Assembly (NCBI GenBank): GCA_003551665.1
Contig: PUNE01000146.1
Coordinates: forward strand, 1 to 64,000
Direction of reading: 5' to 3'
Origin: Halobacteroidaceae bacterium
GTDB taxonomy: Bacteria; Bacillota; Halanaerobiia; B1SED10-174
Length of the DNA: 64,000 bases
Position 1 is the first letter of the stretch. The number at the start of each line of letters is the position of its first letter. Both the position numbers and the translations under genes were made by a program. Under the pieces are notes generated by a model. It was not told the origin of the DNA, did not search any database, and saw only the letters and a program-made list of their open reading frames with translations. Shown piece after piece: positions 1 through 64,000 of the stretch.

Positions 1-188
1 CACAGTCCTCCTTAATATTTGGCTTTACTTGTTTACCCCATCAAAAAGATATTACGCTTCCCTCCCGTTTGAATCCTTTTTTCAATTCTTACCTCCCAGG
101 CAGTTGAACCTTTAGGTATACATAATTGAAGGGATTGAGGTTTTTTTACAGAAAAAAGTAATGATAACTGATAAGGAGGGGTTCCCCG

Positions 189-1565
189 ATGAAAAAATAT
201 GATGCGGTAATAATAGGATCAGGTCAGAGCGGAACACCGCTTGCTTTTAAACTGGCCAGCAAGGGGTGGAAAACAGCCCTGGTTGAAAGGAAAAACCCGG
301 GGGGTAGTTGCGTAAATTATGGTTGCACGCCAACCAAAACAATGCTTGCTTCGGCCCACAATGCCCACCTGGTTAAGAGGGCAGCCGATTTTGGAATTGA
401 AGTTGGAGAGCCTTCAATAAGGTGGGAAAAAATCAGGGAAAGAAAAGAAAGCATCGTCAAAGCCTTCCGGGGAGGAATAGAAAAAGGAATTAAAGAAACC
501 CCTGGCCTGGATTATATTCACGGGCAAGCCTCCTTTTCCGGGAAAAAAGAAGTCAGAGTAGAAACAGAGCAGGGCGAAAAAACCCTGACCGGAAAATACA
601 TAATCATTGATACAGGAACCCAGCCCACCATTCCTCCCATCAAGGGGATAGATGAAACACCGTATCTGACCAATTTAGATATTATGGACCTCCAGACTAT
701 CCCTGATCATTTACTTGTTATTGGAGGTGGATACGTTGGCCTTGAATTCGGCCAGATGTTTTCCAGGTTCGGCAGTAGGGTAACCATCCTGCAGAGGAAT
801 GAACAGCTTCTGCCCCGGGAAGATGAAGATGTTGCCGGGGAGGTAAGAGCAATAATGGAAAAAGAAGGTATTGCTGTTCACCTCAATTCCCAGGTTGAAA
901 AAGTTCAAAAAGAAAATGGAACAATTACTTTAACCTACTCCAATGAAAAGGGAAAAAGTGAGGTAACTGGTTCTCATCTCCTTGTTGCTGCAGGAAGAAC
1001 CCCCTCAACAGAAGAGCTCAACCTCAAGGTCAGCGGGATTAAAACAGACTCCCAAGGATTTATCAAAACTAACCAGTGGCTGGAAACAACCTGCCCCGGT
1101 GTTTATGCCATTGGCGACGTTAAAGGTGGTCCTGCTTTTACCCATATTTCCTATGACGATTTCCGCTTTCTCTACGCCAACCTGGTAGAAAAACAGAACC
1201 TACCGCTGGAAGAAAGGCTTGTTCCCTATACTGTTTTTATTGACCCCCAGCTGGGGCGAGTAGGGCTTACTGAACGAGAAGCCCAAAAAAGTGGCAGGGA
1301 ATTCCTCAAGGCAAAAGTTCCCATGTCTTCTGTCGCCCGGGCCCGGGAAATTGATGAAACAAAGGGGTTAATGAAAGCAATAATCGATAAAAAGACAGAG
1401 AAAATATTGGGTTTCACCATGCTTGGTTCCCAGGGAGGAGAAGTTATGGGAGCAGTCCAGATTGCAATGCTGGGCAACATCCCCTATACTACCCTGCGAG
1501 ATACTCCTTTTGCCCACCCCACCTTCGTGGAATCCCTGAACAACCTTTTTTCCTCCCTGGAATAA
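189..1565 (+). CDS. MerA-like FAD pyridine nucleotide-disulfide oxidoreductase
   Basis: Cytosolic flavoprotein of the mercuric reductase/dihydrolipoamide dehydrogenase class, expected to use NAD(P)H and a redox-active disulfide. The N-terminal FAD motif GSGQSG lies at residues 10-15, the disulfide CVNYGC at 41-46, the NAD-binding GGGYVGLEFG near 180, and the C-terminal HPTFVE holds the family His-Glu pair. At 458 residues it is full length. It lacks the N-terminal heavy-metal domain and the C-terminal Cys-Cys of true mercuric reductases, so the substrate is unknown. GGAGGGG seven bases before the ATG supports the start. It is one of few plus-strand genes, stands alone, and ends at a shared bidirectional terminator. 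Confidence 0.9.
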   Translation: MKKYDAVIIGSGQSGTPLAFKLASKGWKTALVERKNPGGSCVNYGCTPTKTMLASAHNAHLVKRAADFGIEVGEPSIRWEKIRERKESIVKAFRGGIEKGIKETPGLDYIHGQASFSGKKEVRVETEQGEKTLTGKYIIIDTGTQPTIPPIKGIDETPYLTNLDIMDLQTIPDHLLVIGGGYVGLEFGQMFSRFGSRVTILQRNEQLLPREDEDVAGEVRAIMEKEGIAVHLNSQVEKVQKENGTITLTYSNEKGKSEVTGSHLLVAAGRTPSTEELNLKVSGIKTDSQGFIKTNQWLETTCPGVYAIGDVKGGPAFTHISYDDFRFLYANLVEKQNLPLEERLVPYTVFIDPQLGRVGLTEREAQKSGREFLKAKVPMSSVARAREIDETKGLMKAIIDKKTEKILGFTMLGSQGGEVMGAVQIAMLGNIPYTTLRDTPFAHPTFVESLNNLFSSLE

Positions 1566-1601
1566 TCAAAACTTTAAATTCGTCAATGTTTTAAAAAATC
1601 A

Positions 1602-1633
1602 TTAAAAAGAGGGTGCCTGCGCACCCTCTTTTA
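1602..1633. terminator. Bidirectional rho-independent terminator
   Basis: Inverted repeat AAAGAGGGTGC-ctgc-GCACCCTCTTT with A and T runs on both sides, placed between the convergent MerA-like and DUF438 genes, so it can serve both. Confidence 0.85.
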
Positions 1634-1635
1634 TC

Positions 1636-2826
1636 TTACCAGTCAAGTAGCCTTTTTTCACCTTCAAGACCTCGGATCCTGTCGACCTCCTGGGTTACCT
1701 CGATAACTCCCCGATATTCTCTCTCCTGGTTGAATAGGGGAAAATACTGGATGAAAATAAATTTTCCCCCCATCTGGATCCAGAATTCCGCCCGATCCTT
1801 GGTTCCGGCCCGGAATTCCTGCAAAATTTTCTCCACTATATCAACACTGTCAGGGGGATGACAGTCCTGTACTTTCCTGCCGATAATACCTGGACTGCGG
1901 GGAAAAACCCTTTCTTCTTTTGCCGAATAAAAACAAACCTCATCGTTTTCATCAACAAAAGTTATATCTACAGGCAGGTTTTTTATCATCATGTCCAGTT
2001 GTTCAGGAGTAAGAAAACCTCTACTCAATTCCACCATTTCTGGAGAAGTTTTTTCTCCCTCTGCTGGTTTCTCGGGCCTCCATTGATTTCCTGGAGTAAT
2101 AAAGGCAAACCCTATTTCTTCTTCTCCTTCCCTGACTCTTGCCCATTCCTTTTCTTCCAGCTTTTCCAGGGCCATGGGGAAAAGAATTTTTTCTTCCTTG
2201 TAAATCATATCCGCCATCTGTTGAAATGTCTCTCTACCAGCTTTTTCAAGCTCCCCATAATCGCTTTTTTCCAGGGCTTTTTTAATTACCCGGAATTTGT
2301 CCCTTATCTCATCGTGGATACCCCACATGACCTGGGATGGACCTTTAACTCCCTTTTGCTCCAGGAAAGGAAATAGCTGGTTTTCTTTACGAAGGTAGTG
2401 TTTTTCCACCTCCCGGAGCAGATCGAATTGCTTTTTTAGCTCCTCTTTTAGTTCTGCCTTCTCTTTTTTCACAGCCAGTTCATCCAGCAATGCTTTCCAC
2501 CTTTTCAGGACCTTTTCAATCTCCCTGTTTTCCTGCATGAAAGTGTGTACAGGATGCCCCGGAACCTCCTCGGGTGCTCTTTCCTGCTCGAGAGAATCTT
2601 TAAAAACCTGGACATGAACATCGCAAAGTTCTTGAATCTCCTCTGGAGGAAGTCCTTCTTCAATTAAAGCCTGCTCCATCTCCGATATTTCCTGGGCATT
2701 GACATTTTTTACAAGCTTTTGGAATTCTTCTCTGGCCTTTTCTACATTCTGCCCCCGATGGAGGTCCATAATGATCTTTTTAAGGATCTCCTGCCTTTGC
2801 TTTTTTTCTCCCGGATTTTCCCTCAT
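1636..2826 (-). CDS. DUF438 / hemerythrin HHE / PAS domain protein
   Basis: Three-part soluble protein. An N-terminal DUF438 segment (about residues 10-85, with QALIEEGLPPEEIQELCDVH) is followed by a hemerythrin-like HHE domain (about 95-240; HPVHTFMQEN, HYLRKENQLFPFLE and EEKILFPMALE supply the His/Glu ligands of a di-iron site) and a C-terminal PAS domain (about 285-390). This architecture is common in anaerobic Firmicutes and is usually read as an oxygen, NO or redox sensor; that role is inferred. The ORF track begins at an ATG inside the RBS region; the next ATG (2826) follows GGAGG with seven-base spacing and is preferred. No transmembrane segment. Monocistronic. Confidence 0.88.
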   Translation of the reverse strand: MRENPGEKKQRQEILKKIIMDLHRGQNVEKAREEFQKLVKNVNAQEISEMEQALIEEGLPPEEIQELCDVHVQVFKDSLEQERAPEEVPGHPVHTFMQENREIEKVLKRWKALLDELAVKKEKAELKEELKKQFDLLREVEKHYLRKENQLFPFLEQKGVKGPSQVMWGIHDEIRDKFRVIKKALEKSDYGELEKAGRETFQQMADMIYKEEKILFPMALEKLEEKEWARVREGEEEIGFAFITPGNQWRPEKPAEGEKTSPEMVELSRGFLTPEQLDMMIKNLPVDITFVDENDEVCFYSAKEERVFPRSPGIIGRKVQDCHPPDSVDIVEKILQEFRAGTKDRAEFWIQMGGKFIFIQYFPLFNQEREYRGVIEVTQEVDRIRGLEGEKRLLDW

Positions 2827-2935
2827 TCTTTTTCCTCCTTCCATTTTTCTTTGATTTGCCTAAATTATTATCGTTTTACTGGGATTTAAGCCCAAAACAA
2901 TCCCTTAAAAACCAAGAAAAAAACCTTCTTCCTGT

Positions 2936-4024
2936 CTATAGGGGCACCTGTTGGGTAATGCAGTGGATGTTACCGCCTCCCAGGATTATTTCCCGGGAAT
3001 GCACCCCAACAACTTTTCGTTCGGGATATAATTGCCCAAATAAATCAAGAGCTTTCTGGTCATTGGGGTCAGAAAAAGTTGGAACAATTACCGCACCATT
3101 GGCCAGGTAGTAATTCACATAAGAAGCCGGCAGGCGCCTATCAGAATTTTTTTCCATTGATGATCCAAAAAAATCAATGCCCTGCATTTCCTTTTCGGTA
3201 ATATAAAGCGGTCCGGGCTGAGGGATTTTGTGAACTTTTATTCTCCTGTTTCGAGCATCTCTGGATTTTTCCAATCGCTCCAGGGCTCGCCGGGAAATAT
3301 CATATTGAGGGTCATCGGTATCTTCGGTCCAGGTCAAAAGAACCTCTCCTGGCCTGACAAAACAGGCCAGATTATCAACATGCCCGTCGGTTGAATCAGC
3401 ATAAACTCCTTCCTCAAGCCAGATTATCTTCTGGACATTTAAATACTCAGCAAGAATTCTCTCAATATCTTCACGGGAAAAATCAGGGTTCCGGTTGGGA
3501 TTTAAAAGGCACTGTTCTGTCGTCAGACAGGTTCCTTCCCCGTCAACATGAATGGAACCGCCTTCCAGAATTATTGGTGCCTGGTAACAATCAGTCCCCT
3601 CTATTTCAGCAATCTTCCCGGCAATAAGTTCATCCTGGTCCCAGGGGAAATAGGCTCCGTCGTTAAGGCCCCCGTAAGAATTAAACCTCCAGTCAATTGC
3701 CCTGATTTCCTCTCCTCTTTTAACGAAGGTAGGCCCAGTATCCCTGACCCAGGAATCATTGCTGGAAATTTCTACTACCCTGATTCGGGAATCAAGGAGC
3801 GCCCGCGCATTTTTATATTGGCCCCGGGAAACCCCGACTGTGACCGGTTCAAATCTATTAATGGTTTCCGCAACCCGGGCAAAGGCTTTCTGGGCTGGTT
3901 TGGCACCCAGCCTCCAGTTATCCGGTCTTTCCGGCCAGAGAATCCAACAGCCCCGGTGGGGCTCAAATTCTCCGGGCATCCCAAAACCCTCTTCAGAAGG
4001 TTTTGATTGAAGATATTCTACCAA
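2936..4024 (-). CDS. Agmatine deiminase family protein
   Basis: Guanidino-modifying enzyme of the agmatine deiminase/peptidylarginine deiminase fold, expected to convert agmatine to N-carbamoylputrescine plus ammonia. Family landmarks are visible: MPGEFEPHRGCWILWP near the start, WVRDTGPTFV, GGSIHVDGEGTCLTTEQ, TDGHVDNLACF, and the catalytic cysteine in the C-terminal GGGNIHCITQQ. Length (about 362) is normal. The best start is a TTG at 4024, seven bases after GGAGG; the longer ORF start lies in front of that RBS. No putrescine carbamoyltransferase is next to it, so a full agmatine pathway is not shown here. Confidence 0.88.
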   Translation of the reverse strand: MVEYLQSKPSEEGFGMPGEFEPHRGCWILWPERPDNWRLGAKPAQKAFARVAETINRFEPVTVGVSRGQYKNARALLDSRIRVVEISSNDSWVRDTGPTFVKRGEEIRAIDWRFNSYGGLNDGAYFPWDQDELIAGKIAEIEGTDCYQAPIILEGGSIHVDGEGTCLTTEQCLLNPNRNPDFSREDIERILAEYLNVQKIIWLEEGVYADSTDGHVDNLACFVRPGEVLLTWTEDTDDPQYDISRRALERLEKSRDARNRRIKVHKIPQPGPLYITEKEMQGIDFFGSSMEKNSDRRLPASYVNYYLANGAVIVPTFSDPNDQKALDLFGQLYPERKVVGVHSREIILGGGNIHCITQQVPL

Positions 4025-4107
4025 AAGGCTCCCTCCTTCTTTCAATTACTGATTTGATTTCTCCATTTTCTGGTTAAATCCTCTGCAAAAAATTGCTGTA
4101 GATAAAA

Positions 4108-4132
4108 GGAAAAACCGGGATATAATCCCGGC
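4108..4132 (-). terminator. Terminator of the radical SAM gene
   Basis: Stem CCGGGAT/ATCCCGG directly after the stop codon, followed on the minus strand by TTTTTCC. Confidence 0.7.
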
Positions 4133-5479
4133 TTATGTTTCAGCTAATCGCTGGGCTTTTTCTTTTTCTGCTGTTTCCCGCCAGCGAGCCGAAATTTTAT
4201 CCAGATGGTTGGCAATTTCGCCCTTAATCACATGTTCAGCATCCTCATGAGTCGGCTTGGCCCCACTTTCAGCGACAACTTCCCTTAAAATATGAGGGTG
4301 GTCAATAATGGGGCATGGCATCAGGTGGTTTTCACTGTAGGGATGCCTTTTCTGCATGGCCTTAAAGAGTGGATTCTGCAGAACTTCTTCCAGACTCTTG
4401 TCTCTAATATTATCAGTTGCAAAGTGGGCAAATGCGCAGGGTTCCACGTCCCCTGCAGCATTGATATGGAAAAATAGCCTGCCTCCGGCTATGCAGCCCT
4501 GGGTAGCCTCGCCATCATTCCAGAAATCTGCAATAAGTACGGGTTTTTCACTTCTCAACCTTCCCACCTTGTATATTAGATCTCTTCGCTGTTCTGCCGA
4601 AAGCATCAGATTTGTATCTGCATCCCTGCCAACGGGAATATAGTGGAAGCTCCACATGTAGACTGCTCCTTCATCTACAAGCCAGTCAATATAATCATCG
4701 CTAAATAAAATGTCCACATTCTCACTGGTTGCAGTAACAGAAGCACCAAAGTAAATACCGTTTTCCCGCATCAGGGACATTGCCTTTCTGATTTTTTGGA
4801 AGGTCCCCTTGCCCCTCCTGGCATCGGTTTCTTTTTCCCAACCTTCAAGGCTGAAGGCTGGAGAAATATTAGCCATTTCACCCATGCGGCGGGCTTTTTC
4901 CTCATCAATCAGGGTTCCATTGGTGTAGGCCATAAAGGCCATGTCCTGATGTTCAGAAATGATATCAAGCAGGTGGGGGTAGGCAAAAGGTTCTCCCCCG
5001 GAAAGCACTACCCAGTAAATCCCAAGTTCTTTGGCCTCTCGTAATATCCTATCAAATAATTCCGGTTCAAGGCTGTCAGCCTTGCTGTAATCCCCGGCCC
5101 AGCAGCCAGGGCAACTTAAATTACAGGCCGCAGTCGGATCAACAAGAATTAGAGACGGAACGGCTACACCAAGTTCTTTCCCCTTTTCCACCCTTATTCT
5201 CTGTCCTTCAAGCATTCCGTTGCCCACCCAGTTAATCATAAACTTGGAAATCATGCGGGGATTTTTAGAAAGACGACGGGCCTGTTCCTTTACCAGGTCA
5301 TTATCCTTGAAATGTTCTCGCAAAAGGCGGATTTTTCTCTTTTGTTCCTGGTCGAAAGCAAGCCTTTCTGCAAAATCAATAAGGACAAAAAGGTTCTTTT
5401 CCGGATCTTTGGCCAGGTAATTCACTGCTTTATCCAGGGCCAGTTCCCGGGCAGCTTTTTTTACGGCTTGGTAAGCCAT
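4133..5479 (-). CDS. Radical SAM protein with C-terminal SPASM-like cysteines
   Basis: Radical S-adenosylmethionine enzyme. The 4Fe-4S/SAM motif is CNLSCPGC (CxxxCxxC) near residue 118, followed by the GGEPF SAM-contact motif. A C-terminal region with CIAGGRLFFHINAAGDVEPC suggests auxiliary cluster binding of SPASM/twitch type. An N-terminal helical part of about 100 residues precedes the barrel. GGAGG with seven-base spacing supports the ATG. No peptide precursor or obvious partner is adjacent, and the substrate cannot be named. A terminator follows, so it looks monocistronic. Confidence 0.85.
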   Translation of the reverse strand: MAYQAVKKAARELALDKAVNYLAKDPEKNLFVLIDFAERLAFDQEQKRKIRLLREHFKDNDLVKEQARRLSKNPRMISKFMINWVGNGMLEGQRIRVEKGKELGVAVPSLILVDPTAACNLSCPGCWAGDYSKADSLEPELFDRILREAKELGIYWVVLSGGEPFAYPHLLDIISEHQDMAFMAYTNGTLIDEEKARRMGEMANISPAFSLEGWEKETDARRGKGTFQKIRKAMSLMRENGIYFGASVTATSENVDILFSDDYIDWLVDEGAVYMWSFHYIPVGRDADTNLMLSAEQRRDLIYKVGRLRSEKPVLIADFWNDGEATQGCIAGGRLFFHINAAGDVEPCAFAHFATDNIRDKSLEEVLQNPLFKAMQKRHPYSENHLMPCPIIDHPHILREVVAESGAKPTHEDAEHVIKGEIANHLDKISARWRETAEKEKAQRLAET

Positions 5480-5639
5480 GTGGTTCCCTCCTTCAATTTT
5501 TAACCCCAGTCAAAAATTTCCCAGGAAAGCACACCTTACGAACCATTATTATTAAAGATTTCAAATTATTGCTATTTCGATTTTACTAAAATTTACTTCG
5601 GTCGTCAAATTCCCCCCTTTTTTTCGGTTTGAAGGCTGC

Positions 5640-5963
5640 TTAGTTCCTCTGGCTGGTAATCTGTGATGTGGAGTTCTCTTCGGCTATATCGGAAACCGGT
5701 TGGAAAATTTCTTCTTTCAAAAGCCTCTCCAATGCTGCAAACCCTTCTCTATCAAGTGAATAATAACCCCAGCGGCCCTCCCTTCTTACTTTTACCAGTC
5801 CTACCTGCCTTAAAACTCTCAGGTGATGAGAAATTGCGGCCTGGGATAATTCAAATTCTTCGATTATTTCACAGACACACTTTTCTCCTTCTGTCAAAAA
5901 CTTGATTATTTTTAAGCGCCCCTTTTCCCCCAGCGCACTGAATAAATCTGCTAAATTTTCCAT
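5640..5963 (-). CDS. ArsR-family winged-helix repressor
   Basis: Small (107 residue) metal or redox-responsive repressor. The fold is clear: LADLFSALGEKGRLKIIKFL at the start, a CVCEI pair of cysteines in the position used by SmtB/ArsR alpha3 metal sites, and the recognition helix LSQAAISHHLRVLRQVGLV followed by the wing GRWGYYSL. The ATG at 5963 sits five bases after GGAGG and is preferred to the upstream TTG. A palindrome in its own promoter suggests autoregulation. The target operon is not evident; the radical SAM gene lies 160 bases downstream on the same strand. Confidence 0.88.
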   Translation of the reverse strand: MENLADLFSALGEKGRLKIIKFLTEGEKCVCEIIEEFELSQAAISHHLRVLRQVGLVKVRREGRWGYYSLDREGFAALERLLKEEIFQPVSDIAEENSTSQITSQRN

Positions 5964-5980
5964 GATAACCTCCAAACATT

Positions 5981-6004
5981 ATATTGCAATATGACGATAT
6001 ATTA
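5981..6004 (-). promoter_or_regulatory. Candidate ArsR operator
   Basis: The perfect 12-base palindrome ATATTGCAATAT, overlapped by a second imperfect copy (ATATGACGATAT), lies just upstream of the ArsR start. AT-rich dyads of this kind are typical ArsR/SmtB operators; binding is inferred. Confidence 0.5.
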
Positions 6005-6085
6005 TTTTATCATCCCTACCTGGCTTCTGTCAATTATATCCCGTGTTCAGGGAGATTAGCCCCGGCACTCTTGGGTATCTATAAA

Positions 6086-6111
6086 CAGGCCCCGGCATAA
6101 CCGGGGCCTTT
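6086..6111 (-). terminator. Terminator after the Lrp/AsnC gene
   Basis: GGCCCCGG-cataa-CCGGGGCC, an eight-pair GC-rich stem a few bases after the Lrp/AsnC stop codon. The U tract is short, so strength is uncertain. Confidence 0.65.
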
Positions 6112-6115
6112 AACC

Positions 6116-6574
6116 TCAAATATTGATTGTTAGATCTGACTTAAAACACCTCAAAAGCAACTGGCATTCAACATCTTCAATTCCCTCGATTAAATAAACC
6201 TGTTCCTGGAGAAATTCATTTAATTTCTCAGTGCTTTCAAGAAAAGCATGGGCCTGAACTGCTGCAGAACCGGTTTTCTGGTAAATGGCTTTAATTTCAT
6301 CTTTTGCATCCAGTTCAGAGATTACATTCTGGATTTTATCAGGCTCAACTTCAATCTCCAGAAAAGCCGGAACAGGATAACCAACCTTGGAAGCGTCAAC
6401 TACGGTGGTAAACTGGGTAATAATCCCCTCTTTAATCATGTTATTAATCCTCTCCCGTACGGCAACCCGGGAAAGATGGATTTTTCTTGCAAGTTCGGCA
6501 TACGAAATTCGGCTATCTTCAGTCAGGTATTCAAGGATTTTCCGGTTAACCTCATCCAATCCGCGAAAACGCAA
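6116..6574 (-). CDS. Lrp/AsnC-family transcriptional regulator
   Basis: Regulator with an N-terminal helix-turn-helix (LDEVNRKILEYLTEDSRISY, then ARKIHLSRVAVRERINNMIK) and a C-terminal RAM ligand-binding domain. The preferred start is TTG at 6574, preceded by GAGGGGGG with proper spacing; the ORF track extends upstream through that RBS. It follows the AOR gene by about 50 bases on the same strand, so it may be co-transcribed with it and respond to amino acids or the 2-oxo acids or aldehydes derived from them. That link is inference. Confidence 0.87.
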   Translation of the reverse strand: MRFRGLDEVNRKILEYLTEDSRISYAELARKIHLSRVAVRERINNMIKEGIITQFTTVVDASKVGYPVPAFLEIEVEPDKIQNVISELDAKDEIKAIYQKTGSAAVQAHAFLESTEKLNEFLQEQVYLIEGIEDVECQLLLRCFKSDLTINI

Positions 6575-6627
6575 TGCTAATCCCCCCTCTAAACAATTGT
6601 TGGACAGAATCCCATTACTCCACATTG

Positions 6628-8520
6628 CTAAAGCTCATCGACAAACTCCCCCAAATCCAGTTCATAAAGCCTTTCAGGAAGAGGCCTCCCGGTTTCCGGA
6701 TCCCAACCCATCATCCCGTACCGCATTTCCCGAGCCTTTTCAAACTGCTCCTTGTTGATTCCTCCTTTTCCCCGCAGGGCACCTTCTTCAAAATCCTTAA
6801 AAAATCTTGCTGGCAGGCGGTCATCTTTAACCGAAAGCCCTTCCCGCATATTGAAAATTCGAGCCAGGTGGATTGTTCTTTCCCCCGCCTTTAAAAGTTC
6901 CCACAGGGAGACGGGCCAGCCGGTAATTGCCCTGACCAGGTCCACCATCATTTCCAGTGGTATGGGGCCTCTGGGCACAAAGCCAAAGGTACAAAAACCC
7001 AGCATATCAATGAGCCGCCAGTACAGGTCCATGTAGTAAAATAACCTTACCTTCTCCGGCCCAAGGCTCAGAGGATCAACTGCCTGGAATATTCCCAGGC
7101 CAGAGGCTTCTTTAATTCCAGGTCCATCTGCTGAGGCAAAAACAGTATCGTGAGGACCTACAAGGTGATCTGCTCCGTAATCGGCAAGTGCGTAACCCAG
7201 CCCAACCCCGGTTTTTGCCCTGGGGTCATGCAAGGGAACTTCCTGCCCCTTTACTTCCATCAAAAATTCCTCTTCTTCGAGGCCCATTTCCCGGGCAAGA
7301 CGTTTACTTCCCATTGCCATTTTTTCCCCTATACCCTGCCTGTTGACTATTTTTTTAATGAGTGGAATTAAAACATCGCCATTCCCAAACCTAACATCAA
7401 GTCCATCACATTCTTCCGGGGTAACGAGACCTCTTTCCACTGCTTCCATAAGCCAGCCAACTGTCATTCCCAGGGATATCGTATCCAGTGCATAGCGGTT
7501 GCACAATTCATTGGCCTTGGCCAACAAATAGGGATCCGCAATTTCCAGGATAGACCCCAGGGCCCCGACAGTTTCAAATTCAGGACCACCAAAACGTGGA
7601 TCTACCTGGTATTTGTCAGTATTGACTTCTGCCCGCCTTTTACAGCGAATGGGACAGGCAAAACAACCCTTGGATTCAATGTAAATGGTTTCATGCAGGT
7701 TTTCTGCAGAAATCTTTTCTCCGCCCCAGAAAATACTCCGGGTCCAATTGCGGGTTGGCAGAACCCCCATTTCCTGGAAAGCTCGAACAAGAGGAAGGGT
7801 CCCGTGCCGACGTAACAGTTCCCCAGCAGGTTTTTTTAGCCCTTCTGTAGCAGTCCAGGCATTTATCTCTTTTACTCTTTCGGGTTTGCTTACCGGAACT
7901 TCCTTCGTCCCCCGGACCACTAAGGCCTTTAAGTGTTTGGAACCCATTACTGCTCCCAGACCATTGCGGCCATTAAAGTGGGCCAGTTCATTAACAATAT
8001 TGGCATATAGAACCCCGTTTTCTCCAGCAGGCCCGATTTGTAAGACCCTTGCCCGGTTATCATCAAGCTCGTTTCGAATTAAAGCCTGAGTTTCTCCCGT
8101 TTCCTTTCCCCAGAGGTGGCTTGCCTTTTTAATTTCCACGGATCCATCCTTAATCCAGACATAAACGGGTTCAGGGGCTTTACCCAGGACAAAAACCGCC
8201 GAAAAACCAGCTTTATTAAGTTCGGGAGCCCAGTAACCTCCAGCCTCGCTTTCCCCGAAAGCTCCGGTTAGTGGAGACTTGGCACAGACTATAACCCTGG
8301 GCATTGCAGGACCCCTTGCTCCGGAAATAACACTCGTTGCAACCACAAGAATATTTTCCGGGGAAAGAGGATCGGTTTTGGGTTTCTGGTTTTTCAACAA
8401 ATAGGGTAGGGCCCAGCCCCTCCCCCCCAGGAATTTCCGGCAGAAAACCCCATCGGGTTCTTCTTCCCAGGTTTTGGATCTGGAAAGGTCAATGAATAAA
8501 AACCGGTTCTTCTTTGCCAT
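6628..8520 (-). CDS. Aldehyde ferredoxin oxidoreductase (tungsten/molybdenum pterin)
   Basis: AOR-family enzyme that oxidises aldehydes to acids with ferredoxin as electron acceptor. Full length at 630 residues. Visible family features are the N-terminal FLGGRGWALPYLL segment, SGARGPAMPR, the cluster motif CFACPIRCKR (CxxCxxxC) with a distant fourth cysteine in LGFCTFG, and FGGPEFETVGALGS of the pterin-binding core. RBS GGAGG lies about ten bases before the ATG. The MoaD-like gene ends six bases upstream, a common AOR arrangement. The substrate cannot be told; aldehydes from amino-acid fermentation are plausible. An Lrp/AsnC regulator follows. Confidence 0.93.
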   Translation of the reverse strand: MAKKNRFLFIDLSRSKTWEEEPDGVFCRKFLGGRGWALPYLLKNQKPKTDPLSPENILVVATSVISGARGPAMPRVIVCAKSPLTGAFGESEAGGYWAPELNKAGFSAVFVLGKAPEPVYVWIKDGSVEIKKASHLWGKETGETQALIRNELDDNRARVLQIGPAGENGVLYANIVNELAHFNGRNGLGAVMGSKHLKALVVRGTKEVPVSKPERVKEINAWTATEGLKKPAGELLRRHGTLPLVRAFQEMGVLPTRNWTRSIFWGGEKISAENLHETIYIESKGCFACPIRCKRRAEVNTDKYQVDPRFGGPEFETVGALGSILEIADPYLLAKANELCNRYALDTISLGMTVGWLMEAVERGLVTPEECDGLDVRFGNGDVLIPLIKKIVNRQGIGEKMAMGSKRLAREMGLEEEEFLMEVKGQEVPLHDPRAKTGVGLGYALADYGADHLVGPHDTVFASADGPGIKEASGLGIFQAVDPLSLGPEKVRLFYYMDLYWRLIDMLGFCTFGFVPRGPIPLEMMVDLVRAITGWPVSLWELLKAGERTIHLARIFNMREGLSVKDDRLPARFFKDFEEGALRGKGGINKEQFEKAREMRYGMMGWDPETGRPLPERLYELDLGEFVDEL

Positions 8521-8526
8521 CCTCCT

Positions 8527-8763
8527 CTAGCCTCCAACTGATAATGGTAAGATCGTTATTTCATCCCCATCCTGCAGAGTAATTTTCCTTTCGGCTGGTC
8601 TTCCATTGAGTAAGATTGTATAATAACCAGGTCCACCCGCAAGGGGAAGTGTTTCCAGAAAATCTCCTAAACCGGTTCCGGAAGGCATTTCCATTTCAGG
8701 CGGCATTCTCTCCTCAGTTCCCCGCCAATCACGAATTTTAATCCTGACCGAATGACCCGACAT
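8527..8763 (-). CDS. MoaD/ThiS-family sulfur carrier protein
   Basis: Beta-grasp protein of 78 residues ending in the diagnostic Gly-Gly (ILPLSVGG), the site of thiocarboxylation. It keeps the family DGDEITILP stretch before the tail. Lying directly upstream of the AOR gene, it probably supplies dithiolene sulfur for the tungsto- or molybdopterin of that enzyme. GAGGAG precedes the ATG with nine-base spacing. No moeB or moaE is next to it, so activation must be encoded elsewhere. Confidence 0.9.
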   Translation of the reverse strand: MSGHSVRIKIRDWRGTEERMPPEMEMPSGTGLGDFLETLPLAGGPGYYTILLNGRPAERKITLQDGDEITILPLSVGG

Positions 8764-8924
8764 AATTTTAATCTCCTCAGTCTCAATTGATTTTTCCAGT
8801 ACCTCTCTTTTTCAAAAAATTCTTTTTCCCCCCCTAAAATCCTGCAAAAAATTTAATAATCTCGAAATTTTCCGTCAAAAAGAACGATAAATAGGAGCTT
8901 CTTTTCCCTACTGTTTGTTCTGTT

Positions 8925-9887
8925 TTAACCAGAAATTTCAAGCACAACTTTTTTTACGCCTTTTCGCGAGGCATATTTAACACCTTCCCTGCCCCGAGAA
9001 AGGGGAAATTTCTTTTCCACCATTTTTTCGAGCGGGAGAGATTTCCCCTTTAATAAACGCAATGCCGGCGGGAACGGTCCGCAACGGGAACCCACAACGG
9101 TTATTTCTCCTGTCACCAGTGAGGCCATATCCAGGCTTATTTTTCCTTTAACCGTACTTTTCAATACAATGGTTCCCCTGGGGCTTACCAGTTCCTGAGC
9201 AAGCTGCAGTCCATTGGTTTTTCCGGTACATTCAATAACGAAATCAACTTTATCCCCAAAATCTTCGGCAATGAAGCCCTTAATTCCTAGGGAAGCAACA
9301 ACTTCCATTTTATCCCGGTGATGCCCCAGGATCACAGGTTGCAATCCGGACTCAACCAGGACCATGGCCAGGAGCAACCCCAGTCTCCCATCCCCCAAAA
9401 CCGCTACACTGCAGGAAGGAGGGATATGGACCTGTTCCAAAACCTGAAATCCGGCAGCCAGGGGTTCGGTAAAAACCGCTTCTTCGTTAGTGATCACCTC
9501 GGGAACGGGGAAAACATTTTCCCGAGGCAGTGCCAGGAATTCCGCAAAAGCCCCCGGCCTCTGGCGAATCCCTAAAACCCTTCTTTCCTGGCAGTGGTTT
9601 TTAATTCCCTTCCGGCAATAATAACAATCACCACAACCAATATTTATTTCCCCAACAACTCGTTTCCCCTCCAGTTCTCCAAGGGGGTCTTTTTCCACAG
9701 TCCCCACAAATTCATGTCCCAAAATTCCCGAAAAAGGAATGTATCCTCTGGTCATTTCCAGGTCGGTACTGCATATCCCCGCAAGATTTACCCTGATCAA
9801 AACCTCTCCTGGCTGCAGGTCCGGCATCTCTACTTCTTTCAATAATATTTCCCCATTTTCCAGGACCAGTGCCCTAATTACTATCAC
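8925..9887 (-). CDS. Zinc-dependent medium-chain alcohol dehydrogenase
   Basis: MDR-superfamily oxidoreductase, 320 residues. Catalytic-zinc residues are seen in CSTDLEM and GHEFVG, the structural-zinc lobe in CGDCYYCRKGIKNHC, and the nucleotide-binding motif in VLGDGRLGLLL. NAD(P)-dependent oxidation of a secondary alcohol or polyol (threonine or sorbitol dehydrogenase-like) is likely, but the substrate is unknown. It starts with GTG and overlaps the end of mtnA by 14 bases, so the two are translationally coupled; a role beside methylthioribose salvage is possible but unproven. Confidence 0.88.
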   Translation of the reverse strand: MIVIRALVLENGEILLKEVEMPDLQPGEVLIRVNLAGICSTDLEMTRGYIPFSGILGHEFVGTVEKDPLGELEGKRVVGEINIGCGDCYYCRKGIKNHCQERRVLGIRQRPGAFAEFLALPRENVFPVPEVITNEEAVFTEPLAAGFQVLEQVHIPPSCSVAVLGDGRLGLLLAMVLVESGLQPVILGHHRDKMEVVASLGIKGFIAEDFGDKVDFVIECTGKTNGLQLAQELVSPRGTIVLKSTVKGKISLDMASLVTGEITVVGSRCGPFPPALRLLKGKSLPLEKMVEKKFPLSRGREGVKYASRKGVKKVVLEISG

Positions 9888-10932
9888 CCCCTGGTTTGAT
9901 CCGGGTAAGCCCCTCAGTGTATGGAGCCCTGATTATCCCCTTTTCAGTAATAATTCCGCTGATATTTTGGGCAGGAGTAACATCAAAGGCCGGATTGAAA
10001 ACATCAACTCCCTCCGGGGCAATGGGCTTACCCTCCCAGTGAGTTATCTCGGCTGGATCTCTTTCTTCAATTTCTATCTCCTGGCCGCTTTTCAGGTCAA
10101 AATCAATTGTGGATACCGGTGCTGCAATATAAAAAGGTATTTCAAAAGCCCTGGCCAGCACTGAAAGCATAAAGGTCCCTATTTTGTTGGCTGTATCCCC
10201 ATTACCAGCAATTCGGTCAGCTCCCACCACAATCACATCAACCTTGCCTTCCCGCATCAGGACAGCTGCTGTACTGTCAACAATAAGCGTGGCAGGAATT
10301 CCCTCTTCTTTCAACTCAAAGGCGTTTAACCTGGCCCCCTGGAGTCGGGGGCGGGTTTCATCAACAAATACACTTATTTCTTTTCCTGCGCTGTGAGCTG
10401 CCCTGATTACCCCAAGTGCAGTTCCATAGCCCACTGTAGCCAGGGCTCCAGTGTTGCAGTGAGTTAAAACTCCTGCCCCCTGGGGGATGATTTCCTGCCC
10501 AATATCCCCCAGTTTTTTGTTGATCTCTACATCTTCCCGGGCAATATCCCTGGCCGCAGAAAGCAATTTTTGCAGGAGTTCATCCCGGGGCAGATCAAGA
10601 TTGCTGGTTAATACCTTTTTCATTCTGCGTATTCCCCAGATTAAATTGACTGCAGTTGGCCTGGAATTACCCAATTCCTGCAGGGCCTTTTCCAGTTCTT
10701 TCACGAATATATCCCCCTCCAGTTCCCGAAGTTCTCGGGCAGCAAGGTAAACTCCATGGGCTGCAGCAGCTCCAATGGCCGGAGCTCCCCGCACAACCAT
10801 TTCTTTTATTGCAAAGATTACCTGCTGGTAATTTTCCGCCCGAAAATATTCAATTTGCTGGGGAATTTTGCGTTGATCAATAAGTTTAAGACAGTTTTCT
10901 TCCAACAACATGGTATCCCATTTCAATTCCAT
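9874..10932 (-). CDS. mtnA: S-methyl-5-thioribose-1-phosphate isomerase
   Basis: Methionine-salvage enzyme that isomerises methylthioribose-1-phosphate to the ribulose form. Motifs are strong: MVVRGAPAIGAAAAHG near residue 45, THCNTGALATVGYGTALGVI with the catalytic cysteine, and VVGADRIAGNGDTANKIGTF with the catalytic aspartate. Full length at 352. Other mtn genes are absent from the window; the only partner is the overlapping alcohol dehydrogenase. I see no SAM riboswitch upstream. Confidence 0.95.
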   Translation of the reverse strand: MELKWDTMLLEENCLKLIDQRKIPQQIEYFRAENYQQVIFAIKEMVVRGAPAIGAAAAHGVYLAARELRELEGDIFVKELEKALQELGNSRPTAVNLIWGIRRMKKVLTSNLDLPRDELLQKLLSAARDIAREDVEINKKLGDIGQEIIPQGAGVLTHCNTGALATVGYGTALGVIRAAHSAGKEISVFVDETRPRLQGARLNAFELKEEGIPATLIVDSTAAVLMREGKVDVIVVGADRIAGNGDTANKIGTFMLSVLARAFEIPFYIAAPVSTIDFDLKSGQEIEIEERDPAEITHWEGKPIAPEGVDVFNPAFDVTPAQNISGIITEKGIIRAPYTEGLTRIKPGGDSN

Positions 10933-11967
10933 TCCTCCCCTGGTTTTTTTATTAAATCATTCCGCAAAACTAAACCTATTCTTAAATAACCCCAACGACG
11001 GGGCTTATATTCGCCTGGAAAAAGCCGGCTTAATATTATTTTGGTAGAGCAACTAAAAAGGATAATTCTTTTCTACCCACCTCAGGGGCCGGGAATTGTA
11101 GAGGATAATAGGGGTTGGGTCCCGGTGATACCATCAGTCGGGGAAATCCTGCAACCCCTAAGTGGGTCCTTATTGCCAGGATATCCCCCAACCCTTCCTG
11201 TTGCAGAATTTCACCGAAAACCGGGTCCGGCCCAAAACCAGAATCCAAAGCCAAACTCCGGGAGTAAAAGAAGGGCAACTGCCCGAAAAATATCATGCCT
11301 AAGGGTATCAACATAATTCCCTTTTTCCAGGGATTATCATTCTCCAGTTACCCTTCTTTTTCTTCCCCCGGGCTTATCAAAAACTGGTTTTAAGGCTGAT
11401 GGGCTCGCAATTCAAGCAAAACCCCAAAAACTCATCGGGTAAATTCTTTTCCTTACTTAATTTCTGTTCTCATGCAAGGAGAACATTTTTTTCCTTAAAA
11501 AATCTCCAGTTCAGTCTATCTTTTTCCTTCTATTTAAAAAATCCATTTCCTTCCTTTCCAGGGAAAGGAAAAAACAGAAAGATTCCCTACCTTCTGCCAT
11601 GAAGGCAAATTTTTTGCCTGGCAGTCGTTTTCTCCTGGCCTTCTCCGGCTATAGCCTTTATCTACAGAATGCTCATTCCCATTTCCTGAAATCCAAACTT
11701 TTTCCCATGACCCTGCCTAAGAGTGTTAATTTATTTGGCAATGGAATGGCCCTGAGCAATGACCCGAAAACCGGGGCTGGACCAATCCAGCGCAGATCTC
11801 CCCTCTGGATCTCTGCTCCCCTAGGTTCCAGTTCTATCAAACTTAACTGGCATTTTTGGTGCAGGTGCTGCCGGGGTAAAACTTCTGGACCAAGCCAGAA
11901 AGAACTTTTTGCCATCGTCGCCGGACTTTTTGTTGCCGCATTTTTTTATAAACAAGGATTTACCAAC
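10933..11967. other. 1.0-kb region without a convincing gene
   Basis: Between mtnA and the exonuclease III terminator. Short ORFs on both strands (for example 11036-11314 minus and 11599-12105 plus) lack an RBS and any motif I recognise. The minus-strand peptides are rich in Pro/Gly and read like worn-down coding sequence, so a decayed gene is possible, but I cannot name one. The stretch next to mtnA should hold its promoter. Confidence 0.4.
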
Positions 11968-12004
11968 AAAACCGCGGAGGCCCTATCTGCTCCGCGGTTT
12001 ATAA
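11966..12004 (-). terminator. Terminator after exonuclease III gene
   Basis: AAACCGCGGAG-gccctatctg-CTCCGCGGTTT, an eleven-pair stem followed on the minus strand by TTTTGTT. It lies about 45 bases past the xth stop codon. Confidence 0.85.
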
Positions 12005-12046
12005 TTCCTTTATTTGCTTTTTTAAAACCCCACACCTCTGCTTCTA

Positions 12047-12808
12047 TCAAACAAGTTTTATTCCAATGGGGCAGTGATCTGATCCATAAACCTCAGGCAG
12101 AATGAAGGCATCTTTTAATCTGTCTTTTAAATTTTGGCTGATAATAAAATAATCTATCCGCCAGCCAACATTCCTTTCCCGGGCCCTGGTTTTAAGATCC
12201 CACCAGGAATAATTCTCACCTTTTTGGTTAAAAACCCGAAATGTATCTATAAAACCGGCCTGCAGTAGCCTGTCAATCCATTCTCTTTCTTCGGGAAGAA
12301 AACCAGATGTTTTTTCATTTTCTTTGGGGCGGGCCAGGTCAATTTCCCGGTGTGCAGTATTTACATCGCCGCAGATTATAATCTTTTCCCCCTGTTGCAA
12401 AAGCATGCGGACTTTTTCCAGGAAGGACTCATAAAAATCCATTTTATAGCGCAGCCTTTCCCGGGAAGCCTTCCCATTGGGGAAATAAATATTGTAGAGA
12501 AGAAAATCAGGATAACGGGCCAAAATTACCCGCCCTTCATCGTCAAATTTCTCATCCCCAAAAGAATAATTAACCTCCCGAGGCTCCTGGCGGGAGTACA
12601 AAGCCACTCCACTGTAACCTTTTCGCTCGGGCTGGGAAAAGTATGAATGAAACCCGGGGATGTTTTTTATCTTTTTAGAAAGCTGTTCTTCATGGGCCTT
12701 GGTTTCCTGAAGGCAGATAATATCCGCCTGATTATTGCAGACCCAGTCCCAGTAACCCTTTCTTTCAACCGCTCTTATTCCATTGACATTCCAGGAAAGC
12801 AACTCCAT
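12047..12808 (-). CDS. xth: Exodeoxyribonuclease III (AP endonuclease)
   Basis: DNA repair nuclease of the ExoIII/EEP family that cleaves at abasic sites and degrades 3' ends. Motifs in order: SWNVNGIRA, CLQETKAHEEQL (metal-binding Glu), YSGVALYSR, GDVNTAHREIDLA, WRIDYFIIS and the terminal GSDHCPIGI with the catalytic His. Length of 253 is typical. The ATG at 12808 lies six bases after GGAGG; the track's extra residue is an upstream TTG. Monocistronic with its own terminator. Confidence 0.95.
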   Translation of the reverse strand: MELLSWNVNGIRAVERKGYWDWVCNNQADIICLQETKAHEEQLSKKIKNIPGFHSYFSQPERKGYSGVALYSRQEPREVNYSFGDEKFDDEGRVILARYPDFLLYNIYFPNGKASRERLRYKMDFYESFLEKVRMLLQQGEKIIICGDVNTAHREIDLARPKENEKTSGFLPEEREWIDRLLQAGFIDTFRVFNQKGENYSWWDLKTRARERNVGWRIDYFIISQNLKDRLKDAFILPEVYGSDHCPIGIKLV

Positions 12809-12892
12809 CAAATTCCTCCTTTGTAAAATCAGTACTATTCTAATTCAAACTGAATTTTTCCACACTTTTTCTGGTCTTTTCGCTGATGATGC

Positions 12893-13615
12893 TTACCCCA
12901 CCCCTGAAACATTTTGGATAACTCGGGGCAATTCCTGCAGGGACTGAGCCCGGTAGCTAACACCGGGATATTCATTTTTGCGGTCCAGGAAAACTGTTTT
13001 CATTCCCATCCGGCGAGGACCGCAATAATCACAGGAAAAATTATCTCCAACAAAAACGACCTCCTCCGCTTCTGCTCCAGCCCTTTTCAATGCCTCCAAA
13101 TATATAATTGGATGTGGTTTCTGCCATCCGACACCGATGGAGGTTACCACAAAAGAAAATGAAGACCTGATGTGGAAATAACTTAAAAGTTCCTCAATTC
13201 CCCCGGGTTTTTTGAAGTTGGAAACCACCCCCAGAGAGAATTCCTTTCTTAGCATTGCCAGTAATTCAGGCAGTTCTTTCTCCACAAAGCAGTTTTCCCG
13301 ATAATTCTTCCAATAATTCCCCAGGAGGATCTTGACCATTTTTTCTATTTCCCTGCGCCCTGCATTTTCAAAAACTCTAGCTACCATTGTTTTAAAGCGC
13401 TCCTGCAGGCTGAATTCCTCCAGTGGGCGGAATTGATCCTGCAGGATCCTGCTAACCTCCTGGTATTCTTCCAGGAAAAAGGTGAAGTCTCCCCAGTACT
13501 TTTCCAGGCCTGAACCGCAATAAGCCCAGGAGGCATACATGCCCTGGTCTGGAACTTTTTTCACGTCAATTATTGTTTCCATGCAGTCGAAAAAAATCCA
13601 TCTTAATTCAGTCAC
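12893..13615 (-). CDS. HAD-superfamily hydrolase
   Basis: Phosphatase-like hydrolase with the HAD motifs: motif I as FFDCMETIID near the N-terminus (Asp nucleophile, although the usual DxDGT is altered), motif II GVVSNF, and motifs III/IV around QKPHPIIYLEALKRAG and FVGDNFSCDYCGPRRMGM. A helical cap lies between. Substrate unknown. A GTG at 13615, placed just before the fold, has a purine-rich RBS (GGGGTTAGGA); the TTG at 13654 used by the ORF track has none. The gene follows the MBL/ComEA gene closely and may share its transcript. Confidence 0.8.
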   Translation of the reverse strand: MTELRWIFFDCMETIIDVKKVPDQGMYASWAYCGSGLEKYWGDFTFFLEEYQEVSRILQDQFRPLEEFSLQERFKTMVARVFENAGRREIEKMVKILLGNYWKNYRENCFVEKELPELLAMLRKEFSLGVVSNFKKPGGIEELLSYFHIRSSFSFVVTSIGVGWQKPHPIIYLEALKRAGAEAEEVVFVGDNFSCDYCGPRRMGMKTVFLDRKNEYPGVSYRAQSLQELPRVIQNVSGVG

Positions 13616-13666
13616 CTGTCCTAACCCCCGGAACAATTTTCTTTCTTTTTTCAAGATCTGGATTTT

Positions 13667-14725
13667 TTAATCCAGAACTATTAAATCTTTAATTTTCTCA
13701 ACAGTTGCTGGCCCTATACCCTTTACCTCCTGGATTTCGGAATAACTGGAGAAAGGACCATGTTCTTTCCTGTACTGGATTATTCTCTCCGCAAGGACAG
13801 GGCCAATTCCCGGTAATTCTTCCAGTTCTTCCTGGTCCGCTTCATTGATGTTAATAAGGTCAGTTTCACCATTAACTTCCTCTATTCTTTCTTTTTCAGT
13901 TTCTACCCAGTAATCCTCCCCATCAGTACCCACAACAATATTTCCATCAAGGTCATTTCTGAAAAACCTGATCCCTTCTCTGTCCAAAAGTTCCACCACT
14001 TCATCGTGGGGATGTCCATACCGGTTGTCCTCACCAACCTGAGCTACTGCTATCTCTGGAGAAACCTCTTCCAGGAAAAAGGGATTGGTAGAAGTGCTAC
14101 TGCCGTGGTGGCCAAGCTTGAGGATTGTGGACTCAAGGGGAAGTCCTGATTCGACCATTTCGCGTTCTGCCCTTTCTTCAGCATCACCGGTAAAAACAAA
14201 GGATACCTCCCCAAATTCAAGCCGTAAAACTATTGAGGCATTATTCAGGCTGTACTTATCCACATCTTCATCGGGATGGAGGACAAGAAATTCCAGATCA
14301 CCTATATGCAGTTTTTCTCCCCTGCGGGGTGTAGAATAGGGGATGTCTAAATCGTAAATTAACTGCAGATAATTCTCGTAAGTAAGGGTAGTATGGACCC
14401 TGCCACTGTCATAAATCTTTTTCACAGGGAAATTTTCTAAAACCGCCGGAAGCCCTCCAATATGGTCTGCATGGGGATGGGTGGAAAAAATTGCATCAAT
14501 TTCCCTGACATTTTGCTGTTTTAAATAGGAGACCACTACTTCCCCAACCCAATCCCACCTGTCTCCCCCGTCAATTAAAACGCTGGCAATCTCACTCTGA
14601 ATAAAAATTGCGTCACCCTGGCCTACATCAATGAAATGCACCAGTAGTTCTTCAGCAGAGATTCCAGCGGAAAAAACGAGTGTGAGGATTATTAAACCAA
14701 TTAGTAAAAATCCCCACCGCTTCAT
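13667..14725 (-). CDS. Exported metallo-beta-lactamase protein with ComEA-type helix-hairpin-helix tail
   Basis: A signal peptide (MKRWGFLLIGLIILTLVFSA) precedes a metallo-beta-lactamase domain of the ComEC C-terminal type: HFIDVGQGDAIFI, the metal motif THPHADHIGG, FVFTGDAE and LGHHGSSTST. The last 65 residues are a ComEA-like double helix-hairpin-helix (ININEADQEELEELPGIGPV and IQEVKGIGPATVEKIK). Together they suggest an extracellular DNA-binding hydrolase or nuclease, for example in nutrient DNA use or uptake. The ComEC membrane channel is absent, so it is not a full competence protein. The role is inferred. Confidence 0.88.
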   Translation of the reverse strand: MKRWGFLLIGLIILTLVFSAGISAEELLVHFIDVGQGDAIFIQSEIASVLIDGGDRWDWVGEVVVSYLKQQNVREIDAIFSTHPHADHIGGLPAVLENFPVKKIYDSGRVHTTLTYENYLQLIYDLDIPYSTPRRGEKLHIGDLEFLVLHPDEDVDKYSLNNASIVLRLEFGEVSFVFTGDAEERAEREMVESGLPLESTILKLGHHGSSTSTNPFFLEEVSPEIAVAQVGEDNRYGHPHDEVVELLDREGIRFFRNDLDGNIVVGTDGEDYWVETEKERIEEVNGETDLININEADQEELEELPGIGPVLAERIIQYRKEHGPFSSYSEIQEVKGIGPATVEKIKDLIVLD

Positions 14726-14859
14726 TATATCCCCCCTTTTTTTCCCTCTTTTTTGACCTTATTCTACTTTTTCCGACCTTTTTCCTGTCAGGTTTTTCCC
14801 AGAGGTACGAAAAAACAAAAAGGGCGTTTTAGGGCCACGGTTAATCCCTTCCCGCATTT

Positions 14860-15229
14860 ACAACCCCTAGGAGGATCCCTGCTGCTGGAAGAAGATTACC
14901 ATAATAATTTTGTTTTCTATTACGGGAACCGATCACGTTTTGATCAAGGCTCCCTTTGCGAAAACCTGAAAAACATCTTATAAGAGCGGGCTTCCCCGGG
15001 CTCAGGTTCAAGCAAACCCGGACCCATTCCCGTCTTTATCCTGCTGACTGAAGTCGCAGACCCCAAAAACATCCAGGAGCGGGTGGGGCGTGCTTCTGTA
15101 ACAACCTTGCTGGACATTTACCCCCACACTTTTCCCCCTTCTCAGAGAGAAATTGCGGACCTTGTATCAAGAGCAATCGAAAAGAATGTCGCCAAATTGT
15201 CGCCACTTCACGAAAAAAAGGAAAAATAA
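14860..15229 (+). pseudogene. Decayed tyrosine recombinase (integrase), C-terminal remnant
   Basis: One reading frame gives peptide runs typical of the C-terminal half of phage-type integrases: DYHNNFVFYYGNRSRFDQG, then SLCENLKNIL, a stop at 14981, ERASPG, and after a garbled stretch DPKNIQERVGRASVTTLLDI followed by YPHTF (compare the common integrase text DPKxxQERLGHxSIxxTLDxYSH). The stretch 15001-15040 shows homology in another frame (RFKQTRTHS, where HDLRHTH is expected), so frameshifts and a nonsense codon are present and the active-site box is destroyed. The reading frame ends at TAA 15227-15229, 62 bases from the 3' end of tRNA-Sec, the usual place for an integrase that used the tRNA as attachment site. 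Confidence 0.8.
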
Positions 15230-15240
15230 GGGATAAAAAA

Positions 15241-15277
15241 GCACAAAAAAGCCCCGGGCTTAAATGCCAGGGGCTTA
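15241..15277 (-). terminator. Terminator of the tRNA-Sec transcript
   Basis: AAGCCCC-gggcttaaatgcca-GGGGCTT with a TTTTTTGTGC tail on the minus strand, 15 bases past the tRNA CCA end. Confidence 0.8.
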
Positions 15278-15291
15278 TTGTTTATCAAGGT

Positions 15292-15386
15292 TGGCGGGAG
15301 CATGTGGGAATCGAACCCACCGCGGACCAACTAGCCCGCCATTGGATTTGAAGTCCAAGGGAGACACCAGTCCTCCAACTGCTCCC
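15292..15386 (-). tRNA. selC: tRNA-Sec (anticodon UCA)
   Basis: 95-nt tRNA with the features of bacterial selenocysteine tRNA: anticodon stem-loop TTGGA-CTTCAAA-TCCAA (anticodon TCA), a long D stem, a large variable arm (GGCGGGC...GTCCGC), T arm GTGGG-TTCGATT-CCCAC and a genomically encoded CCA after discriminator G. The acceptor stem pairs GGGAGCA with TGCTCCC; the eighth pair appears to be G-A. It shows that the organism reads UGA as selenocysteine. It lies 42 bases downstream of thiI on the same strand and may share its transcript. Confidence 0.95.
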
Positions 15387-15428
15387 ACAAATAGGTTATT
15401 ACTTTTCCCGTCCCTTGTCAATACTAAG

Positions 15429-16574
15429 TTAAAATTTTTCTGCATTTTCCAATGCTTCATGGAGCTTTTCCTCCAGTTCAAGGTCCTCTTCAATTTCTTC
15501 AATGTCCGAAAGGACAGGCCGGGTTACCGGGTGTGTGGGAACAAAAACCTGGCAGCAGTCCTCGTAGGGCTGAATGGAAATATCATATGAACCTATTTCC
15601 TGCGCCCGGCTAATTATTTCCTGTTTATCAAGGCCAATTAGCGGCCGGAGAACCGGAACTTCTGCCAGGACATCGGTCGAATGCAGGCTTTCTATGGTCT
15701 GGCTGGCAACCTGGCCCAGGCTTTCCCCGGTTATTATACATTTATCGCCCTGTTTTTCAGCCAGTCTGTTTGCCAGGCGAATCATCGTTCTCCGCATAAT
15801 TATTGTCAGGTAATCACCAGGCACTTTCTGAATGAGTTCTTCCTGGATAGGAGTAAAATTTATATTATAAAGAGATCTTTTCAATCCCCATTTGCCAAGA
15901 ACTTCAACCAGTTCTTTTACTTTTTCCAGGCTCCGTTCATTGGTATAGGGCGGGCTGAAAAAATGCAGCGGAAGAACGTCAATTCCCCTTTTCAGCATCA
16001 TCCAGCCTGCAACAGGGCTGTCAATTCCTCCAGAAAGGAGAAGAATACCCCGGCCCCCGGTTCCCACGGGCAGTCCTCCCGGGCCGGGGTTGTCTGCCAG
16101 GTAAACAAAGGCTTTTCTTCTGATTTCCACCCTGACCCTTAATTCAGGCTGGTGGACATCAACCTTCAACCCGGGAAACCTCTTCAAAAGTTGGGCCCCA
16201 ATATCCCGGCTGATTTCCATGGAGTTCAGATAAAAGGATTTGTTGGCCCGCTTGGTTTCAACCTTGAAAGTAGTTTTCTCACCCAGGTCCAGCTTCGAAA
16301 TTAAGTCAGCGGCGGCTCCAGCAATATCCTCCATGTCCAGTTCCACCTCGCGAGCAGGCGAAGCTCCTACCAGGCCAAAAACCCTCTGCAGGATTTTTAC
16401 TGCCTCTTCCTCATCACCCTCAGGGTGGAAAAAAAGACGGCCGTGGGCCGAAGAAAGTTCTCCCCTGCTTTTTAACATTCTCCGAATATTTTCTTTTAGT
16501 TTCTTAATAAAAAAGGACCGGTTGTGCCCTTTAAGCCCCAGCTCTCCGTATCTCAAGAGGATCAGATCAGACAT
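15429..16574 (-). CDS. thiI: tRNA 4-thiouridine sulfurtransferase ThiI
   Basis: Adenylates U8 of tRNA and transfers sulfur to it; it also works in thiazole synthesis in some bacteria. The N-terminal ferredoxin-like/THUMP region (LILLRYGELGLKGHNRSFF) is followed by the PP-loop LLSGGIDSPVAGWMM and the C-terminal YEDCCQVFVPTHPVTRP. At 381 residues it lacks the extra rhodanese domain of enterobacterial ThiI, as is usual in Firmicutes, where a dedicated cysteine desulfurase supplies sulfur. That desulfurase is the overlapping upstream gene (8-base overlap), which supports the pairing. Confidence 0.95.
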   Translation of the reverse strand: MSDLILLRYGELGLKGHNRSFFIKKLKENIRRMLKSRGELSSAHGRLFFHPEGDEEEAVKILQRVFGLVGASPAREVELDMEDIAGAAADLISKLDLGEKTTFKVETKRANKSFYLNSMEISRDIGAQLLKRFPGLKVDVHQPELRVRVEIRRKAFVYLADNPGPGGLPVGTGGRGILLLSGGIDSPVAGWMMLKRGIDVLPLHFFSPPYTNERSLEKVKELVEVLGKWGLKRSLYNINFTPIQEELIQKVPGDYLTIIMRRTMIRLANRLAEKQGDKCIITGESLGQVASQTIESLHSTDVLAEVPVLRPLIGLDKQEIISRAQEIGSYDISIQPYEDCCQVFVPTHPVTRPVLSDIEEIEEDLELEEKLHEALENAEKF

Positions 16575-17712
16575 TTCCCATCACCTTCTCCAGTCTTTTT
16601 ATTACCCGGATCATCCTTTTTACAGCTTCTCTGGACTGTTCCAGCTTAATATCTTCAAGGAAGCTAAACCGTAAGGCTGATTCCAAAATTTCTTTTTCCA
16701 GGCCAAGGTTCTGCAGAACGTAACTGGTTTCTTTATTCCTGCTGGAACAGGCCGAACCGGCAGAAACAAAAACCCCCTGTTCAGAAAAGGCCTGGAGCAG
16801 GACCTGGGCTGGCAGACCGGGAAATGAAAGGCTCAAAATGTGCGGTGCCCCCTCTCCAGATTCCGGCCCAATCCGAACAACCCCTGGCCATTTTTCTTTA
16901 ATCCCCTGGAAAAAATCTTCCCTGGTCTCTCGCAATGCCCTTAATCCTTCTTCTCCAGGCAGGAGAGTTGCCGCAACACCCATTCCGGCAATGCCGGGGG
17001 TGTTTTCCGTTCCGGAACGCACCCCTTCCTCCTGCCCTCCTCCCTGCAGGACCGGTTGTAGAAGCTCTGGTTTCTTTATATAAAGGGCCCCTACACCCTT
17101 CGGCCCCCTGCTTTTATGGGCACTTAGGGTAAGAGAATCAACCTGGAGTTTTTGGACAGAAAGAGGAATTTTTCCCCAGGCCTGGACTGCATCCGTATGG
17201 ATCAAAGCTTTTGGGGCTTTTTCCCGGATGTTCTTAATTACCTCCTCCATTGGCTGAATTGTCCCGATCTCATTGTTAACCAGGGCCAGGCTTACCAGTC
17301 TTGTTTCCGGACCGAGCACTTTTTTTAACTCATCAAGGTCTATTTTTCCTCCTGAATCCACCCCGAGGTAATTAACCTTTTGCCCCTGCCTCTCCAGGCT
17401 ATTGAAGGTTTCCAATACAGAAGGATGTTCAATTTTGGTAGTAATTGAGGTCCCCCTGGTCCTTGTTAGCCCCTGGATTGCGAGGTTGTTGGCCTCGGTG
17501 CCTCCGGATGTAAAAAAAATCTGGCTGGGGTGGGCCCCAATACTTTCTGCAACGCGGGCCCGGGCCAGTTTAACTTCCTTTTCCGCCTTAACTCCGAGAC
17601 AATGGAGAGAAGAGGGATTACCAAATTCTTCGGTCATCATCCTGTTTACAGCTTCTGCGACTTCTTCCCTAACCGGGGTAGTAGACGCAGCATCCAGGTA
17701 AATATACTCCAC
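16567..17712 (-). CDS. Cysteine desulfurase (NifS/IscS class), ThiI partner
   Basis: PLP enzyme that takes sulfur from cysteine. Visible are YLDAASTTPVREEV at the start, TSGGTEANNLAI, HTDAVQAWGK, the PLP-lysine motif LTLSAHKSRGPKG, RSGTENTPGIAGMG and the sulfur-accepting cysteine in VSAGSACSSRNKET. Full length at 381. It overlaps thiI and so probably feeds 4-thiouridine synthesis; Firmicutes carry similar NifZ-ThiI pairs. With selC following, a side role in selenium delivery is possible, but no sequence feature proves it. Confidence 0.93.
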   Translation of the reverse strand: MEYIYLDAASTTPVREEVAEAVNRMMTEEFGNPSSLHCLGVKAEKEVKLARARVAESIGAHPSQIFFTSGGTEANNLAIQGLTRTRGTSITTKIEHPSVLETFNSLERQGQKVNYLGVDSGGKIDLDELKKVLGPETRLVSLALVNNEIGTIQPMEEVIKNIREKAPKALIHTDAVQAWGKIPLSVQKLQVDSLTLSAHKSRGPKGVGALYIKKPELLQPVLQGGGQEEGVRSGTENTPGIAGMGVAATLLPGEEGLRALRETREDFFQGIKEKWPGVVRIGPESGEGAPHILSLSFPGLPAQVLLQAFSEQGVFVSAGSACSSRNKETSYVLQNLGLEKEILESALRFSFLEDIKLEQSREAVKRMIRVIKRLEKVMGNV

Positions 17713-17727
17713 TGGCTAAACCCCCTT

Positions 17728-17756
17728 TACAAAAAAAGGCCCCTGAACAGGGCCCT
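17728..17756 (-). terminator. Terminator of tRNA-Arg
   Basis: GGCCCTG-tt-CAGGGGCC followed by TTTTTTT on the minus strand, just past the tRNA 3' end. Confidence 0.75.
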
Positions 17757-17768
17757 GCCTAAAAATTT

Positions 17769-17843
17769 TGGTACCCTTGGCAGGAATCGAACCTGCGCAC
17801 CTGGATCCGGAGTCCAGTGCTCTATCCACTGAGCTACAAGGGC
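17769..17843 (-). tRNA. tRNA-Arg (anticodon CCG)
   Basis: Cloverleaf of 75 nt including encoded CCA: acceptor GCCCTTG/CAAGGGT, D arm GCTCAGTGGATAGAGC, anticodon stem CTGGA/TCCAG with loop CTCCGGA (anticodon CCG, reads CGG Arg), T arm GCAGG-TTCGATT-CCTGC. Its own terminator follows. Confidence 0.96.
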
Positions 17844-17911
17844 ACCTTACTCTTTATATAGTTTGGCACAATTAAGTTTAAATGTCAAGGGTCCTGTTCC
17901 CGCCAGGGGTT

Positions 17912-19720
17912 TTAAAACTCCATTGCTGAAACAAACCTGGCCTGGAACTCTGGTTTGACTGATAACTCTACATAGCGGGTAATTTCCTTGATTTTCCTGG
18001 ACTGTTTCTCCAGATCCTTATTTAATAGGGCCAGTTTTGCTCCAGCACCTGCAGCATTTCCTATCCGTAGAACTTTTTCTTCCAGGACCGGAGGAAGCAT
18101 GTTAATGGCAGCTGCACTGGCAGGGTTGAGATAATTTCCAAAACCACCTGCCAGGAAAACAGTTCCTATTTCTTCGAGTTCGAGACCCACCTCTTCCATC
18201 AAAATGCTGATTCCTGCTGCGATGGCGCCCTTGGCCAGCTGAACTTCCCTGATATCTTTCTGGGCAAGAATTATTTCCCTCCCGCTTTCACTATCTCCAG
18301 GACCAACCACCCGGAAAGCCGGGCTACCATTATACTCGGTCATGAAACTTTGCTTCCAGGAGGTCATTTCCTCAGGGGGATAAAATGCTCCAGTGGGTTT
18401 GATAAACTCCCAACGGCGCAGTTCAGCAACAATATCTAAAAGCCCCGAACCACAGATTCCCCTGGCGGGTTTTCTGTCGATGGTTTTGTAGCTGGCTTCA
18501 TTTCCCTCTTCAAGACTGAACTCAGAAACTGCTCCTGCCGTCCCGGCCATACCACAGGTAATATTGGCACCTTCAAAGGCAGGCCCGGCAGCAGTGGAGC
18601 ACCCAACTATTCCCCTGCGATTTCCCAGCACAATTTCCCCGTTAGTGCCGATATCAATCAGCATGTTGGGAGAACCCTTCAGGGAATGAAAATCAACAGC
18701 AAGCATATCGGCTATCACGTCGGCACCGATATAGCCCGAAATAGAAGGTAAAAGATGAATCTCTCCCCGGGAATTAATCTCCAGGTCCAATTCTCCAGGA
18801 CCAAACTTAACCGGGTCTGCGAAAACCGGAATATAGGGTATTCGAGCAATTGAATCTGCATTGATCCCCGTCAGGGTGTGCAGCATAATTGTATTACCCA
18901 CAATTACCGTTGTTAGAATACTTTCTTTCTGTATTTCATTTCTTTCACATAGCCGGGCTATTCCGCTGTTTATCCCCTCAAGTAAAATTTCCTGGAGTTG
19001 TTGCACGCCATCCTTATTTTGAATACTGTGGTTAACCCGTGAAATTACATCTGCACCAAAACGACGCTGGGGGTTATAAAACGTCTGGACATCAACCTCT
19101 TCCCCTGAATTCAGGTCCAAAAGGTATACAACCACAACTGTTGTTCCTATATCTATGGCCAGGCCAAAAAATTTATCTGTGGTATCCCCGGGTTCAAATC
19201 CCACGATCTCCCCCGCCCGGGAAAGCACCGTTATGGGTTTCTTTTTATTAACCAGGTCCAGTTCTTTCAGGGCCTGGAGGGTAATGGTTTCTGTTCCCAG
19301 TTCATCATGAACCCTCCGGGCAAAATCCCGAGGGTCTTCAAGAACGGGTTTTTCCAGGTGGATTAAACCCTTTTTATAGGCCGGTTTTATTTCCGTCTCG
19401 GTAACCACTCCAGTAGTCAGCCCTGTTATTTCACCATCTTCATCCAGAACAATTTCGATATCTGAACCAACAGAAAACTGGCAGGAAAGGCGGTGCCCTT
19501 CCTGCAGTTCCTGGGGAGACAGAACTTTTTTATCGGAACGGTTCGGTTCAGGGAGCCCTCCTGTTATTTTCACCTTACATTTCCCGCAAACCCCTCGCCC
19601 GCCGCAGAAGGGATTGATATCAAACCCTTCATCAACCAGCAGTTTCATCAGGTTGCTTTCCTTTTCAACTTTAAATTCTGTTGCTTTTCCTTTGGCGTGA
19701 ACTACTATTTTGCAATCCAG
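17912..19720 (-). CDS. Reductive activator of corrinoid proteins (RACo-like, ferredoxin-ASKHA)
   Basis: ATP-dependent protein that rescues corrinoid methyl carriers after accidental oxidation to Co(II). The N-terminal 2Fe-2S ferredoxin domain carries CGGRGVCGKC and the fourth cysteine in RLSC; a linker leads to the DUF4445 ASKHA ATPase fold (GLAIDIGTTVVVVYLLDL near residue 190, then LIDIGTNGEIVLGN and GICGSGLLDIVAEL). The tracked ATG would cut off the first beta strands of the ferredoxin domain. Reading upstream in frame gives LDCKIVVHAKGKATEFKVEK from a CTG at 19720, six bases after AGGGGGGG and with a stop just before, so a CTG start is proposed. It follows folT by 25 bases under a THF riboswitch and fits the methyltransferase cluster upstream. 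Confidence 0.88.
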   Translation of the reverse strand: MDCKIVVHAKGKATEFKVEKESNLMKLLVDEGFDINPFCGGRGVCGKCKVKITGGLPEPNRSDKKVLSPQELQEGHRLSCQFSVGSDIEIVLDEDGEITGLTTGVVTETEIKPAYKKGLIHLEKPVLEDPRDFARRVHDELGTETITLQALKELDLVNKKKPITVLSRAGEIVGFEPGDTTDKFFGLAIDIGTTVVVVYLLDLNSGEEVDVQTFYNPQRRFGADVISRVNHSIQNKDGVQQLQEILLEGINSGIARLCERNEIQKESILTTVIVGNTIMLHTLTGINADSIARIPYIPVFADPVKFGPGELDLEINSRGEIHLLPSISGYIGADVIADMLAVDFHSLKGSPNMLIDIGTNGEIVLGNRRGIVGCSTAAGPAFEGANITCGMAGTAGAVSEFSLEEGNEASYKTIDRKPARGICGSGLLDIVAELRRWEFIKPTGAFYPPEEMTSWKQSFMTEYNGSPAFRVVGPGDSESGREIILAQKDIREVQLAKGAIAAGISILMEEVGLELEEIGTVFLAGGFGNYLNPASAAAINMLPPVLEEKVLRIGNAAGAGAKLALLNKDLEKQSRKIKEITRYVELSVKPEFQARFVSAMEF

Positions 19721-19745
19721 AGGTGACCCCCCCTAAAAACACATT

Positions 19746-20291
19746 TTAACGACTCCTACCCAGTTCCCCCTCTATGGCCCGAAAAGCCTTGTAATTATAG
19801 AGAACGCGAAGCAGGTAGGCATAGATGGGAACGCTAAAAAGCTGGCTGAAAAAGTTGGGTACCATTGTGGAAACGACCGGGATTCCAAAAAGCATCTCCA
19901 GGAAAACCGGAACCAGAATTACATTGGTAGTAAGCTGCCCCACTCCAATTGCCAGGAGAAAAACCCAGAGCATTTTTTTGCCACCAAAAAGGTGGAAAAC
20001 AATCCAGCCCGGAATTATTCCCGTCAGGGCAGCGGTCAGGGTAAAATGAGGCATATAGGCTCCCTGGGGGTTCATAAAGTAGCCAATAACATCGCCAATA
20101 GCACCTACAGCGCCTCCCGCCAGGGGCCCCATGGTTACACCGGCAATTATTATGGGCAGTCCTCCAAAGCCAATCCGGACTCCTGCTACTCCGGCCATAG
20201 GGATCTGGATACTCAGAAACCTTTGCAGAACAATGGTTAGAGCGATTAAGAAGGCAAGATAAACAAGCTTTCTAGTAGGAAAATCTTTCAT
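19746..20291 (-). CDS. folT: Folate-family ECF transporter S component
   Basis: Small integral membrane substrate-binding subunit (181 residues, about five to six helices) of an energy-coupling-factor importer. The text LSIQIPMAGVAGVRIGFGGL followed by PIIIAGVTMGPLAGGAVGAI and the downstream GAYMPHFTLTAALTGIIPG is typical of the folate-specific S component. The THF riboswitch in its leader supports folate as ligand. ECF A, A' and T subunits are not in the window. The RBS GAGAGGGG is part of the riboswitch expression platform. RACo follows closely, linking THF supply with corrinoid methyl transfer. Confidence 0.9.
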   Translation of the reverse strand: MKDFPTRKLVYLAFLIALTIVLQRFLSIQIPMAGVAGVRIGFGGLPIIIAGVTMGPLAGGAVGAIGDVIGYFMNPQGAYMPHFTLTAALTGIIPGWIVFHLFGGKKMLWVFLLAIGVGQLTTNVILVPVFLEMLFGIPVVSTMVPNFFSQLFSVPIYAYLLRVLYNYKAFRAIEGELGRSR

Positions 20292-20300
20292 TTTTTAAAT

Positions 20301-20351
20301 CCCCTCTCTTTGGCCAAGCAGATTTAACCACCAAAGAGAAGGCCTCTTTGG
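20301..20351 (-). promoter_or_regulatory. Expression platform: two mutually exclusive hairpins over the folT RBS
   Basis: Read on the minus strand the leader holds CCAAAGAG (20351-20344), CTCTTTGG (20338-20331) and CCAAAGAG again (20313-20306). The middle copy can pair with either neighbour. Pairing with the last copy buries the folT ribosome binding site GAGAGGGG; pairing with the first copy, next to the aptamer, frees it. This is a translational on/off switch by design; which state ligand favours is inferred. Confidence 0.8.
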
Positions 20352-20456
20352 CTAGCGGACGCGGTGACCATACCGCAGCTATCCTCGGACAGCATTTCGT
20401 CCTGGGGCAACGTCCCATCCCCAGGCACTATTACGCATGGCACCTACTCTGCCTGG
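20352..20456 (-). promoter_or_regulatory. Tetrahydrofolate riboswitch aptamer
   Basis: The minus strand reads CCAGGCAGAGTAGGTGCCAT, then GCGTAATAGTGCCTGGGGAT, GGGACGTTGCCCCAGGACGA and a closing GCGGTATGGTCACCGCGTCC followed by GCT. The AGAGTAGGTG and GTGCCTGGGGATGGGACGT segments and the CACCGCGTCCGCT end match the THF-I riboswitch consensus closely. It lies 60 bases upstream of folT, its commonest target. Confidence 0.92.
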
Positions 20457-20542
20457 TAATTTATTTTTGTTGCAGGTTCTTGATTATCAGTTTACAACAA
20501 AACTGCTCCAAATGCAAAAATTAATAATCATTCCCTTTAAGC

Positions 20543-21964
20543 TCAAACAATCCCATCTAAAAAGGCTAATAGTTGCTTATCAACATCTCTGTCCAGTTCA
20601 GGAGCCTGGTATTCTTCAATAATTTTCTTGTACCGTTTCGCTGCTCTGCCCACAATATCGGGAAGAGGCCGGTCGCTCATGTAGCGGGCTCTTAAGCCAA
20701 TATCCGGCTGGCGGAGTTCTTTCATATGGCGATAGGTATGATCAGTGGACAGGTAATGCCCACCGCTGCCCACATCTAAAATGGTTGTTTTCCCAAGGTA
20801 TTCCTCGTCCACCTTTATTCCCCCGGCATATTCTCTGGCCATACCACAGATTTCATCATCAATGATAAATTTTTCAAAGCACATTGTCATGTAATTTTCC
20901 AGAAGCCCCGCAGAGTGAAGTACAAAATTAAATCCACTGCATACCGTGGTCAAAAAAACCATCATCGATTCGTAACCGCTCTGGGCATCGGGAATAATTG
21001 AATCGGTAAGACAACCTCCACCCCTCGAGGGGATATTATAAAAACGGGCCAGCTGGGCTGTTCCGCCAAACATCTTTGCAGTTTCCGGACTGCCAATTGC
21101 CAGGTTCCCGGTTTTCAGATCAACCATGCTGGAGGCCGAGCCATAAATTACAGGGGCCCCTGGGTTTACAAGCTGGGCCAGGGCAATGCCGGCAATAATT
21201 TCTGTATTTTGCTGGACCAGGGCCGCCGCTATTGTGGAGGGAGCTGTGGTTCCTGTCATACTTAAAGAAGAAATAATTGTGGGCTGGTTGTAACGAGCAT
21301 AAACCATAAGAGCCTCGGTCATCCTGTTATCAAATTGCAGGGGGCTATTGGTATTAATAAGGGAAACCAGTACAGGGTGGGATTTAACATAATCCTCTCC
21401 CCCGTAAATAATAGAGGCCATTTCCACACTATCCCTTGCTTTTTTGGTTCCCATTGCGCTCCCCATCAGTACTTTGTCGGTATACTTAACCCCGGTATAG
21501 ATCATCCTGGCGTGCCTGATCTTATCGGGGATATCCGCTGGTTCAACCAGAACGCCACCAACAACATCTATGTTCTCACTGGCTCCAGCCAGTTTGGTAA
21601 AATCAATATAATCCTGGAAGGTTGACCCTCGCCTTTTTCCAGTCTCCATGTCCATGACAAAAGGCGACCCATATCCCGGAGCAAGAACCGTATTATTATT
21701 TCCAATGGTTACCTTCCTGTCTGGATTACGGGAGTGCATATCGAAACTGGAAGGGGCAATCCTCAGCTGTTCTTCCACCAGCTTCCTGGGAATATAAACG
21801 TTTTTACCTTCAACCCGGGCGCCATTATTTTTGAATATTTCCCGGGCTTCTTCGTTATGAAACTCGATTCCCTCCTTTTGCAAAACCTCGAGAGAAATTT
21901 CATGGATCCTTTCTATATCCTCCTTGCTCATCACATCCACCGGACCCAGATTACGGACTATCAT
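20543..21964 (-). CDS. MttB-family (trimethylamine methyltransferase-like) protein, third copy
   Basis: Cobalamin-dependent methyltransferase of the MttB superfamily, 473 residues, expected to demethylate a quaternary or tertiary amine and pass the methyl group to a corrinoid protein. A full TIM-barrel-length ORF runs without an internal TAG, so it is a non-pyrrolysine member like glycine betaine methyltransferase MtgB; at the site expected for pyrrolysine the text is LTDSIIPDAQSGYE, with Gln. It is more divergent than the other two MttB proteins here and has no MttC beside it. RBS AAGGGGG precedes the ATG. It lies 80 bases after the FloxA-like gene, probably as the last gene of the long operon. 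Confidence 0.88.
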   Translation of the reverse strand: MIVRNLGPVDVMSKEDIERIHEISLEVLQKEGIEFHNEEAREIFKNNGARVEGKNVYIPRKLVEEQLRIAPSSFDMHSRNPDRKVTIGNNNTVLAPGYGSPFVMDMETGKRRGSTFQDYIDFTKLAGASENIDVVGGVLVEPADIPDKIRHARMIYTGVKYTDKVLMGSAMGTKKARDSVEMASIIYGGEDYVKSHPVLVSLINTNSPLQFDNRMTEALMVYARYNQPTIISSLSMTGTTAPSTIAAALVQQNTEIIAGIALAQLVNPGAPVIYGSASSMVDLKTGNLAIGSPETAKMFGGTAQLARFYNIPSRGGGCLTDSIIPDAQSGYESMMVFLTTVCSGFNFVLHSAGLLENYMTMCFEKFIIDDEICGMAREYAGGIKVDEEYLGKTTILDVGSGGHYLSTDHTYRHMKELRQPDIGLRARYMSDRPLPDIVGRAAKRYKKIIEEYQAPELDRDVDKQLLAFLDGIV

Positions 21965-22004
21965 GGGCTAAACCCCCTTGCGGTTTTTTTGCTCTTTGAG
22001 TTGA

Positions 22005-22033
22005 GGGGCCCCGGGAAGGAGCCCCTTTTTTTT
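22005..22033 (+). terminator. Hairpin with U tract facing against the operon
   Basis: GGGGC-cccgggaagga-GCCCC followed by TTTTTTTT on the plus strand, in the gap before mttB3. Transcripts from the operon would form the hairpin without a trailing U tract; only antisense transcription would be terminated. Stem is short (5 GC pairs). Confidence 0.5.
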
Positions 22034-22044
22034 ATGGCAGCAAA

Positions 22045-22893
22045 CTAAAATTCAGCAGGCATCTGTTCTAATTGCTTAAGGTCGAAAACCGGCCCATCTT
22101 TACACACGTAATAACGCCCTATATTACACCGCCCACACTTTCCCAGTCCGCAGGACATCTTCATCTCCAGGGTGGTAATGATATCCGCTGGATGGATGCC
22201 CGAATTTTTCAGTTCTTCGGTAATAAACCTGATCATAATCGGTGGACCGCAGGTGAAATAAACTGTATCAGGTTGGTTCAGGTCCAGTTCTTCGTTTAAT
22301 AATTCGTGGGGATAGCCCACACAATGCACCCAGCCCTCACACTCCTCGTCAATTGTATACTTGACCATTGTATTGGGAGAATTTTCCCAGGAGGAAAAAT
22401 CGTACTTGTACAGCATATCCTCGGGGGATCGGAAGGCAAGGAGCATTTGAACACGCCCGTATTGATCCCTGTTCTTATCGTCCAGGACATAATTTATGAG
22501 GGACCTCAGCGGAGCAAGACCGATACCTCCTGCAAGAAAAACCAGGTTTTTGCCCTTGACCTCTTCAAAGGGGAAATTGTTTCCATAAGGTCCCCGAACA
22601 CCAATCTGGTCCCCTTCCCGCATATTGTGAATAGCTTCGGTTACAAGACCGGTTTCCTTAATGGAAATATCGAAGTAATCTTCTTCCGTAGGGGACGATG
22701 CAAACCCAAAGGGGGCTTCTCCAAGTCCGAAAACTGTCAGCTCAACAAACTGCCCGGGGAGAAACTTAAACTTTTTCCTGACTTCTTCATCCAGGAGTCT
22801 GATCCGGAATGTTTTAATATTCAGGTTTGACCCTGTTTCCTGGGTTACCTTTATTATCTCTCCCCTGTGGGGCAAAAGATATTTATCCACCAC
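22045..22893 (-). CDS. FAD/NAD-binding oxidoreductase subunit (FloxA / anaerobic sulfite reductase B-like)
   Basis: Ferredoxin-NADP-reductase-fold subunit, 282 residues. FAD-binding segment FLPGQFVELTVFG with APFGFASSP, NAD-binding GGIGLAPLRSLI and FTCGPPIMIRFI, and a C-terminal 2Fe-2S site in MSCGLGKCGRCNIGRYYVC. Such subunits take electrons to or from NAD(H). In the order hdrC-hdrA-mvhD-FloxC-FloxB-FloxA it matches the NADH-dehydrogenase module of Flox-Hdr complexes. GTG start overlaps the preceding gene by 11 bases. Confidence 0.87.
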   Translation of the reverse strand: MVDKYLLPHRGEIIKVTQETGSNLNIKTFRIRLLDEEVRKKFKFLPGQFVELTVFGLGEAPFGFASSPTEEDYFDISIKETGLVTEAIHNMREGDQIGVRGPYGNNFPFEEVKGKNLVFLAGGIGLAPLRSLINYVLDDKNRDQYGRVQMLLAFRSPEDMLYKYDFSSWENSPNTMVKYTIDEECEGWVHCVGYPHELLNEELDLNQPDTVYFTCGPPIMIRFITEELKNSGIHPADIITTLEMKMSCGLGKCGRCNIGRYYVCKDGPVFDLKQLEQMPAEF

Positions 22894-23920
22894 TCTTCAC
22901 CCCCTCTTCATCTTTGAGGTGTTTTTCTGCGGTTTTAAGAATAACCCGCAAATCAATATTAACCGGGCACTGGCTTATACACCGCCCACAGGCCGAACAG
23001 GCTGGAACGCCCTCAAAGTTATGGGGGTGATAGGAGAATTTGTGCATTATTCTCTGCCGGGTTCGCTGGTCCTGGGTTTCCCGGGGATTATGCCCCGATC
23101 CGTGCTTGGTAAATAACGGGAACATGCAGGAATCCCAGGTTCTCCACTTGTCTATCTCTTCCTCTCTCTTTTCCCAGAAAAACCCGAAACAGAAACAAGT
23201 GGGACAATAATAGGTGCAGACACCGCAGCCCAGACAATTAGCAGCAACTTCCTTCCAAAAAGGAGCATTGAAAGCCACGAGTTCTGGAAAGGGAATGGGC
23301 ACTTCAATTCCAATTTTGGTATCCTCAAATCCTGACTGCCAGTCCTTTTTCAATCTTTCCAGTTCCTCTGAGTTACCGTCGGGCAGGTCAGCAAAAAACT
23401 CTTCCAGCTCTCCTGCACGGACATCAAACCAGAGCCGTTCTCCATCGTCGTACATATAAACCGGAATATTTTCCGCATCCAGAGGATCTATGCCCAGGGA
23501 ATCGCAGAAACAGTTCTCCTGTCTTTTGCTGCACCCCAGCCCAAACATCACGGTATTTTCCAGCCTTTTTTCAAAGTAAGTGTCCGTGAAGTCATTATCC
23601 AGGAAAACTGGTTTAAGGATGTCAATGGCCTTCAGATCGCAAGAACGAACCCCGAATATTAGTGTTTTTCGATCTCCGGTTTCAAATACTTGTTCGCCGC
23701 TTTTTTCTTCCCCCAGTCTTTCATTCTGGGGAAGAAAGAACTTCTTCGGGGGGGTATCGGGCTGTCGGTCAAGGAAGATCTCATCAAAATCCTCAACCTG
23801 GTGATATTCCACACGCTCCTTTTTGCCATATTGGCGAATTACCGGCGCAATAATTCGAAACTTGTCGTTCAGTTTTTCCAGCAATTTCCCCAGTTCATTT
23901 TTCCCAATTACTTTTAACAC
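22883..23920 (-). CDS. 4Fe-4S dicluster subunit (FloxB / anaerobic sulfite reductase A-like)
   Basis: Iron-sulfur subunit of 345 residues. Two ferredoxin-type clusters near the C-terminus (CLGCGVCTYYCPTCFCFGF and ACSACGRCISQCPVNID). The N-terminal half resembles subunit A of anaerobic sulfite reductase and the FloxB electron-transfer proteins, with RSCDLKAIDIL and GLGCSKRQENCFCDS. It likely relays electrons between the FAD subunit and the Hdr core. GTG start with GGGGG upstream. Co-transcribed and overlapping with FloxA. Confidence 0.85.
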   Translation of the reverse strand: MLKVIGKNELGKLLEKLNDKFRIIAPVIRQYGKKERVEYHQVEDFDEIFLDRQPDTPPKKFFLPQNERLGEEKSGEQVFETGDRKTLIFGVRSCDLKAIDILKPVFLDNDFTDTYFEKRLENTVMFGLGCSKRQENCFCDSLGIDPLDAENIPVYMYDDGERLWFDVRAGELEEFFADLPDGNSEELERLKKDWQSGFEDTKIGIEVPIPFPELVAFNAPFWKEVAANCLGCGVCTYYCPTCFCFGFFWEKREEEIDKWRTWDSCMFPLFTKHGSGHNPRETQDQRTRQRIMHKFSYHPHNFEGVPACSACGRCISQCPVNIDLRVILKTAEKHLKDEEGVKSGG

Positions 23921-23936
23921 TGCCGCTCACCCCCTC

Positions 23937-24779
23937 CTAATCCAGAAATCCCTGTTCGCTATCATCAAGCCTGTAAGTAGCGAACAAAGTTTTTTCTTCA
24001 GGATTCAGACCTGGTTCAAACTGGAAAACATCCCTGGCTGCCCTGTAAAGGTGCTTGGTGAGGGCTCGCATATTGATGCCCTCCGGGCAGGCTATTTCAC
24101 AGGCTCCACAGTTGATACACCTTCCTGCCATATGCATCGCCCGCATCAGGTGAAAGGTAAAGTTGTCCCGTTTGCCAATGCTGCTACCAACCCACTGAGG
24201 CTGGTTGCTGTCAACAAAACATTCATCACAGGCGCAGACAAAACATGCTTCCCGGCAGGCATAACAGCGTATGCAGCGGGAAAATTCTTTCTGGAAATAC
24301 TCAAACCTTTCCTCAGGGCTCATGTCTTCCAGTTCGTCCGCAATTTCCACTTCAATTTCTTCCTCCCTTGGTTGTCCAATTTCCAGGTCAACCACAACGG
24401 GATTGCGGACACCACACTCTTCGCAGGCATCATTTTCCTCCAGGCCCTCACAATCATTGATGCCGATGATAAAGATATCTTCTCGCTTAATCAGTTCCTC
24501 GGCAAGGTAGACCGTTATTGCCCTTGTATCACACGGTTTGGCCACAATCCCTGTCTTACTGCCCTTGTAATCCAGAAGGTACTTGGCCAGCATCATATCG
24601 CATTCTGGAGTAAACAGCAATTCTTCGGCCCTTTCGGGCTCGGTAACAAATATCGGTGTTATTTCGCCGGTAAATACTCCGCGCCCAAAACCGATAATTC
24701 TTTCCACTTTTCCCTGGGAGAGGAGTTTTTTGGCTTCTTCCTGGATATTTTTGCTGATTTCAGAGTATTTACTCTCCAC
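23937..24779 (-). CDS. 4Fe-4S dicluster protein, FloxC-like
   Basis: About 280 residues. The N-terminal part (IGFGRGVFTGEITPIFVTEP, IVAKPCDTRAITVYLAEELI) resembles electron-transfer proteins of the FrhB/FloxC kind, and the C-terminal half holds a cysteine-rich cluster region (CIRCYACREACFVCACDEC) plus CINCGACEIACPEGIN. The track starts far inside the mvhD gene; a GTG at 24779, overlapping the mvhD stop and preceded by GAGGAG, is the better start. It forms part of the electron-transfer module between mvhD and the FloxB-like gene. Confidence 0.83.
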   Translation of the reverse strand: MESKYSEISKNIQEEAKKLLSQGKVERIIGFGRGVFTGEITPIFVTEPERAEELLFTPECDMMLAKYLLDYKGSKTGIVAKPCDTRAITVYLAEELIKREDIFIIGINDCEGLEENDACEECGVRNPVVVDLEIGQPREEEIEVEIADELEDMSPEERFEYFQKEFSRCIRCYACREACFVCACDECFVDSNQPQWVGSSIGKRDNFTFHLMRAMHMAGRCINCGACEIACPEGINMRALTKHLYRAARDVFQFEPGLNPEEKTLFATYRLDDSEQGFLD

Positions 24780-25233
24780 TGGCCATCTCCTCCTCTCTGC
24801 GGGCAAAACCCCTGCCATCAAAACCTTCCCAGGGGCCAACCTCTTTGATCCGGTTAACCACCCGCTCAACAATGGCAGCAAACCTCTTTCCTTCTGAAGC
24901 AGAACACCAGGTAAAATTAACTCTTTCCTCGGCTATTCCGGCGTACTGCATTAATTCTTTTAACATCAAAAACCTTCGGCGGGCATAATAGTTCCCGTCC
25001 AGGTAATGACAGTCTCCAGGGTGGCACCCGGAAACCAGGATCCCATCAGCTCCTGAGTTAAAGGCCCTGATCAAAAGGAAGGGATCAATCCGGCCCGAAC
25101 AGGGAACCCTGATCACCCTGATTTGCGGTGGATACTGCATTCTGCTGCTTCCTGCAAGATCTGCTGCAGCATAACTGCACCAGTTGCATAAAAAGGCCAG
25201 AATTTTAGGTTCAAAGTCTTCCTTCGCAGTCAT
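24769..25233 (-). CDS. MvhD/FloxD-type hydrogenase iron-sulfur subunit
   Basis: 154-residue member of the MvhD family, whose 2Fe-2S centre links an electron donor module to HdrA. Family text: ILAFLCNWCSYAAADLAGSS, RVIRVPCSGRIDPFLLIRAF and ADGILVSGCHPGDCHYLDGN. It abuts hdrA with no gap (25233/25234). No hydrogenase large or small subunit is nearby, so the donor is more likely the NADH-linked Flox module than H2. Confidence 0.92.
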   Translation of the reverse strand: MTAKEDFEPKILAFLCNWCSYAAADLAGSSRMQYPPQIRVIRVPCSGRIDPFLLIRAFNSGADGILVSGCHPGDCHYLDGNYYARRRFLMLKELMQYAGIAEERVNFTWCSASEGKRFAAIVERVVNRIKEVGPWEGFDGRGFARREEEMASGE

Positions 25234-28200
25234 TTACAATCCCTCCCCTTTTAGCGGAGCGGGTTCGCGGTCCGCAAAAATCGCTTCCATTTCTTCCACG
25301 ATTTCCTGGTTGCTGAAACCATGCAGGTCTGCTGCATGAGGCCTGCACACGGAAGCACAGCTTCCGCAACCCTTGCAGAGGATCTTATTTACCTCGGCCT
25401 TACCCGTCCACTCGCTGATATCAATTGCCTGGTAAGGACAGACCTCAATGCAGTTCCTGCAGCTCATGCACAGGTCCGGGTCAATTTCCGCCACCATGGC
25501 TTCAGTAAGAAGGTATTCCCTGACCAGGACTACCGCCGCTCTGCCTGCTGCTGCCCGGGCCTGGGAAATAGATTCACTGAGGTTTTTGGGCCCGTGGGCC
25601 AGGCCACAGAGGTAAACCCCGTCGGTAGCAAAGTCAACGGGCATAAGTTTTACGTGCGCTTCCAGGAAAAAACCATCCTCATTGAGGGGTACCTTTAACT
25701 GTTTGCTCAGCACGTCACTGTTCTCCCGGGCAACAATTGCCTTAGAAAGAACGAGGAGGTCAGCCTCTTCTTCTTTTTCCACTCCAACAACCGGGTCCCG
25801 GTAGGAAATTTTTATTTTTCCGTTTTTATCTTCTACCACCGGTTTTTCTTCGAGGTCAAACCGTACGAACTTAACTCCCAACTGCCGGGCCTTACGGTAA
25901 TTATCCTCGTAATAACCGTAGGTTCTGATATCCCTGTAGAGGATGGTAATATCCATTTCCGGATATCTTTCCTTCAGGTATATGGCATTACTCACTGCCT
26001 GGTTGCAACAGATCCGACTGCAATATTCCCTGGGTTCCTCCCTGGAACCAACACACTGGATCATGAATACCCTGTTCAGGTCTTCGGGAATACTCTTTTC
26101 CCTGATTTTTTCTTCAAGTTGCAGTTGAGAAAGGACCTTTTCGTGCTGCCCGCCGAGGTACTCTTCAGTTTCCAGTTCTGCTGCACCCGTGGCTACTACA
26201 ACAACACCACCTTCAATCTCTTTTTGAGATCCCTCTTTTCCCTTTTCGGGGTCCAGGGTTAGCTTGAAGTTTCCGACATAGCCATCGACCTTGCTGACAC
26301 TGTAACCGGTAAAGGTTTCAATGAAATCATTGGCCAAAACCTTTTCCCGGAGTTCCTCAACAATCCGGCTGGCCGGACGCCCTTCAGGGGTAAACAGGAG
26401 TTTATTGGCATTGCCCCCGAGCTCATTTTCTTTCTCCACAAGAACCACAGGAAAGCCAATATCAGCAAGCTGCAGGGCGGCGGTCATTCCAGAAACTCCT
26501 CCGCCAATAACAAACCCTTTATTGAGTTTATCCACCCGACTTCGCTCAAGAGCCCGGGTTTTTTTGGCCTTGGCCACTGCACCTTTTATCAGGTCCAGGG
26601 CCTTTCGGGTTGCTTTTTCTTTTTCTTCCCTGTGGACCCAGGAATTCTGATCCCGGATATTGGTCATAACCAAAAGGTATGGATTCAAACCACCCCAGGC
26701 AACTGCCTGGCGGAAAAGGGTTTCATGAGTCCGGGGGGTACAGGAAGCCACAACTACCCGGTTCAGGTTTTTCTCCTTGATCCTATCACCGATCATTTCC
26801 AGATTATCAGGGGAGCAGAGGTACTTAATTTCTTCAGAATGCTCCACAAAAGGAAGGTGTTCTGATTGTTCCGTTACACGGGGAACATCCACAACCCCGC
26901 CAATATTATTCCCGCAGTGACAGACAAAAACCCCAATTCGAACGGGTTCATTATCCACAAAGCGGTAACTGATCTCCTTTTTTTCCTTTTCTTTTTCTTT
27001 AGGGGATTCCCCATCCCGTCTGGCGATTATGGCTGCCTGGGCAGCTGCCCCGCTGGCCTCAATTACTGATTCCGGTATATCCTTGGGCCCCGCAGCCACT
27101 CCACAGGTAAAAATCCCTTTGCAACTTGTTGCCAGGGGGTCCAGTTCATCCGTGGCCGCAAATCCGTACTTGTTAACCCGGATTTTCAATCTCTTCATCA
27201 TTTCGGTAACCTGGGAATTTGGTTTCAAACCTACCCCCAGCACGACCAGGTCATACTTTTCTTCAGAAAAACGACCTTCTTCGTCGAGTCCCTTTACTAT
27301 TATCTGTCGGGTATCCGAATCTTCTTCCACCCGGGCAACCCTGCTGCGCCGGAAATTAACACCCTTTGTGGCTTCGGCCGTGTTGTAATAACGCTCAAAA
27401 CCCTTTCCATAAGCCCGGACATCCATATAGTAAAGATCAATGGCTTCTATTGCCTCGGAATGCTCCCTGGTTACCAGGGCCTGCTTTATCGAATACATAC
27501 AACACACTGCAGAGCAGTAGTTGCAGTCAGTGCGAACATCACGGGAACCAGCGCAGTGGATAAAGGCAATTTTTTTGGCCTCTTCCCCATCGGTAATCCT
27601 TTGAATGTGGCCTTCTGTCGGTCCTGAAGCACTGAGGTAACGTTCATATTCCAGGCTGGTAATTACATTGGGGTGGCGAAGATAGCCATATTCACCTACC
27701 ATTTCTCCCTGGAAAGCATCGTACCCAGCAGCATAGATTACAGCCGCCACAGAAAGCTCAGTTTCTTCAGGTTTTTGTTTGTAATCAATGGCCTTTTTGT
27801 CGCAGATCTTTTCACAGATACCACACCGGTCTTTATTCAGTTTCAGGCAGTGTTCAGGATCAATTGTTACTACATTGGGCACTCCCTGGTCGTAGTATTT
27901 GTATATTCCCTTGCGTTTGACGAGCCCCTCATTGTATTCATCCAGAACCTTTACGGGGCACTTTTCAATACATTCTCCACAACCGGTACAGGCATCCTCA
28001 ATTACATAGCGGGGATTTTTTCGAACCCTGACCTTGAAATCCCCCTCTTTGCCCTGGATATCAAGCACATCAGTATAGGTGTATGTGGTGACCATCTCGT
28101 GGTTATAACAGTCGCTTATTTTCGGCGCAAGAATACAGGTCGAACAGTCATTTGTGGGAAAGGTTTTATCCAGTTGGGCCATCCGCCCCCCTAGGCTGGG

Positions 28201-28302
28201 AGAATTTTCAACAAGGTAAACTGGTACCCCCATTTCCCCAAGGTCGAAGGCGGCCTGGATTCCAGCTATACCTCCTCCGATTACCATAACCGGTTTAGCC
28301 AT
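25234..28302 (-). CDS. hdrA: Heterodisulfide reductase subunit A-like, double-length electron-bifurcating flavoprotein
   Basis: Very large HdrA, about 1,020 residues. First unit: FAD motif VIGGGIAGIQAAFDLG, the HdrA cysteines in FPTNDCSTCILAPKISDC, an inserted ferredoxin domain (CTGCGECIEKCPVKV; CGICEKICDKKAIDY) and a GVFVCHCGNNIGGVVDV stretch. Second unit: another FAD motif GGGVSGMTAALQLADIGFPV. The C-terminus adds a 2[4Fe-4S] ferredoxin (CMSCRNCIEVCPYQAID; CKGCGSCASVCRPHA). HdrA proteins bifurcate or confurcate electrons at FAD. The ATG at 28302 is preferred to the upstream GTG codons. Some HdrA proteins carry selenocysteine; here those sites are cysteine. HdrC precedes it; no HdrB gene is present. 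Confidence 0.92.
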   Translation of the reverse strand: MAKPVMVIGGGIAGIQAAFDLGEMGVPVYLVENSPSLGGRMAQLDKTFPTNDCSTCILAPKISDCYNHEMVTTYTYTDVLDIQGKEGDFKVRVRKNPRYVIEDACTGCGECIEKCPVKVLDEYNEGLVKRKGIYKYYDQGVPNVVTIDPEHCLKLNKDRCGICEKICDKKAIDYKQKPEETELSVAAVIYAAGYDAFQGEMVGEYGYLRHPNVITSLEYERYLSASGPTEGHIQRITDGEEAKKIAFIHCAGSRDVRTDCNYCSAVCCMYSIKQALVTREHSEAIEAIDLYYMDVRAYGKGFERYYNTAEATKGVNFRRSRVARVEEDSDTRQIIVKGLDEEGRFSEEKYDLVVLGVGLKPNSQVTEMMKRLKIRVNKYGFAATDELDPLATSCKGIFTCGVAAGPKDIPESVIEASGAAAQAAIIARRDGESPKEKEKEKKEISYRFVDNEPVRIGVFVCHCGNNIGGVVDVPRVTEQSEHLPFVEHSEEIKYLCSPDNLEMIGDRIKEKNLNRVVVASCTPRTHETLFRQAVAWGGLNPYLLVMTNIRDQNSWVHREEKEKATRKALDLIKGAVAKAKKTRALERSRVDKLNKGFVIGGGVSGMTAALQLADIGFPVVLVEKENELGGNANKLLFTPEGRPASRIVEELREKVLANDFIETFTGYSVSKVDGYVGNFKLTLDPEKGKEGSQKEIEGGVVVVATGAAELETEEYLGGQHEKVLSQLQLEEKIREKSIPEDLNRVFMIQCVGSREEPREYCSRICCNQAVSNAIYLKERYPEMDITILYRDIRTYGYYEDNYRKARQLGVKFVRFDLEEKPVVEDKNGKIKISYRDPVVGVEKEEEADLLVLSKAIVARENSDVLSKQLKVPLNEDGFFLEAHVKLMPVDFATDGVYLCGLAHGPKNLSESISQARAAAGRAAVVLVREYLLTEAMVAEIDPDLCMSCRNCIEVCPYQAIDISEWTGKAEVNKILCKGCGSCASVCRPHAADLHGFSNQEIVEEMEAIFADREPAPLKGEGL

Positions 28303-28738
28303 CTTTTTCACCACCACTGGTCAGTTCTGAAATTACATCTTTGAGCTCCTTTTTCTTTTCGTGGTGTTCTTGAAGGACCTGCAGGCGATATTCCCAAAGG
28401 GCCTGGTCCACATTTTCGATGTCTTTCAGCATTTCCGGGGGATAATATTGGTTTTCAACTGCCATTTCTCTTAATACCCTGAGGATATCAGCAAATTTCA
28501 CATTCTGCGGACAGTGGGCAACACACCTGTGGCATTGAATACACTTCCACAGTTCTCTGCTCTCGAGAACTTCCTTTTTCTGCCCCATGGTTACCCTGCT
28601 GATTATCAGCCTGGGGTTAAATTCCTGGTCCAGTTCGCTAATGGGGCAGGTGGCAGTACAGCTTCCACAACTGTAGCAGAGATAAATATTTTCCCCTCCG
28701 GGGCGACCCGCAACCTCTTTTCTAAAATTAGCCTCCAT
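28295..28738 (-). CDS. hdrC: Heterodisulfide reductase subunit C-like 4Fe-4S protein
   Basis: 147-residue protein with two classic CxxCxxCxxxCP cluster motifs (CYSCGSCTATCPIS and CIQCHRCVAHCPQN), as in HdrC. It lies between metF and hdrA with gaps of two or fewer bases or overlap. In known acetogen clusters HdrC and HdrB bridge HdrA to MetVF; here HdrB is missing, so HdrC may contact MetVF directly. That contact is inference. Confidence 0.9.
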   Translation of the reverse strand: MEANFRKEVAGRPGGENIYLCYSCGSCTATCPISELDQEFNPRLIISRVTMGQKKEVLESRELWKCIQCHRCVAHCPQNVKFADILRVLREMAVENQYYPPEMLKDIENVDQALWEYRLQVLQEHHEKKKELKDVISELTSGGEKDG

Positions 28739-28740
28739 CT

Positions 28741-29664
28741 TTATTCCACCTCCGGTCTGGGGTACAGGCCTGCTCTCTCGATGATTTCGGGGGTGATTTT
28801 TTCCCAGCCCACCGGCATCAGGTGTATCCCCCGAACCCCTTCAACTTTCCTGACCCTCTCAATTATTTCAATTGCTACCCGGACTCCTTCTTCTTCAGGA
28901 TCCTCGCATTTTTCCATCCTTTCAATCAGGGAGTCGGGAACGTCCATACCCGCGACATCTGTTTTCATCATCCGCAGGGCTTTTACTGACTTGGCCGGTA
29001 GAATACCCGCCATAATATATACCTTTTCGTGGATTCCCCTTTTGCGGACTTCCTCCATCCAGTATTCAAACTTTTCCAGGTTATAAATAGCCTGGGTCTG
29101 GATAAACTGTGCACCCGCTTCTATCTTTTTCTCCACCTTCATCATCTGCATTTCAAAAGGATCTCCGAAGGGGTTTGCTGCAGCTCCAATAAACATTCTG
29201 GGAGGTACTTTCATCTCTTTACCGTTCAGCAAAACCCCATTGTGCACCATGTCGTGGACAGCACGAATTAATTGAACACTGTCCAGGTCAAAAACATTTT
29301 TCGAACCCGGATCCATGCCAAAACTCTGGTGGTCACCGGTCAGGCAGAGAACATTATTTAGACCCAGGGAACTTGCCCCCAGGATATCGCTCTGCAGGCC
29401 GATCCTGTTTCTGTCCCGGGTGGTAGCCTGGATTATCATTTCCAGGCCTTCTTCTTTTGCAAAATGAGCTGCAACAATACTTGACATCCTAACAATGGCA
29501 GTCTGATTGTCGGTTACGTTGACCCCATCTACATAACCAACCAGTTTCTGGGCCTTTTTTTTGATAAATTCAACGTTGGCCCCAATCGGAGGGCCGAGTT
29601 CACTGCACACTACAAAGTGGCCCGCTTCTAACTTTTTCTGTAACAGGGACATTGGTTCACTCAT
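28741..29664 (-). CDS. metF: Methylenetetrahydrofolate reductase, large (catalytic) subunit
   Basis: FMN/FAD TIM-barrel enzyme interconverting methyl-THF and methylene-THF. Family text includes VCSELGPPIGANVEFIKKKA, NVTDNQTAIVRMSS, GLNNVLCLTGDHQ, FIGAAANPFGDPFEMQM, GAQFIQTQAIYNLEKFEYWM and VYIMAGILPAKSVKALRMM. Length 307 is normal. It overlaps metV by 8 bases and is followed by hdrC. With methyl donors entering through MttB and MtgA, the likely direction here is methyl-THF oxidation; the family itself works both ways. Confidence 0.95.
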   Translation of the reverse strand: MSEPMSLLQKKLEAGHFVVCSELGPPIGANVEFIKKKAQKLVGYVDGVNVTDNQTAIVRMSSIVAAHFAKEEGLEMIIQATTRDRNRIGLQSDILGASSLGLNNVLCLTGDHQSFGMDPGSKNVFDLDSVQLIRAVHDMVHNGVLLNGKEMKVPPRMFIGAAANPFGDPFEMQMMKVEKKIEAGAQFIQTQAIYNLEKFEYWMEEVRKRGIHEKVYIMAGILPAKSVKALRMMKTDVAGMDVPDSLIERMEKCEDPEEEGVRVAIEIIERVRKVEGVRGIHLMPVGWEKITPEIIERAGLYPRPEVE

Positions 29665-30331
29665 CGTAATACTCCTTATTGGTTAATTTTCTGGGGCCGC
29701 CGTCCCGGTAAGGCTGCCAGTCTTTGGGGTCTTCATAGACCAGCAGTTTTTCCAGAAGTCCTATATCCTTCAGGCGATTATAAATCAGTTCCCACCCGCA
29801 ATCAATATCATCATCGACTTCGCATTTTCCGTCCTGCGAACCACCACAGGGCCCATTTAAAAGGCTCTTGGAACACCGTGCAACGGGACAAACCCCTCCA
29901 AAACGATCCAGGACGCATTCACCACAGCCAATGCAGCGTTCGGCCCATTCCCCAACTGCCGTTGTCGCTCCATAGAACGAGGTGTTCAATCCAGGGTAGA
30001 CAATCTTCAGGGGATGCCTCTGAACAATATGCTGAACGCCAACGCCACAGGCCAGGGAAAGGATGATATCATGGTCCTCAATTTTTTCACCAATATCATC
30101 AATGAATTCGAAGTCACACTGGCGGGTTATGGTATCGGTAGAAATAGTTACCTTTTTCCCTTTTTTCCCGTAGTATAGTTTAAGCAGGTTGGCCAGGGCT
30201 TCTACTTCCCTTTCACCGCCAGCAAGACTTACGGTAACACAGGTTCCACATCCTGCAATCAGGAGGCTCTCCCAGTCTTCTCCAAGCATTTTAATTATTT
30301 CTTCAGCTTTTTTCTGCTGACCTACAATCAT
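29657..30331 (-). CDS. metV: MetV: zinc/4Fe-4S partner of methylenetetrahydrofolate reductase
   Basis: About 224 residues, matching the MTHFR C-terminal-domain protein MetV of acetogens. Cysteine-rich region CIGCGECVLDRFGGVCPVARC, then LLNGPCGGSQDGKCEVD, and an N-terminal IAGCGTCVTVSLAGG. MetV binds clusters and connects MetF to its electron donor. The ATG at 30331 overlaps the previous stop as ATGA, with GGAGGGAGGGA upstream; the track start lies in front of that RBS. Confidence 0.92.
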   Translation of the reverse strand: MIVGQQKKAEEIIKMLGEDWESLLIAGCGTCVTVSLAGGEREVEALANLLKLYYGKKGKKVTISTDTITRQCDFEFIDDIGEKIEDHDIILSLACGVGVQHIVQRHPLKIVYPGLNTSFYGATTAVGEWAERCIGCGECVLDRFGGVCPVARCSKSLLNGPCGGSQDGKCEVDDDIDCGWELIYNRLKDIGLLEKLLVYEDPKDWQPYRDGGPRKLTNKEYYDE

Positions 30332-31668
30332 AGCTGTCCCTCCCTCCACCTTTTTAGGAGGTTTGCCAGGTCCTGTTCCATGGGAGGAGATAACCTTTCA
30401 AACCGGACCCTGTCTTCACCAAGATCAAGACTGGCCAGGGTTTCATTGACTTCGTCAACTATCCGCTGCCCTCGTTGATCTCCTTCCAGATGTTTGCATG
30501 ATTCCTCAAAGCAACCCAGGATCAAAATCCTGTCTTCCGGTTCCTGAAGGGATCCATAGATTTCCTCTTTTTTTATGCTGCAGGAACAGGGAATTTCCCT
30601 GCTTATAAAACCGTCCATATTCTCTCGGGGCATTTTTTTCCGGGCAGTTTCGGCTGAATTCTCACACATCAAAACCTGAAGACCCCACTTTCTCTCCTCT
30701 TCTTCCTCTCCTCCTAAAGAAATTGCTCCTGCCGGGCAGTGAGAAATACAACCATTACAACCCCAGCAGGCATCCTTTAATATTTCCATGGAATCCTTCT
30801 CTTTATTTTCTTCCAGAGCGGCGTGGGGACAAACCCGGTAACAGGTGTAACACAGAATACATTTACGGTCGTCAACCTCCCGGTCTTCTTCAACCAGGGG
30901 TTCCAGGTTAAATTTAAAGGCCTCTATTTCTTCAAGAGTATATTTTATTTCTTCTTCAAACCCGGCAAGCCCATTTGGACTGCGGGCACCGCCAACTGCA
31001 TAAATACCCCGCCTTCCGGTGAGAGTCGGAGCAAGGTAAACATTTTCCGCCTGCAGATAACCCTCTTCCCCGGGAATGATCCTTAAAACCTGGGCCAGTT
31101 TTTCCAGTTCTGGAGCAGGTTTAAGAAGAGGAGCGGTGTAAATTTTGCCCTCTACTTCCATTGTTGCCCCACCTCTCTGGTAGGTTAACCTGTCGGGGGG
31201 TGAAATCTGCAACCTGTCCTCCTCGTACCGGAAAAAGGCCACTCCTGAACGCCTGGCTTCCTCGTATAACTGGTCAGTTCCCTCCGTAAAACGAAGGGAG
31301 CGGTAGAAATAATAAACCTGGCGGGAAGCATTATCCCTGATAGCCTGCAAAGCTTTTTCCAGGCCAATGCGGTTGACATAAGCCGGGGCAATTTCTTCAT
31401 GGTCCTGGATAAAAATCAGGTTTTTTTCTTGCTCCGGCTCCAGGTTCTCCCGAAAAACAGGAAGGTCGGCAAAACTCTGTTCCTGTTGGTGAGGGAGGTT
31501 AATAACAATGGCCCTGGTTTTTTCCTCGTGGACTTCCCCATTTACCCGGAAGCGAAGGAAAAACTCGCCAACCTTTCCCTTGCAGCTTGTTACAGCTTCG
31601 GGAGCAACCTGTAATTGTTTCAGGGAGGGAGTTTCAACACTATCACCAAGAAATATCACGTCATACAT
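30328..31668 (-). CDS. HdrA C-half / ferredoxin / MvhD-like fusion protein
   Basis: 446-residue electron-transfer protein with an unusual build. Residues 1-250 resemble the second half of an HdrA flavoprotein (YLAPTLTGRRGIYAVGGARS) but lack a GxGxxG dinucleotide motif. Two ferredoxin clusters follow (CILCYTCYRVCPHAALE, CWGCNGCISHCPAGAI), then an MvhD-like C-terminal domain with GLQVLMCENSAETARKK and ILILGCFEESCKHLEGDQRG. It overlaps the HdrA-like gene before it and metV after it, so the pair probably forms a second small HdrA-MvhD unit tied to MetVF. Exact role unknown. Confidence 0.82.
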   Translation of the reverse strand: MYDVIFLGDSVETPSLKQLQVAPEAVTSCKGKVGEFFLRFRVNGEVHEEKTRAIVINLPHQQEQSFADLPVFRENLEPEQEKNLIFIQDHEEIAPAYVNRIGLEKALQAIRDNASRQVYYFYRSLRFTEGTDQLYEEARRSGVAFFRYEEDRLQISPPDRLTYQRGGATMEVEGKIYTAPLLKPAPELEKLAQVLRIIPGEEGYLQAENVYLAPTLTGRRGIYAVGGARSPNGLAGFEEEIKYTLEEIEAFKFNLEPLVEEDREVDDRKCILCYTCYRVCPHAALEENKEKDSMEILKDACWGCNGCISHCPAGAISLGGEEEEERKWGLQVLMCENSAETARKKMPRENMDGFISREIPCSCSIKKEEIYGSLQEPEDRILILGCFEESCKHLEGDQRGQRIVDEVNETLASLDLGEDRVRFERLSPPMEQDLANLLKRWREGQL

Positions 31669-32719
31669 CTGCCTGCCCTCCTGACTCGCAAAGCTGTTTT
31701 TGTTTTAAAACCCGGTAAGCAACCCTTTTTCCATCACTAATTGTTGCAGCTATATCACGGGGACCCTTAATTGATCCTGCCAGAAAGATGCCGGTTTCTT
31801 CCTCATCTAAAAGGGGGTAGAGGAAGCCGTAGGTATCCAGCTGCATGTTGAAGAGCATAGACCAGCGTTCATTTGCTGCATTGGGATGAAGGCCTTCAGA
31901 AAGGACCAGAAGATCCACATCCAGAGTTTCCATCGCACCTTCCTGCTGGTTTTCATAAAGGATGCGCAGTCCATCATCGGTATTGCTGACGTCAATTGGT
32001 TTACAATTAACATATTTGATCCCCAGTTCGTCCAGCTCGGCAAAATTAACATCGAGGAAATATCCTGCTTCCTGGAGGTCAATGAAAAATATTGTAGCTT
32101 CCAGGTCCGGGTAAAAATGTTTTAGAACCCGGGCCATCCTGTAAGAATAACCGCAACAAATTTTGGAACAGTACCGGGCCTTTTCCTGAATACTCCGAGA
32201 ACCGTTGCACTGGATAAATGCAACCGAACGGGGAATTGAATCCAGCTGTAAAATATCTTCAGGCCTGGAATGATCCGCCCTGCGGCGCATGAACTCTTCA
32301 AGCTGACTTGCCCAGATGACCCTTGTGTCATCTGAAAATTCTGGAGTTCCTGTTTCCAGGTCTGACCATTTAATAAAACCCGTAGCCAGAATAATGTTTT
32401 CCAGGTTTTCAACTTCTACAAATTCTCCATCTTTCTCCACGCTAAGAGTATAATCCCCGGGTTTACCGGTCAGATCATTGACCATCCCCTGGTAGATTAT
32501 CTCAATTTGCGGAGATTGCTGTGCGGCAAGAATTGTTTCATCTACCAGACAAAGGTTGCATTTAATACATTTATCAACCGCTTTACAGCCATAGTCCTTA
32601 ATATTACCACCCAGCGTATCAGTTTTTTCAATAAGGGTGACTTTATTGCCGGCCCGGCCCAGTTCAACGGCCGCGGTGGTTCCGGCAATTCCGCCCCCAA
32701 TTACCGCGATTCTGCTCAT
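31661..32719 (-). CDS. Short HdrA-like FAD-dependent oxidoreductase
   Basis: 352-residue HdrA-type flavoprotein: FAD motif VIGGGIAGTTAAVELGRAG, the cysteine cluster CKAVDKCIKCNLCLVDE, SVAFIQCNGSRSIQEKARYC with SKICCGYSY, and GIFLAGSIKGPRDIAATISD. It lacks the inserted and C-terminal ferredoxin domains of the 1,020-residue HdrA; those are supplied by the next gene, which overlaps it. It looks like a split HdrA whose second half was fused to MvhD. It follows the methyltransferase gene by about 30 bases. Confidence 0.87.
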   Translation of the reverse strand: MSRIAVIGGGIAGTTAAVELGRAGNKVTLIEKTDTLGGNIKDYGCKAVDKCIKCNLCLVDETILAAQQSPQIEIIYQGMVNDLTGKPGDYTLSVEKDGEFVEVENLENIILATGFIKWSDLETGTPEFSDDTRVIWASQLEEFMRRRADHSRPEDILQLDSIPRSVAFIQCNGSRSIQEKARYCSKICCGYSYRMARVLKHFYPDLEATIFFIDLQEAGYFLDVNFAELDELGIKYVNCKPIDVSNTDDGLRILYENQQEGAMETLDVDLLVLSEGLHPNAANERWSMLFNMQLDTYGFLYPLLDEEETGIFLAGSIKGPRDIAATISDGKRVAYRVLKQKQLCESGGQADV

Positions 32720-32750
32720 TTTTCTCCTCCTTAGGCCTCGGTTACTCCGG

Positions 32751-33548
32751 TTACTTGGCCAGCTTGCCCTCCCGGGACGCTTTTATATAATTGGTTCCAT
32801 AGGGATCCCTGTTGAGGAGAACCTCGGTGGCCCGAACCAGGCTGACAAGGTAGTTATCAAGCGGGTCAACTATAGCTGAATCAAGTCCTCTTCCCATTGC
32901 CAGGACAATGAATGCCTGGTTAAGTAGAGCCCGTCCCGGAAGTCCATAGGAAATATTACTCAGACCACAGGTTATATGGGCTCCGGTTCCCATCCGGGTA
33001 ATTCCTTCAATGGTATCCAGAGCCTGCATTCCGTATTCCCCGTTTACCGCAATAGGCTTGATCAGGGGATCTAAAAAGACGTTTTCCAGGGGCACTCCAT
33101 CCCGGTCCAGGTCATTCAGAAGTTTTTCAGCAATACCCAGTCTTTCTTCTGCGGTTTCGGGCATCCCTTCGTCCCCCATGCATAGTGCAATTACCTTGGC
33201 ATTGTATTCTCTGACCAGGGGCATTATTTTACCATAACGTTCTTTTTCTGCAGTTATTGAATTAATCATTGGGGTTCCCTTGTGAGTCTTGATTGCAGCC
33301 TCCAGAGCTTCAGGGCTGGGGCTGTCAAGGGCAAGGGGTTTATCTACCACTTCCTGCACCTTTTCTACCAGCCAGAGGAGGTACTTGGTTTCCTGCTGAA
33401 CAAAAGCCCCTGCATTAACATCAATATAGTCAGCTCCACCTTCATCCTGCTTTTTGGCAATATCCTGGATATAATCGACATTACCCTCTTTCATGGCCTC
33501 GCGCATAACTTTTCTTGTAGAGTTAATCAGTTCGCCAATAATAATCAT
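32751..33548 (-). CDS. Methyl-THF:corrinoid methyltransferase (MtgA/AcsE family)
   Basis: Pterin-binding TIM-barrel protein of 265 residues. Text such as IIIGELINSTRKVMREAM, EGGADYIDVNAGAF, PLALDSPSPEALEAAI, TPMINSITAEKERYGKIMP and FLDPLIKPIAVNGEYG places it with MtgA and AcsE. In this operon the likely task is moving the methyl group from the methylated MttC corrinoid protein to THF, as MtgA does in glycine-betaine demethylation. No CODH/ACS or AcsCD genes are present in the window, which argues against a Wood-Ljungdahl role at this locus. Confidence 0.92.
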   Translation of the reverse strand: MIIIGELINSTRKVMREAMKEGNVDYIQDIAKKQDEGGADYIDVNAGAFVQQETKYLLWLVEKVQEVVDKPLALDSPSPEALEAAIKTHKGTPMINSITAEKERYGKIMPLVREYNAKVIALCMGDEGMPETAEERLGIAEKLLNDLDRDGVPLENVFLDPLIKPIAVNGEYGMQALDTIEGITRMGTGAHITCGLSNISYGLPGRALLNQAFIVLAMGRGLDSAIVDPLDNYLVSLVRATEVLLNRDPYGTNYIKASREGKLAK

Positions 33549-33602
33549 TTCCTCTCATCACCGGATTTTTCCCGGCGATGATTTCACCTCCCTTAAAAGG
33601 TT

Positions 33603-34259
33603 TTAAAAAAGCTGTTCCCTTATAACCACTCTGCCAGGTTCCACCACCAGAAAATTTTCATCCCAGGGACCCATCACTAATTTTTTCAAAAATTCCGCAG
33701 ACCCAGAAATAATTTGCATTTTCAGATCCAAAAATTCCGCAACCCGGCGAGAATAATCAATATATTTTTCTGGATCTTCCAGGCCGGGGGTTTTGATAAA
33801 AACCAGCCTCTTGTAATTTTTGTATTCCTGTTCCATTACCCACAGGGCGTTTTCTCTGCCTACTCTTTCTTTGTAATCTTCAAACTGGGTCAGAGGATCT
33901 CCCCCATGTTCAATCCAGCCCCTACTCAAATAAATGGTCCCGGGTTCACCGAAGAATTCTTCATTGTAACGTTCGCGGGAACCAAGGAGCAGGGCAATAC
34001 AATCGTGAGCCCTGGGGATAACCAGTTTCTTGGTCCTGCTTTTCAACCCCAGGGTGCCATGGCTGCAAAGGCCATAACCAAGAAGAATACAGTCAAACTC
34101 ACCAGGGGTCTCATTGATTTTTTCCTGCAGGGTTTTCTGCAGTTTGTGCGGATGACGGTGGAGCCCGTACTCCAGAAACTCCATCTCCATATCCTCTGGA
34201 GCAAAAAGCTGGATTTCTGATTTTACTGTGGAACAGGCAATTATTTTTTTAATTTCCAT
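33603..34259 (-). CDS. DUF1638 family protein
   Basis: About 218 residues. The family signature is clear: FDCILLGYGLCSHGTLGLKS, then LVIPRAHDCIALLLGSRERY. DUF1638 proteins occur repeatedly next to MttB-type methyltransferases and corrinoid genes; their function is not established, though the conserved Cys/His residues suggest metal or corrinoid handling. The ATG at 34259 overlaps the end of the hydantoinase-like gene; the longer track start lies inside that gene. Confidence 0.85.
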   Translation of the reverse strand: MEIKKIIACSTVKSEIQLFAPEDMEMEFLEYGLHRHPHKLQKTLQEKINETPGEFDCILLGYGLCSHGTLGLKSRTKKLVIPRAHDCIALLLGSRERYNEEFFGEPGTIYLSRGWIEHGGDPLTQFEDYKERVGRENALWVMEQEYKNYKRLVFIKTPGLEDPEKYIDYSRRVAEFLDLKMQIISGSAEFLKKLVMGPWDENFLVVEPGRVVIREQLF

Positions 34260-36255
34260 CACCCCAGGGCCGGCCGACAGCCGAGAATTCAATAATTGTC
34301 TCAATAAAGAGCCGGTTTTGTTCCTCTTCCCCCTCAGGAACAAAACCGTACAGATTGGTGAACTTATCTTCCCGGTGCTCCACTATCTCAATATCTGAAG
34401 CTCCCGAGTTCTCTGCTTTTTTATGCACGTGCTCTCTCCCTATCTTCCGCCCATACTGGACGGCTTCCTCCATTTCTAAGAACCCCTCCCGGCCACCGGG
34501 GGTGTAAACAAGGAAACCCCCGTGCTCCCCGGGTTTAACCACTATCTGGGTTCTCTCTATGACCTTACCGCTGACCGTTCCCACCGCATTTGCCACTTCA
34601 GCTGCTTCCGGGAGGCTGAGTGGAGCGTTGAGCCTTTCGGCAATCTGGGGGAAGTACGCTGCCACAGGAGCTCCCACAGCAATGAGGGGTATGTTCACCC
34701 GGGTGGAAAATTCGATCAACCCTTTTTCGTCTTCATCTTTTGAAAACAACTTCTTTAAAAAAAACCTGCCTCCGCTGTCTTCAAGGGATCCATTTTCTTC
34801 CTTGCACCCGACAAGAACTTCGACGAGCAATGAAGAAACCTGGAAGTAAATTTTTTCTAAAACTGCTTCCATGAAATCTTCCGGGGCTTTTGACATACGG
34901 CGAGCCATAATATTAATGCCAATTCTCGCAGCCTCTTTGTTCCAGCGGTCAAACTCTCCAGAAACATGGAGTAAATCCGTAGGGGTAAGAGAAGCCCGGT
35001 GAAGAGAGCCCACATTTACCAGCCGCCGCCAGGGGATAATTTCCGGGTCTTTTTGCAATCGACGACCAAGGTGGAAAAGGGTATGGGGGTTTTCTTTCAG
35101 TAATTCCAGCATGAGCTTCTCGGTTTCACTCAAATCCAGATTAACCGGGTCCTTGATATACACAAGGATCACAGTTGGCTGGTTTTCAATGGGAAAATAC
35201 ACTTCCTCCCAGATCTCCTTCAACTCGTCGAGTAGTTGAGGATACCTGTCTACTGCCCAGGCCAGGGGAAATACCCGCTGGGGCCCAATGGAAAGTTCTC
35301 CAGAACTTGAAACTTTTATCAGGCTGTCTCCACCGAGCCCTTCCGTAGTTATATCGGCCGCCTTAACCCTGGTCATCCAGCCACCAACACGGGCACCCTT
35401 CTGGTTGAGGGCGGGACGCCCCTCCTGGAGTATCGCTACATCGGTTGTTGTGCCACCCATGTCCACAACAACGCCTTCTTCCAGCCCTGTTAAAGCCATT
35501 GCTCCAATAATACTGGCTGCTGGTCCGGAAAGAAGGGTTTCAACGGGGCGTTCCCGGGCCATTTTTTCACTGATAAGAGTCCCGTCTCCTTTGACTACCA
35601 TCAGGGGAGCTTTTATCCCTCGATTTTGGATATTTTCTTTTACCGCATCAATAAGATTGGTAATCAGAGAAATCAGGCGGGCATTGAAAACGGCTGTAAC
35701 GGTTCTTTCCCGAAATCCAAGGTCAGAGGAAAGCTGATGCCCGCTTACCACAGGGCATCCGGTAATCTCAGAAATCAGGCGAGACACCTGAATTTCCTGC
35801 TTGGGGTTGCGGACGCTCATGTAGCCTGAAACTGCAAAAGCTTCGACTTTTCCTTCCAGAGATTTTACAGCTTCTTCAGCTTCCTGCAGATCAACCTCCC
35901 GGGTTATCCTGCCCCGGACATTGCAGCCTCCGCTGATGCTCGCATGATGGGGGGTGGGCAGGGGGCCTTCAGGTGAAAACCCAATTTGAATTAACCCGAC
36001 TTCAGCCCCCTGCCCCTCAACAATGGCATTGGTTGCCAGGGTAGTGGATAGCGAAATCATTTTGATTTCATCTAATTTATAATCTTCCGGCCACTGGTCC
36101 AAAAGCCCCTGCAGGCAATTGTCTATGGCCAGATTCAAATCATGCCTTGTTGTAACTACCTTGGTTTTGCAGAGGATCCTTCTTTCATCAAGTTCCCAGA
36201 TTACTCCGTCGGTGAAAGTTCCTCCTGTGTCAATTCCCAATGCCAGGTTTGCCAT
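34249..36255 (-). CDS. Hydantoinase/oxoprolinase-family ASKHA protein
   Basis: 668-residue HyuA-type ATP-binding protein: GIDTGGTFTDGVIWEL at residues 7-22, SLSTTLATNAIVEG, TLLSGPAASIIGAMAL and VVDMGGTTTDVAILQEG. No HyuB partner is present. In this position, between MttB and DUF1638, it is unlikely to be a plain hydantoinase; it may be an ATP-driven activator of the methyltransferase system, parallel to RACo, though this is inference. It lacks the N-terminal ferredoxin domain of RACo. It overlaps the DUF1638 gene. Confidence 0.85.
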   Translation of the reverse strand: MANLALGIDTGGTFTDGVIWELDERRILCKTKVVTTRHDLNLAIDNCLQGLLDQWPEDYKLDEIKMISLSTTLATNAIVEGQGAEVGLIQIGFSPEGPLPTPHHASISGGCNVRGRITREVDLQEAEEAVKSLEGKVEAFAVSGYMSVRNPKQEIQVSRLISEITGCPVVSGHQLSSDLGFRERTVTAVFNARLISLITNLIDAVKENIQNRGIKAPLMVVKGDGTLISEKMARERPVETLLSGPAASIIGAMALTGLEEGVVVDMGGTTTDVAILQEGRPALNQKGARVGGWMTRVKAADITTEGLGGDSLIKVSSSGELSIGPQRVFPLAWAVDRYPQLLDELKEIWEEVYFPIENQPTVILVYIKDPVNLDLSETEKLMLELLKENPHTLFHLGRRLQKDPEIIPWRRLVNVGSLHRASLTPTDLLHVSGEFDRWNKEAARIGINIMARRMSKAPEDFMEAVLEKIYFQVSSLLVEVLVGCKEENGSLEDSGGRFFLKKLFSKDEDEKGLIEFSTRVNIPLIAVGAPVAAYFPQIAERLNAPLSLPEAAEVANAVGTVSGKVIERTQIVVKPGEHGGFLVYTPGGREGFLEMEEAVQYGRKIGREHVHKKAENSGASDIEIVEHREDKFTNLYGFVPEGEEEQNRLFIETIIEFSAVGRPWGDGN

Positions 36256-36283
36256 CCCCTGACTCCTCCTCTGTTTTTTACTT

Positions 36284-37738
36284 CTAAGCCTTCAGCTTCT
36301 TCTCAGAGTCAACTACGATCTGCCTGATTTTCTCTTCAACATCCTTGGGTAATGGGTCTGGTTTGTGGGTTTCCAGGATATTAAGGACTTTATCGTTGCT
36401 TCTCTGGAAGAGATTCTTTTCTCCGTCTTTTACCCAGTTTTCATAAATCTGACGCTGGAACAATTCGGGGTAATAGGTTTCAGTTTTATAGTGTTTCATG
36501 GTATGTTCCTGGGCCAGGTAGTGCCCACCATGACCAACCTTGTCGATTACATCCAGGGCCAGAGTTTCCTCATTAACTTCAATTCCCCTGGTTATTCTGC
36601 GAGCAAATCCGATCAACTCATCGCAGATTGTGAGATATTCCAGGGATGCTGTATTTCCATGTTCGATGTAGCCAACGTCGTGGTTCAGGTTAGCACCTGA
36701 CATGGATGTAGTGAGGATGGAAATAGCTCCTTCGATTGCTGCCTGCTCATCAACAACCTTGGAATCCGTGCAGCCGCAGGTTCCAAACATGGGAATGTCA
36801 ATGTAGCGGGAAATATCCGCAAGACCAGCCTGCAGTAGGTGGAATTCCGGTGCTCCATAAGCAAACACTGTTGTTTTCATATCCATTATGGTGAAAACTC
36901 CGCCCATAATGAAGGGGCTTCCTTCGCTTGTTTCCTGGTTGAGAACAAGCCCGCTCAAACTTTCAGCAAGCCCTGTTGCAAGACCCCCTGCCATTGTAAT
37001 GGGAACGGTTCCTCCAAACATGGGGCAGGGTGTATATACAACGGGGAGCCTTTTCTTGGCACCGAGAACAAGTTTCTGGGCAGAATCTCCGGGATGCTGG
37101 AGGGGAGAAATTGGCTCGGCGTAAAGTGTCATGAAGGGGTTGCGTTGAAGTTCTTTTTCTCCTCCGGCTATTATTTCACACATCTTAATTATGTCAGAAT
37201 AGCCCTCAACGTCTATAGCGGTAATTACAATTGGTTTTGAGGTATTCAGCACCATGGCTTCAAACTGGTGCCGGTCATAAATTTCCTGGGGAACGTCCTG
37301 GACAATTCCCAGGGACATTATAAAGTCAATATTGGGGAGGGCGTCGAGAACCTTGGAGGCCATTGTAACAGTTTTCTTGCTGGTTGGAATCCGGTTGTTG
37401 GTATAGGGGTCGATAAAGAATGGAGTATCTGAGCCCGAGCCAAAATAGGCGTTATGCCCCTCCATTTCCATTACCCTTTCTCCGGTTCTGCTGTTACAGA
37501 GGGTTACTTTGGAAGGAACCGAACGCAGGGCTTTTTCTACAAGTTTTACCGGAATCCTGACCCTTTTACCGTCAACATGACATCCTGCCTTCTCCATTAT
37601 TTCCAGTGATTCTTTATCGTGATAGACTACACCTGTTCTTTCCAGAATCTCCATGGCCGCTCCCAGTATATGCTTGCACTGGTCATCTGAGAGGACCTGA
37701 AGGTCAGCAGATGCATTTATTCCGTAATTACTTCTCAT
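36284..37738 (-). CDS. MttB-family methyltransferase, second copy
   Basis: 484-residue MttB-superfamily protein without an internal TAG, so a non-pyrrolysine methylamine/quaternary-amine methyltransferase. Landmarks are ILERTGVVYHDKESLEIMEK, AYFGSGSDTPFFIDPYT and FGTCGCTDSKVVDEQAAIEG, where Gln stands at the position I expect for pyrrolysine. It forms a pair with the corrinoid gene ending just upstream (24-base gap). Substrate unknown; glycine betaine, proline betaine, carnitine, choline and similar compounds are used by relatives. Confidence 0.9.
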   Translation of the reverse strand: MRSNYGINASADLQVLSDDQCKHILGAAMEILERTGVVYHDKESLEIMEKAGCHVDGKRVRIPVKLVEKALRSVPSKVTLCNSRTGERVMEMEGHNAYFGSGSDTPFFIDPYTNNRIPTSKKTVTMASKVLDALPNIDFIMSLGIVQDVPQEIYDRHQFEAMVLNTSKPIVITAIDVEGYSDIIKMCEIIAGGEKELQRNPFMTLYAEPISPLQHPGDSAQKLVLGAKKRLPVVYTPCPMFGGTVPITMAGGLATGLAESLSGLVLNQETSEGSPFIMGGVFTIMDMKTTVFAYGAPEFHLLQAGLADISRYIDIPMFGTCGCTDSKVVDEQAAIEGAISILTTSMSGANLNHDVGYIEHGNTASLEYLTICDELIGFARRITRGIEVNEETLALDVIDKVGHGGHYLAQEHTMKHYKTETYYPELFQRQIYENWVKDGEKNLFQRSNDKVLNILETHKPDPLPKDVEEKIRQIVVDSEKKLKA

Positions 37739-37762
37739 ACTGCCACCTCTCCTTTCCTCTTT

Positions 37763-38398
37763 TTAGCGGCCCACCAGTTCGATGGCCAGATCTTTAGCCG
37801 ACGCGGCATCAGGTGCCCATCCATCGGCGCCAATTTCATCTGAAAAATCGGAAGTAACCGGGGCTCCCCCAACAATGATTTTAACCGAATCACGCAGTCC
37901 TTCTTCCTGCAAAATCTCGATAGTATCTTTCATAGCCAGCATGGTCGTTGTCAGGAGCGCGCTCATACCAACTATGTCCGGCTTGTGCTCTCTAACAGCC
38001 TCAGCAAATTTTTCTGGAGCAACGTCCATTCCCAGGTCGATAACTTCCATACCGCCGCTTTCCATCATCATTCCTACCAGGTTCTTACCAATATCGTGGA
38101 GGTCACCGGCAACTGTTCCCAGGACTACCTTGCCAGCAGAAGTCACTTCCCCTTCTACCAGAAGGGGTTTTACAAGGTCCATTCCAGAATTCATGGCCCG
38201 TGCAGCCATCAATACCTCGGGAACGTACATATCTCCTTCTTTGAATCTCTGGCCAACAACGTTCATTCCTTTGATTAAACCCTCGTTGATAATATCTGCA
38301 GGCTTTGAACCTTCATCAATAGCCTTCTGGGTTAATTCAGTGGCTCTTTCCACGTTACACTCGATAATAGCATTTTGCAGGGCTTCAAAATCTGCCAT
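37763..38398 (-). CDS. MttC-family corrinoid methyl carrier protein (copy 2)
   Basis: 211-residue B12-binding protein: an N-terminal four-helix cap (EALQNAIIECNVERATELTQ) followed by the cobalamin motif DLHDIGKNLV (His is the lower axial cobalt ligand) and GMSALLTTTM, IIVGGAPVT. It accepts methyl from the paired MttB and hands it to MtgA. It differs from copy 1 (39927-40562) at about 13 of 211 residues. Located 15 bases after mttB1. Confidence 0.93.
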   Translation of the reverse strand: MADFEALQNAIIECNVERATELTQKAIDEGSKPADIINEGLIKGMNVVGQRFKEGDMYVPEVLMAARAMNSGMDLVKPLLVEGEVTSAGKVVLGTVAGDLHDIGKNLVGMMMESGGMEVIDLGMDVAPEKFAEAVREHKPDIVGMSALLTTTMLAMKDTIEILQEEGLRDSVKIIVGGAPVTSDFSDEIGADGWAPDAASAKDLAIELVGR

Positions 38399-38413
38399 TA
38401 TTAATCTCCCCCT

Positions 38414-39904
38414 TTATTTCTTTTTGGCCTTTTTGGCCTTTTGCGCTTCACGCTCTTCAGCCTTTTCAACAACCGCGTCAATTTCTTTTTTGACCTTTTC
38501 AGAAAGAGGCTTGACCTGATGTTCTTTGAGGATTGAGTGGAGTTTTTCCCGAACTTTGTCCCCCATACTCGCTCCTCCAGCCTTTTTCTGCCATCCATCA
38601 TGACGCATCCTGTTGATCAGGGTTGGGAACCATGTTTCTTTTTTAAAGTTATCCATGGTATGGGGTTCACCGAGGAAATGCCCCCCGGGACCAACCTTAT
38701 CCACTACATCCAGGGCCAGGGTTTCTTTGTTGATTTCAATCCCCCGCATGAATCTCTTGACCATAGAAATTATTTCATCATCCATCACCAGTTGTTCCAG
38801 GGAACCAGTTGAGCCTGACCCCGTGTAACCACAATCATGGACCAGGTTCGCCCCTGAAAGAGCTGCCATAAGTATGCTCATTGCAGCTTCGCCAGCAGCC
38901 TGCCCATCAAGGAGGTGAGCATCGGTGCATCCTGCAGTACCGAATACCGGAATCTTCATATGGTGGGCAACTTCGGCAATTCCAGCCTGCATGGTGTGAA
39001 ATTCGGGGCTGCCATAGCTGAAAACAGTTGATTTCATGTCCATGATGGCATATACCCCGCCCATGATAATGGGAGTACCGGGTCTTACCAGCTGAGAAAC
39101 AATAATCCCCACCAGACTCTCTGCAACGCCAAGGACCAGGGTCCCGGCAAGGGTTGCCGGTGCTGTTGCACCTGACATTACACAGGGAGTATAAACGATG
39201 GGGATTTTATTTTTGGCTGCAAAAACAGCCTTGGCTATGGCTTCCTCTGAATGCAAAAGAGGTGAGCTTGGTTCAGAATAAAGGGCTAAAAACGGCCTTT
39301 GTTGAAGATTTTCCAGACCTCCAACAACTGCCGCAGCAATATCAGTTATGTCCTGGTACTGATCAATATCAAACCCCCAGTGGACAATGGGCTTATTGGT
39401 GTTGGATACCAGGGCTCTAAAAGCGTGGACATCAGAAAGTGTGTCGGTTACGCCGGTTGGAGTTCCAAGGTCCTGGACAAAATTAATATTGGGCAGGGCA
39501 TCGCAAACTTTTGCAACATTCTCAGTATCGCTAATAACCGGGCGGCGCCTTTCCCCCGTATAGGGATCGCGGTGGAAAGTATTGGTCGGGCCTGGCCCGT
39601 AGTAGGTTTTGTTGTCGTGGAGAACTAAAGCCTTATTGCCGAGCTGGTCGTAAAGGGTTATCCTCGAAGGAGCAGAGCGAACTGCCCATTCACTCAATCC
39701 TACAGGTATCCTTACCCTGTTACCATCAACCCAACAACCACCCTTTTTTAGTATTTCCAGTGACTCTTCATCGAAGATCTTTGCCCCGGTTCTTTCCAGA
39801 ACTTCTGTCGCTGCAGAAAAAATCTCTTCTCTCTGGGCATCGCTTAGAAGTCTGAATTTTGGGGTTTGATTAACCTTGTAACGGGACTTAACGAAATTTC
39901 CCAT
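38414..39904 (-). CDS. MttB-family methyltransferase, first copy
   Basis: About 496 residues, a clear paralogue of the 36284-37738 protein (EVLERTGAKIFDEESLEILK, YYGPGPTNTFHRDPYTGERR, FGTAGCTDAHLLDGQAAGEA). Non-pyrrolysine type with Gln at the expected pyrrolysine site. The ATG at 39904 follows GGAGAGGG and is preferred to the upstream TTG. A Lys/Ala-rich tail (AKKAKKK) ends the protein. Lies 22 bases after its corrinoid partner, so the operon opens with mttC-mttB-mttC-mttB. Confidence 0.9.
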   Translation of the reverse strand: MGNFVKSRYKVNQTPKFRLLSDAQREEIFSAATEVLERTGAKIFDEESLEILKKGGCWVDGNRVRIPVGLSEWAVRSAPSRITLYDQLGNKALVLHDNKTYYGPGPTNTFHRDPYTGERRRPVISDTENVAKVCDALPNINFVQDLGTPTGVTDTLSDVHAFRALVSNTNKPIVHWGFDIDQYQDITDIAAAVVGGLENLQQRPFLALYSEPSSPLLHSEEAIAKAVFAAKNKIPIVYTPCVMSGATAPATLAGTLVLGVAESLVGIIVSQLVRPGTPIIMGGVYAIMDMKSTVFSYGSPEFHTMQAGIAEVAHHMKIPVFGTAGCTDAHLLDGQAAGEAAMSILMAALSGANLVHDCGYTGSGSTGSLEQLVMDDEIISMVKRFMRGIEINKETLALDVVDKVGPGGHFLGEPHTMDNFKKETWFPTLINRMRHDGWQKKAGGASMGDKVREKLHSILKEHQVKPLSEKVKKEIDAVVEKAEEREAQKAKKAKKK

Positions 39905-39926
39905 TATACCCTCTCCTTTCCTCAAG

Positions 39927-40562
39927 TTAACGACCTACTAGTTCCATGGCCAGATCTTTGGCCGATGCTGCATCAGGTGCCCAGCCGTCGGCACCAATTT
40001 CATCGGAAAAATCAGATGTTACCGGCGCCCCTCCAACAATAATTTTCACCGAATCCCGTAACCCCTCCTCCTGCAGAATTTCAATTGTGTCCTTCATGGC
40101 CAGCATGGTGGTGGTTAGAAGAGCACTCATTCCAACTACGTCCGGTTTATGTTCCCTGACCGCTTCGGCAAATTTCTCCGGGGCAACATCCATTCCCAGG
40201 TCGATAACCTCCATGCCTCCGCTTTCCATCATCATCCCAACAAGGTTCTTTCCAATATCGTGCAGATCACCCGCTACTGTTCCCAGAACTACCTTGCCTG
40301 CTGTGGATACCTCTCCCTCTACCAGCAGGGGCTTGCAGATATCCATCCCAGAATTCATTGCCCGAGCAGCCATTAATACCTCAGGGACATACATATCCCC
40401 TTCTTTAAATCTCTGTCCTACAACATTCATGCCTTTAATCAAACCATTGTTAATAACATCTGCAGGGCTTGCCCCTTCATCAATGACCTTTTGGGTTAAA
40501 TCAGTGGTCCGTTCAACATTACATTCGATAATCGCATTTTGTAAAGCTTCAAAATCCGCCAT
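39927..40562 (-). CDS. MttC-family corrinoid methyl carrier protein (copy 1)
   Basis: First gene of the long operon. 211 residues starting MADFEALQNA from the ATG at 40562, seven bases after GGAGG; the track extends 11 codons into the leader. Cobalamin-binding DLHDIGKNLV and GGAPVT motifs as in copy 2, with a very similar sequence. A sigma-54 promoter lies about 280 bases upstream. Confidence 0.93.
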   Translation of the reverse strand: MADFEALQNAIIECNVERTTDLTQKVIDEGASPADVINNGLIKGMNVVGQRFKEGDMYVPEVLMAARAMNSGMDICKPLLVEGEVSTAGKVVLGTVAGDLHDIGKNLVGMMMESGGMEVIDLGMDVAPEKFAEAVREHKPDVVGMSALLTTTMLAMKDTIEILQEEGLRDSVKIIVGGAPVTSDFSDEIGADGWAPDAASAKDLAMELVGR

Positions 40563-40841
40563 GGTTCCCTCCTCCTTGTTTTTTGCCCAAACCATTTCTT
40601 TACTTCTCCCAAACCAAAAATTATTAACCAGATTTGCTCTTTAACCTGAAAAATGGGCGATTATTTTCGGGAATTGATTCCCAACTCATCCCCCATCCCC
40701 AAAAGGGGAAACAGGACCAAAAAAGCTATTTTCACCTCCTCTACTTCCCCCAGGGGGGGGTTTGCAGAATAACTTTATTTCTTATTATCACTTAAACCCT
40801 GCAATACTTTTCATTCTTAAAGTGCCCTGTCAATATTAAAC
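40563..40841 (-). other. Long untranslated leader of the mtt operon
   Basis: About 265 bases separate the expected sigma-54 start site from mttC1. It contains small dyads (CCCC-tttt-GGGG, GGGAAT-ca-ATTCCC, a C5/G7 foldback near 40750) but matches no riboswitch I recognise. No cobalamin riboswitch core was seen. Confidence 0.5.
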
Positions 40842-40857
40842 TGCAAAAAGCGTACCA
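40842..40857 (-). promoter_or_regulatory. Sigma-54 promoter of the mtt operon
   Basis: Minus strand TGGTAC-gcttt-TTGCA: GG and GC separated by exactly ten bases, with the consensus TTGCA at -12. It points to mttC1 and lies next to the sigma-54 activator gene. Five of six bases fit the -24 box. Confidence 0.85.
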
Positions 40858-40919
40858 CCCCCTCCTTAATTCCTTCTCAACCCTTTACTGGCCAGCTATT
40901 CCTCTTTTTTGATATGTGA

Positions 40920-40978
40920 AGGAAAAAAAGAAAATGAGATTAAAGGAGTTTTTTAGTTTCCTTCTTTCTCATTTTTAG
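40920..40978 (-). terminator. Terminator of the sigma-54 activator gene
   Basis: On the minus strand AAAATGAGA...AAGGA-loop-TCCTT...TCTCATTTT followed by CTTTTTTT. It lies between the activator stop codon and the mtt promoter, isolating the two units. Confidence 0.8.
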
Positions 40979-41068
40979 AATTTTTTGCGGAATTAATTCT
41001 GGTTTTTTAGTATCTCAATGGTTTCCGCCGATTATTCAATTTTTCTCAATTTGATATTTTTTCTCAGA

Positions 41069-42844
41069 TTAAGAAATTCGGAGCTCTTTTAATTTTCTGT
41101 ACAGGGTAGCCCGGCTGATACCGAGGGCTGCTGCTGCCTTTTCTTTTCCCTCTGTTGAATAACCAAACTTCTGCAGGGCTTTGCTGATTGCATCCATCTC
41201 CAGAGCGTTTAGGGTGGGTATCGGGCCCACTTCCTCTCCTCTGCGGAAATTAAGGAGTCTCTCGGGTAAGCTTCTCAGAGAAATCTCCGGCCCTGTTTCA
41301 ATATTCACGGCATATTCAATAGCATTTTCCAGTTCCCGAATATTCCCCGGCCAGGGGTATTCCAGGAACATTTTCCTGGCTCCTTCCTGAAAATCATTAA
41401 TATTTTTCCCGAGCTGTGTGGAATAGAGGTCCAGGAAATAATGCATCAGCAGGTTAATATCTTCTTTACGCTGCCGCAAGGGAGGGATATAAAAGGGGAT
41501 AACATTTAGCCGGTAAAAAAGATCTTCCCGGAAAAGGCCTTCTTCAATAAGCTTTTCCAGGTCCTGGTTGGTAGCAGCAATTATCCGGACATCCACATCC
41601 TTTGTGCTTACTCCACCTACCCTTTCTATCTGCCTGGTTTCAATAACCTGCAGCAGGTCCACCTGAAAACTCAGGGGCATATCTCCGATTTCATCCAGGA
41701 AGATAGTCCCTTCGTTGGCCAGTTCAAACTTTCCAGGCTTCCCACCTTTTTTGGCACCTGTAAAGGCCCCTTCATCATAACCAAAGAGTTCTGATTCCAG
41801 AAGGGAATCAGGTATTGCAGCACAGTTAACAGTAACGAAAGGCTTTCCCTTGCGGTGGCTTTCTTCGTGGATGGCCCGGGCAAAAAGACTTTTCCCGGTC
41901 CCTGTTTCCCCCTGGATGAAAATTGTGGAATCAGTATTGCAAACTCTCCGCATTCTATTTTTTATTTCGATTAAATCCTGGCTGGTTCCTTTAATTGCAT
42001 CCAGAGTACCCTTTTTCTCTTCACTAATAATCTTGCTGGCCAGTTTTCTGATCTCCTCGCCCTTGCGGAAAGAAATAACCGAACCCTTAATCTCTTCTTC
42101 CTGGTAAATAGGGGTAATGCTGCAGAATAATTTCAGTTCCCTGTTCCCATCAAGTTCCAGAGAAATCTCCTTTTCATAATAATCGCTTCCCGGATCTTCC
42201 TGGAAATGAATTAAAGGGTCGAAATCCGGGAATACAGAGGATACATGCTGTCCCGTTTTATCACCATTAAGGGAGAGGATTTTGCGGGCAGATCCGTTAA
42301 TATTAATTATTTCACCCCTTGCATCCAGGGCAATTATCCCTTCATGAACCGAATTAATTACGGTCTCGAACTGGTTGGCCAGGGTGGTTACCTGCCCGCG
42401 CATTCTTTTTTCATTCAGGGTAGTTACAATAAAGCTGGTTACATTGTTCAGGAAATTAAGCTTTTTATCAAAATCATCAAGCAGGATTTTTTTCTGCGCT
42501 TCGTTTAAAGCAAGAAGGGAAACTGTACCTATTTTCCCCCCATTGTGGAAAATTGGGCGCATTGCAAAGGCAACCACCGAACATTTATCAGAGTAATCAC
42601 ACTGTTCACAGTAATGGCTCTGTTTGGTATCTTCAATCAGGATGTGGCTGTCCACCCAGGACTGAATTACCCGGTCTGTCGTGCAGTCCTCATTGTAAAC
42701 CACACCCACCTCTTTTTTATACCAGCCCGTTCCGGCAATTACTTCCAGGTTATTATCAATGATAGCCAGTTCAACATCCAAAACAGCAGCAAAAGCATCG
42801 GAAACCTGCTGTAAAAAACCTTTGATATCTTTGAGCTTTTCCAT
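41069..42844 (-). CDS. Sigma-54-dependent transcriptional activator with sensory N-terminus
   Basis: About 591 residues. The N-terminal sensor (1-165, GAF-like) contains a cysteine group CEQCDYSDKC; a PAS domain follows (about 175-280, INSVHEGIIALDARGEIINI). The AAA+ domain has Walker A GETGTGKS, the sigma-54 contact loop GAFTGA (in DEGAFTGAKK), Walker B ANEGTIFLDEIGDMP and ATNQDLEKLIEEGLFREDLF. The C-terminal Fis-type HTH reads AAAALGISRATLYRKLKELR. The ATG at 42844 with AGGAAAGG upstream is chosen; the track begins 37 codons earlier without an RBS. It probably activates the adjacent mtt operon in response to a small ligand or redox cue. Confidence 0.92.
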   Translation of the reverse strand: MEKLKDIKGFLQQVSDAFAAVLDVELAIIDNNLEVIAGTGWYKKEVGVVYNEDCTTDRVIQSWVDSHILIEDTKQSHYCEQCDYSDKCSVVAFAMRPIFHNGGKIGTVSLLALNEAQKKILLDDFDKKLNFLNNVTSFIVTTLNEKRMRGQVTTLANQFETVINSVHEGIIALDARGEIININGSARKILSLNGDKTGQHVSSVFPDFDPLIHFQEDPGSDYYEKEISLELDGNRELKLFCSITPIYQEEEIKGSVISFRKGEEIRKLASKIISEEKKGTLDAIKGTSQDLIEIKNRMRRVCNTDSTIFIQGETGTGKSLFARAIHEESHRKGKPFVTVNCAAIPDSLLESELFGYDEGAFTGAKKGGKPGKFELANEGTIFLDEIGDMPLSFQVDLLQVIETRQIERVGGVSTKDVDVRIIAATNQDLEKLIEEGLFREDLFYRLNVIPFYIPPLRQRKEDINLLMHYFLDLYSTQLGKNINDFQEGARKMFLEYPWPGNIRELENAIEYAVNIETGPEISLRSLPERLLNFRRGEEVGPIPTLNALEMDAISKALQKFGYSTEGKEKAAAALGISRATLYRKLKELRIS

Positions 42845-43074
42845 GGGATCCTTCCTTTCCGGAAACCTGGTAAAATATTCTTTCTCGTTTTGATTATAAC
42901 AAAACCCCAGGCCAGAAACAACCCTTCTCATATTGCGAAAAATAATACAAATCACAATGCCAACTCTTTTTTTATCCGGGAAGGATTTGAAGAAAATTTC
43001 AATAACTATTTAAGGAGTTGAAGAGACAGTTTAACCACAACTTTTCCCAGCACCCCGGAAAGAAGGTGTTAAAT

Positions 43075-44277
43075 ATGCAGCATCGGCCCAGAAATTTCTT
43101 TTTAACTTTAGGCGTCTGCTTTTTTATATATTTTAATTTTTTCTCCTTCCAGGTCATAACCCCCCAGTACCTTACTGACCTTGGGGGCACTGGTTTTCAG
43201 GCCGGCCTGCAAAACTCGTTCTTTTTTATTGCCGGGATCCTAATGCGCCTTTACTTTGGCCCCCTCGCCGATAGCCGGGGCAGAAAAATCCCCATTCTCA
43301 TTGGTTCTTTTGTTTTTGCCACAACTCCACTTTTATTCCTTGTAAGCAATACCATACCCATGATATTTTTGGCCCGCTTCTACCAGGCCATCGGACTGGC
43401 AGCTTTCTTTTCCAGTGGGACATCCCTAATCAGCGATATTGCACCTCCTGCCAGAATGGGAACCTACATGGGATCCTACAGATTTACGGCAACCATGGCC
43501 CTTGTGGTGGGACCGGGAATTTCTATTGCCCTGATTAATAATTTTGGCTATCCAGCCCAGTTCATATTCAGTTTTTTTATCGGAATTATTTCCCTGGGAC
43601 TGGGGGCCCTATTAATCCCCCCCGCCCTAAAAAATGAAAAAGTCTCCACCAATCCGCTGCATCAGCTGAAAACTGTCGCTCAAAATAAGCTGCTCTGGTT
43701 GATTTACCTGGGAGCAGCCGTAGTTGCTTTCAGCTATGGAACCCTCTTGACCTTTGGCTCTATCTATTTTGGCCGGGCAACTGATGTAGCAAATCCAGGA
43801 TTGTATTTTACAATTTTCGCTCTACTGGGAATGCTGGGTAACATTTCTGCAGGAAGCATTTCCGACAGGATTGGGCGAAAAGCTGTTGTAACTCCTTCTC
43901 TGACTCTCCTGGGTCTCGGTATTTTCATCCTCTATTTTCTCCCCAATATTCCAGCTCTTTTGTGGGTAAGCAGCGTTATTACCGGCCTTGGTTATGGAGG
44001 CTCGATTACCGCGATTTTCACCTGGATAACTGACGTCACAGAACAAAAAGCCCGGGCAACTGCCCTGGCTTTTCAGGAAAGTGCTTTGGACATTGCATAT
44101 GCTTCAGGGTCCTTTTTCTTCGGAATTTCAATTTCCTTTTTGGATTACGGTCCTTCCTTTAGCCTGATCGGGGTAATTACCCTGATCACGGCAGGCTTTT
44201 TCCTGATTACAGGTAAGTCCAAAGCCAGAAAACCCTCTCCCCAGGTAGCAGGAAAGGATTGCGAAAAAACCCAGTAA
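43075..44277 (+). CDS. MFS transporter
   Basis: About 400 residues with 12 predicted membrane helices; the MFS loop 2-3 motif appears as GPLADSRGRKIPILIG and its repeat in the second half as GSISDRIGRKAVVTP. Start chosen at ATG 43075 (GAAGGTG upstream) rather than the TTG of the track. Divergent from the sigma-54 activator and convergent with the nitrilase-family gene. Export or uptake of a methylated amine or its product is a reasonable guess from context only. Confidence 0.87.
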   Translation: MQHRPRNFFLTLGVCFFIYFNFFSFQVITPQYLTDLGGTGFQAGLQNSFFFIAGILMRLYFGPLADSRGRKIPILIGSFVFATTPLLFLVSNTIPMIFLARFYQAIGLAAFFSSGTSLISDIAPPARMGTYMGSYRFTATMALVVGPGISIALINNFGYPAQFIFSFFIGIISLGLGALLIPPALKNEKVSTNPLHQLKTVAQNKLLWLIYLGAAVVAFSYGTLLTFGSIYFGRATDVANPGLYFTIFALLGMLGNISAGSISDRIGRKAVVTPSLTLLGLGIFILYFLPNIPALLWVSSVITGLGYGGSITAIFTWITDVTEQKARATALAFQESALDIAYASGSFFFGISISFLDYGPSFSLIGVITLITAGFFLITGKSKARKPSPQVAGKDCEKTQ

Positions 44278-45276
44278 TTATTCCTCCGGGGTTCTGCTTT
44301 CTGTTGGCAGATCTTCAGGATTGAGGTCTTTTATATCTTTCTTTGTCTCTGTCATTTTGCGATAAACGTTTTCAAAATCGATGCGGTAATTGAATTCCAC
44401 CTCGGAACGGGCCCTTTCTTCCTTGATATCGAGATTCCTGATAATCAGGAGCTCTTCCCGCATTTTGGAACCCTGCAGAAGTGGTAACCCCGAAGGCGCC
44501 CAGACCCCACTTCCGCCCCAGAAAAGAATACCGCTCCTATCGTGGGAACCCACCCCGTTGACTCCGATACTCCAGGTCTGGTTGTAAGCAGCCTTGGAGG
44601 AATTCATCAGGTCCCATAAAAAACCATAATAGTTATCCGTGCGAACGTTCATCTGCGGATAATCCCGGATAGCGTGTGAACGCCAGGCAGCAACGGTAAT
44701 AATTGCGTCGACATCATCGGTGAAGGCATACTGTCTCGCCAGTTCAACAAAGCAAAGGTCATAACAGGTTAAAAATCCAAAGCGTCCCCAGTGAGTGTCA
44801 ATGGTCAACCTTTTATCGCTGCCACCTCGGAAATATTTTTTTTCCAGGGGTGTCAGAAAAATCTTGTCGTAAGTCAGGCTGTGATCCTTAAAATCATAAT
44901 CAGGGTGGAGGATAAAAGATGAGTTAAACAGGTCGTCTCCTTTCCGAAAAACATTGTTAAAAAAAATATATTCCAGACCATGTTTGTTGGTCGAAAGACT
45001 GTCTTTAATATTGTCAAACCAGGGGGCATTCTGTCCTGTTTCTCCCTCAAGGAGATGATCCCACACTTCTCCATCCTCGGACTCCCATATATATCCGGTC
45101 AGACTTAATTCGGGGAAAATTATTATATTTACCTCTTTTTTGTGACCTATCTCAATTACTTCCTCAATCTTGGCCATATTCTGACGGATATCAGTAGTCA
45201 GGTTGATGTTGGCCAGCAAGACCGAAGGCCTTTCCTCGAGGTCACAATAAGTCCTTTCCACAATCCTGGTAATCAA
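44278..45276 (-). CDS. Carbon-nitrogen hydrolase (nitrilase superfamily)
   Basis: About 330-residue amidase/nitrilase-fold enzyme. The catalytic triad is visible: Glu in IIFPELSLTGY, Lys in YDKIFLTPLEKKYF, Cys in GFLTCYDLCFVELAR. It cleaves a C-N bond in an amide, carbamoyl or nitrile; the substrate is not predictable. TTG at 45276 has the best spaced RBS (AAGGGAG), with GTG 45285 as alternative. It sits between the MFS and BCCT carriers, possibly processing an imported amide or betaine derivative. Confidence 0.85.
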   Translation of the reverse strand: MITRIVERTYCDLEERPSVLLANINLTTDIRQNMAKIEEVIEIGHKKEVNIIIFPELSLTGYIWESEDGEVWDHLLEGETGQNAPWFDNIKDSLSTNKHGLEYIFFNNVFRKGDDLFNSSFILHPDYDFKDHSLTYDKIFLTPLEKKYFRGGSDKRLTIDTHWGRFGFLTCYDLCFVELARQYAFTDDVDAIITVAAWRSHAIRDYPQMNVRTDNYYGFLWDLMNSSKAAYNQTWSIGVNGVGSHDRSGILFWGGSGVWAPSGLPLLQGSKMREELLIIRNLDIKEERARSEVEFNYRIDFENVYRKMTETKKDIKDLNPEDLPTESRTPEE

Positions 45277-45358
45277 AAGTTCCACTCCCTTTCCCCGTTT
45301 AAATGATTTATTTTACTATTCCAATTCGAAAAAGGCCCCGGTTTAACCTTCCTCAACC

Positions 45359-45394
45359 CCAAAAAATCCCCTGAATTAAACGGGGATTTTTTAG
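45359..45394 (-). terminator. Terminator of BCCT gene 1
   Basis: AAAAAATCCCC-tgaattaaac-GGGGATTTTTT overlapping the BCCT stop codon region; A/T runs on both sides make it bidirectional. Confidence 0.85.
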
Positions 45395-46998
45395 CTTTTT
45401 TCGCTTCTCCCAATCTTCCCTTCTCTTTTGAGATCTTTGAGGGCCTCGCCAACCCTCTCTTTATCCCCAGGCAGGGAACCCTCTTTCATTTCTCCATACA
45501 GGGATTTAAAAAGACAGAAAACCATAAGAAGCATGAGAAACATGAAGGGGAAGCCCCCAATTATTGAAGCAGTCTGCAGGGCCTTCAGCCCTCCGGTAAA
45601 AAGCAGTATGGAAGCAATTGCTCCTTCAATTATTCCCCACGTAGCCCGGAGCTGATAGGGGGGATTCAGCATCCCTCCCGAGGTCAGCATTCCATTGACA
45701 TAGGTTCCTGAATCAGAGGAAGTGATAAAGAAAATTGCAACCAGAAACATCCCGACAAAAATTAAAACTGAAGAACCAGGCAAAAGTTCCAGGGCCGCAA
45801 AAAACCCGGCAGCTTCATTTCTTGCCACGGCATCTGCAATCCCGCCAACTCCAAAATGTTCATTGTAAAGAGCAGAACCTCCAAAAATGCTGAACCAGAC
45901 AATGCTGACCATTGTCGGGACCAGCAAAACGCCCACAACAAAAGTCCTCAGGGTTCGCCCCCTTGATACACGGGCAATGAAGGTACCAACAAAAGGTGCC
46001 CACGCCAGCCACCAGGCCCAGTAAAATACTGTCCAGACATCCCTCCAGCCCTCGGTTCCCGCCCCGGCAGCATCAATCCCAAAAGACATCTGGATAACAT
46101 TCTGCAGGTACTCTCCCGTGGAGTGAGTTAAAAGGTTGAGAATGAAAAGGGTTGGTCCCAGAAAAAATACCAGAACCAATAACCCCAGGGCCAGGAAAAT
46201 GTTGAGCCTGCTCAGGTTTTTTATTCCCCTATCAATTCCCGTCACAGTCGAGGCTACCGCTGCCACTGTTATAACCACAACAATTCCTACCCACAATCTT
46301 TCAGTACTTTCTATCCCAAATAAGGTTTCAAAACCCGATCCTATCTGCATGGCACCCAGGCCAAGGGAGGTGGCCAGACCAAACATGGTCGCAAATACTC
46401 CGATTACATTGACCAAAACTCCCCAACCACCTGAAATTCCTTTCTTCCCCAGGATCGGCTCCAGGGTTGAACTGAGCATCATGGGAAGACCTTTACGAAA
46501 ACTGAAATAAGCAAGGGAACCGGCGACAACAGCATAGATCGCCCAGGGATGAAAACCCCAGTGAAAAATAGAATAGCGCATGGCCTGATGCACTGCCTCT
46601 GCAGTATAGGGTTCGCCCGATGGAGGCCAGATATAATGAGAAACGGGTTCGGAAACACCCCAGAAAATCAAGCCAATCCCCATTCCGCAGCTGAAAAGCA
46701 TGGCAAACCAGGTAATTAAAGGATATTGCGGTTTTTCGTCATCCTTTCCCAGTCGAATACTTCCCAGCGGACTTATCATCAAAAACACAATGAGAATCAA
46801 GAAAATGCTCACAAAGAATATAAAGCTCCACCCAAAATATTCCACAAAGAACGAAAAAATTGCATCCATCCATGTTTCCATGGTCTGGGGTAGAACAATC
46901 CCAAAAACCACAAAAGCAACGGTAATAACAATAGCCAGATAGAGAGCAGGATTGTTTAATATGTTCCCTCTTCGGTCCTGGACATGTTTTCCATTCAT
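45391..46998 (-). CDS. BCCT-family betaine/carnitine/choline transporter 1
   Basis: 535-residue, 12-helix carrier of the betaine-choline-carnitine type. Family text: FSCGMGIGLIFWGVSEPVSH, FHWGFHPWAIYAVVAGSLAY, the substrate-site region WAWWLAWAPFVGTFIARVSR and FFITSSDSGTYV. The ATG at 46998 gives the same length as the second copy. Next to MttB genes the substrate is probably a quaternary amine to be demethylated, though osmoprotection is also possible. Each BCCT gene has its own terminator. Confidence 0.92.
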   Translation of the reverse strand: MNGKHVQDRRGNILNNPALYLAIVITVAFVVFGIVLPQTMETWMDAIFSFFVEYFGWSFIFFVSIFLILIVFLMISPLGSIRLGKDDEKPQYPLITWFAMLFSCGMGIGLIFWGVSEPVSHYIWPPSGEPYTAEAVHQAMRYSIFHWGFHPWAIYAVVAGSLAYFSFRKGLPMMLSSTLEPILGKKGISGGWGVLVNVIGVFATMFGLATSLGLGAMQIGSGFETLFGIESTERLWVGIVVVITVAAVASTVTGIDRGIKNLSRLNIFLALGLLVLVFFLGPTLFILNLLTHSTGEYLQNVIQMSFGIDAAGAGTEGWRDVWTVFYWAWWLAWAPFVGTFIARVSRGRTLRTFVVGVLLVPTMVSIVWFSIFGGSALYNEHFGVGGIADAVARNEAAGFFAALELLPGSSVLIFVGMFLVAIFFITSSDSGTYVNGMLTSGGMLNPPYQLRATWGIIEGAIASILLFTGGLKALQTASIIGGFPFMFLMLLMVFCLFKSLYGEMKEGSLPGDKERVGEALKDLKREGKIGRSEKS

Positions 46999-47068
46999 AT
47001 TCGGGACCACCTCCCCCAAAATTTTTAGTCTTAAATCCTCCCCAAAAACACTCTTTTTCCAGAACTCT

Positions 47069-47107
47069 TTAAAAAATCCCCCCGGCCCTTAAACCGGGGG
47101 GATTTAA
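47069..47107 (-). terminator. Terminator of BCCT gene 2
   Basis: AATCCCCCCGG-cccttaaa-CCGGGGGGATT with flanking A/T runs; eleven-pair stem between the two BCCT genes. Confidence 0.85.
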
Positions 47108-47130
47108 AGTTACCTTGGAACATTTTCTTT

Positions 47131-48732
47131 TTAGAGTTTGTCAGTTTTCCCTTCTGCTTTGAGATCCTTGATGGCTTCATATATTCTCGCCCTTTCAACC
47201 GGTAAAGAACCGGCCTGCATCTCTCCGTAGAGAGCCTTAAAGAGGCAATATACCATCAGGATCATCACCAGCATGAAGGGGAAGCCACCCACAATAGAAG
47301 CCGTCTGCAGGGCAGAAAGCCCTCCTGTAAAGAGGAGAATTCCGGCTATCGCTCCCTCAACAACTCCCCAGGTTACCCGGAGCTGATAGGGAGGATTGAG
47401 CATACCCCGGGAGGTTAACATACCGTTAACGTAGGTTCCCGAGTCAGACGACGTGATAAAGAAGATAGCTACAGAAATCATACCGACAAAAATAAGCAAG
47501 GTAGAGGCAGGCAAAAGGGTTAAGGCCTCAAAGAAACCTGCCGCCTCACTCTCGGCAACGGCATCAGCGATACCTCCCGCACCGAAGTGCTCTTCATGTA
47601 GAGCTGCCCCTCCAAAAACGCTAAACCAGACCAGGCTTACCAGGGTCGGGACTAAAAGAACGCCAACAACAAAGGTCCGGATGGTGCGACCCCGAGAAAC
47701 ACGGGCAATGAAGGTCCCCACGAAGGGAGCCCAGGCAATCCACCAGGCCCAGTAGAATATCGTCCAGGCCCCGTACCATCCCTCGGCACCCTCACCTGCA
47801 GCATCAAGTCCGAAGGACATGTGCACAATGTTTTGTAAGTATTCTCCTGTTGTGTGAGTAAGCAGGTTAAGGATGAATAGGGTTGGCCCAATCAGGAAAA
47901 CAAGGACCATCAGGATTATAGCAATAACAATGTTAATACGGCTCAGGTTCTTAATACCTCTATCAATACCGGTTATTGTGGAAATAACTGCGGCTGCAGT
48001 TACTACAATAACAATAAGTACCCAGGATGTTTCAGTGCTGGCAATTCCAAACAATCTCTCCAGCCCGTTGCCAATCTGCATTGCTCCCAGGCCTAGGGAG
48101 GTAGCCAGTCCAAACAGGGTTGCAAAAACCCCGATAACATTTACCAGAATACCCCAGCCACCGTCGATTCCCTTTTTACCCAGAATTGGCTCCAGGGTTG
48201 AACTCAGCATCATGGGCAGACCTTTACGGTAACTGAAGTAAGAGAGAGCACCCGCAACTACAGCGTAGATTGCCCAGGGGTGGAAGCCCCAGTGGAAAAT
48301 TGAATAGCGCATGGCCACGTGGATTGTACCCGCCTCATAGGCCTCGCCAAAAGGTGGCCACATGTAGTGCCACATTGGCTCAGAAACACCCCAGAAAAGC
48401 AGGCCAATACCCATACCACAGCTGAACAGCATGGCAAACCAGGTAAAGAGAGGATATTGGGGTTTCTCGTCATCCTTACCCAGCTTGATGCCACCAAGGG
48501 GACTGACCATCAGGAATATTATCAGAATCAAGAATATACTGGTGAAGAGTATAAAACTCCAGCCGAGGTACTCGACCATCCAATCGAAGACTGAACCCAT
48601 CCAGGATTCTGCAGTTTCAGTAAAAAATATTCCAAAGAGAACAAAAGCTACAGTAATGATCAGGGCAATGTAAAAAGTGGGGTTATTTAAAATACTTCCT
48701 CCCTGATCTTGGACCAGTTCTTTTTCCTCCAC
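47131..48732 (-). CDS. BCCT-family betaine/carnitine/choline transporter 2
   Basis: Close paralogue of transporter 1, about 533 residues, with the same helix pattern. In the first substrate-contact helix it has GVSEPMWHYMWPP where copy 1 has GVSEPVSHYIWPP, a Trp/Ser change in the region that lines the aromatic ammonium site, suggesting different substrate preference. GTG at 48732 lies eight bases after AGGAGG and is preferred to the GTG at 48738. The hairpin after it separates it from copy 1. Confidence 0.92.
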   Translation of the reverse strand: MEEKELVQDQGGSILNNPTFYIALIITVAFVLFGIFFTETAESWMGSVFDWMVEYLGWSFILFTSIFLILIIFLMVSPLGGIKLGKDDEKPQYPLFTWFAMLFSCGMGIGLLFWGVSEPMWHYMWPPFGEAYEAGTIHVAMRYSIFHWGFHPWAIYAVVAGALSYFSYRKGLPMMLSSTLEPILGKKGIDGGWGILVNVIGVFATLFGLATSLGLGAMQIGNGLERLFGIASTETSWVLIVIVVTAAAVISTITGIDRGIKNLSRINIVIAIILMVLVFLIGPTLFILNLLTHTTGEYLQNIVHMSFGLDAAGEGAEGWYGAWTIFYWAWWIAWAPFVGTFIARVSRGRTIRTFVVGVLLVPTLVSLVWFSVFGGAALHEEHFGAGGIADAVAESEAAGFFEALTLLPASTLLIFVGMISVAIFFITSSDSGTYVNGMLTSRGMLNPPYQLRVTWGVVEGAIAGILLFTGGLSALQTASIVGGFPFMLVMILMVYCLFKALYGEMQAGSLPVERARIYEAIKDLKAEGKTDKL

Positions 48733-48738
48733 TTGCAC

Positions 48739-49256
48739 AACCTCCTTTTATAATTTTTAAATTTTTTTGGGAAAGGAAAAACTATCCCAATAACCCGGTT
48801 TTCTCCCGTTCAACACCCCCTTTTTGCACTCTTGCAGAGCCAATTTTTCTTTTTCCAATTAGGGTTTGTTTTGGGCTACAACAACTGGTTTATCAGGATA
48901 GCAAGAGGTCTGCATGAAATTCAGCTGATTTTGAATTTTAACTCAATTTCCAATGCTGGCAAAAATTAAACTTTGTCCCGAACAGAAACCTTTACAGGTG
49001 TCGCTAGTTATTCCTTTAATAAGTTAAATAAATATTCAAAAAAATTACCTTCCAACCAAACTATGGAAACCAGAATAAATGGCGGCCAGGAAATTAGGTG
49101 GAAGTTCCGCATTGTCAAATTCTATTTCGCCACTCCAGAAATTTTATAATTCCTTCGGTAGCATTTCGCCTTTTTGTTTCTACCCTCTTATTAACAATTC
49201 CTTCTTTTAATTGAAATCAATTTTTCCCCTTGGTTTTTATTTTGATTTTAAAAAAG
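48739..49256. other. 0.5-kb AT-rich gap upstream of BCCT 2
   Basis: No ORF with an RBS, no RNA gene and no GG-N10-GC promoter found on the minus strand. It should contain the BCCT 2 promoter. Nothing else recognised. Confidence 0.5.
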
Positions 49257-49287
49257 AGAAAAAACCCTATTTGAAAAGGTTTTTTCT
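49257..49287. terminator. AT-rich hairpin, possible terminator
   Basis: AGAAAAAACC-loop-GGTTTTTTCT, ten pairs with T-rich flanks. A second barrier downstream of the tryptophanase gene, or one facing the plus strand. Confidence 0.5.
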
Positions 49288-49320
49288 AAATAAAAAAAAA
49301 TTTGATTTTTTCTTCACCTG

Positions 49321-49364
49321 GAAAAAAATCCTTTCCCATAATTTTACAGGAAAGGATTTTTTCT
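49321..49364 (-). terminator. Terminator of tryptophanase gene
   Basis: AAAAATCCTTTCC-cataattttaca-GGAAAGGATTTTT, about 40 bases past the tnaA stop codon; symmetrical, so bidirectional. Confidence 0.85.
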
Positions 49365-49401
49365 CCTGATTTAAAAGCAATTTTGCCTTCCAAGTTTAAA
49401 A

Positions 49402-50790
49402 TTACGCACGGGCAAACCTGGCGGTGAAATGACGAAGAATTTTGGGCTCATACGCAAACCTGACGCCCTTAATTTTTTCGCGCCTGGCATCAAGCCTCCT
49501 GAAGGCCTCCACAACAAAATCCATGTGGTTATCAGTATAGGTCCTCCTGGGGACGGTCAGACGTAAAAGATCAAGATCAGGCATTATATTTTCTCCCGTT
49601 TCGGGATGCCTGCCTGCAAGAATAGTCCCTACCTCCACAGCCCGGACTCCACTTTCCAGGTAGAGTTCAATGGATAGGGCCTGGGAGGGGAACTGCTCCT
49701 GGGGAATATGGGATAGCCAGGTTTTGCCATCCACAAAAACTGCGTGTCCCCCGACCGGTTTTTGAATTGGTACTCCAGCAGCAATCAATTTTTTCCCCAG
49801 CCTTTCCACCTGCCCCACTCTCTGGGCAAGGTAGGCTTCTTCCTGAACTTCATAAAGACCTCGAGCCATTGCTTCCATGTCTCTTCCTGCCAGGCCCCCA
49901 TAGGTGACAAAGCCTTCAAGGGGAACCAGCCTTTCTCTTGCCTGCTGGAAAAGTTCCTCCTGACCTTCGGCAAAGGCAAGCAACCCTCCAATATTTACCA
50001 GTCCATCTTTTTTAGCGCTTATTGTGCAACCATCAGCAAGACAGAAAAATTCCCGAATTATTTCCCCAATAGATTTTTCTGCCTGGCCCTGTTCACGTTT
50101 TTTTACAAAATAGGCATTTTCGGAAAATCTCGCTGCATCCAAAAAAAGAGGCAGGGCGTATTTATTCGCAATTTCCCTGACTTTTTGCATATTACCCAGG
50201 GAAACAGGCTGTCCTCCACCACTGTTGCAGGTTATGGTCATCAGGATAAAAGAAATCTGTTCTTTACCCTTTTCTTCGATGAAATTAACCAGGGCTTCTA
50301 TGTCCATATCTCCCTTGAAAGGGTATTCGGAATTAAGGTCGTAGGCTTCCTGCCTGACCAGGTTTACACCCCGACCCCCGGCCATTTCAATATGAGCTTT
50401 TGTTGTATCAAAATGCATGTTCCCGGGGACATATTTGTTCTTTTCAATTAAAAGGGGAAAAAGCACATTTTCTGCTCCTCTTCCCTGGTGGGTTGGCAGA
50501 AAAAAAGGATAGCCAAAGATATCCCTCACCGCTTTTTCCAGGTTATAATAATTTCTGCTTCCTGCGTATGACTCATCACCAACCATCATCCCTGCCCACT
50601 GGTTATCACTCATGGCACCGGTTCCACTGTCAGTTAAAAGGTCAATAAAAACTTCATCACTTTTCAGTAAGAACGGGTTTAGACCCGCCCTATCCAGAGC
50701 CTGTTCCCTTTCAGATCTTGATAATCGACGAATTGGTTCAACAACTTTAATCCGGTAGGGTTCAGCCTGGGGCCAGTTTGATTCTCCCAT
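49402..50790 (-). CDS. tnaA: Tryptophanase (beta-eliminating PLP lyase)
   Basis: 462-residue PLP enzyme that splits tryptophan into indole, pyruvate and ammonia. Family landmarks: FIDLLTDSGTGAMSDNQWAG, FFLPTHQGRGAENVLFPLLI, TITCNSGGGQPVSLGN, FLDAARFSENAYFVKKREQG, CTISAKKDGLVNIGG with the PLP lysine. Against tyrosine phenol-lyase: the C-terminus has KILRHFTARF (His as in tryptophanase, Phe in TPL) and VRAVEVG where TPL has an Arg. The choice between the two is therefore fairly firm but not certain. Strong RBS GAGGAGGG. No TnaC leader peptide seen. Fits amino-acid fermentation. Confidence 0.87.
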   Translation of the reverse strand: MGESNWPQAEPYRIKVVEPIRRLSRSEREQALDRAGLNPFLLKSDEVFIDLLTDSGTGAMSDNQWAGMMVGDESYAGSRNYYNLEKAVRDIFGYPFFLPTHQGRGAENVLFPLLIEKNKYVPGNMHFDTTKAHIEMAGGRGVNLVRQEAYDLNSEYPFKGDMDIEALVNFIEEKGKEQISFILMTITCNSGGGQPVSLGNMQKVREIANKYALPLFLDAARFSENAYFVKKREQGQAEKSIGEIIREFFCLADGCTISAKKDGLVNIGGLLAFAEGQEELFQQARERLVPLEGFVTYGGLAGRDMEAMARGLYEVQEEAYLAQRVGQVERLGKKLIAAGVPIQKPVGGHAVFVDGKTWLSHIPQEQFPSQALSIELYLESGVRAVEVGTILAGRHPETGENIMPDLDLLRLTVPRRTYTDNHMDFVVEAFRRLDARREKIKGVRFAYEPKILRHFTARFARA

Positions 50791-50861
50791 TAACTAGTCC
50801 CTCCTCTAATATTTACTCACCTTATTCTTTCCACCCCAACACCCGGACTTCCTTTAAAAAA

Positions 50862-50899
50862 GTTAAACCGATGCCGGCGGGAACCAGCATCGGTTTAAC
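50862..50899 (-). terminator. Terminator of the deacylase/C39 operon
   Basis: TTAAACCGATGC-loop-GCATCGGTTTAA with a TTTTTT-rich minus-strand tail, 11 bases beyond the C39-like gene. Confidence 0.85.
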
Positions 50900-50909
50900 C
50901 AGGAGGGAA

Positions 50910-51821
50910 TCAATGAGAGAATAAAATATAAACAATGTGGTTCCAGGCCCGTTCAAATTCATCCCGCCGGTAAAGACGGCGAACCGTCTCAGCATCCGGT
51001 GCAGCAGGATCATTGGTAACCACATATTCTTCGCCATCTCTTACAGTAAAACCGGTAATTACAACCAGGTGTCCGTTACTTTTTTCCTGGGGAGCACCCT
51101 TTAGCTCTCCTTTTCCGTATGCAATGCTGGCAATCATGGGGGTACCCGCGGCCAGCCACTCCCGAACCTCACCCATTCCTGTTGCCCTGTGGACAAAAGC
51201 CGACAAACCAACGCTGCCTGCAAAAGCAGTGTTAAAAGACCAATTGCCGTAAATTTCTGGGCCATAATCGAATACTCCCGCAGCAACATCAAGGGTGGCA
51301 ATATCCCTTCCATAGTAAGCAAAAACCATCGCCAAACAGGTCGGGCTACATATAACCCTGCGGTCAGGAGAAGGCTGGATCATTTGCGATCTGGGGGGAA
51401 CCTGAATTTCTCCAGTCCATTCTGATTTTACCTCGGGCATAACTTCTTCCCTGTTCCAGAAGGTGGCTCCAACCATGTCCAGCCGGGGCTTTTGGCCCTG
51501 GGTATCTGAAATGGCTTCAACCCCCAGCTCAAAAGCCTCGCATTTCGTATCAGCAAGGAGGGTGTCAACCTCCATCCGGTAGTTCCCTCGACGTGGACTG
51601 GTTGTGCTGGAGGAAATATTCCTGCCCCACTTGGCCCACTCCATCCAGGGTTCCCATTCCCCCCCGGGAAACCTGACCCGTAACCTCAAAACAAAATAGC
51701 TCTGTCCGGGAGTTTCGCCATTCCAGAACATTACAAGGCGGTTGAATTCAACGTTTTCCCTCTGCAGGGGAGCGCTTAAGTCACCACCTGAAAAGACCAC
51801 TGTGTTTTTTGCGCTGATCAA
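50910..51821 (-). CDS. C39-like cysteine peptidase, cytosolic paralogue
   Basis: 303 residues. The C-terminal half is a peptidase_C39_2/papain-like domain: Cys in RVICSPTCLAMVFAYYGRD, His in SNGHLVVITGF and Asn/Asp in VVTNDPAAPDAETVRRLYRR. The N-terminal 130 residues form a beta-rich domain also present in the paralogue at 55839-56930. Unlike that paralogue it has no signal peptide. TTG start with GGAGG eight bases upstream, overlapping the deacylase stop by 4 bases. Likely cleaves or trims peptides or amide-linked D-residues inside the cell; substrate unknown. Confidence 0.82.
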   Translation of the reverse strand: MISAKNTVVFSGGDLSAPLQRENVEFNRLVMFWNGETPGQSYFVLRLRVRFPGGEWEPWMEWAKWGRNISSSTTSPRRGNYRMEVDTLLADTKCEAFELGVEAISDTQGQKPRLDMVGATFWNREEVMPEVKSEWTGEIQVPPRSQMIQPSPDRRVICSPTCLAMVFAYYGRDIATLDVAAGVFDYGPEIYGNWSFNTAFAGSVGLSAFVHRATGMGEVREWLAAGTPMIASIAYGKGELKGAPQEKSNGHLVVITGFTVRDGEEYVVTNDPAAPDAETVRRLYRRDEFERAWNHIVYILFSH

Positions 51822-53392
51822 AACCCCGACCTCCCCCGTCGCAAAACTTTGCCGGTGAAGACATTATCCTGCTTTCCTTCCTCCAGGACAATTTTTCCAT
51901 TAACCATAACATATTCAATACCAATAGGAGATTGGAAAGGTTCTGTAAAGGTGGACGTGTCAACAACCCGTTCGGGATCAAAAACCGTAATATCAGCAGC
52001 AAATCCTTCCCTTAATAATCCCCTGTTCCAAAGTCCAAGTCTCCAGGCAGGCATTCCGGTCATCTTAAAGACCGCCTTTTCCAGGGGTAGAGCCCCCTGT
52101 TCCCTTACGTAGTAACCCAGCACCCGGGGGAAAGTCCCGAAATTTCTTGGATGGGGCCTTCCTTCCCTATCTGTTACAGCACTTCCGTCAGAACCCACCA
52201 TGGAAAGAGGATTTTTGAGGACTTCCTGGACATCTTCCTCACACATTCCAAAACGGATCATGGTGGCCTCAGCTTCACTTTCCATAACCAGGTATATCAG
52301 GGCGTCTGATCCGTGCATTTCCAGCTGTTGAGCAATCTCGGAAATTCTCATCCCCTCGAATTTTTTGAGCTTTCCCTCGGGAAGGAAGGAAACCATTATT
52401 TTGGCAAACTCTTCCTCGGGCTCACTGCGATTAAGTCCTTCCCGCACCCGACAGTAAAAATCTTCATTTTTGAGGTTATCCAGCATTTTTCCAGTACCAC
52501 CGTTATGGGCCCAGGAAGGAAGCAGGGCGCTGAGTGAAGTGGAGGTGGCAATATAGGGGTAAACATCGCAAGAAATATCTATTCCCCTATCACGCAGTTC
52601 CTGCATGTAGGCCAGGGTTTCCTTTACTGCTCCCCAGTTTTTTTCCCCGCCTACTTTATGGTGAGAGACCTGGACTGCAACACCAGATTTTCGCCCTACT
52701 TCCCCACTTTCCTGAACCGATTCCAGCAAACGATTACTTTCATTCCGCATATGGGTTGCATAAATACCCCCATAGTTTGCAACAATTTTACCCAGGGCCT
52801 GAAATTCCCCGGCATTACCGTAACAGGAAGGAGCATACAAAAGTCCGCTGCTAAAACCAAAAGCCCCTTCTTTCATACATTCTGCAAGAATTTTTTTCAT
52901 TTCTTCAATCTCTCCAGGAGTAGCCTCCCTTTCTTCATTACCAATCACGCATTTTCTAAGGGCTCCATGGCCAACAAGCCCGCCAATATTGGTGGCAGGT
53001 CTGGCTTTTTCCAGGGCCTCCAGATATTCCCCATAGCCAGACCAGGATAATTCAATACCCTTTTTACCCAGAGAATTTTTGAAGTCCTCGGCAGCAACCC
53101 CATAAGCCGGAGCAACTGAAAAACCACAATTTCCAACTATTTCTGTTGTAACCCCCTGTTCTATCTTGCTCTTGCCCAGGTTATTTAACATGTAGATGGT
53201 ATCCGAATGGGTGTGAATATCAATGAAACCGGGGGCAATTACACCACCCTGAACATCAATAATCCGGTCCGCTCTTTCCTCAATTTTCCCCATCCCCTCG
53301 ATTATTCCATCTCTAATTAAAACATTTCCGTAAAAAAAGGGAGCTCCAGTTCCATCGATAATTTTTCCATTTTTAAACAGGATTGAACTCAA
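51818..53392 (-). CDS. N-acyl-D-amino-acid deacylase / D-aminoacylase family amidohydrolase
   Basis: 524-residue metal-dependent amidohydrolase. N-terminal KIIDGTGAPFFYGNVLIRDG, metal site PGFIDIHTHSD, TEIVGNCGFSVAP with the Cys ligand seen in D-aminoacylases, GLVGHGALR, SHHKVGGEKNWG, and SDGSAVTDREGRPHPRNFGT near the C-terminus. Hydrolyses N-acyl-D-amino acids or N-terminal D-residues. TTG start with GGAG 8 bases before. Between the DAP-dehydrogenase-like gene and the C39 gene, it points to D-amino acid or peptidoglycan-fragment use. Confidence 0.9.
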   Translation of the reverse strand: MSSILFKNGKIIDGTGAPFFYGNVLIRDGIIEGMGKIEERADRIIDVQGGVIAPGFIDIHTHSDTIYMLNNLGKSKIEQGVTTEIVGNCGFSVAPAYGVAAEDFKNSLGKKGIELSWSGYGEYLEALEKARPATNIGGLVGHGALRKCVIGNEEREATPGEIEEMKKILAECMKEGAFGFSSGLLYAPSCYGNAGEFQALGKIVANYGGIYATHMRNESNRLLESVQESGEVGRKSGVAVQVSHHKVGGEKNWGAVKETLAYMQELRDRGIDISCDVYPYIATSTSLSALLPSWAHNGGTGKMLDNLKNEDFYCRVREGLNRSEPEEEFAKIMVSFLPEGKLKKFEGMRISEIAQQLEMHGSDALIYLVMESEAEATMIRFGMCEEDVQEVLKNPLSMVGSDGSAVTDREGRPHPRNFGTFPRVLGYYVREQGALPLEKAVFKMTGMPAWRLGLWNRGLLREGFAADITVFDPERVVDTSTFTEPFQSPIGIEYVMVNGKIVLEEGKQDNVFTGKVLRRGRSGF

Positions 53393-53411
53393 TTATCTGG
53401 CTCCTTTCGTT

Positions 53412-54317
53412 TTAGACTAGTCGGGAAATTAATTCATTCTGATCCCCGGCAAGGAAAAAAACCGGAGGTATTTCCAGCATGGTATAAGCCCCGGGCTGCA
53501 TTTTCATGGTTGCCCGGCCAGATGAAACCATTACCTGTCCGGTTACAGCAGGGTTGGTTACCCGGATATCATAAGAAAACATCTGGTTGTGAGTTTTGCC
53601 TGCAATCCCCTTGCGATTTATCCGAACGCCGTGCCCCACATCGACCAGCTCGCTTACATTATCCGTGTCTTCAATAAAAGTCTCCCCGTTGGAAAAATAA
53701 GGGTCCTGCAGAATTTCTGATGATATATCCTCAAAACTGGTCCCCGGGTAACGCTGAATATAAACCATTCGCCTGTGAATCCCGGTATCAACGGGAATGG
53801 TGATGACCAGGGCGTCCTCTACACCCGCAATTTCTTTTACTGCACAGGTATGGCCCATGCTCATTCCCGGGCCAAAGTTGGTGTAGGTCAGCCCCCGGGG
53901 AGCCATCATTTCCAGGGTTGCCCGGACTATGGAATCCGTTCCCGGGTCCCAGCCTGCGGCGATTATTGCTGCCTGTCCTTTTTCTATTGCCACCCGGTTT
54001 AAATCTTCTTTAAGTTTAAGCAGTTCGTTTCCATGTAAATCAAAACTATCAACAATGTTCAGACCCTTGGACATTACCTCCCGGGCAACTTCCGGCACCT
54101 TCCGGGTGGGAATGGCCAAAATGGCCACATCGGCTTCCTCAATATCGTCAATTTTATCGGACACCAAAGTCTCTCTGTTTTCTTCCCTGCATTTATCTAT
54201 TGCTTCAGGGCGTTCGATGATACCCTTTAACTCCATATCAGGGGCAACTTCAACTGCTGAAACCGCTCCTTTCCCTACATTGCCATAGCCAATTACCACC
54301 ACTCCGATTTTTTTCAT
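53412..54317 (-). CDS. meso-diaminopimelate dehydrogenase-like oxidoreductase
   Basis: 301-residue NADP-dependent dehydrogenase. The Rossmann start VVVIGYGNVGKGAVSAVEVA and the family-specific AAGWDPGTDSIVRATLE, FGPGMSMGHTCAVKEIAGVE match Ddh enzymes, which act reversibly on the D-centre of meso-DAP and, in some thermophilic members, on other D-amino acids. Its place ahead of a D-acyl amidohydrolase under a sigma-54 promoter suggests catabolic use rather than lysine biosynthesis; this is inference. Gap of 20 bases to the deacylase gene. Confidence 0.85.
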   Translation of the reverse strand: MKKIGVVVIGYGNVGKGAVSAVEVAPDMELKGIIERPEAIDKCREENRETLVSDKIDDIEEADVAILAIPTRKVPEVAREVMSKGLNIVDSFDLHGNELLKLKEDLNRVAIEKGQAAIIAAGWDPGTDSIVRATLEMMAPRGLTYTNFGPGMSMGHTCAVKEIAGVEDALVITIPVDTGIHRRMVYIQRYPGTSFEDISSEILQDPYFSNGETFIEDTDNVSELVDVGHGVRINRKGIAGKTHNQMFSYDIRVTNPAVTGQVMVSSGRATMKMQPGAYTMLEIPPVFFLAGDQNELISRLV

Positions 54318-54362
54318 CCTGATCCCTCCATCAACAAAAAAGGTTCTTTTGCCTGAATATAG

Positions 54363-54378
54363 AGCAAATTCCGTGCCA
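54363..54378 (-). promoter_or_regulatory. Sigma-54 promoter of the DAPDH-deacylase-C39 operon
   Basis: Minus strand TGGCAC-ggaat-TTGCT, a near-perfect -24/-12 element (GG-N10-GC) 46 bases upstream of the dehydrogenase start codon. Confidence 0.88.
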
Positions 54379-54585
54379 CCTCCGGTTCAAGTTTGATAAG
54401 GCGAAAGTTTTGGTCCTGACCAAGGCTGGTGGTTTTGTTGCCCTGACTCTCTAAACAAAAACCCGGGGAAATTTTGATTCAAATGTTTTGTTGTCCTCCC
54501 CCTTGTTTAAAATATCAACATTTAATTAATGGGACCAATTATTTCCTCAAAAATATTATCAAAAGATTACTCATTAAGGAATTAT

Positions 54586-54601
54586 TGGCACGATTCCTGC
54601 A
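54586..54601 (+). promoter_or_regulatory. Sigma-54 promoter of the orphan membrane-protein pair
   Basis: Plus strand TGGCAC-gattc-CTGCA with exact GG-N10-GC spacing, about 110 bases before the ATG at 54714. Divergent from the other sigma-54 element at 54363-54378; the 200-base spacer may hold shared activator sites. Confidence 0.82.
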
Positions 54602-54713
54602 CTATTTTTTATTAACCTTTTCCGGAAAAAATTTTTTTTCCTAATAGAAAGGAAAGACAAAATTATTCAGGAAAATAGACTATACTCTATAAATTTAATT
54701 GGAGGCCTTTGTT

Positions 54714-55460
54714 ATGATGATGGATCTTCTTCTTTTGCAGATAACATTCATTCTCTGTTATCTTATTCTTTTTTTCCCCCAATTAATTCGCTTTTCTCCC
54801 GAAAAAGCACGCCTCTTCAGGTGGGTTATAATTTCCTTAATGGTGATTAACGGCTTTCTGGGGCTTTCTTTTGTGTCCCGGCAGAAGGAACTTACCCTTC
54901 AGGAAATTGCTATTAGCGGGACCGGGGTTTTAATTTTCCTTACCCTTCTCTTTTCCACCGCTTTTATTTTTCTGGAATTCTGGCCAAAAAAAATTCGAAA
55001 ATTTAAACCCTTAATTATTTTAGTTCTGCTTATTCCCGGTCTTTTTTTCATCATTACATCCAGCAGTTATAATTTTCCATATACCGACTATAGGCTGGAA
55101 CCACCAGAAAAACCTCCAGGAAATATCCAAACCCTTGATGTTATTGATTATGAAATCAAAAGGGTAGTTCCTTATCTTTATTCCTCAATTTATTATAAGA
55201 TAGACATAACTTTTTACCACCAGGAAGAGAAAATCCAAAGGAAAGAGTGGCCAGTTCGCCTGGAGACTGTCCGGGGGAGCGAGCCCCTGTTGGAAGCAAT
55301 TATTATCCCTGAAAACAGGGAAGGTTTTTTAGCCGGGTTTTATCAGCCAGTTCTGATTATCGACACCCGGGAGTACCTTGTTCTTATGGGGGATTATCCC
55401 GAACGTTTTGCTTATAGCAGGGAAATGCAACGCAACATAAATACCTTCATGGGATGGTGA
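54714..55460 (+). CDS. Membrane protein of unknown function
   Basis: About 248 residues, not recognised. Four hydrophobic helices in the first 115 residues (LLLLQITFILCYLILFFPQL, WVIISLMVINGFLGLSF, ISGTGVLIFLTLLFSTAFIF, LIILVLLIPGLFFIITSSS) are followed by a soluble domain of about 130 residues rich in Tyr, Glu and Pro, probably outside the membrane. ATG at 54714 with GGAGG eight bases before. Sigma-54-driven and followed within 8 bases by a second small membrane gene. AT-rich codon use compared with neighbours. Confidence 0.72.
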   Translation: MMMDLLLLQITFILCYLILFFPQLIRFSPEKARLFRWVIISLMVINGFLGLSFVSRQKELTLQEIAISGTGVLIFLTLLFSTAFIFLEFWPKKIRKFKPLIILVLLIPGLFFIITSSSYNFPYTDYRLEPPEKPPGNIQTLDVIDYEIKRVVPYLYSSIYYKIDITFYHQEEKIQRKEWPVRLETVRGSEPLLEAIIIPENREGFLAGFYQPVLIIDTREYLVLMGDYPERFAYSREMQRNINTFMGW

Positions 55461-55467
55461 TAGAAAA

Positions 55468-55764
55468 ATGGAAGCACTGGCTCTTTTTATTGGCGGAATT
55501 ATCCTCGCTATTTTCCGTTATTTATTCTGGATAACCCATGAATACGGTACACCTTTCCTAATTTTGTTATTAATTATCGGAATACTTGGAATCCGTTCTA
55601 TTGTCCTTTCTTTCAGTTCACTTCATTTTTTTGTGCAATGGAAAAGAAAAAAACTGTACCGGTACTGGACAACCTCGTACGAACTGTTTCAGGATTGTCT
55701 GCGGGGTTTATTATGGTGTTTTTCCCTTCTGGTCGTTTACCTGGGCATTTCTTTCTGGCTTTAA
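55468..55764 (+). CDS. Small membrane protein of unknown function
   Basis: 98 residues, three hydrophobic helices (LALFIGGIILAIFRYLFWI, TPFLILLLIIGILGIRSIVL, LLWCFSLLVVYLGISFWL) with a basic loop (QWKRKKLYRYW). No family recognised. Seven bases after the preceding membrane gene, so it is probably its partner. Confidence 0.65.
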   Translation: MEALALFIGGIILAIFRYLFWITHEYGTPFLILLLIIGILGIRSIVLSFSSLHFFVQWKRKKLYRYWTTSYELFQDCLRGLLWCFSLLVVYLGISFWL

Positions 55765-55810
55765 AAACCTTAAACCAATCTTAATCTTCCATTTTCCAGT
55801 ATATTACCCA

Positions 55811-55842
55811 ATAAAAAAGGAGCCGTTTGGCTCCTTTTTTAA
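55811..55842. terminator. Bidirectional terminator
   Basis: AAAAAAGGAGCC-gttt-GGCTCCTTTTTT between the convergent membrane gene and secreted C39 gene. Confidence 0.88.
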
Positions 55843-56930
55843 CGTTCTTCAACAATATAGACAATTCCCCGCCAGGCGTTCTCGAATTGGTCAGCTCTGT
55901 AAAGGCGACGGACGCTGTCCTCATCAGGAGCAGCAGGGTCATTCACTATTGCATACAATTCCCCATCTTTTTCTTTAAACCCTACCACAACAACAAGGTG
56001 TCCACCAGTTGAATCCATCGGGGCATTATCCAGTTCTCCAGCACCAAAAGTAATTGAAGCGATAACTGGAACACCTCGTGCTATTTGTTCTTTGATTTCA
56101 TTCAGCCCCTGGTAATAATCAACGTAAGCTCGGTAGCCAAGGCTGCCTGCAAAGGCCACATTGAATGACCAGTTTCCATAGATATTTTCACCATCATCAT
56201 GGCTGTAACTGGCAACTTCCGCTGAAGGCAGGTCAGTCCCCAGCATTTCCAGGACCATCGCCAGCGAAACAGGACTGCAAATTCTGCCCCGAATTGCCTG
56301 GTCCTCTACCATCTGGGACCGCTGGGGAACATCCAGTTCTCGCAAATATTCCTCTGGTTCAGCGGCTGTGGGATAGGGTTCTTCCCTGTCATAGGCAGTA
56401 CCACCGAGGCCTTGCAGAACAGGAGTATTTTCACCATCACTTACAAGTATTGCCCTCACCTTATATTCCTGGGCTTTATCTTCATGCAATATCTCAAAAA
56501 TATCTATATTAATCCTGTAAGGATACCCATCGTTCCAATCAGAAAAAGAAATAGAGCGGGATTCAGTGTTTTTACCCCAGATTCCCAGAACCTGCCAGTC
56601 ACTCCACTCTTCTCCAGCAATTAAAACATTTACCTCTACTACAACATAGGTTTCACCAGGAGTAAGCACATTCCAGGAAGGAACCATGCTCGTAAAGGGG
56701 TGAGTTGTTTGAATTATGGGACTGGTGAAGGTTCCTTCACTTACATAACCCTCTCCATCATGTTGCAATTCCAGAGATCCCGGGTAATCCTCGGAAAAAA
56801 CCAGCCCTTCCAGTTCTCCTGTATGCCAGTCTTCTTCCCCTTCAAAGAAGATAAAGTTTGCAGCAGCAAGCCCGGAAAAAGAAACCAGAAAGAAGATTAA
56901 TGAAAGGACAATACATCTGCTTTTAAGCAT
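55839..56930 (-). CDS. Secreted C39-like cysteine peptidase
   Basis: 363 residues with a signal peptide (CIVLSLIFFLVSFSGLAAA) and the same two-domain build as the 50910-51821 protein: a beta-rich N-terminal domain and a C39_2 domain with Cys in GRICSPVSLAMVLEMLG, His in GGHLVVVVGF and NDPAAPDEDSVRRLYRADQF. The stretch IYGNWSFNVAFAGSLGY is nearly shared with the paralogue. Last gene of the peptide-transport operon; the likely job is to release peptides or D-residues outside the cell for the binding protein. The catalytic assignment rests on motifs only. Confidence 0.85.
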   Translation of the reverse strand: MLKSRCIVLSLIFFLVSFSGLAAANFIFFEGEEDWHTGELEGLVFSEDYPGSLELQHDGEGYVSEGTFTSPIIQTTHPFTSMVPSWNVLTPGETYVVVEVNVLIAGEEWSDWQVLGIWGKNTESRSISFSDWNDGYPYRINIDIFEILHEDKAQEYKVRAILVSDGENTPVLQGLGGTAYDREEPYPTAAEPEEYLRELDVPQRSQMVEDQAIRGRICSPVSLAMVLEMLGTDLPSAEVASYSHDDGENIYGNWSFNVAFAGSLGYRAYVDYYQGLNEIKEQIARGVPVIASITFGAGELDNAPMDSTGGHLVVVVGFKEKDGELYAIVNDPAAPDEDSVRRLYRADQFENAWRGIVYIVEER

Positions 56931-56947
56931 TTTTTACCTCCTTAGCT

Positions 56948-57958
56948 TTATCCCCCACCTTTAAGTCGGGGATCAAGAATATCCCTCAACCCATCGCCCA
57001 AAAGGTTGAAGCCCATTACTACAAGGAATATTGCAATTCCGGGGAATGTCATCTGCCACCAGCGACCCCGAATTATGGGTGATTGGGATCTCGCCTGGGC
57101 AATCATCCTTCCCCAGCTTATTTGAGGAGGCTGGGCTCCCAAACCAAGAAAACTCAGGGCTGCTTCACCAAGAATCGGTCCTGCTAAGCCGAGAGTGGCC
57201 ATAACAAGGAGCGGTGCAGCTGCATTGGGAAGAACGTGGCGGAACAAAATACGTCTATTTTTAGCCCCCAGGGCACGGCTTGCCTGGACAAAATCCCTTT
57301 CCCGCAGGGAAAGTGTTTCTGCCCGGGTAATTCGGGCTACACCAGTCCAACCCGTTACTGCCAGAGCAAAGAAGATATTTTCAATCCCCGGTCCTCTTAC
57401 AGCCATAATGCCTAAGGCCAGGAGTAAATCGGGGAAAACCACAAAACCATCTGCAATTCTCATTATTAAAGTATCGGTAAACTTACCCCCGGAGAACCCG
57501 GCAAGCAAACCAAGAGGAACACCGAGAATAAATCTTATCATAACTACCCCGACCCCAATCATCAATGATAAACGGGCCCCCATAATAATTCTGCTTAAAA
57601 TACACCTTCCGCCATGATCTGTTCCCAGGACATAAATTACTTCTTCTTCACTGAACATCAGGTCCGGGTCTTCCTGGGTATAATCAACCACCTGCCTGGT
57701 TACTTCACTCAAGGGAGGGAGGTGCCGATTGGGCAAATCCATTCTATAGGGATTGTGGGGAACAATCCAGGGAGCCAGGATGGCAGTGACAACAAATATC
57801 AGTATTACTATTGTACCGAATAAAGCAAGGGGACGTTCCCAGATTCCTTTTAATATTACTTTAAACTGTCTTTCCTGCTGTACTCCGCCCAGTTCTTGCA
57901 TTCTTTCCCGTTCTTTTTCTCTCAAACTTTTCACTCTCATTCCCTCCTTCCCCATCAA
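56948..57958 (-). CDS. Oligopeptide ABC transporter permease, DppC type
   Basis: Up to 336 residues. One N-terminal helix (PLALFGTIVILIFVVTAILA) followed by an insertion with TDHGGRCILSRIIMGARLSL and the BPD-transporter permease domain; the EAA-type loop reads QASRALGAKNRRILFRHVLP. Typical DppC topology. Candidate starts are TTG 57958, ATG 57955 (overlapping the DppB stop as TGATG) and ATG 57940; the first is listed. Follows the DppB permease; no ATPase subunits are encoded here. Confidence 0.9.
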   Translation of the reverse strand: MMGKEGMRVKSLREKERERMQELGGVQQERQFKVILKGIWERPLALFGTIVILIFVVTAILAPWIVPHNPYRMDLPNRHLPPLSEVTRQVVDYTQEDPDLMFSEEEVIYVLGTDHGGRCILSRIIMGARLSLMIGVGVVMIRFILGVPLGLLAGFSGGKFTDTLIMRIADGFVVFPDLLLALGIMAVRGPGIENIFFALAVTGWTGVARITRAETLSLRERDFVQASRALGAKNRRILFRHVLPNAAAPLLVMATLGLAGPILGEAALSFLGLGAQPPQISWGRMIAQARSQSPIIRGRWWQMTFPGIAIFLVVMGFNLLGDGLRDILDPRLKGGG

Positions 57959-58908
57959 TCATAACGAATCCTGGGATCAAGATAGGCGTACATTATATCT
58001 ATTATGACAATGTTTAGACAGAAAACCAGTCCATAAAACATCATAGTTCCCATAACCATTGGGATATCCCGCTCTATAAACCGCTCGAAGACCAGTCGGC
58101 CAACTCCCGGCCAGCTGAAAACTGTTTCCACAATTACTGAGCCCCCCAATAATTGCCCGATATTCAAACCAACAACGGTAATCACCGAGAGAACCCCATT
58201 GCGAAGGGCATGCTTATAAACGACCACTTTTTCGGAAAGACCTTTGGAACGGGCGGTTCGAATATAATCCTGGCGTAAAACTTCAAGCATACCAGAACGA
58301 AGCAAGCGCATGGTCAAAGTAGCGCCGGCAGTACCAAGAGTTATTGCAGGTAAAATTGAATGGGTGAAACTTTCCCAGTTATACAAAACTGCAAATGGAG
58401 GGCCCACCCGGCCATAAAGGGGCAAAATACCCCATAAAAAACCGACAAGATAGATCAGCATGAGTCCCATCCAGAAATTGGGAACACAAAGCCCAAAAAG
58501 AGCAATAACCCGACCGGCGTGGTCCAGTGGTGTGTTCTGGCGAACAGCGGATAATATTCCTATTGGTATGGCTAGGGCCATTGAAATAACTAAAGCCACC
58601 AAACTCAATTCAAAACTGGCCGGTATTCGACTTATTATTGTCGGTAAAACCTCCCGATTATCCCGTAAAGACCGTCCAAAATCCCCCTGCAAAATACCAC
58701 CCATCCACTCTACATACTGAACGGGAATCGGCCGATCCAAACCCATTACTCTCCGAAGGTGTTCGATATCCGCCTGCGTGGCATCTTCGCCAAGCATCAT
58801 GGCCACTGGATCGCCGGGCACCAGATGCATAAGGGAGAAAGTAATAATGGAGGCAATAAATAAGACGGGGATAACCTGGATTAATCTTCTAATAATATAG
58901 GTATTCAT
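57955..58908 (-). CDS. Oligopeptide ABC transporter permease, DppB type
   Basis: 317 residues, six helices. Starts MNTYIIRRLIQVIPVLFIAS, keeps HLVPGDPVAMMLG, GLDRPIPVQYVEWMGGILQG and the permease signature RTARSKGLSEKVVVYKHALR, and ends in TFSWPGVGRLVFERFIERDI-like text (here VETVFSWPGVGRLVFERF). Encoded between the binding protein and DppC, with a hairpin upstream that probably lowers permease expression relative to the binding protein. Confidence 0.93.
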   Translation of the reverse strand: MNTYIIRRLIQVIPVLFIASIITFSLMHLVPGDPVAMMLGEDATQADIEHLRRVMGLDRPIPVQYVEWMGGILQGDFGRSLRDNREVLPTIISRIPASFELSLVALVISMALAIPIGILSAVRQNTPLDHAGRVIALFGLCVPNFWMGLMLIYLVGFLWGILPLYGRVGPPFAVLYNWESFTHSILPAITLGTAGATLTMRLLRSGMLEVLRQDYIRTARSKGLSEKVVVYKHALRNGVLSVITVVGLNIGQLLGGSVIVETVFSWPGVGRLVFERFIERDIPMVMGTMMFYGLVFCLNIVIIDIMYAYLDPRIRYD

Positions 58909-58927
58909 CTTAAGGACTTCCCCCTTT

Positions 58928-58965
58928 AAAAGAGGCGGGAGCCGGGGCCCCCGCCTTCTTTTCTG
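58928..58965 (-). terminator. Intercistronic hairpin between binding protein and permease
   Basis: AGGCGGG-loop-CCCGCCT with TCTTTTAAA on the minus strand, in the 87-base gap. Leaky termination or mRNA stabilisation is the usual reason for such a site. Confidence 0.65.
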
Positions 58966-58995
58966 TTACTCGAATTTTCCCCAAATTATTACCTT

Positions 58996-60498
58996 TTAAT
59001 CACGGAGCCACATATGCTGGTAAACTCTGTAGCAATAATAGGGGTCAGTATCGAAGTTCTGGACTCTGGTGTTATAGGTTGATCTGTGGATACCGTGGAA
59101 GAGGAAGATAGCGGGTAATTCTTCTGCAAGGATTTCTTGAATTTCGTGGTAGTATTCTGTCCTTTCATCGATATCAAAGGTCCGGACTGCTTTTTCAGCC
59201 AGTTCGTCTACCCTGGGGTTAGAGTAACCGGCAATGTTCTGGTTGGTATCGCTCATGAACTGGCGGTTGATTCCTCTTTCGGGGTCAGTCTGGCGAGTCC
59301 AGGCCCGGTAGTGGAGTTGGAATTTATCCTGATTAACATCTTCAGTCAAAAGCCCCCATTCCATGGGTACCAGTTCGACATCAATCCCCACGAGACCTAA
59401 CTGGTCCTGGATAACCTCCATGGAAGCGACTGCACCGGAGGAACACTTCAGTTCTACGGTAATACCATCCTCGTATCCAGCTTCCCTCAGGAGGCGGACA
59501 GCTTTTCCAGGATTGTAAGGATAGGATCTTACATCCGGATTGTGGGCCCAAGAAATCGGGACGATAGGACCGGTGGCAACTTCCATTGCTCCGTGGAAGA
59601 TAGTGTCAATGATTTCCTGGCGGTTTATGGCATAAGAAATTGCCTGGCGAACCCTCTTGTCATCAAGGGGAGGTTCGTTCTGGTTAACTCCCAGGTAATA
59701 CCAGGAAGTTCCTGGTTTTTGAACAACATCAAGTTCTGGATGGTCTTCAACCATGTCCAGATCTTCGGTTGCAACTGCGAGTACATCCAGGTCTCCATCA
59801 AGGAAAGCCATCAGTGCAGTATCATAGTCCATGTTTAAAAATTCTACTTCATCAAGATATGGGCGGCCAGCATAGAAGTCTTCAAAGGCTTCAAAAACTA
59901 TCCTTTCATCTATACTCCACTCCTTGAACTTGAATGGACCTGCTCCAACAGGTTCGTAGGGGAAATCATCTTCACCCTTTTCTTCCCATGCGTGCTTGGG
60001 CACAATGGGGAAGAGGAGATTATACATCATGGGAGCAAATGGTTCGTAGAGGTTTATTTGAACAGTAAATTCATCAATCATTTCAACTGACTCAATATGA
60101 TCTCTGATCCCAGTATGCCAGTATGATGCAAAATCAGGATCCAGATTCTTTTCAAAAGTAAATACAACATCTTCAGCAGTAAGTTGTTCACCGTCGTGGA
60201 AATACATGTCCTCACGAATATTAAAAATCATCGTAGTATCATCGGGGTTTTCCCAGGATACTGCTGCATCCGGCTGGAATTCTCCATCAGGGTTAATTAC
60301 AAAAAGATATGCGTTGAACAGATAGGACATATCCCAGGCATAAGCCTGACCACCAAGCATAAAGGGGTTAAGGGTCATCGGGTCTTCAGCAGCCCTGACC
60401 TTTATTCTCCCCCCATACTGAGGCTCTTCAGCAATGGCAACACTGCTTGCAAGAACCAGGCACAGAGCTAAAATCAAAAACGTAATTATTCTCTTCAC
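58996..60498 (-). CDS. Oligopeptide ABC transporter substrate-binding protein (SBP_bac_5)
   Basis: 500 residues with a cleavable signal peptide (IITFLILALCLVLASSVAIA, then EEPQYGG) and no lipobox cysteine. Family text: DPMTLNPFMLGGQAYAWD, DMYFHDGEQLTAEDVVFTFE, VGAGPFKFKEWS, DDKRVRQAISYAINRQEIID and GYSNPRVDELAEKAV. Binds peptides or similar ligands for the DppBC permeases that follow. Sequence around it and the secreted C39 protein in the same operon suggest peptide or muropeptide uptake. Sigma-54 promoter upstream. Confidence 0.93.
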   Translation of the reverse strand: MKRIITFLILALCLVLASSVAIAEEPQYGGRIKVRAAEDPMTLNPFMLGGQAYAWDMSYLFNAYLFVINPDGEFQPDAAVSWENPDDTTMIFNIREDMYFHDGEQLTAEDVVFTFEKNLDPDFASYWHTGIRDHIESVEMIDEFTVQINLYEPFAPMMYNLLFPIVPKHAWEEKGEDDFPYEPVGAGPFKFKEWSIDERIVFEAFEDFYAGRPYLDEVEFLNMDYDTALMAFLDGDLDVLAVATEDLDMVEDHPELDVVQKPGTSWYYLGVNQNEPPLDDKRVRQAISYAINRQEIIDTIFHGAMEVATGPIVPISWAHNPDVRSYPYNPGKAVRLLREAGYEDGITVELKCSSGAVASMEVIQDQLGLVGIDVELVPMEWGLLTEDVNQDKFQLHYRAWTRQTDPERGINRQFMSDTNQNIAGYSNPRVDELAEKAVRTFDIDERTEYYHEIQEILAEELPAIFLFHGIHRSTYNTRVQNFDTDPYYCYRVYQHMWLRD

Positions 60499-60623
60499 CT
60501 TTTTTCCTCCTTTAGATTAATTATTTCTCAAGGTCATTACCTACAGGACGGCCTCTCTAAAACAGAAGTTATCCCCCCCTTCTGGTTTAGGCCTTTCTCA
60601 TTGTTTACCGTATTTCTAAATTA

Positions 60624-60639
60624 TGCAATTTCTATGCCA
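60624..60639 (-). promoter_or_regulatory. Sigma-54 promoter of the peptide-transport operon
   Basis: Minus strand TGGCAT-agaaa-TTGCA, exact GG-N10-GC spacing and consensus -12 box, about 125 bases before the binding-protein gene. Confidence 0.87.
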
Positions 60640-60776
60640 ACGAACTTTTCCCAAATTATTGCCCCGAATAAGCCCTTTTTATAAATGCGTTTAAATTTTT
60701 GAACAAATTATTTTTTTGTTGTGCAAATACCGTTACAGCAATGTGATGAATTGTAGTTAATTATTTTCACCTATAA

Positions 60777-61601
60777 TCAAGCACTTGAACCACCAAGAGT
60801 TAACATTGCCCTGAAAACCTTGAAAACCGTAATCAGGTCCTGATGGGTATAAGCCAGGGTTGTGGGTCCCAATCTACTCACTTCCGGAACCAGCTGGGCT
60901 CCATCAGCCATAGAAGAACTTATCAATTCCAGCTCCAGACGGTAGGGGCTTTCCAGCCGGAAAGGTTTGAAGGTAGAAATATCTTTTACTGCTTTTTCAG
61001 CCTCTTTTTTTATCATTTCTCCAGCTTTTTTTGGGTGAATGCATTCAGCAGAATAACGGCTTAAACCTTTTTTCACTTCAACAGTATAAACTTTTTCAAA
61101 AAGATCTTCTGCTTCTCTGCAGACCGAATCGTCACCGGTTACAAGGAGTACCGGAGCATCAAATTCCCCTGCGACAAGGGCATTTACCCCAGTCTCTCCC
61201 AGTTCAACCCCGTTTATTTTCAACCTTCGCAGGACCCTTCCCGAATAGGAGTGGTCCATTATGCTGGCCCTGGTTCCCCGCCGGCCATGGTAACCAACAA
61301 GAAAGACCCCATCAACGTCATTGCTCAAACCCTGAACCATGCTGAGTTCCTTAAGGCTTCCTGTTATAAGGGTTGCATCCGGGTGGAGTAAATCGGGGAC
61401 GATGTTTCGCATCCCACCGTGGGAATCGTTAACCACAACTTTTTTGGCCCCGCCGGCGAACGCTCCTTCTATAGCATAATTCACCTCTTCAGTCATTATT
61501 TTTCGGGCCCAGTTGTAATCCTTTCCTGAACGGGAGTCAACCTGGTCCTCTGCAACAATTCCTGCAATTCCCTCCATGTCTGCTGAAATAAGTATTTTCA
61601 T
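60777..61601 (-). CDS. M55-family D-aminopeptidase (DppA-like)
   Basis: 274-residue zinc peptidase that releases N-terminal D-amino acids. Metal-binding motifs at the N-terminus (ISADMEGIAG), then VVVNDSHGGMRNIVP, GVFLVGYHGRRGT and MDHSYSG match DppA. Cytosolic, no signal. It lies 20 bases after obg and ends before the sigma-54 peptide operon; it probably rides on the obg transcript but belongs in function with the D-amino acid genes. Confidence 0.92.
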   Translation of the reverse strand: MKILISADMEGIAGIVAEDQVDSRSGKDYNWARKIMTEEVNYAIEGAFAGGAKKVVVNDSHGGMRNIVPDLLHPDATLITGSLKELSMVQGLSNDVDGVFLVGYHGRRGTRASIMDHSYSGRVLRRLKINGVELGETGVNALVAGEFDAPVLLVTGDDSVCREAEDLFEKVYTVEVKKGLSRYSAECIHPKKAGEMIKKEAEKAVKDISTFKPFRLESPYRLELELISSSMADGAQLVPEVSRLGPTTLAYTHQDLITVFKVFRAMLTLGGSSA

Positions 61602-61620
61602 GCTTGCCCTCCTTTTAGGA

Positions 61621-62886
61621 TTATTCTACATATTCAAATTCCATTGGCCCAATCCGCACAGTGTCTCCTTCCTGGATACCCTTTTCCTTTAATGCGTCAT
61701 AAAGGCCTTTTTTCTGCAAAAAATTCAATAGGTTCCTTACGCTTTCTTCGTTTTCAAAATCAATGGTTTGGATTTTCTTTTCTGCCTCACCCCCACTGAC
61801 CACAAATATTCCTTCCTCCTTTTTAATAGAAAAAGGAACTTCTTCGGAAAAAACAATTGCTTCTTCTGAGGGGGTATCAACTTCCGGTGGTGGAGCCTTC
61901 TGCAGCTCGCTGTACACTTCTCCCACCAGTTCTTCAATGCCTTCACCTGTAACAGCTGAAATTGTACATACCTTTAACCCTTCTGTTTCCAGACTATCTT
62001 TTACTTCTGCAATTTTTTCCCTGGTTTCAGCAAGGTCAGCCTTATTGACAGCAACAAGAGAATTCCTTTTGCTCAGGTCCCTTCGATAATTCTTCAATTC
62101 CTGGCGCACCTGTCTAAAAGCCTCAAGGGGTTCAACGCCGGAAAAGCCCGATCCATCTAAAACGTAAAGCAAAACTCTTGTTCTTTCAACGTGGCGAAGA
62201 AATTGGTGGCCCAGGCCCACACCTTTATGGGCTCCCTCTATCAGACCAGGAAGATCCGCCCAGACCATGCTCCTGTCCTTCCAGTCCACCACTCCCAGAA
62301 ATGGGGCCAGGGTTGTAAAAGGATAATCCGCAATTTTGGGTCGGGAATTGGAGACCTTTGAAAGAAGGGTTGATTTTCCTGCATTGGGAAGCCCTACAAG
62401 CCCTACCTCTGCCAGGAGTTTTAATTCCAGCCGGAGCAGTTTTTCTTCCCCTGGAGTCCCGAGTTCAGAATGGCGGGGGGCCTGTTTGGTAGAAGAAGCA
62501 AACCGAGCATTGCCCCGTCCTCCTTTTCCACCGCGAGCAGCAATATATTCCTCACCTTCTTTAGTGAGGTCAGAAAGCACCTTTTTTCTTTCTTCGTCAA
62601 TAACTACAGTACCCGGGGGAACTGCAATTACCATATCCTCTCCGTCTTTTCCGGTTCTGTTACCCCCCGCCCCAGAACCTCCACCATCAGCTTTAAAAAC
62701 CTTCCGGTGACGGAAAGGGGAGAGGGTGTTCAAACCCGGATCAACCTTAAAAATAACATGCCCGCCCCGACCTCCATCTCCTCCATCAGGGCCGCCACGG
62801 GGAACGTACTTTTCTCTCCGGAAACTGGTTATTCCATTTCCGCCTTTCCCACCAACTACAGTTATTCTAACTTCATCTAAAAACAA
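61621..62886 (-). CDS. obg: Obg family ribosome-associated GTPase
   Basis: 421 residues in the usual three parts: glycine-rich Obg fold (FRREKYVPRGGPDGGDGGRG), a GTPase domain (GLPNAGKSTLLSKVSNSRP, DLPGLIEGAHKGVGLGHQFL, AVNKADLAE) and a C-terminal OCT domain. Essential ribosome/50S assembly and stress factor. Not next to rplU-rpmA here, which is the common bacterial location. Followed by the D-aminopeptidase. Confidence 0.96.
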   Translation of the reverse strand: MFLDEVRITVVGGKGGNGITSFRREKYVPRGGPDGGDGGRGGHVIFKVDPGLNTLSPFRHRKVFKADGGGSGAGGNRTGKDGEDMVIAVPPGTVVIDEERKKVLSDLTKEGEEYIAARGGKGGRGNARFASSTKQAPRHSELGTPGEEKLLRLELKLLAEVGLVGLPNAGKSTLLSKVSNSRPKIADYPFTTLAPFLGVVDWKDRSMVWADLPGLIEGAHKGVGLGHQFLRHVERTRVLLYVLDGSGFSGVEPLEAFRQVRQELKNYRRDLSKRNSLVAVNKADLAETREKIAEVKDSLETEGLKVCTISAVTGEGIEELVGEVYSELQKAPPPEVDTPSEEAIVFSEEVPFSIKKEEGIFVVSGGEAEKKIQTIDFENEESVRNLLNFLQKKGLYDALKEKGIQEGDTVRIGPMEFEYVE

Positions 62887-63037
62887 TGTTCTGCCTCCAA
62901 ATTAAAATGGAATTAAAAAAGGAGAGAAGTTCTCCAGTATAGAAGCATTTTTCAGTGCAGAAAAAATTTTTTATGGTCTATATACTTTCTACAAATCTTT
63001 TTCATTTTCCTTTAATAAAATTTAAGGAGGGTTTTTC

Positions 63038-63544
63038 ATGCAATACAGTTACAGGGGTTTTGAGCCTGAAGTTCACCAGAGCGTATACCTTGGGCCGGGA
63101 TGCAGAATCATTGGCAGGGTTCAAATTAATGAGGATGCTTCCATCTGGCCCAATGCAGTTCTTCGCGGAGACCTGGCCACAATATACATAGGTAAAGAGA
63201 GCAATATTCAGGATAACTGCACCCTGCACGTTGACAGTAACCAGGACCTGGTTATCGGAAACCGGGTAACCGTAGGCCACGGGGCTATTCTACATGGATG
63301 TACAATCGGAGATGATACTCTGGTGGGGATGGGAGCAATCATTCTGAATGGAGCAAAAATTGGAAAAAACTGCTTGATTGCTGCGGGAACCCTTATCCCC
63401 GAAGGCAAGGAAATCCCCTCGGGTAGCCTAGTTGTGGGAGCTCCGGGTAAAATTCTGCGGGAATTGAAAACCGAAGAAAAAGAAGGTCTGATCAGTTCCG
63501 CTAGAAGGTATGGGAAATTGAAAGATACTTACAGGGAAAATTAA
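63038..63544 (+). CDS. Gamma-type carbonic anhydrase family protein
   Basis: 168-residue left-handed beta-helix hexapeptide protein. The three metal-binding histidines appear in NCTLHVDSN and VGHGAILHGCTIGDD; SIWPNAVLRGDLATIYIGKE and GMGAIILNGAKIGKNCLIAA are family text. Hydration of CO2 or a related acyl or metal role (YrdA/PaaY-like) is expected. ATG preceded by AAGGAGGG. Divergent from obg. Confidence 0.93.
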   Translation: MQYSYRGFEPEVHQSVYLGPGCRIIGRVQINEDASIWPNAVLRGDLATIYIGKESNIQDNCTLHVDSNQDLVIGNRVTVGHGAILHGCTIGDDTLVGMGAIILNGAKIGKNCLIAAGTLIPEGKEIPSGSLVVGAPGKILRELKTEEKEGLISSARRYGKLKDTYREN

Positions 63545-63728
63545 ACAATGTATATTTCTTTTTAGCGAGATTTCCTCTTTGCTCTTAATTCATTTTGGGT
63601 TTGAAAACGAACAAAATGAGAGGTATTATATTATTTAAGGCCAAAATTTTGGGGCAAAAGAACCTTTTTCTATAACCCGATCCCAATCCTTCCCCGCCCT
63701 TCCGAAACCTTTTATAGGAGGTTCCAAA

Positions 63729-64000
63729 ATGAGAAAACTGCTTGTTTTTCCTCTAATTCTAGTTTTGGGCGCAGGAATTTTTTCTGGCTGCACCCCTGAA
63801 GAAGCATGGGCAGACGGAAGTTATGAGGCCAGTGCCGAAGGTTTCAACGATGATGTTCTCGTCGAGGTTGTTATCGCTGGCGGAATAATAACGGAAATTA
63901 ACATTCTTGAGCACGACGAAACAGAGGAATACGCCGAAGAAGCTTTTGATGAAGTTATTCCCGCTATCATTGAAGCCCAATCACCAGATGTGGACTCGGT
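63729..64000 (+). CDS. FMN-binding domain lipoprotein (partial, runs off the window)
   Basis: First 90 residues only. A lipoprotein signal (LLVFPLILVLGAGIFSGC, Cys after a Phe-Ser-Gly lipobox) is followed by WADGSYEASAEGFNDDVLVE and VVIAGGIITEINILEHDET, the typical start of an FMN-binding domain as in RnfG/NqrC-like extracellular electron-transfer proteins. TAGGAGG lies seven bases upstream of the ATG. Missing from the ORF track because it has no stop in the window. Confidence 0.83.
   Translation, partial: MRKLLVFPLILVLGAGIFSGCTPEEAWADGSYEASAEGFNDDVLVEVVIAGGIITEINILEHDETEEYAEEAFDEVIPAIIEAQSPDVDS

Follow-up and report, generated by a model that had tools for sequence, protein, structure and literature searches.

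For acetogens and methyl-oxidising anaerobes, one question is how methylene-tetrahydrofolate (methylene-THF) reductases of the MetVF type contribute to conserving energy. Hdr-linked MetVF reductases have already been described, and so have HdrA-MvhD arrangements next to metV of the kind found in T. phaeum. In the MetVF-HdrCBA-MvhD systems of Moorella thermoacetica and Sporomusa ovata, the HdrA and MvhD parts are encoded directly upstream of metVF, with AcsE before them; HdrA has two thioredoxin-reductase-like units in one chain (942 or 1487 amino acids) with its own flavins, MvhD is a separate five-Cys protein, and the complexes include HdrB. Pulldowns in S. ovata show that MetVF contacts HdrA, HdrB and MvhD (PMC9430772). 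In T. phaeum the layout is HdrA-MvhD-MetV-MetF without HdrBC, and the methylene-THF reductase activity is quinone-linked (PMC6895022); going by the descriptions in the papers, HdrA and MvhD lie directly before metV, with no HdrBC, throughout the cluster of T. phaeum, Contubernalis and 'Ca. Syntrophonatronum'. The published signature of a bifurcating HdrA flavin is the combination of E356 and K409 (PMC9430772, PMC12054007).

The window considered here is the whole analysed stretch of 64,000 nucleotides, and its host is a salt-loving, betaine-using bacterium. The operon in the window (Table 1) has the 5' to 3' order corrinoid protein, MttB, corrinoid protein, MttB, RACo-like activator, DUF1638, AcsE-like methyltransferase, HA352, HM446, MetV, MetF, and beyond MetF HdrC, large HdrA, MvhD, 314-amino-acid Fe-S protein, AsrA-like and AsrB-like proteins. 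By their domains and in line with the Flx literature, we take the last four genes, from MvhD onwards, to resemble FlxDCBA. As in Moorella and Sporomusa, HdrA and MvhD parts directly precede metVF and AcsE comes before them, but here the two thioredoxin-reductase-like units are split between HA352 and HM446, MvhD is fused to the latter, and HdrB is absent. The two reading frames share 8 bp (31661-31668) in different frames, each is preceded by a ribosome binding site (AAGGAGG and CAGGAGG), and the end of HM446 overlaps metV by 22 bp. A preliminary description had placed a 352-residue HdrA-like flavoprotein lacking ferredoxin domains, overlapping a 446-residue protein, directly before metV, and the coordinates, the overlaps and the lack of Fer4 domains all agree with it.

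Table 1. Genes of the operon in the window.
Feature	Position	Strand	Family or basis
DUF1638, RACo-like activator, two MttB-family methyltransferases, two corrinoid proteins (betaine-type demethylation)	33603..40595	-	named by reading sequences, without a family search
AcsE/MtgA-like methyl-THF:corrinoid methyltransferase	32751..33548	-	NF005719
HA352: HdrA-like flavoprotein, thioredoxin-reductase fold, FAD, CKA-C-x2-C-x2-C motif, 352 aa	31661..32719	-	
HM446: flavin-less HdrA remnant, 2x[4Fe-4S] (264-317) and MvhD/FlpD-like domain (333-440), 446 aa	30328..31668	-	
MetV, methylene-THF reductase Fe-S subunit	29657..30349	-	PF12225
MetF, methylene-THF reductase	28741..29664	-	
HdrC-like 2x[4Fe-4S] protein; no HdrB gene after it	28295..28738	-	
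Large double HdrA, 1027 aa	25234..28317	-	
Canonical 5-Cys MvhD/FlxD	24769..25233	-	
Flx-like Fe-S protein, 314 aa	23937..24881	-	
AsrA/FlxB-like Fe-S protein	22883..23920	-	
AsrB/FlxA-like FAD/NAD-binding protein, likely NAD(H) site	22045..22893	-	

HA352 consists of one FAD-binding thioredoxin-reductase domain, in which the FAD site, whose prediction had been called for, is marked by the motif GGGIAG; it has neither a Fer4 domain, nor an N-terminal Fe-S domain, nor an inserted ferredoxin domain. Over its whole length it can be aligned with sHdrA of Hyphomicrobium denitrificans (6tjr), as well as with methanogen HdrA's thioredoxin-reductase domain once the inserted ferredoxin is left out, and 6tjr is also the best fold match of its AlphaFold model in Foldseek (the models of HA352 and HM446 are of moderate quality, with pLDDT 72-76). 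At the positions of E356 and K409, HA352 has E141 and R194, both invariant in 16 of 16 aligned Halanaerobiia sequences, so that the signature is incomplete, with Glu kept and Arg for Lys; it might be that Arg does the same job at this flavin. HA352 also has a four-Cys motif, absent from the preliminary description, formed by C45, C51, C54 and C57. Eight of its cysteines are invariant (C45, C51, C57, C171, C184, C188, C189 and C239), while C54 is found in 12 of 16 sequences and is replaced by Asp in the other four. By position counted on the alignment, C57 corresponds to Cys197 of M. thermolithotrophicus HdrA, which in HdrA dimers ligates the N-terminal cluster of the partner (PMC9012536). Since that N-terminal domain is absent from both HA352 and HM446, it is plausible that HA352 holds a cluster in cis, and C45, C51, C54 and C57 probably bind a [4Fe-4S] cluster, as judged from the motif.

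In HM446 the domain matches are HdrA-like (117-325), a Fer4 dicluster (264-317) and FlpD/MvhD (333-440), and the profile of its family aligns with residues 405-636 of HdrA (5odc_A) and residues 35-121 of MvhD (5odc_D). The protein thus joins a C-terminal piece of the HdrA thioredoxin-reductase domain to two 4Fe-4S clusters and these to an MvhD-like end, in the order proposed earlier; the Foldseek search with its model returns HdrA as best match, and the MvhD domain, on which the proposal hinged, is recognised by Pfam FlpD with E=2e-14 and 53.9 bits, against a curated cut-off of 22.3. Twelve cysteines are invariant, eight of ferredoxin type and four in the MvhD domain, where Ser replaces the second Cys of CxxC. 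The FAD-binding Rossmann strand-helix-strand is deleted (LGDSVET...), locus L076 (below) showing an intermediate state, and the protein has no inserted ferredoxin domain and no N-terminal Fe-S domain. In archaeal type Ia HdrA the ferredoxin end is likewise fused to MvhD, but there FAD and the full HdrA are kept (PMC12054007).

Among 59 Halanaerobiia genomes, two separate searches find HM446 in 18 and MetV in exactly the same 18, and in all of these the HA352/HM446 pair adjoins metV, which supplies the genome count that had been proposed as a check. The 18 genomes are mutually related and do not represent 18 independent events. The order HA352-HM446-MetV-MetF-HdrC-HdrA is kept in 17 of 17 relatives as far as contigs reach; those named are Halanaerobiales MAGs. 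Over its full length HM446 has 37-80% identity among relatives, HA352 has 48-90% and MetV 60-92%. A frameshift or assembly artefact of one long reading frame was ruled out, since the 17 relatives conserve two distinct genes, in many cases spaced apart by 5 bp to about 280 bp.

In the flavoprotein tree, a branch supported at 99/97 separates HA352 and all MetV-linked HA sequences from QmoA, QmoB, sHdrA, the Moorella and Sporomusa types and ordinary HdrA; the QmoA and QmoB sequences were taken from apr loci, and sHdrA is a single long-branch sequence. The motif C-K-A-x3-C-x2-C-x2-C, formed in HA352 by C45, C51, C54 and C57 and varying in a few rows of the HA clade, is absent from the other groups. 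Nearest to HA352 outside its class is the flavoprotein of L076 (100/100), followed by fused forms. For the MvhD domain, whose tree is built on few columns, one clade for all HA-type MvhDs has a p-AU of 0.52.

QmoA and QmoB resemble the pair, in that a small HdrA-like flavoprotein stands beside an HdrA-MvhD fusion with a four-Cys MvhD domain, but QmoB (724-750 amino acids) keeps FAD and E/K, unlike HM446, and belongs to a different clade, and their neighbours are apr genes and HdrBC/QmoC, whereas the operon in the window has neither apr nor QmoC genes. Membership in QmoAB was therefore ruled out by tree and context, despite the common four-Cys pattern. Membership in sHdr was ruled out by tree (with the caveat of its one long-branch sequence), motif and operon: sHdrA shares with HA352 a size of ~350 amino acids and a single HdrA thioredoxin-reductase domain without ferredoxin domain, but has Asn at K409, where HA352 has Arg, no CKA motif, and a different clade and operon.

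The layout in the window is not unique, as the same parts occur beside metVF in other arrangements elsewhere in the phylum. In a sample of 300 genomes, 85 have MetV, and the neighbourhoods of 60 MetV places were read, plus that of L042. About 19 are of Moorella type (HdrC-HdrB-HdrA ~1487-MvhD-MetVF), one or two of them deviants, three are Sporomusa-like (HdrA 893), and 25 have a complete HA-type flavoprotein, with two more cut by contig ends. Upstream of metV, L077, L081 and L085 have a single chain HA-HM-Fd-MvhD of 931-980 amino acids, which bears out the earlier view of the pair as a split HdrA with MvhD fused to its second part, while L042 has HA-HM-Fd (795 amino acids) and a separate MvhD (158). 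Elsewhere the HA protein comes last: L078-L082, for example, have HdrA ~560 and MvhD ~140, then MetV, MetF and HA ~350, and in L083, L093, L123 and L128, among others, HdrA-MvhD fusions of 448-678 amino acids precede MetV, MetF and HA. Loci L078-L082, comparable to the T. phaeum type, have a four-Cys MvhD, as here, and an HA-family flavoprotein after metF; their HdrA keeps the N-terminal Fe-S domain and the FAD motif, their MvhD is separate and their HA has Lys at K409, whereas in the window MvhD is fused, the FAD segment is lost and HA352 is placed first. One genome of another class (L076) has the window's own layout (359 and 440 amino acids), including HdrC-HdrA-MvhD-Flx.

Next to a separate MvhD, GGGxxG is kept in the partner HdrA and the MetV-linked HA protein mostly has Lys at K409; of the MvhD fusions, all except L085 have a broken or shortened FAD segment. 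This pattern suggests that fusion of MvhD often accompanies erosion of the second flavin site, although six of the fusions keep a GxGxxG-like string and might bind a nucleotide. L103, L113 and L115 have another HdrA-MvhD fusion directly before metV, of 693-721 amino acids, with a CSYG motif, an intact FAD motif and no HA-type gene in the neighbourhood. Two Asgard matches, L059 and L060, were rejected as instances of the pair: each is a complete HdrA-MvhD fusion of the ordinary kind, with a separate HdrA next to it.

The large HdrA differs from the pair in that its first domain has equivalents of both E356 and K409, together with an inserted ferredoxin domain; its second domain has Ser at the K409 position and thus lacks the Lys. 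With its inserted ferredoxin domain and full E/K signature, it is the natural site for ferredoxin input and a better candidate for bifurcation than HA352/HM446. Larger versions with an extra insertion occur in the same operon position in L076 (1321 amino acids) and in the Halanaerobiales relative L034 (6477-10958; 1493 amino acids, against about 1030 usually). The operon has no CCG protein (HdrB), no HdrB of ordinary size was found in the ~90% complete genome, and the only PF02754 protein of that genome is a two-CCG protein of 430 amino acids on another contig. In all class relatives whose contigs reach, HdrC is likewise followed directly by HdrA. MetVF may have taken HdrB's place as partner of HdrC.

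Two tandem BCCT-like transporter genes, recognised by reading the sequence, lie upstream of the operon (45391-48738), and these together with the MttB-family genes are what would be expected for betaine use. In the same ~90% complete genome there are two RnfC, and no CODH catalytic subunit scores above cut-off. Given this lack of a CODH match and the betaine-type operon, methyl-THF is probably oxidised. The methyl-THF/methylene-THF couple has a potential of about -200 mV, and NAD+ of -320 mV (PMC6295475). It follows that oxidation by NAD+ requires a co-reductant, of which reduced ferredoxin would be an example.

HA352 and HM446 very probably constitute a split MetVF-linked HdrA-MvhD module. 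From gene order, conservation, domain content, loss of the FAD segment in HM446, replacement of K409 by Arg in HA352 and clade membership, we propose a model for its function in which the heterodimer, the occupancy of its clusters, the path and direction of the electrons and the site of confurcation are predictions. HA352 would carry the only flavin (FAD) of the pair, and HM446 would be a flavin-free wire, composed of a partner-HdrA remnant, two [4Fe-4S] clusters and an MvhD-type [2Fe-2S] domain, i.e., an MvhD and C-terminal ferredoxin arm joined in trans to the flavin subunit. The two would probably form a heterodimer mimicking the HdrA dimer, through which MetVF and the operon's own HdrC-HdrA-MvhD-Flx module would exchange electrons. 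In the cell, methyl-THF derived from the methyl groups of betaine would probably be the electron donor, and reduced ferredoxin would help its electrons reach NAD+, with energy coupling in the large HdrA, at its first flavin, and not in HA352/HM446. The contacts of MetVF in S. ovata, together with the MvhD/ferredoxin arm of HM446, favour such a heterodimer wiring MetVF, while the HdrB of the Moorella and Sporomusa complexes, absent here, counts against it; on balance we lean towards this chain as a whole. Encoded by separate genes, and without HdrB, the flavin half, the Fe-S/MvhD wire and the signature-bearing HdrA allow each role to be tested on its own.

In line with proposals made for S. ovata and T. 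phaeum, the MvhD-like end of the pair could instead couple MetVF to membrane quinone or another membrane acceptor, in parallel with the HdrC-HdrA-Flx branch, and QmoAB would then be a functional analogue. That MvhD is the mostly membrane-bound subunit in S. ovata (PMC9430772), that the T. phaeum cluster without HdrBC has quinone-linked activity, and that HM446 and QmoB have the four-Cys CEN pattern in common all speak for a membrane link, but the conserved operon has no QmoC-like or other membrane gene, the sole match to the qmoC profile in the genome is the soluble HdrC, and HA352 stands apart from QmoA and QmoB in the tree; we consider such a link unlikely.

A little less likely still is the reading of the preliminary description, by which the pair works on its own as a compact bifurcating unit; the FAD of HA352 would then be the bifurcating flavin. 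Its strength lies in the conserved E356 equivalent, in Arg194, which keeps a positive charge near the flavin, in the Lys kept by MetV-linked flavoproteins of other families, and in Fe-S exits on both sides of the pair. Both halves of the claim nevertheless fare badly: as to bifurcation, Lys is replaced in every aligned Halanaerobiia sequence and HM446 has neither an intact FAD segment nor an inserted ferredoxin domain; as to independence, within the class the pair is never seen apart from metVF, and HdrC-HdrA-MvhD-Flx, with the full-signature large HdrA, always accompanies it where the contig extends that far. Finally, the faster evolution of HM446 than of HA352 and MetV would be in accordance with a structural role, in which the pair serves docking or assembly, carries few electrons and is left over from an older HdrA-MvhD module whose place the large HdrA has taken; this is very improbable, as the 12 cluster cysteines of HM446 and eight cysteines of HA352 are invariant across families.

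A wider and more tentative proposal, which we would not rate as probable, extends the wiring model: HA flavoproteins and their flavin-losing HdrA-MvhD partners would form an undescribed heterodimeric class of HdrA and define a separate, widespread type of Hdr-linked methylene-THF reductase, which in Halanaerobiia would join HdrC-HdrA-Flx in a supercomplex lacking HdrB. By confurcation, and without CODH/ACS, this supercomplex would oxidise methyl-THF derived from betaine, with NAD+ as acceptor. A search of open-access papers found no account of the HA family motif, flavin-losing HdrA-MvhD fusions or an HdrB-free MetVF-Hdr-Flx operon in Halanaerobiales.

Other elements of the window surround the operon. 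Between a gene for a PAS/sigma-54-type activator (41069-42955) and the first corrinoid gene there is a sigma-54-like -24/-12 site, TGGTACGCTTTTTGCA, with one mismatch, at 40842-40857 on the minus strand; five such sites occur in the window, against 1.85 expected. A THF riboswitch (Rfam RF01831; 20350-20453, minus strand) lies just before the gene of a small membrane protein (19746-20291), which is probably a folate transporter. At 15296-15386, also on the minus strand, there is a selenocysteine tRNA, which fits selenoproteins such as betaine reductase.
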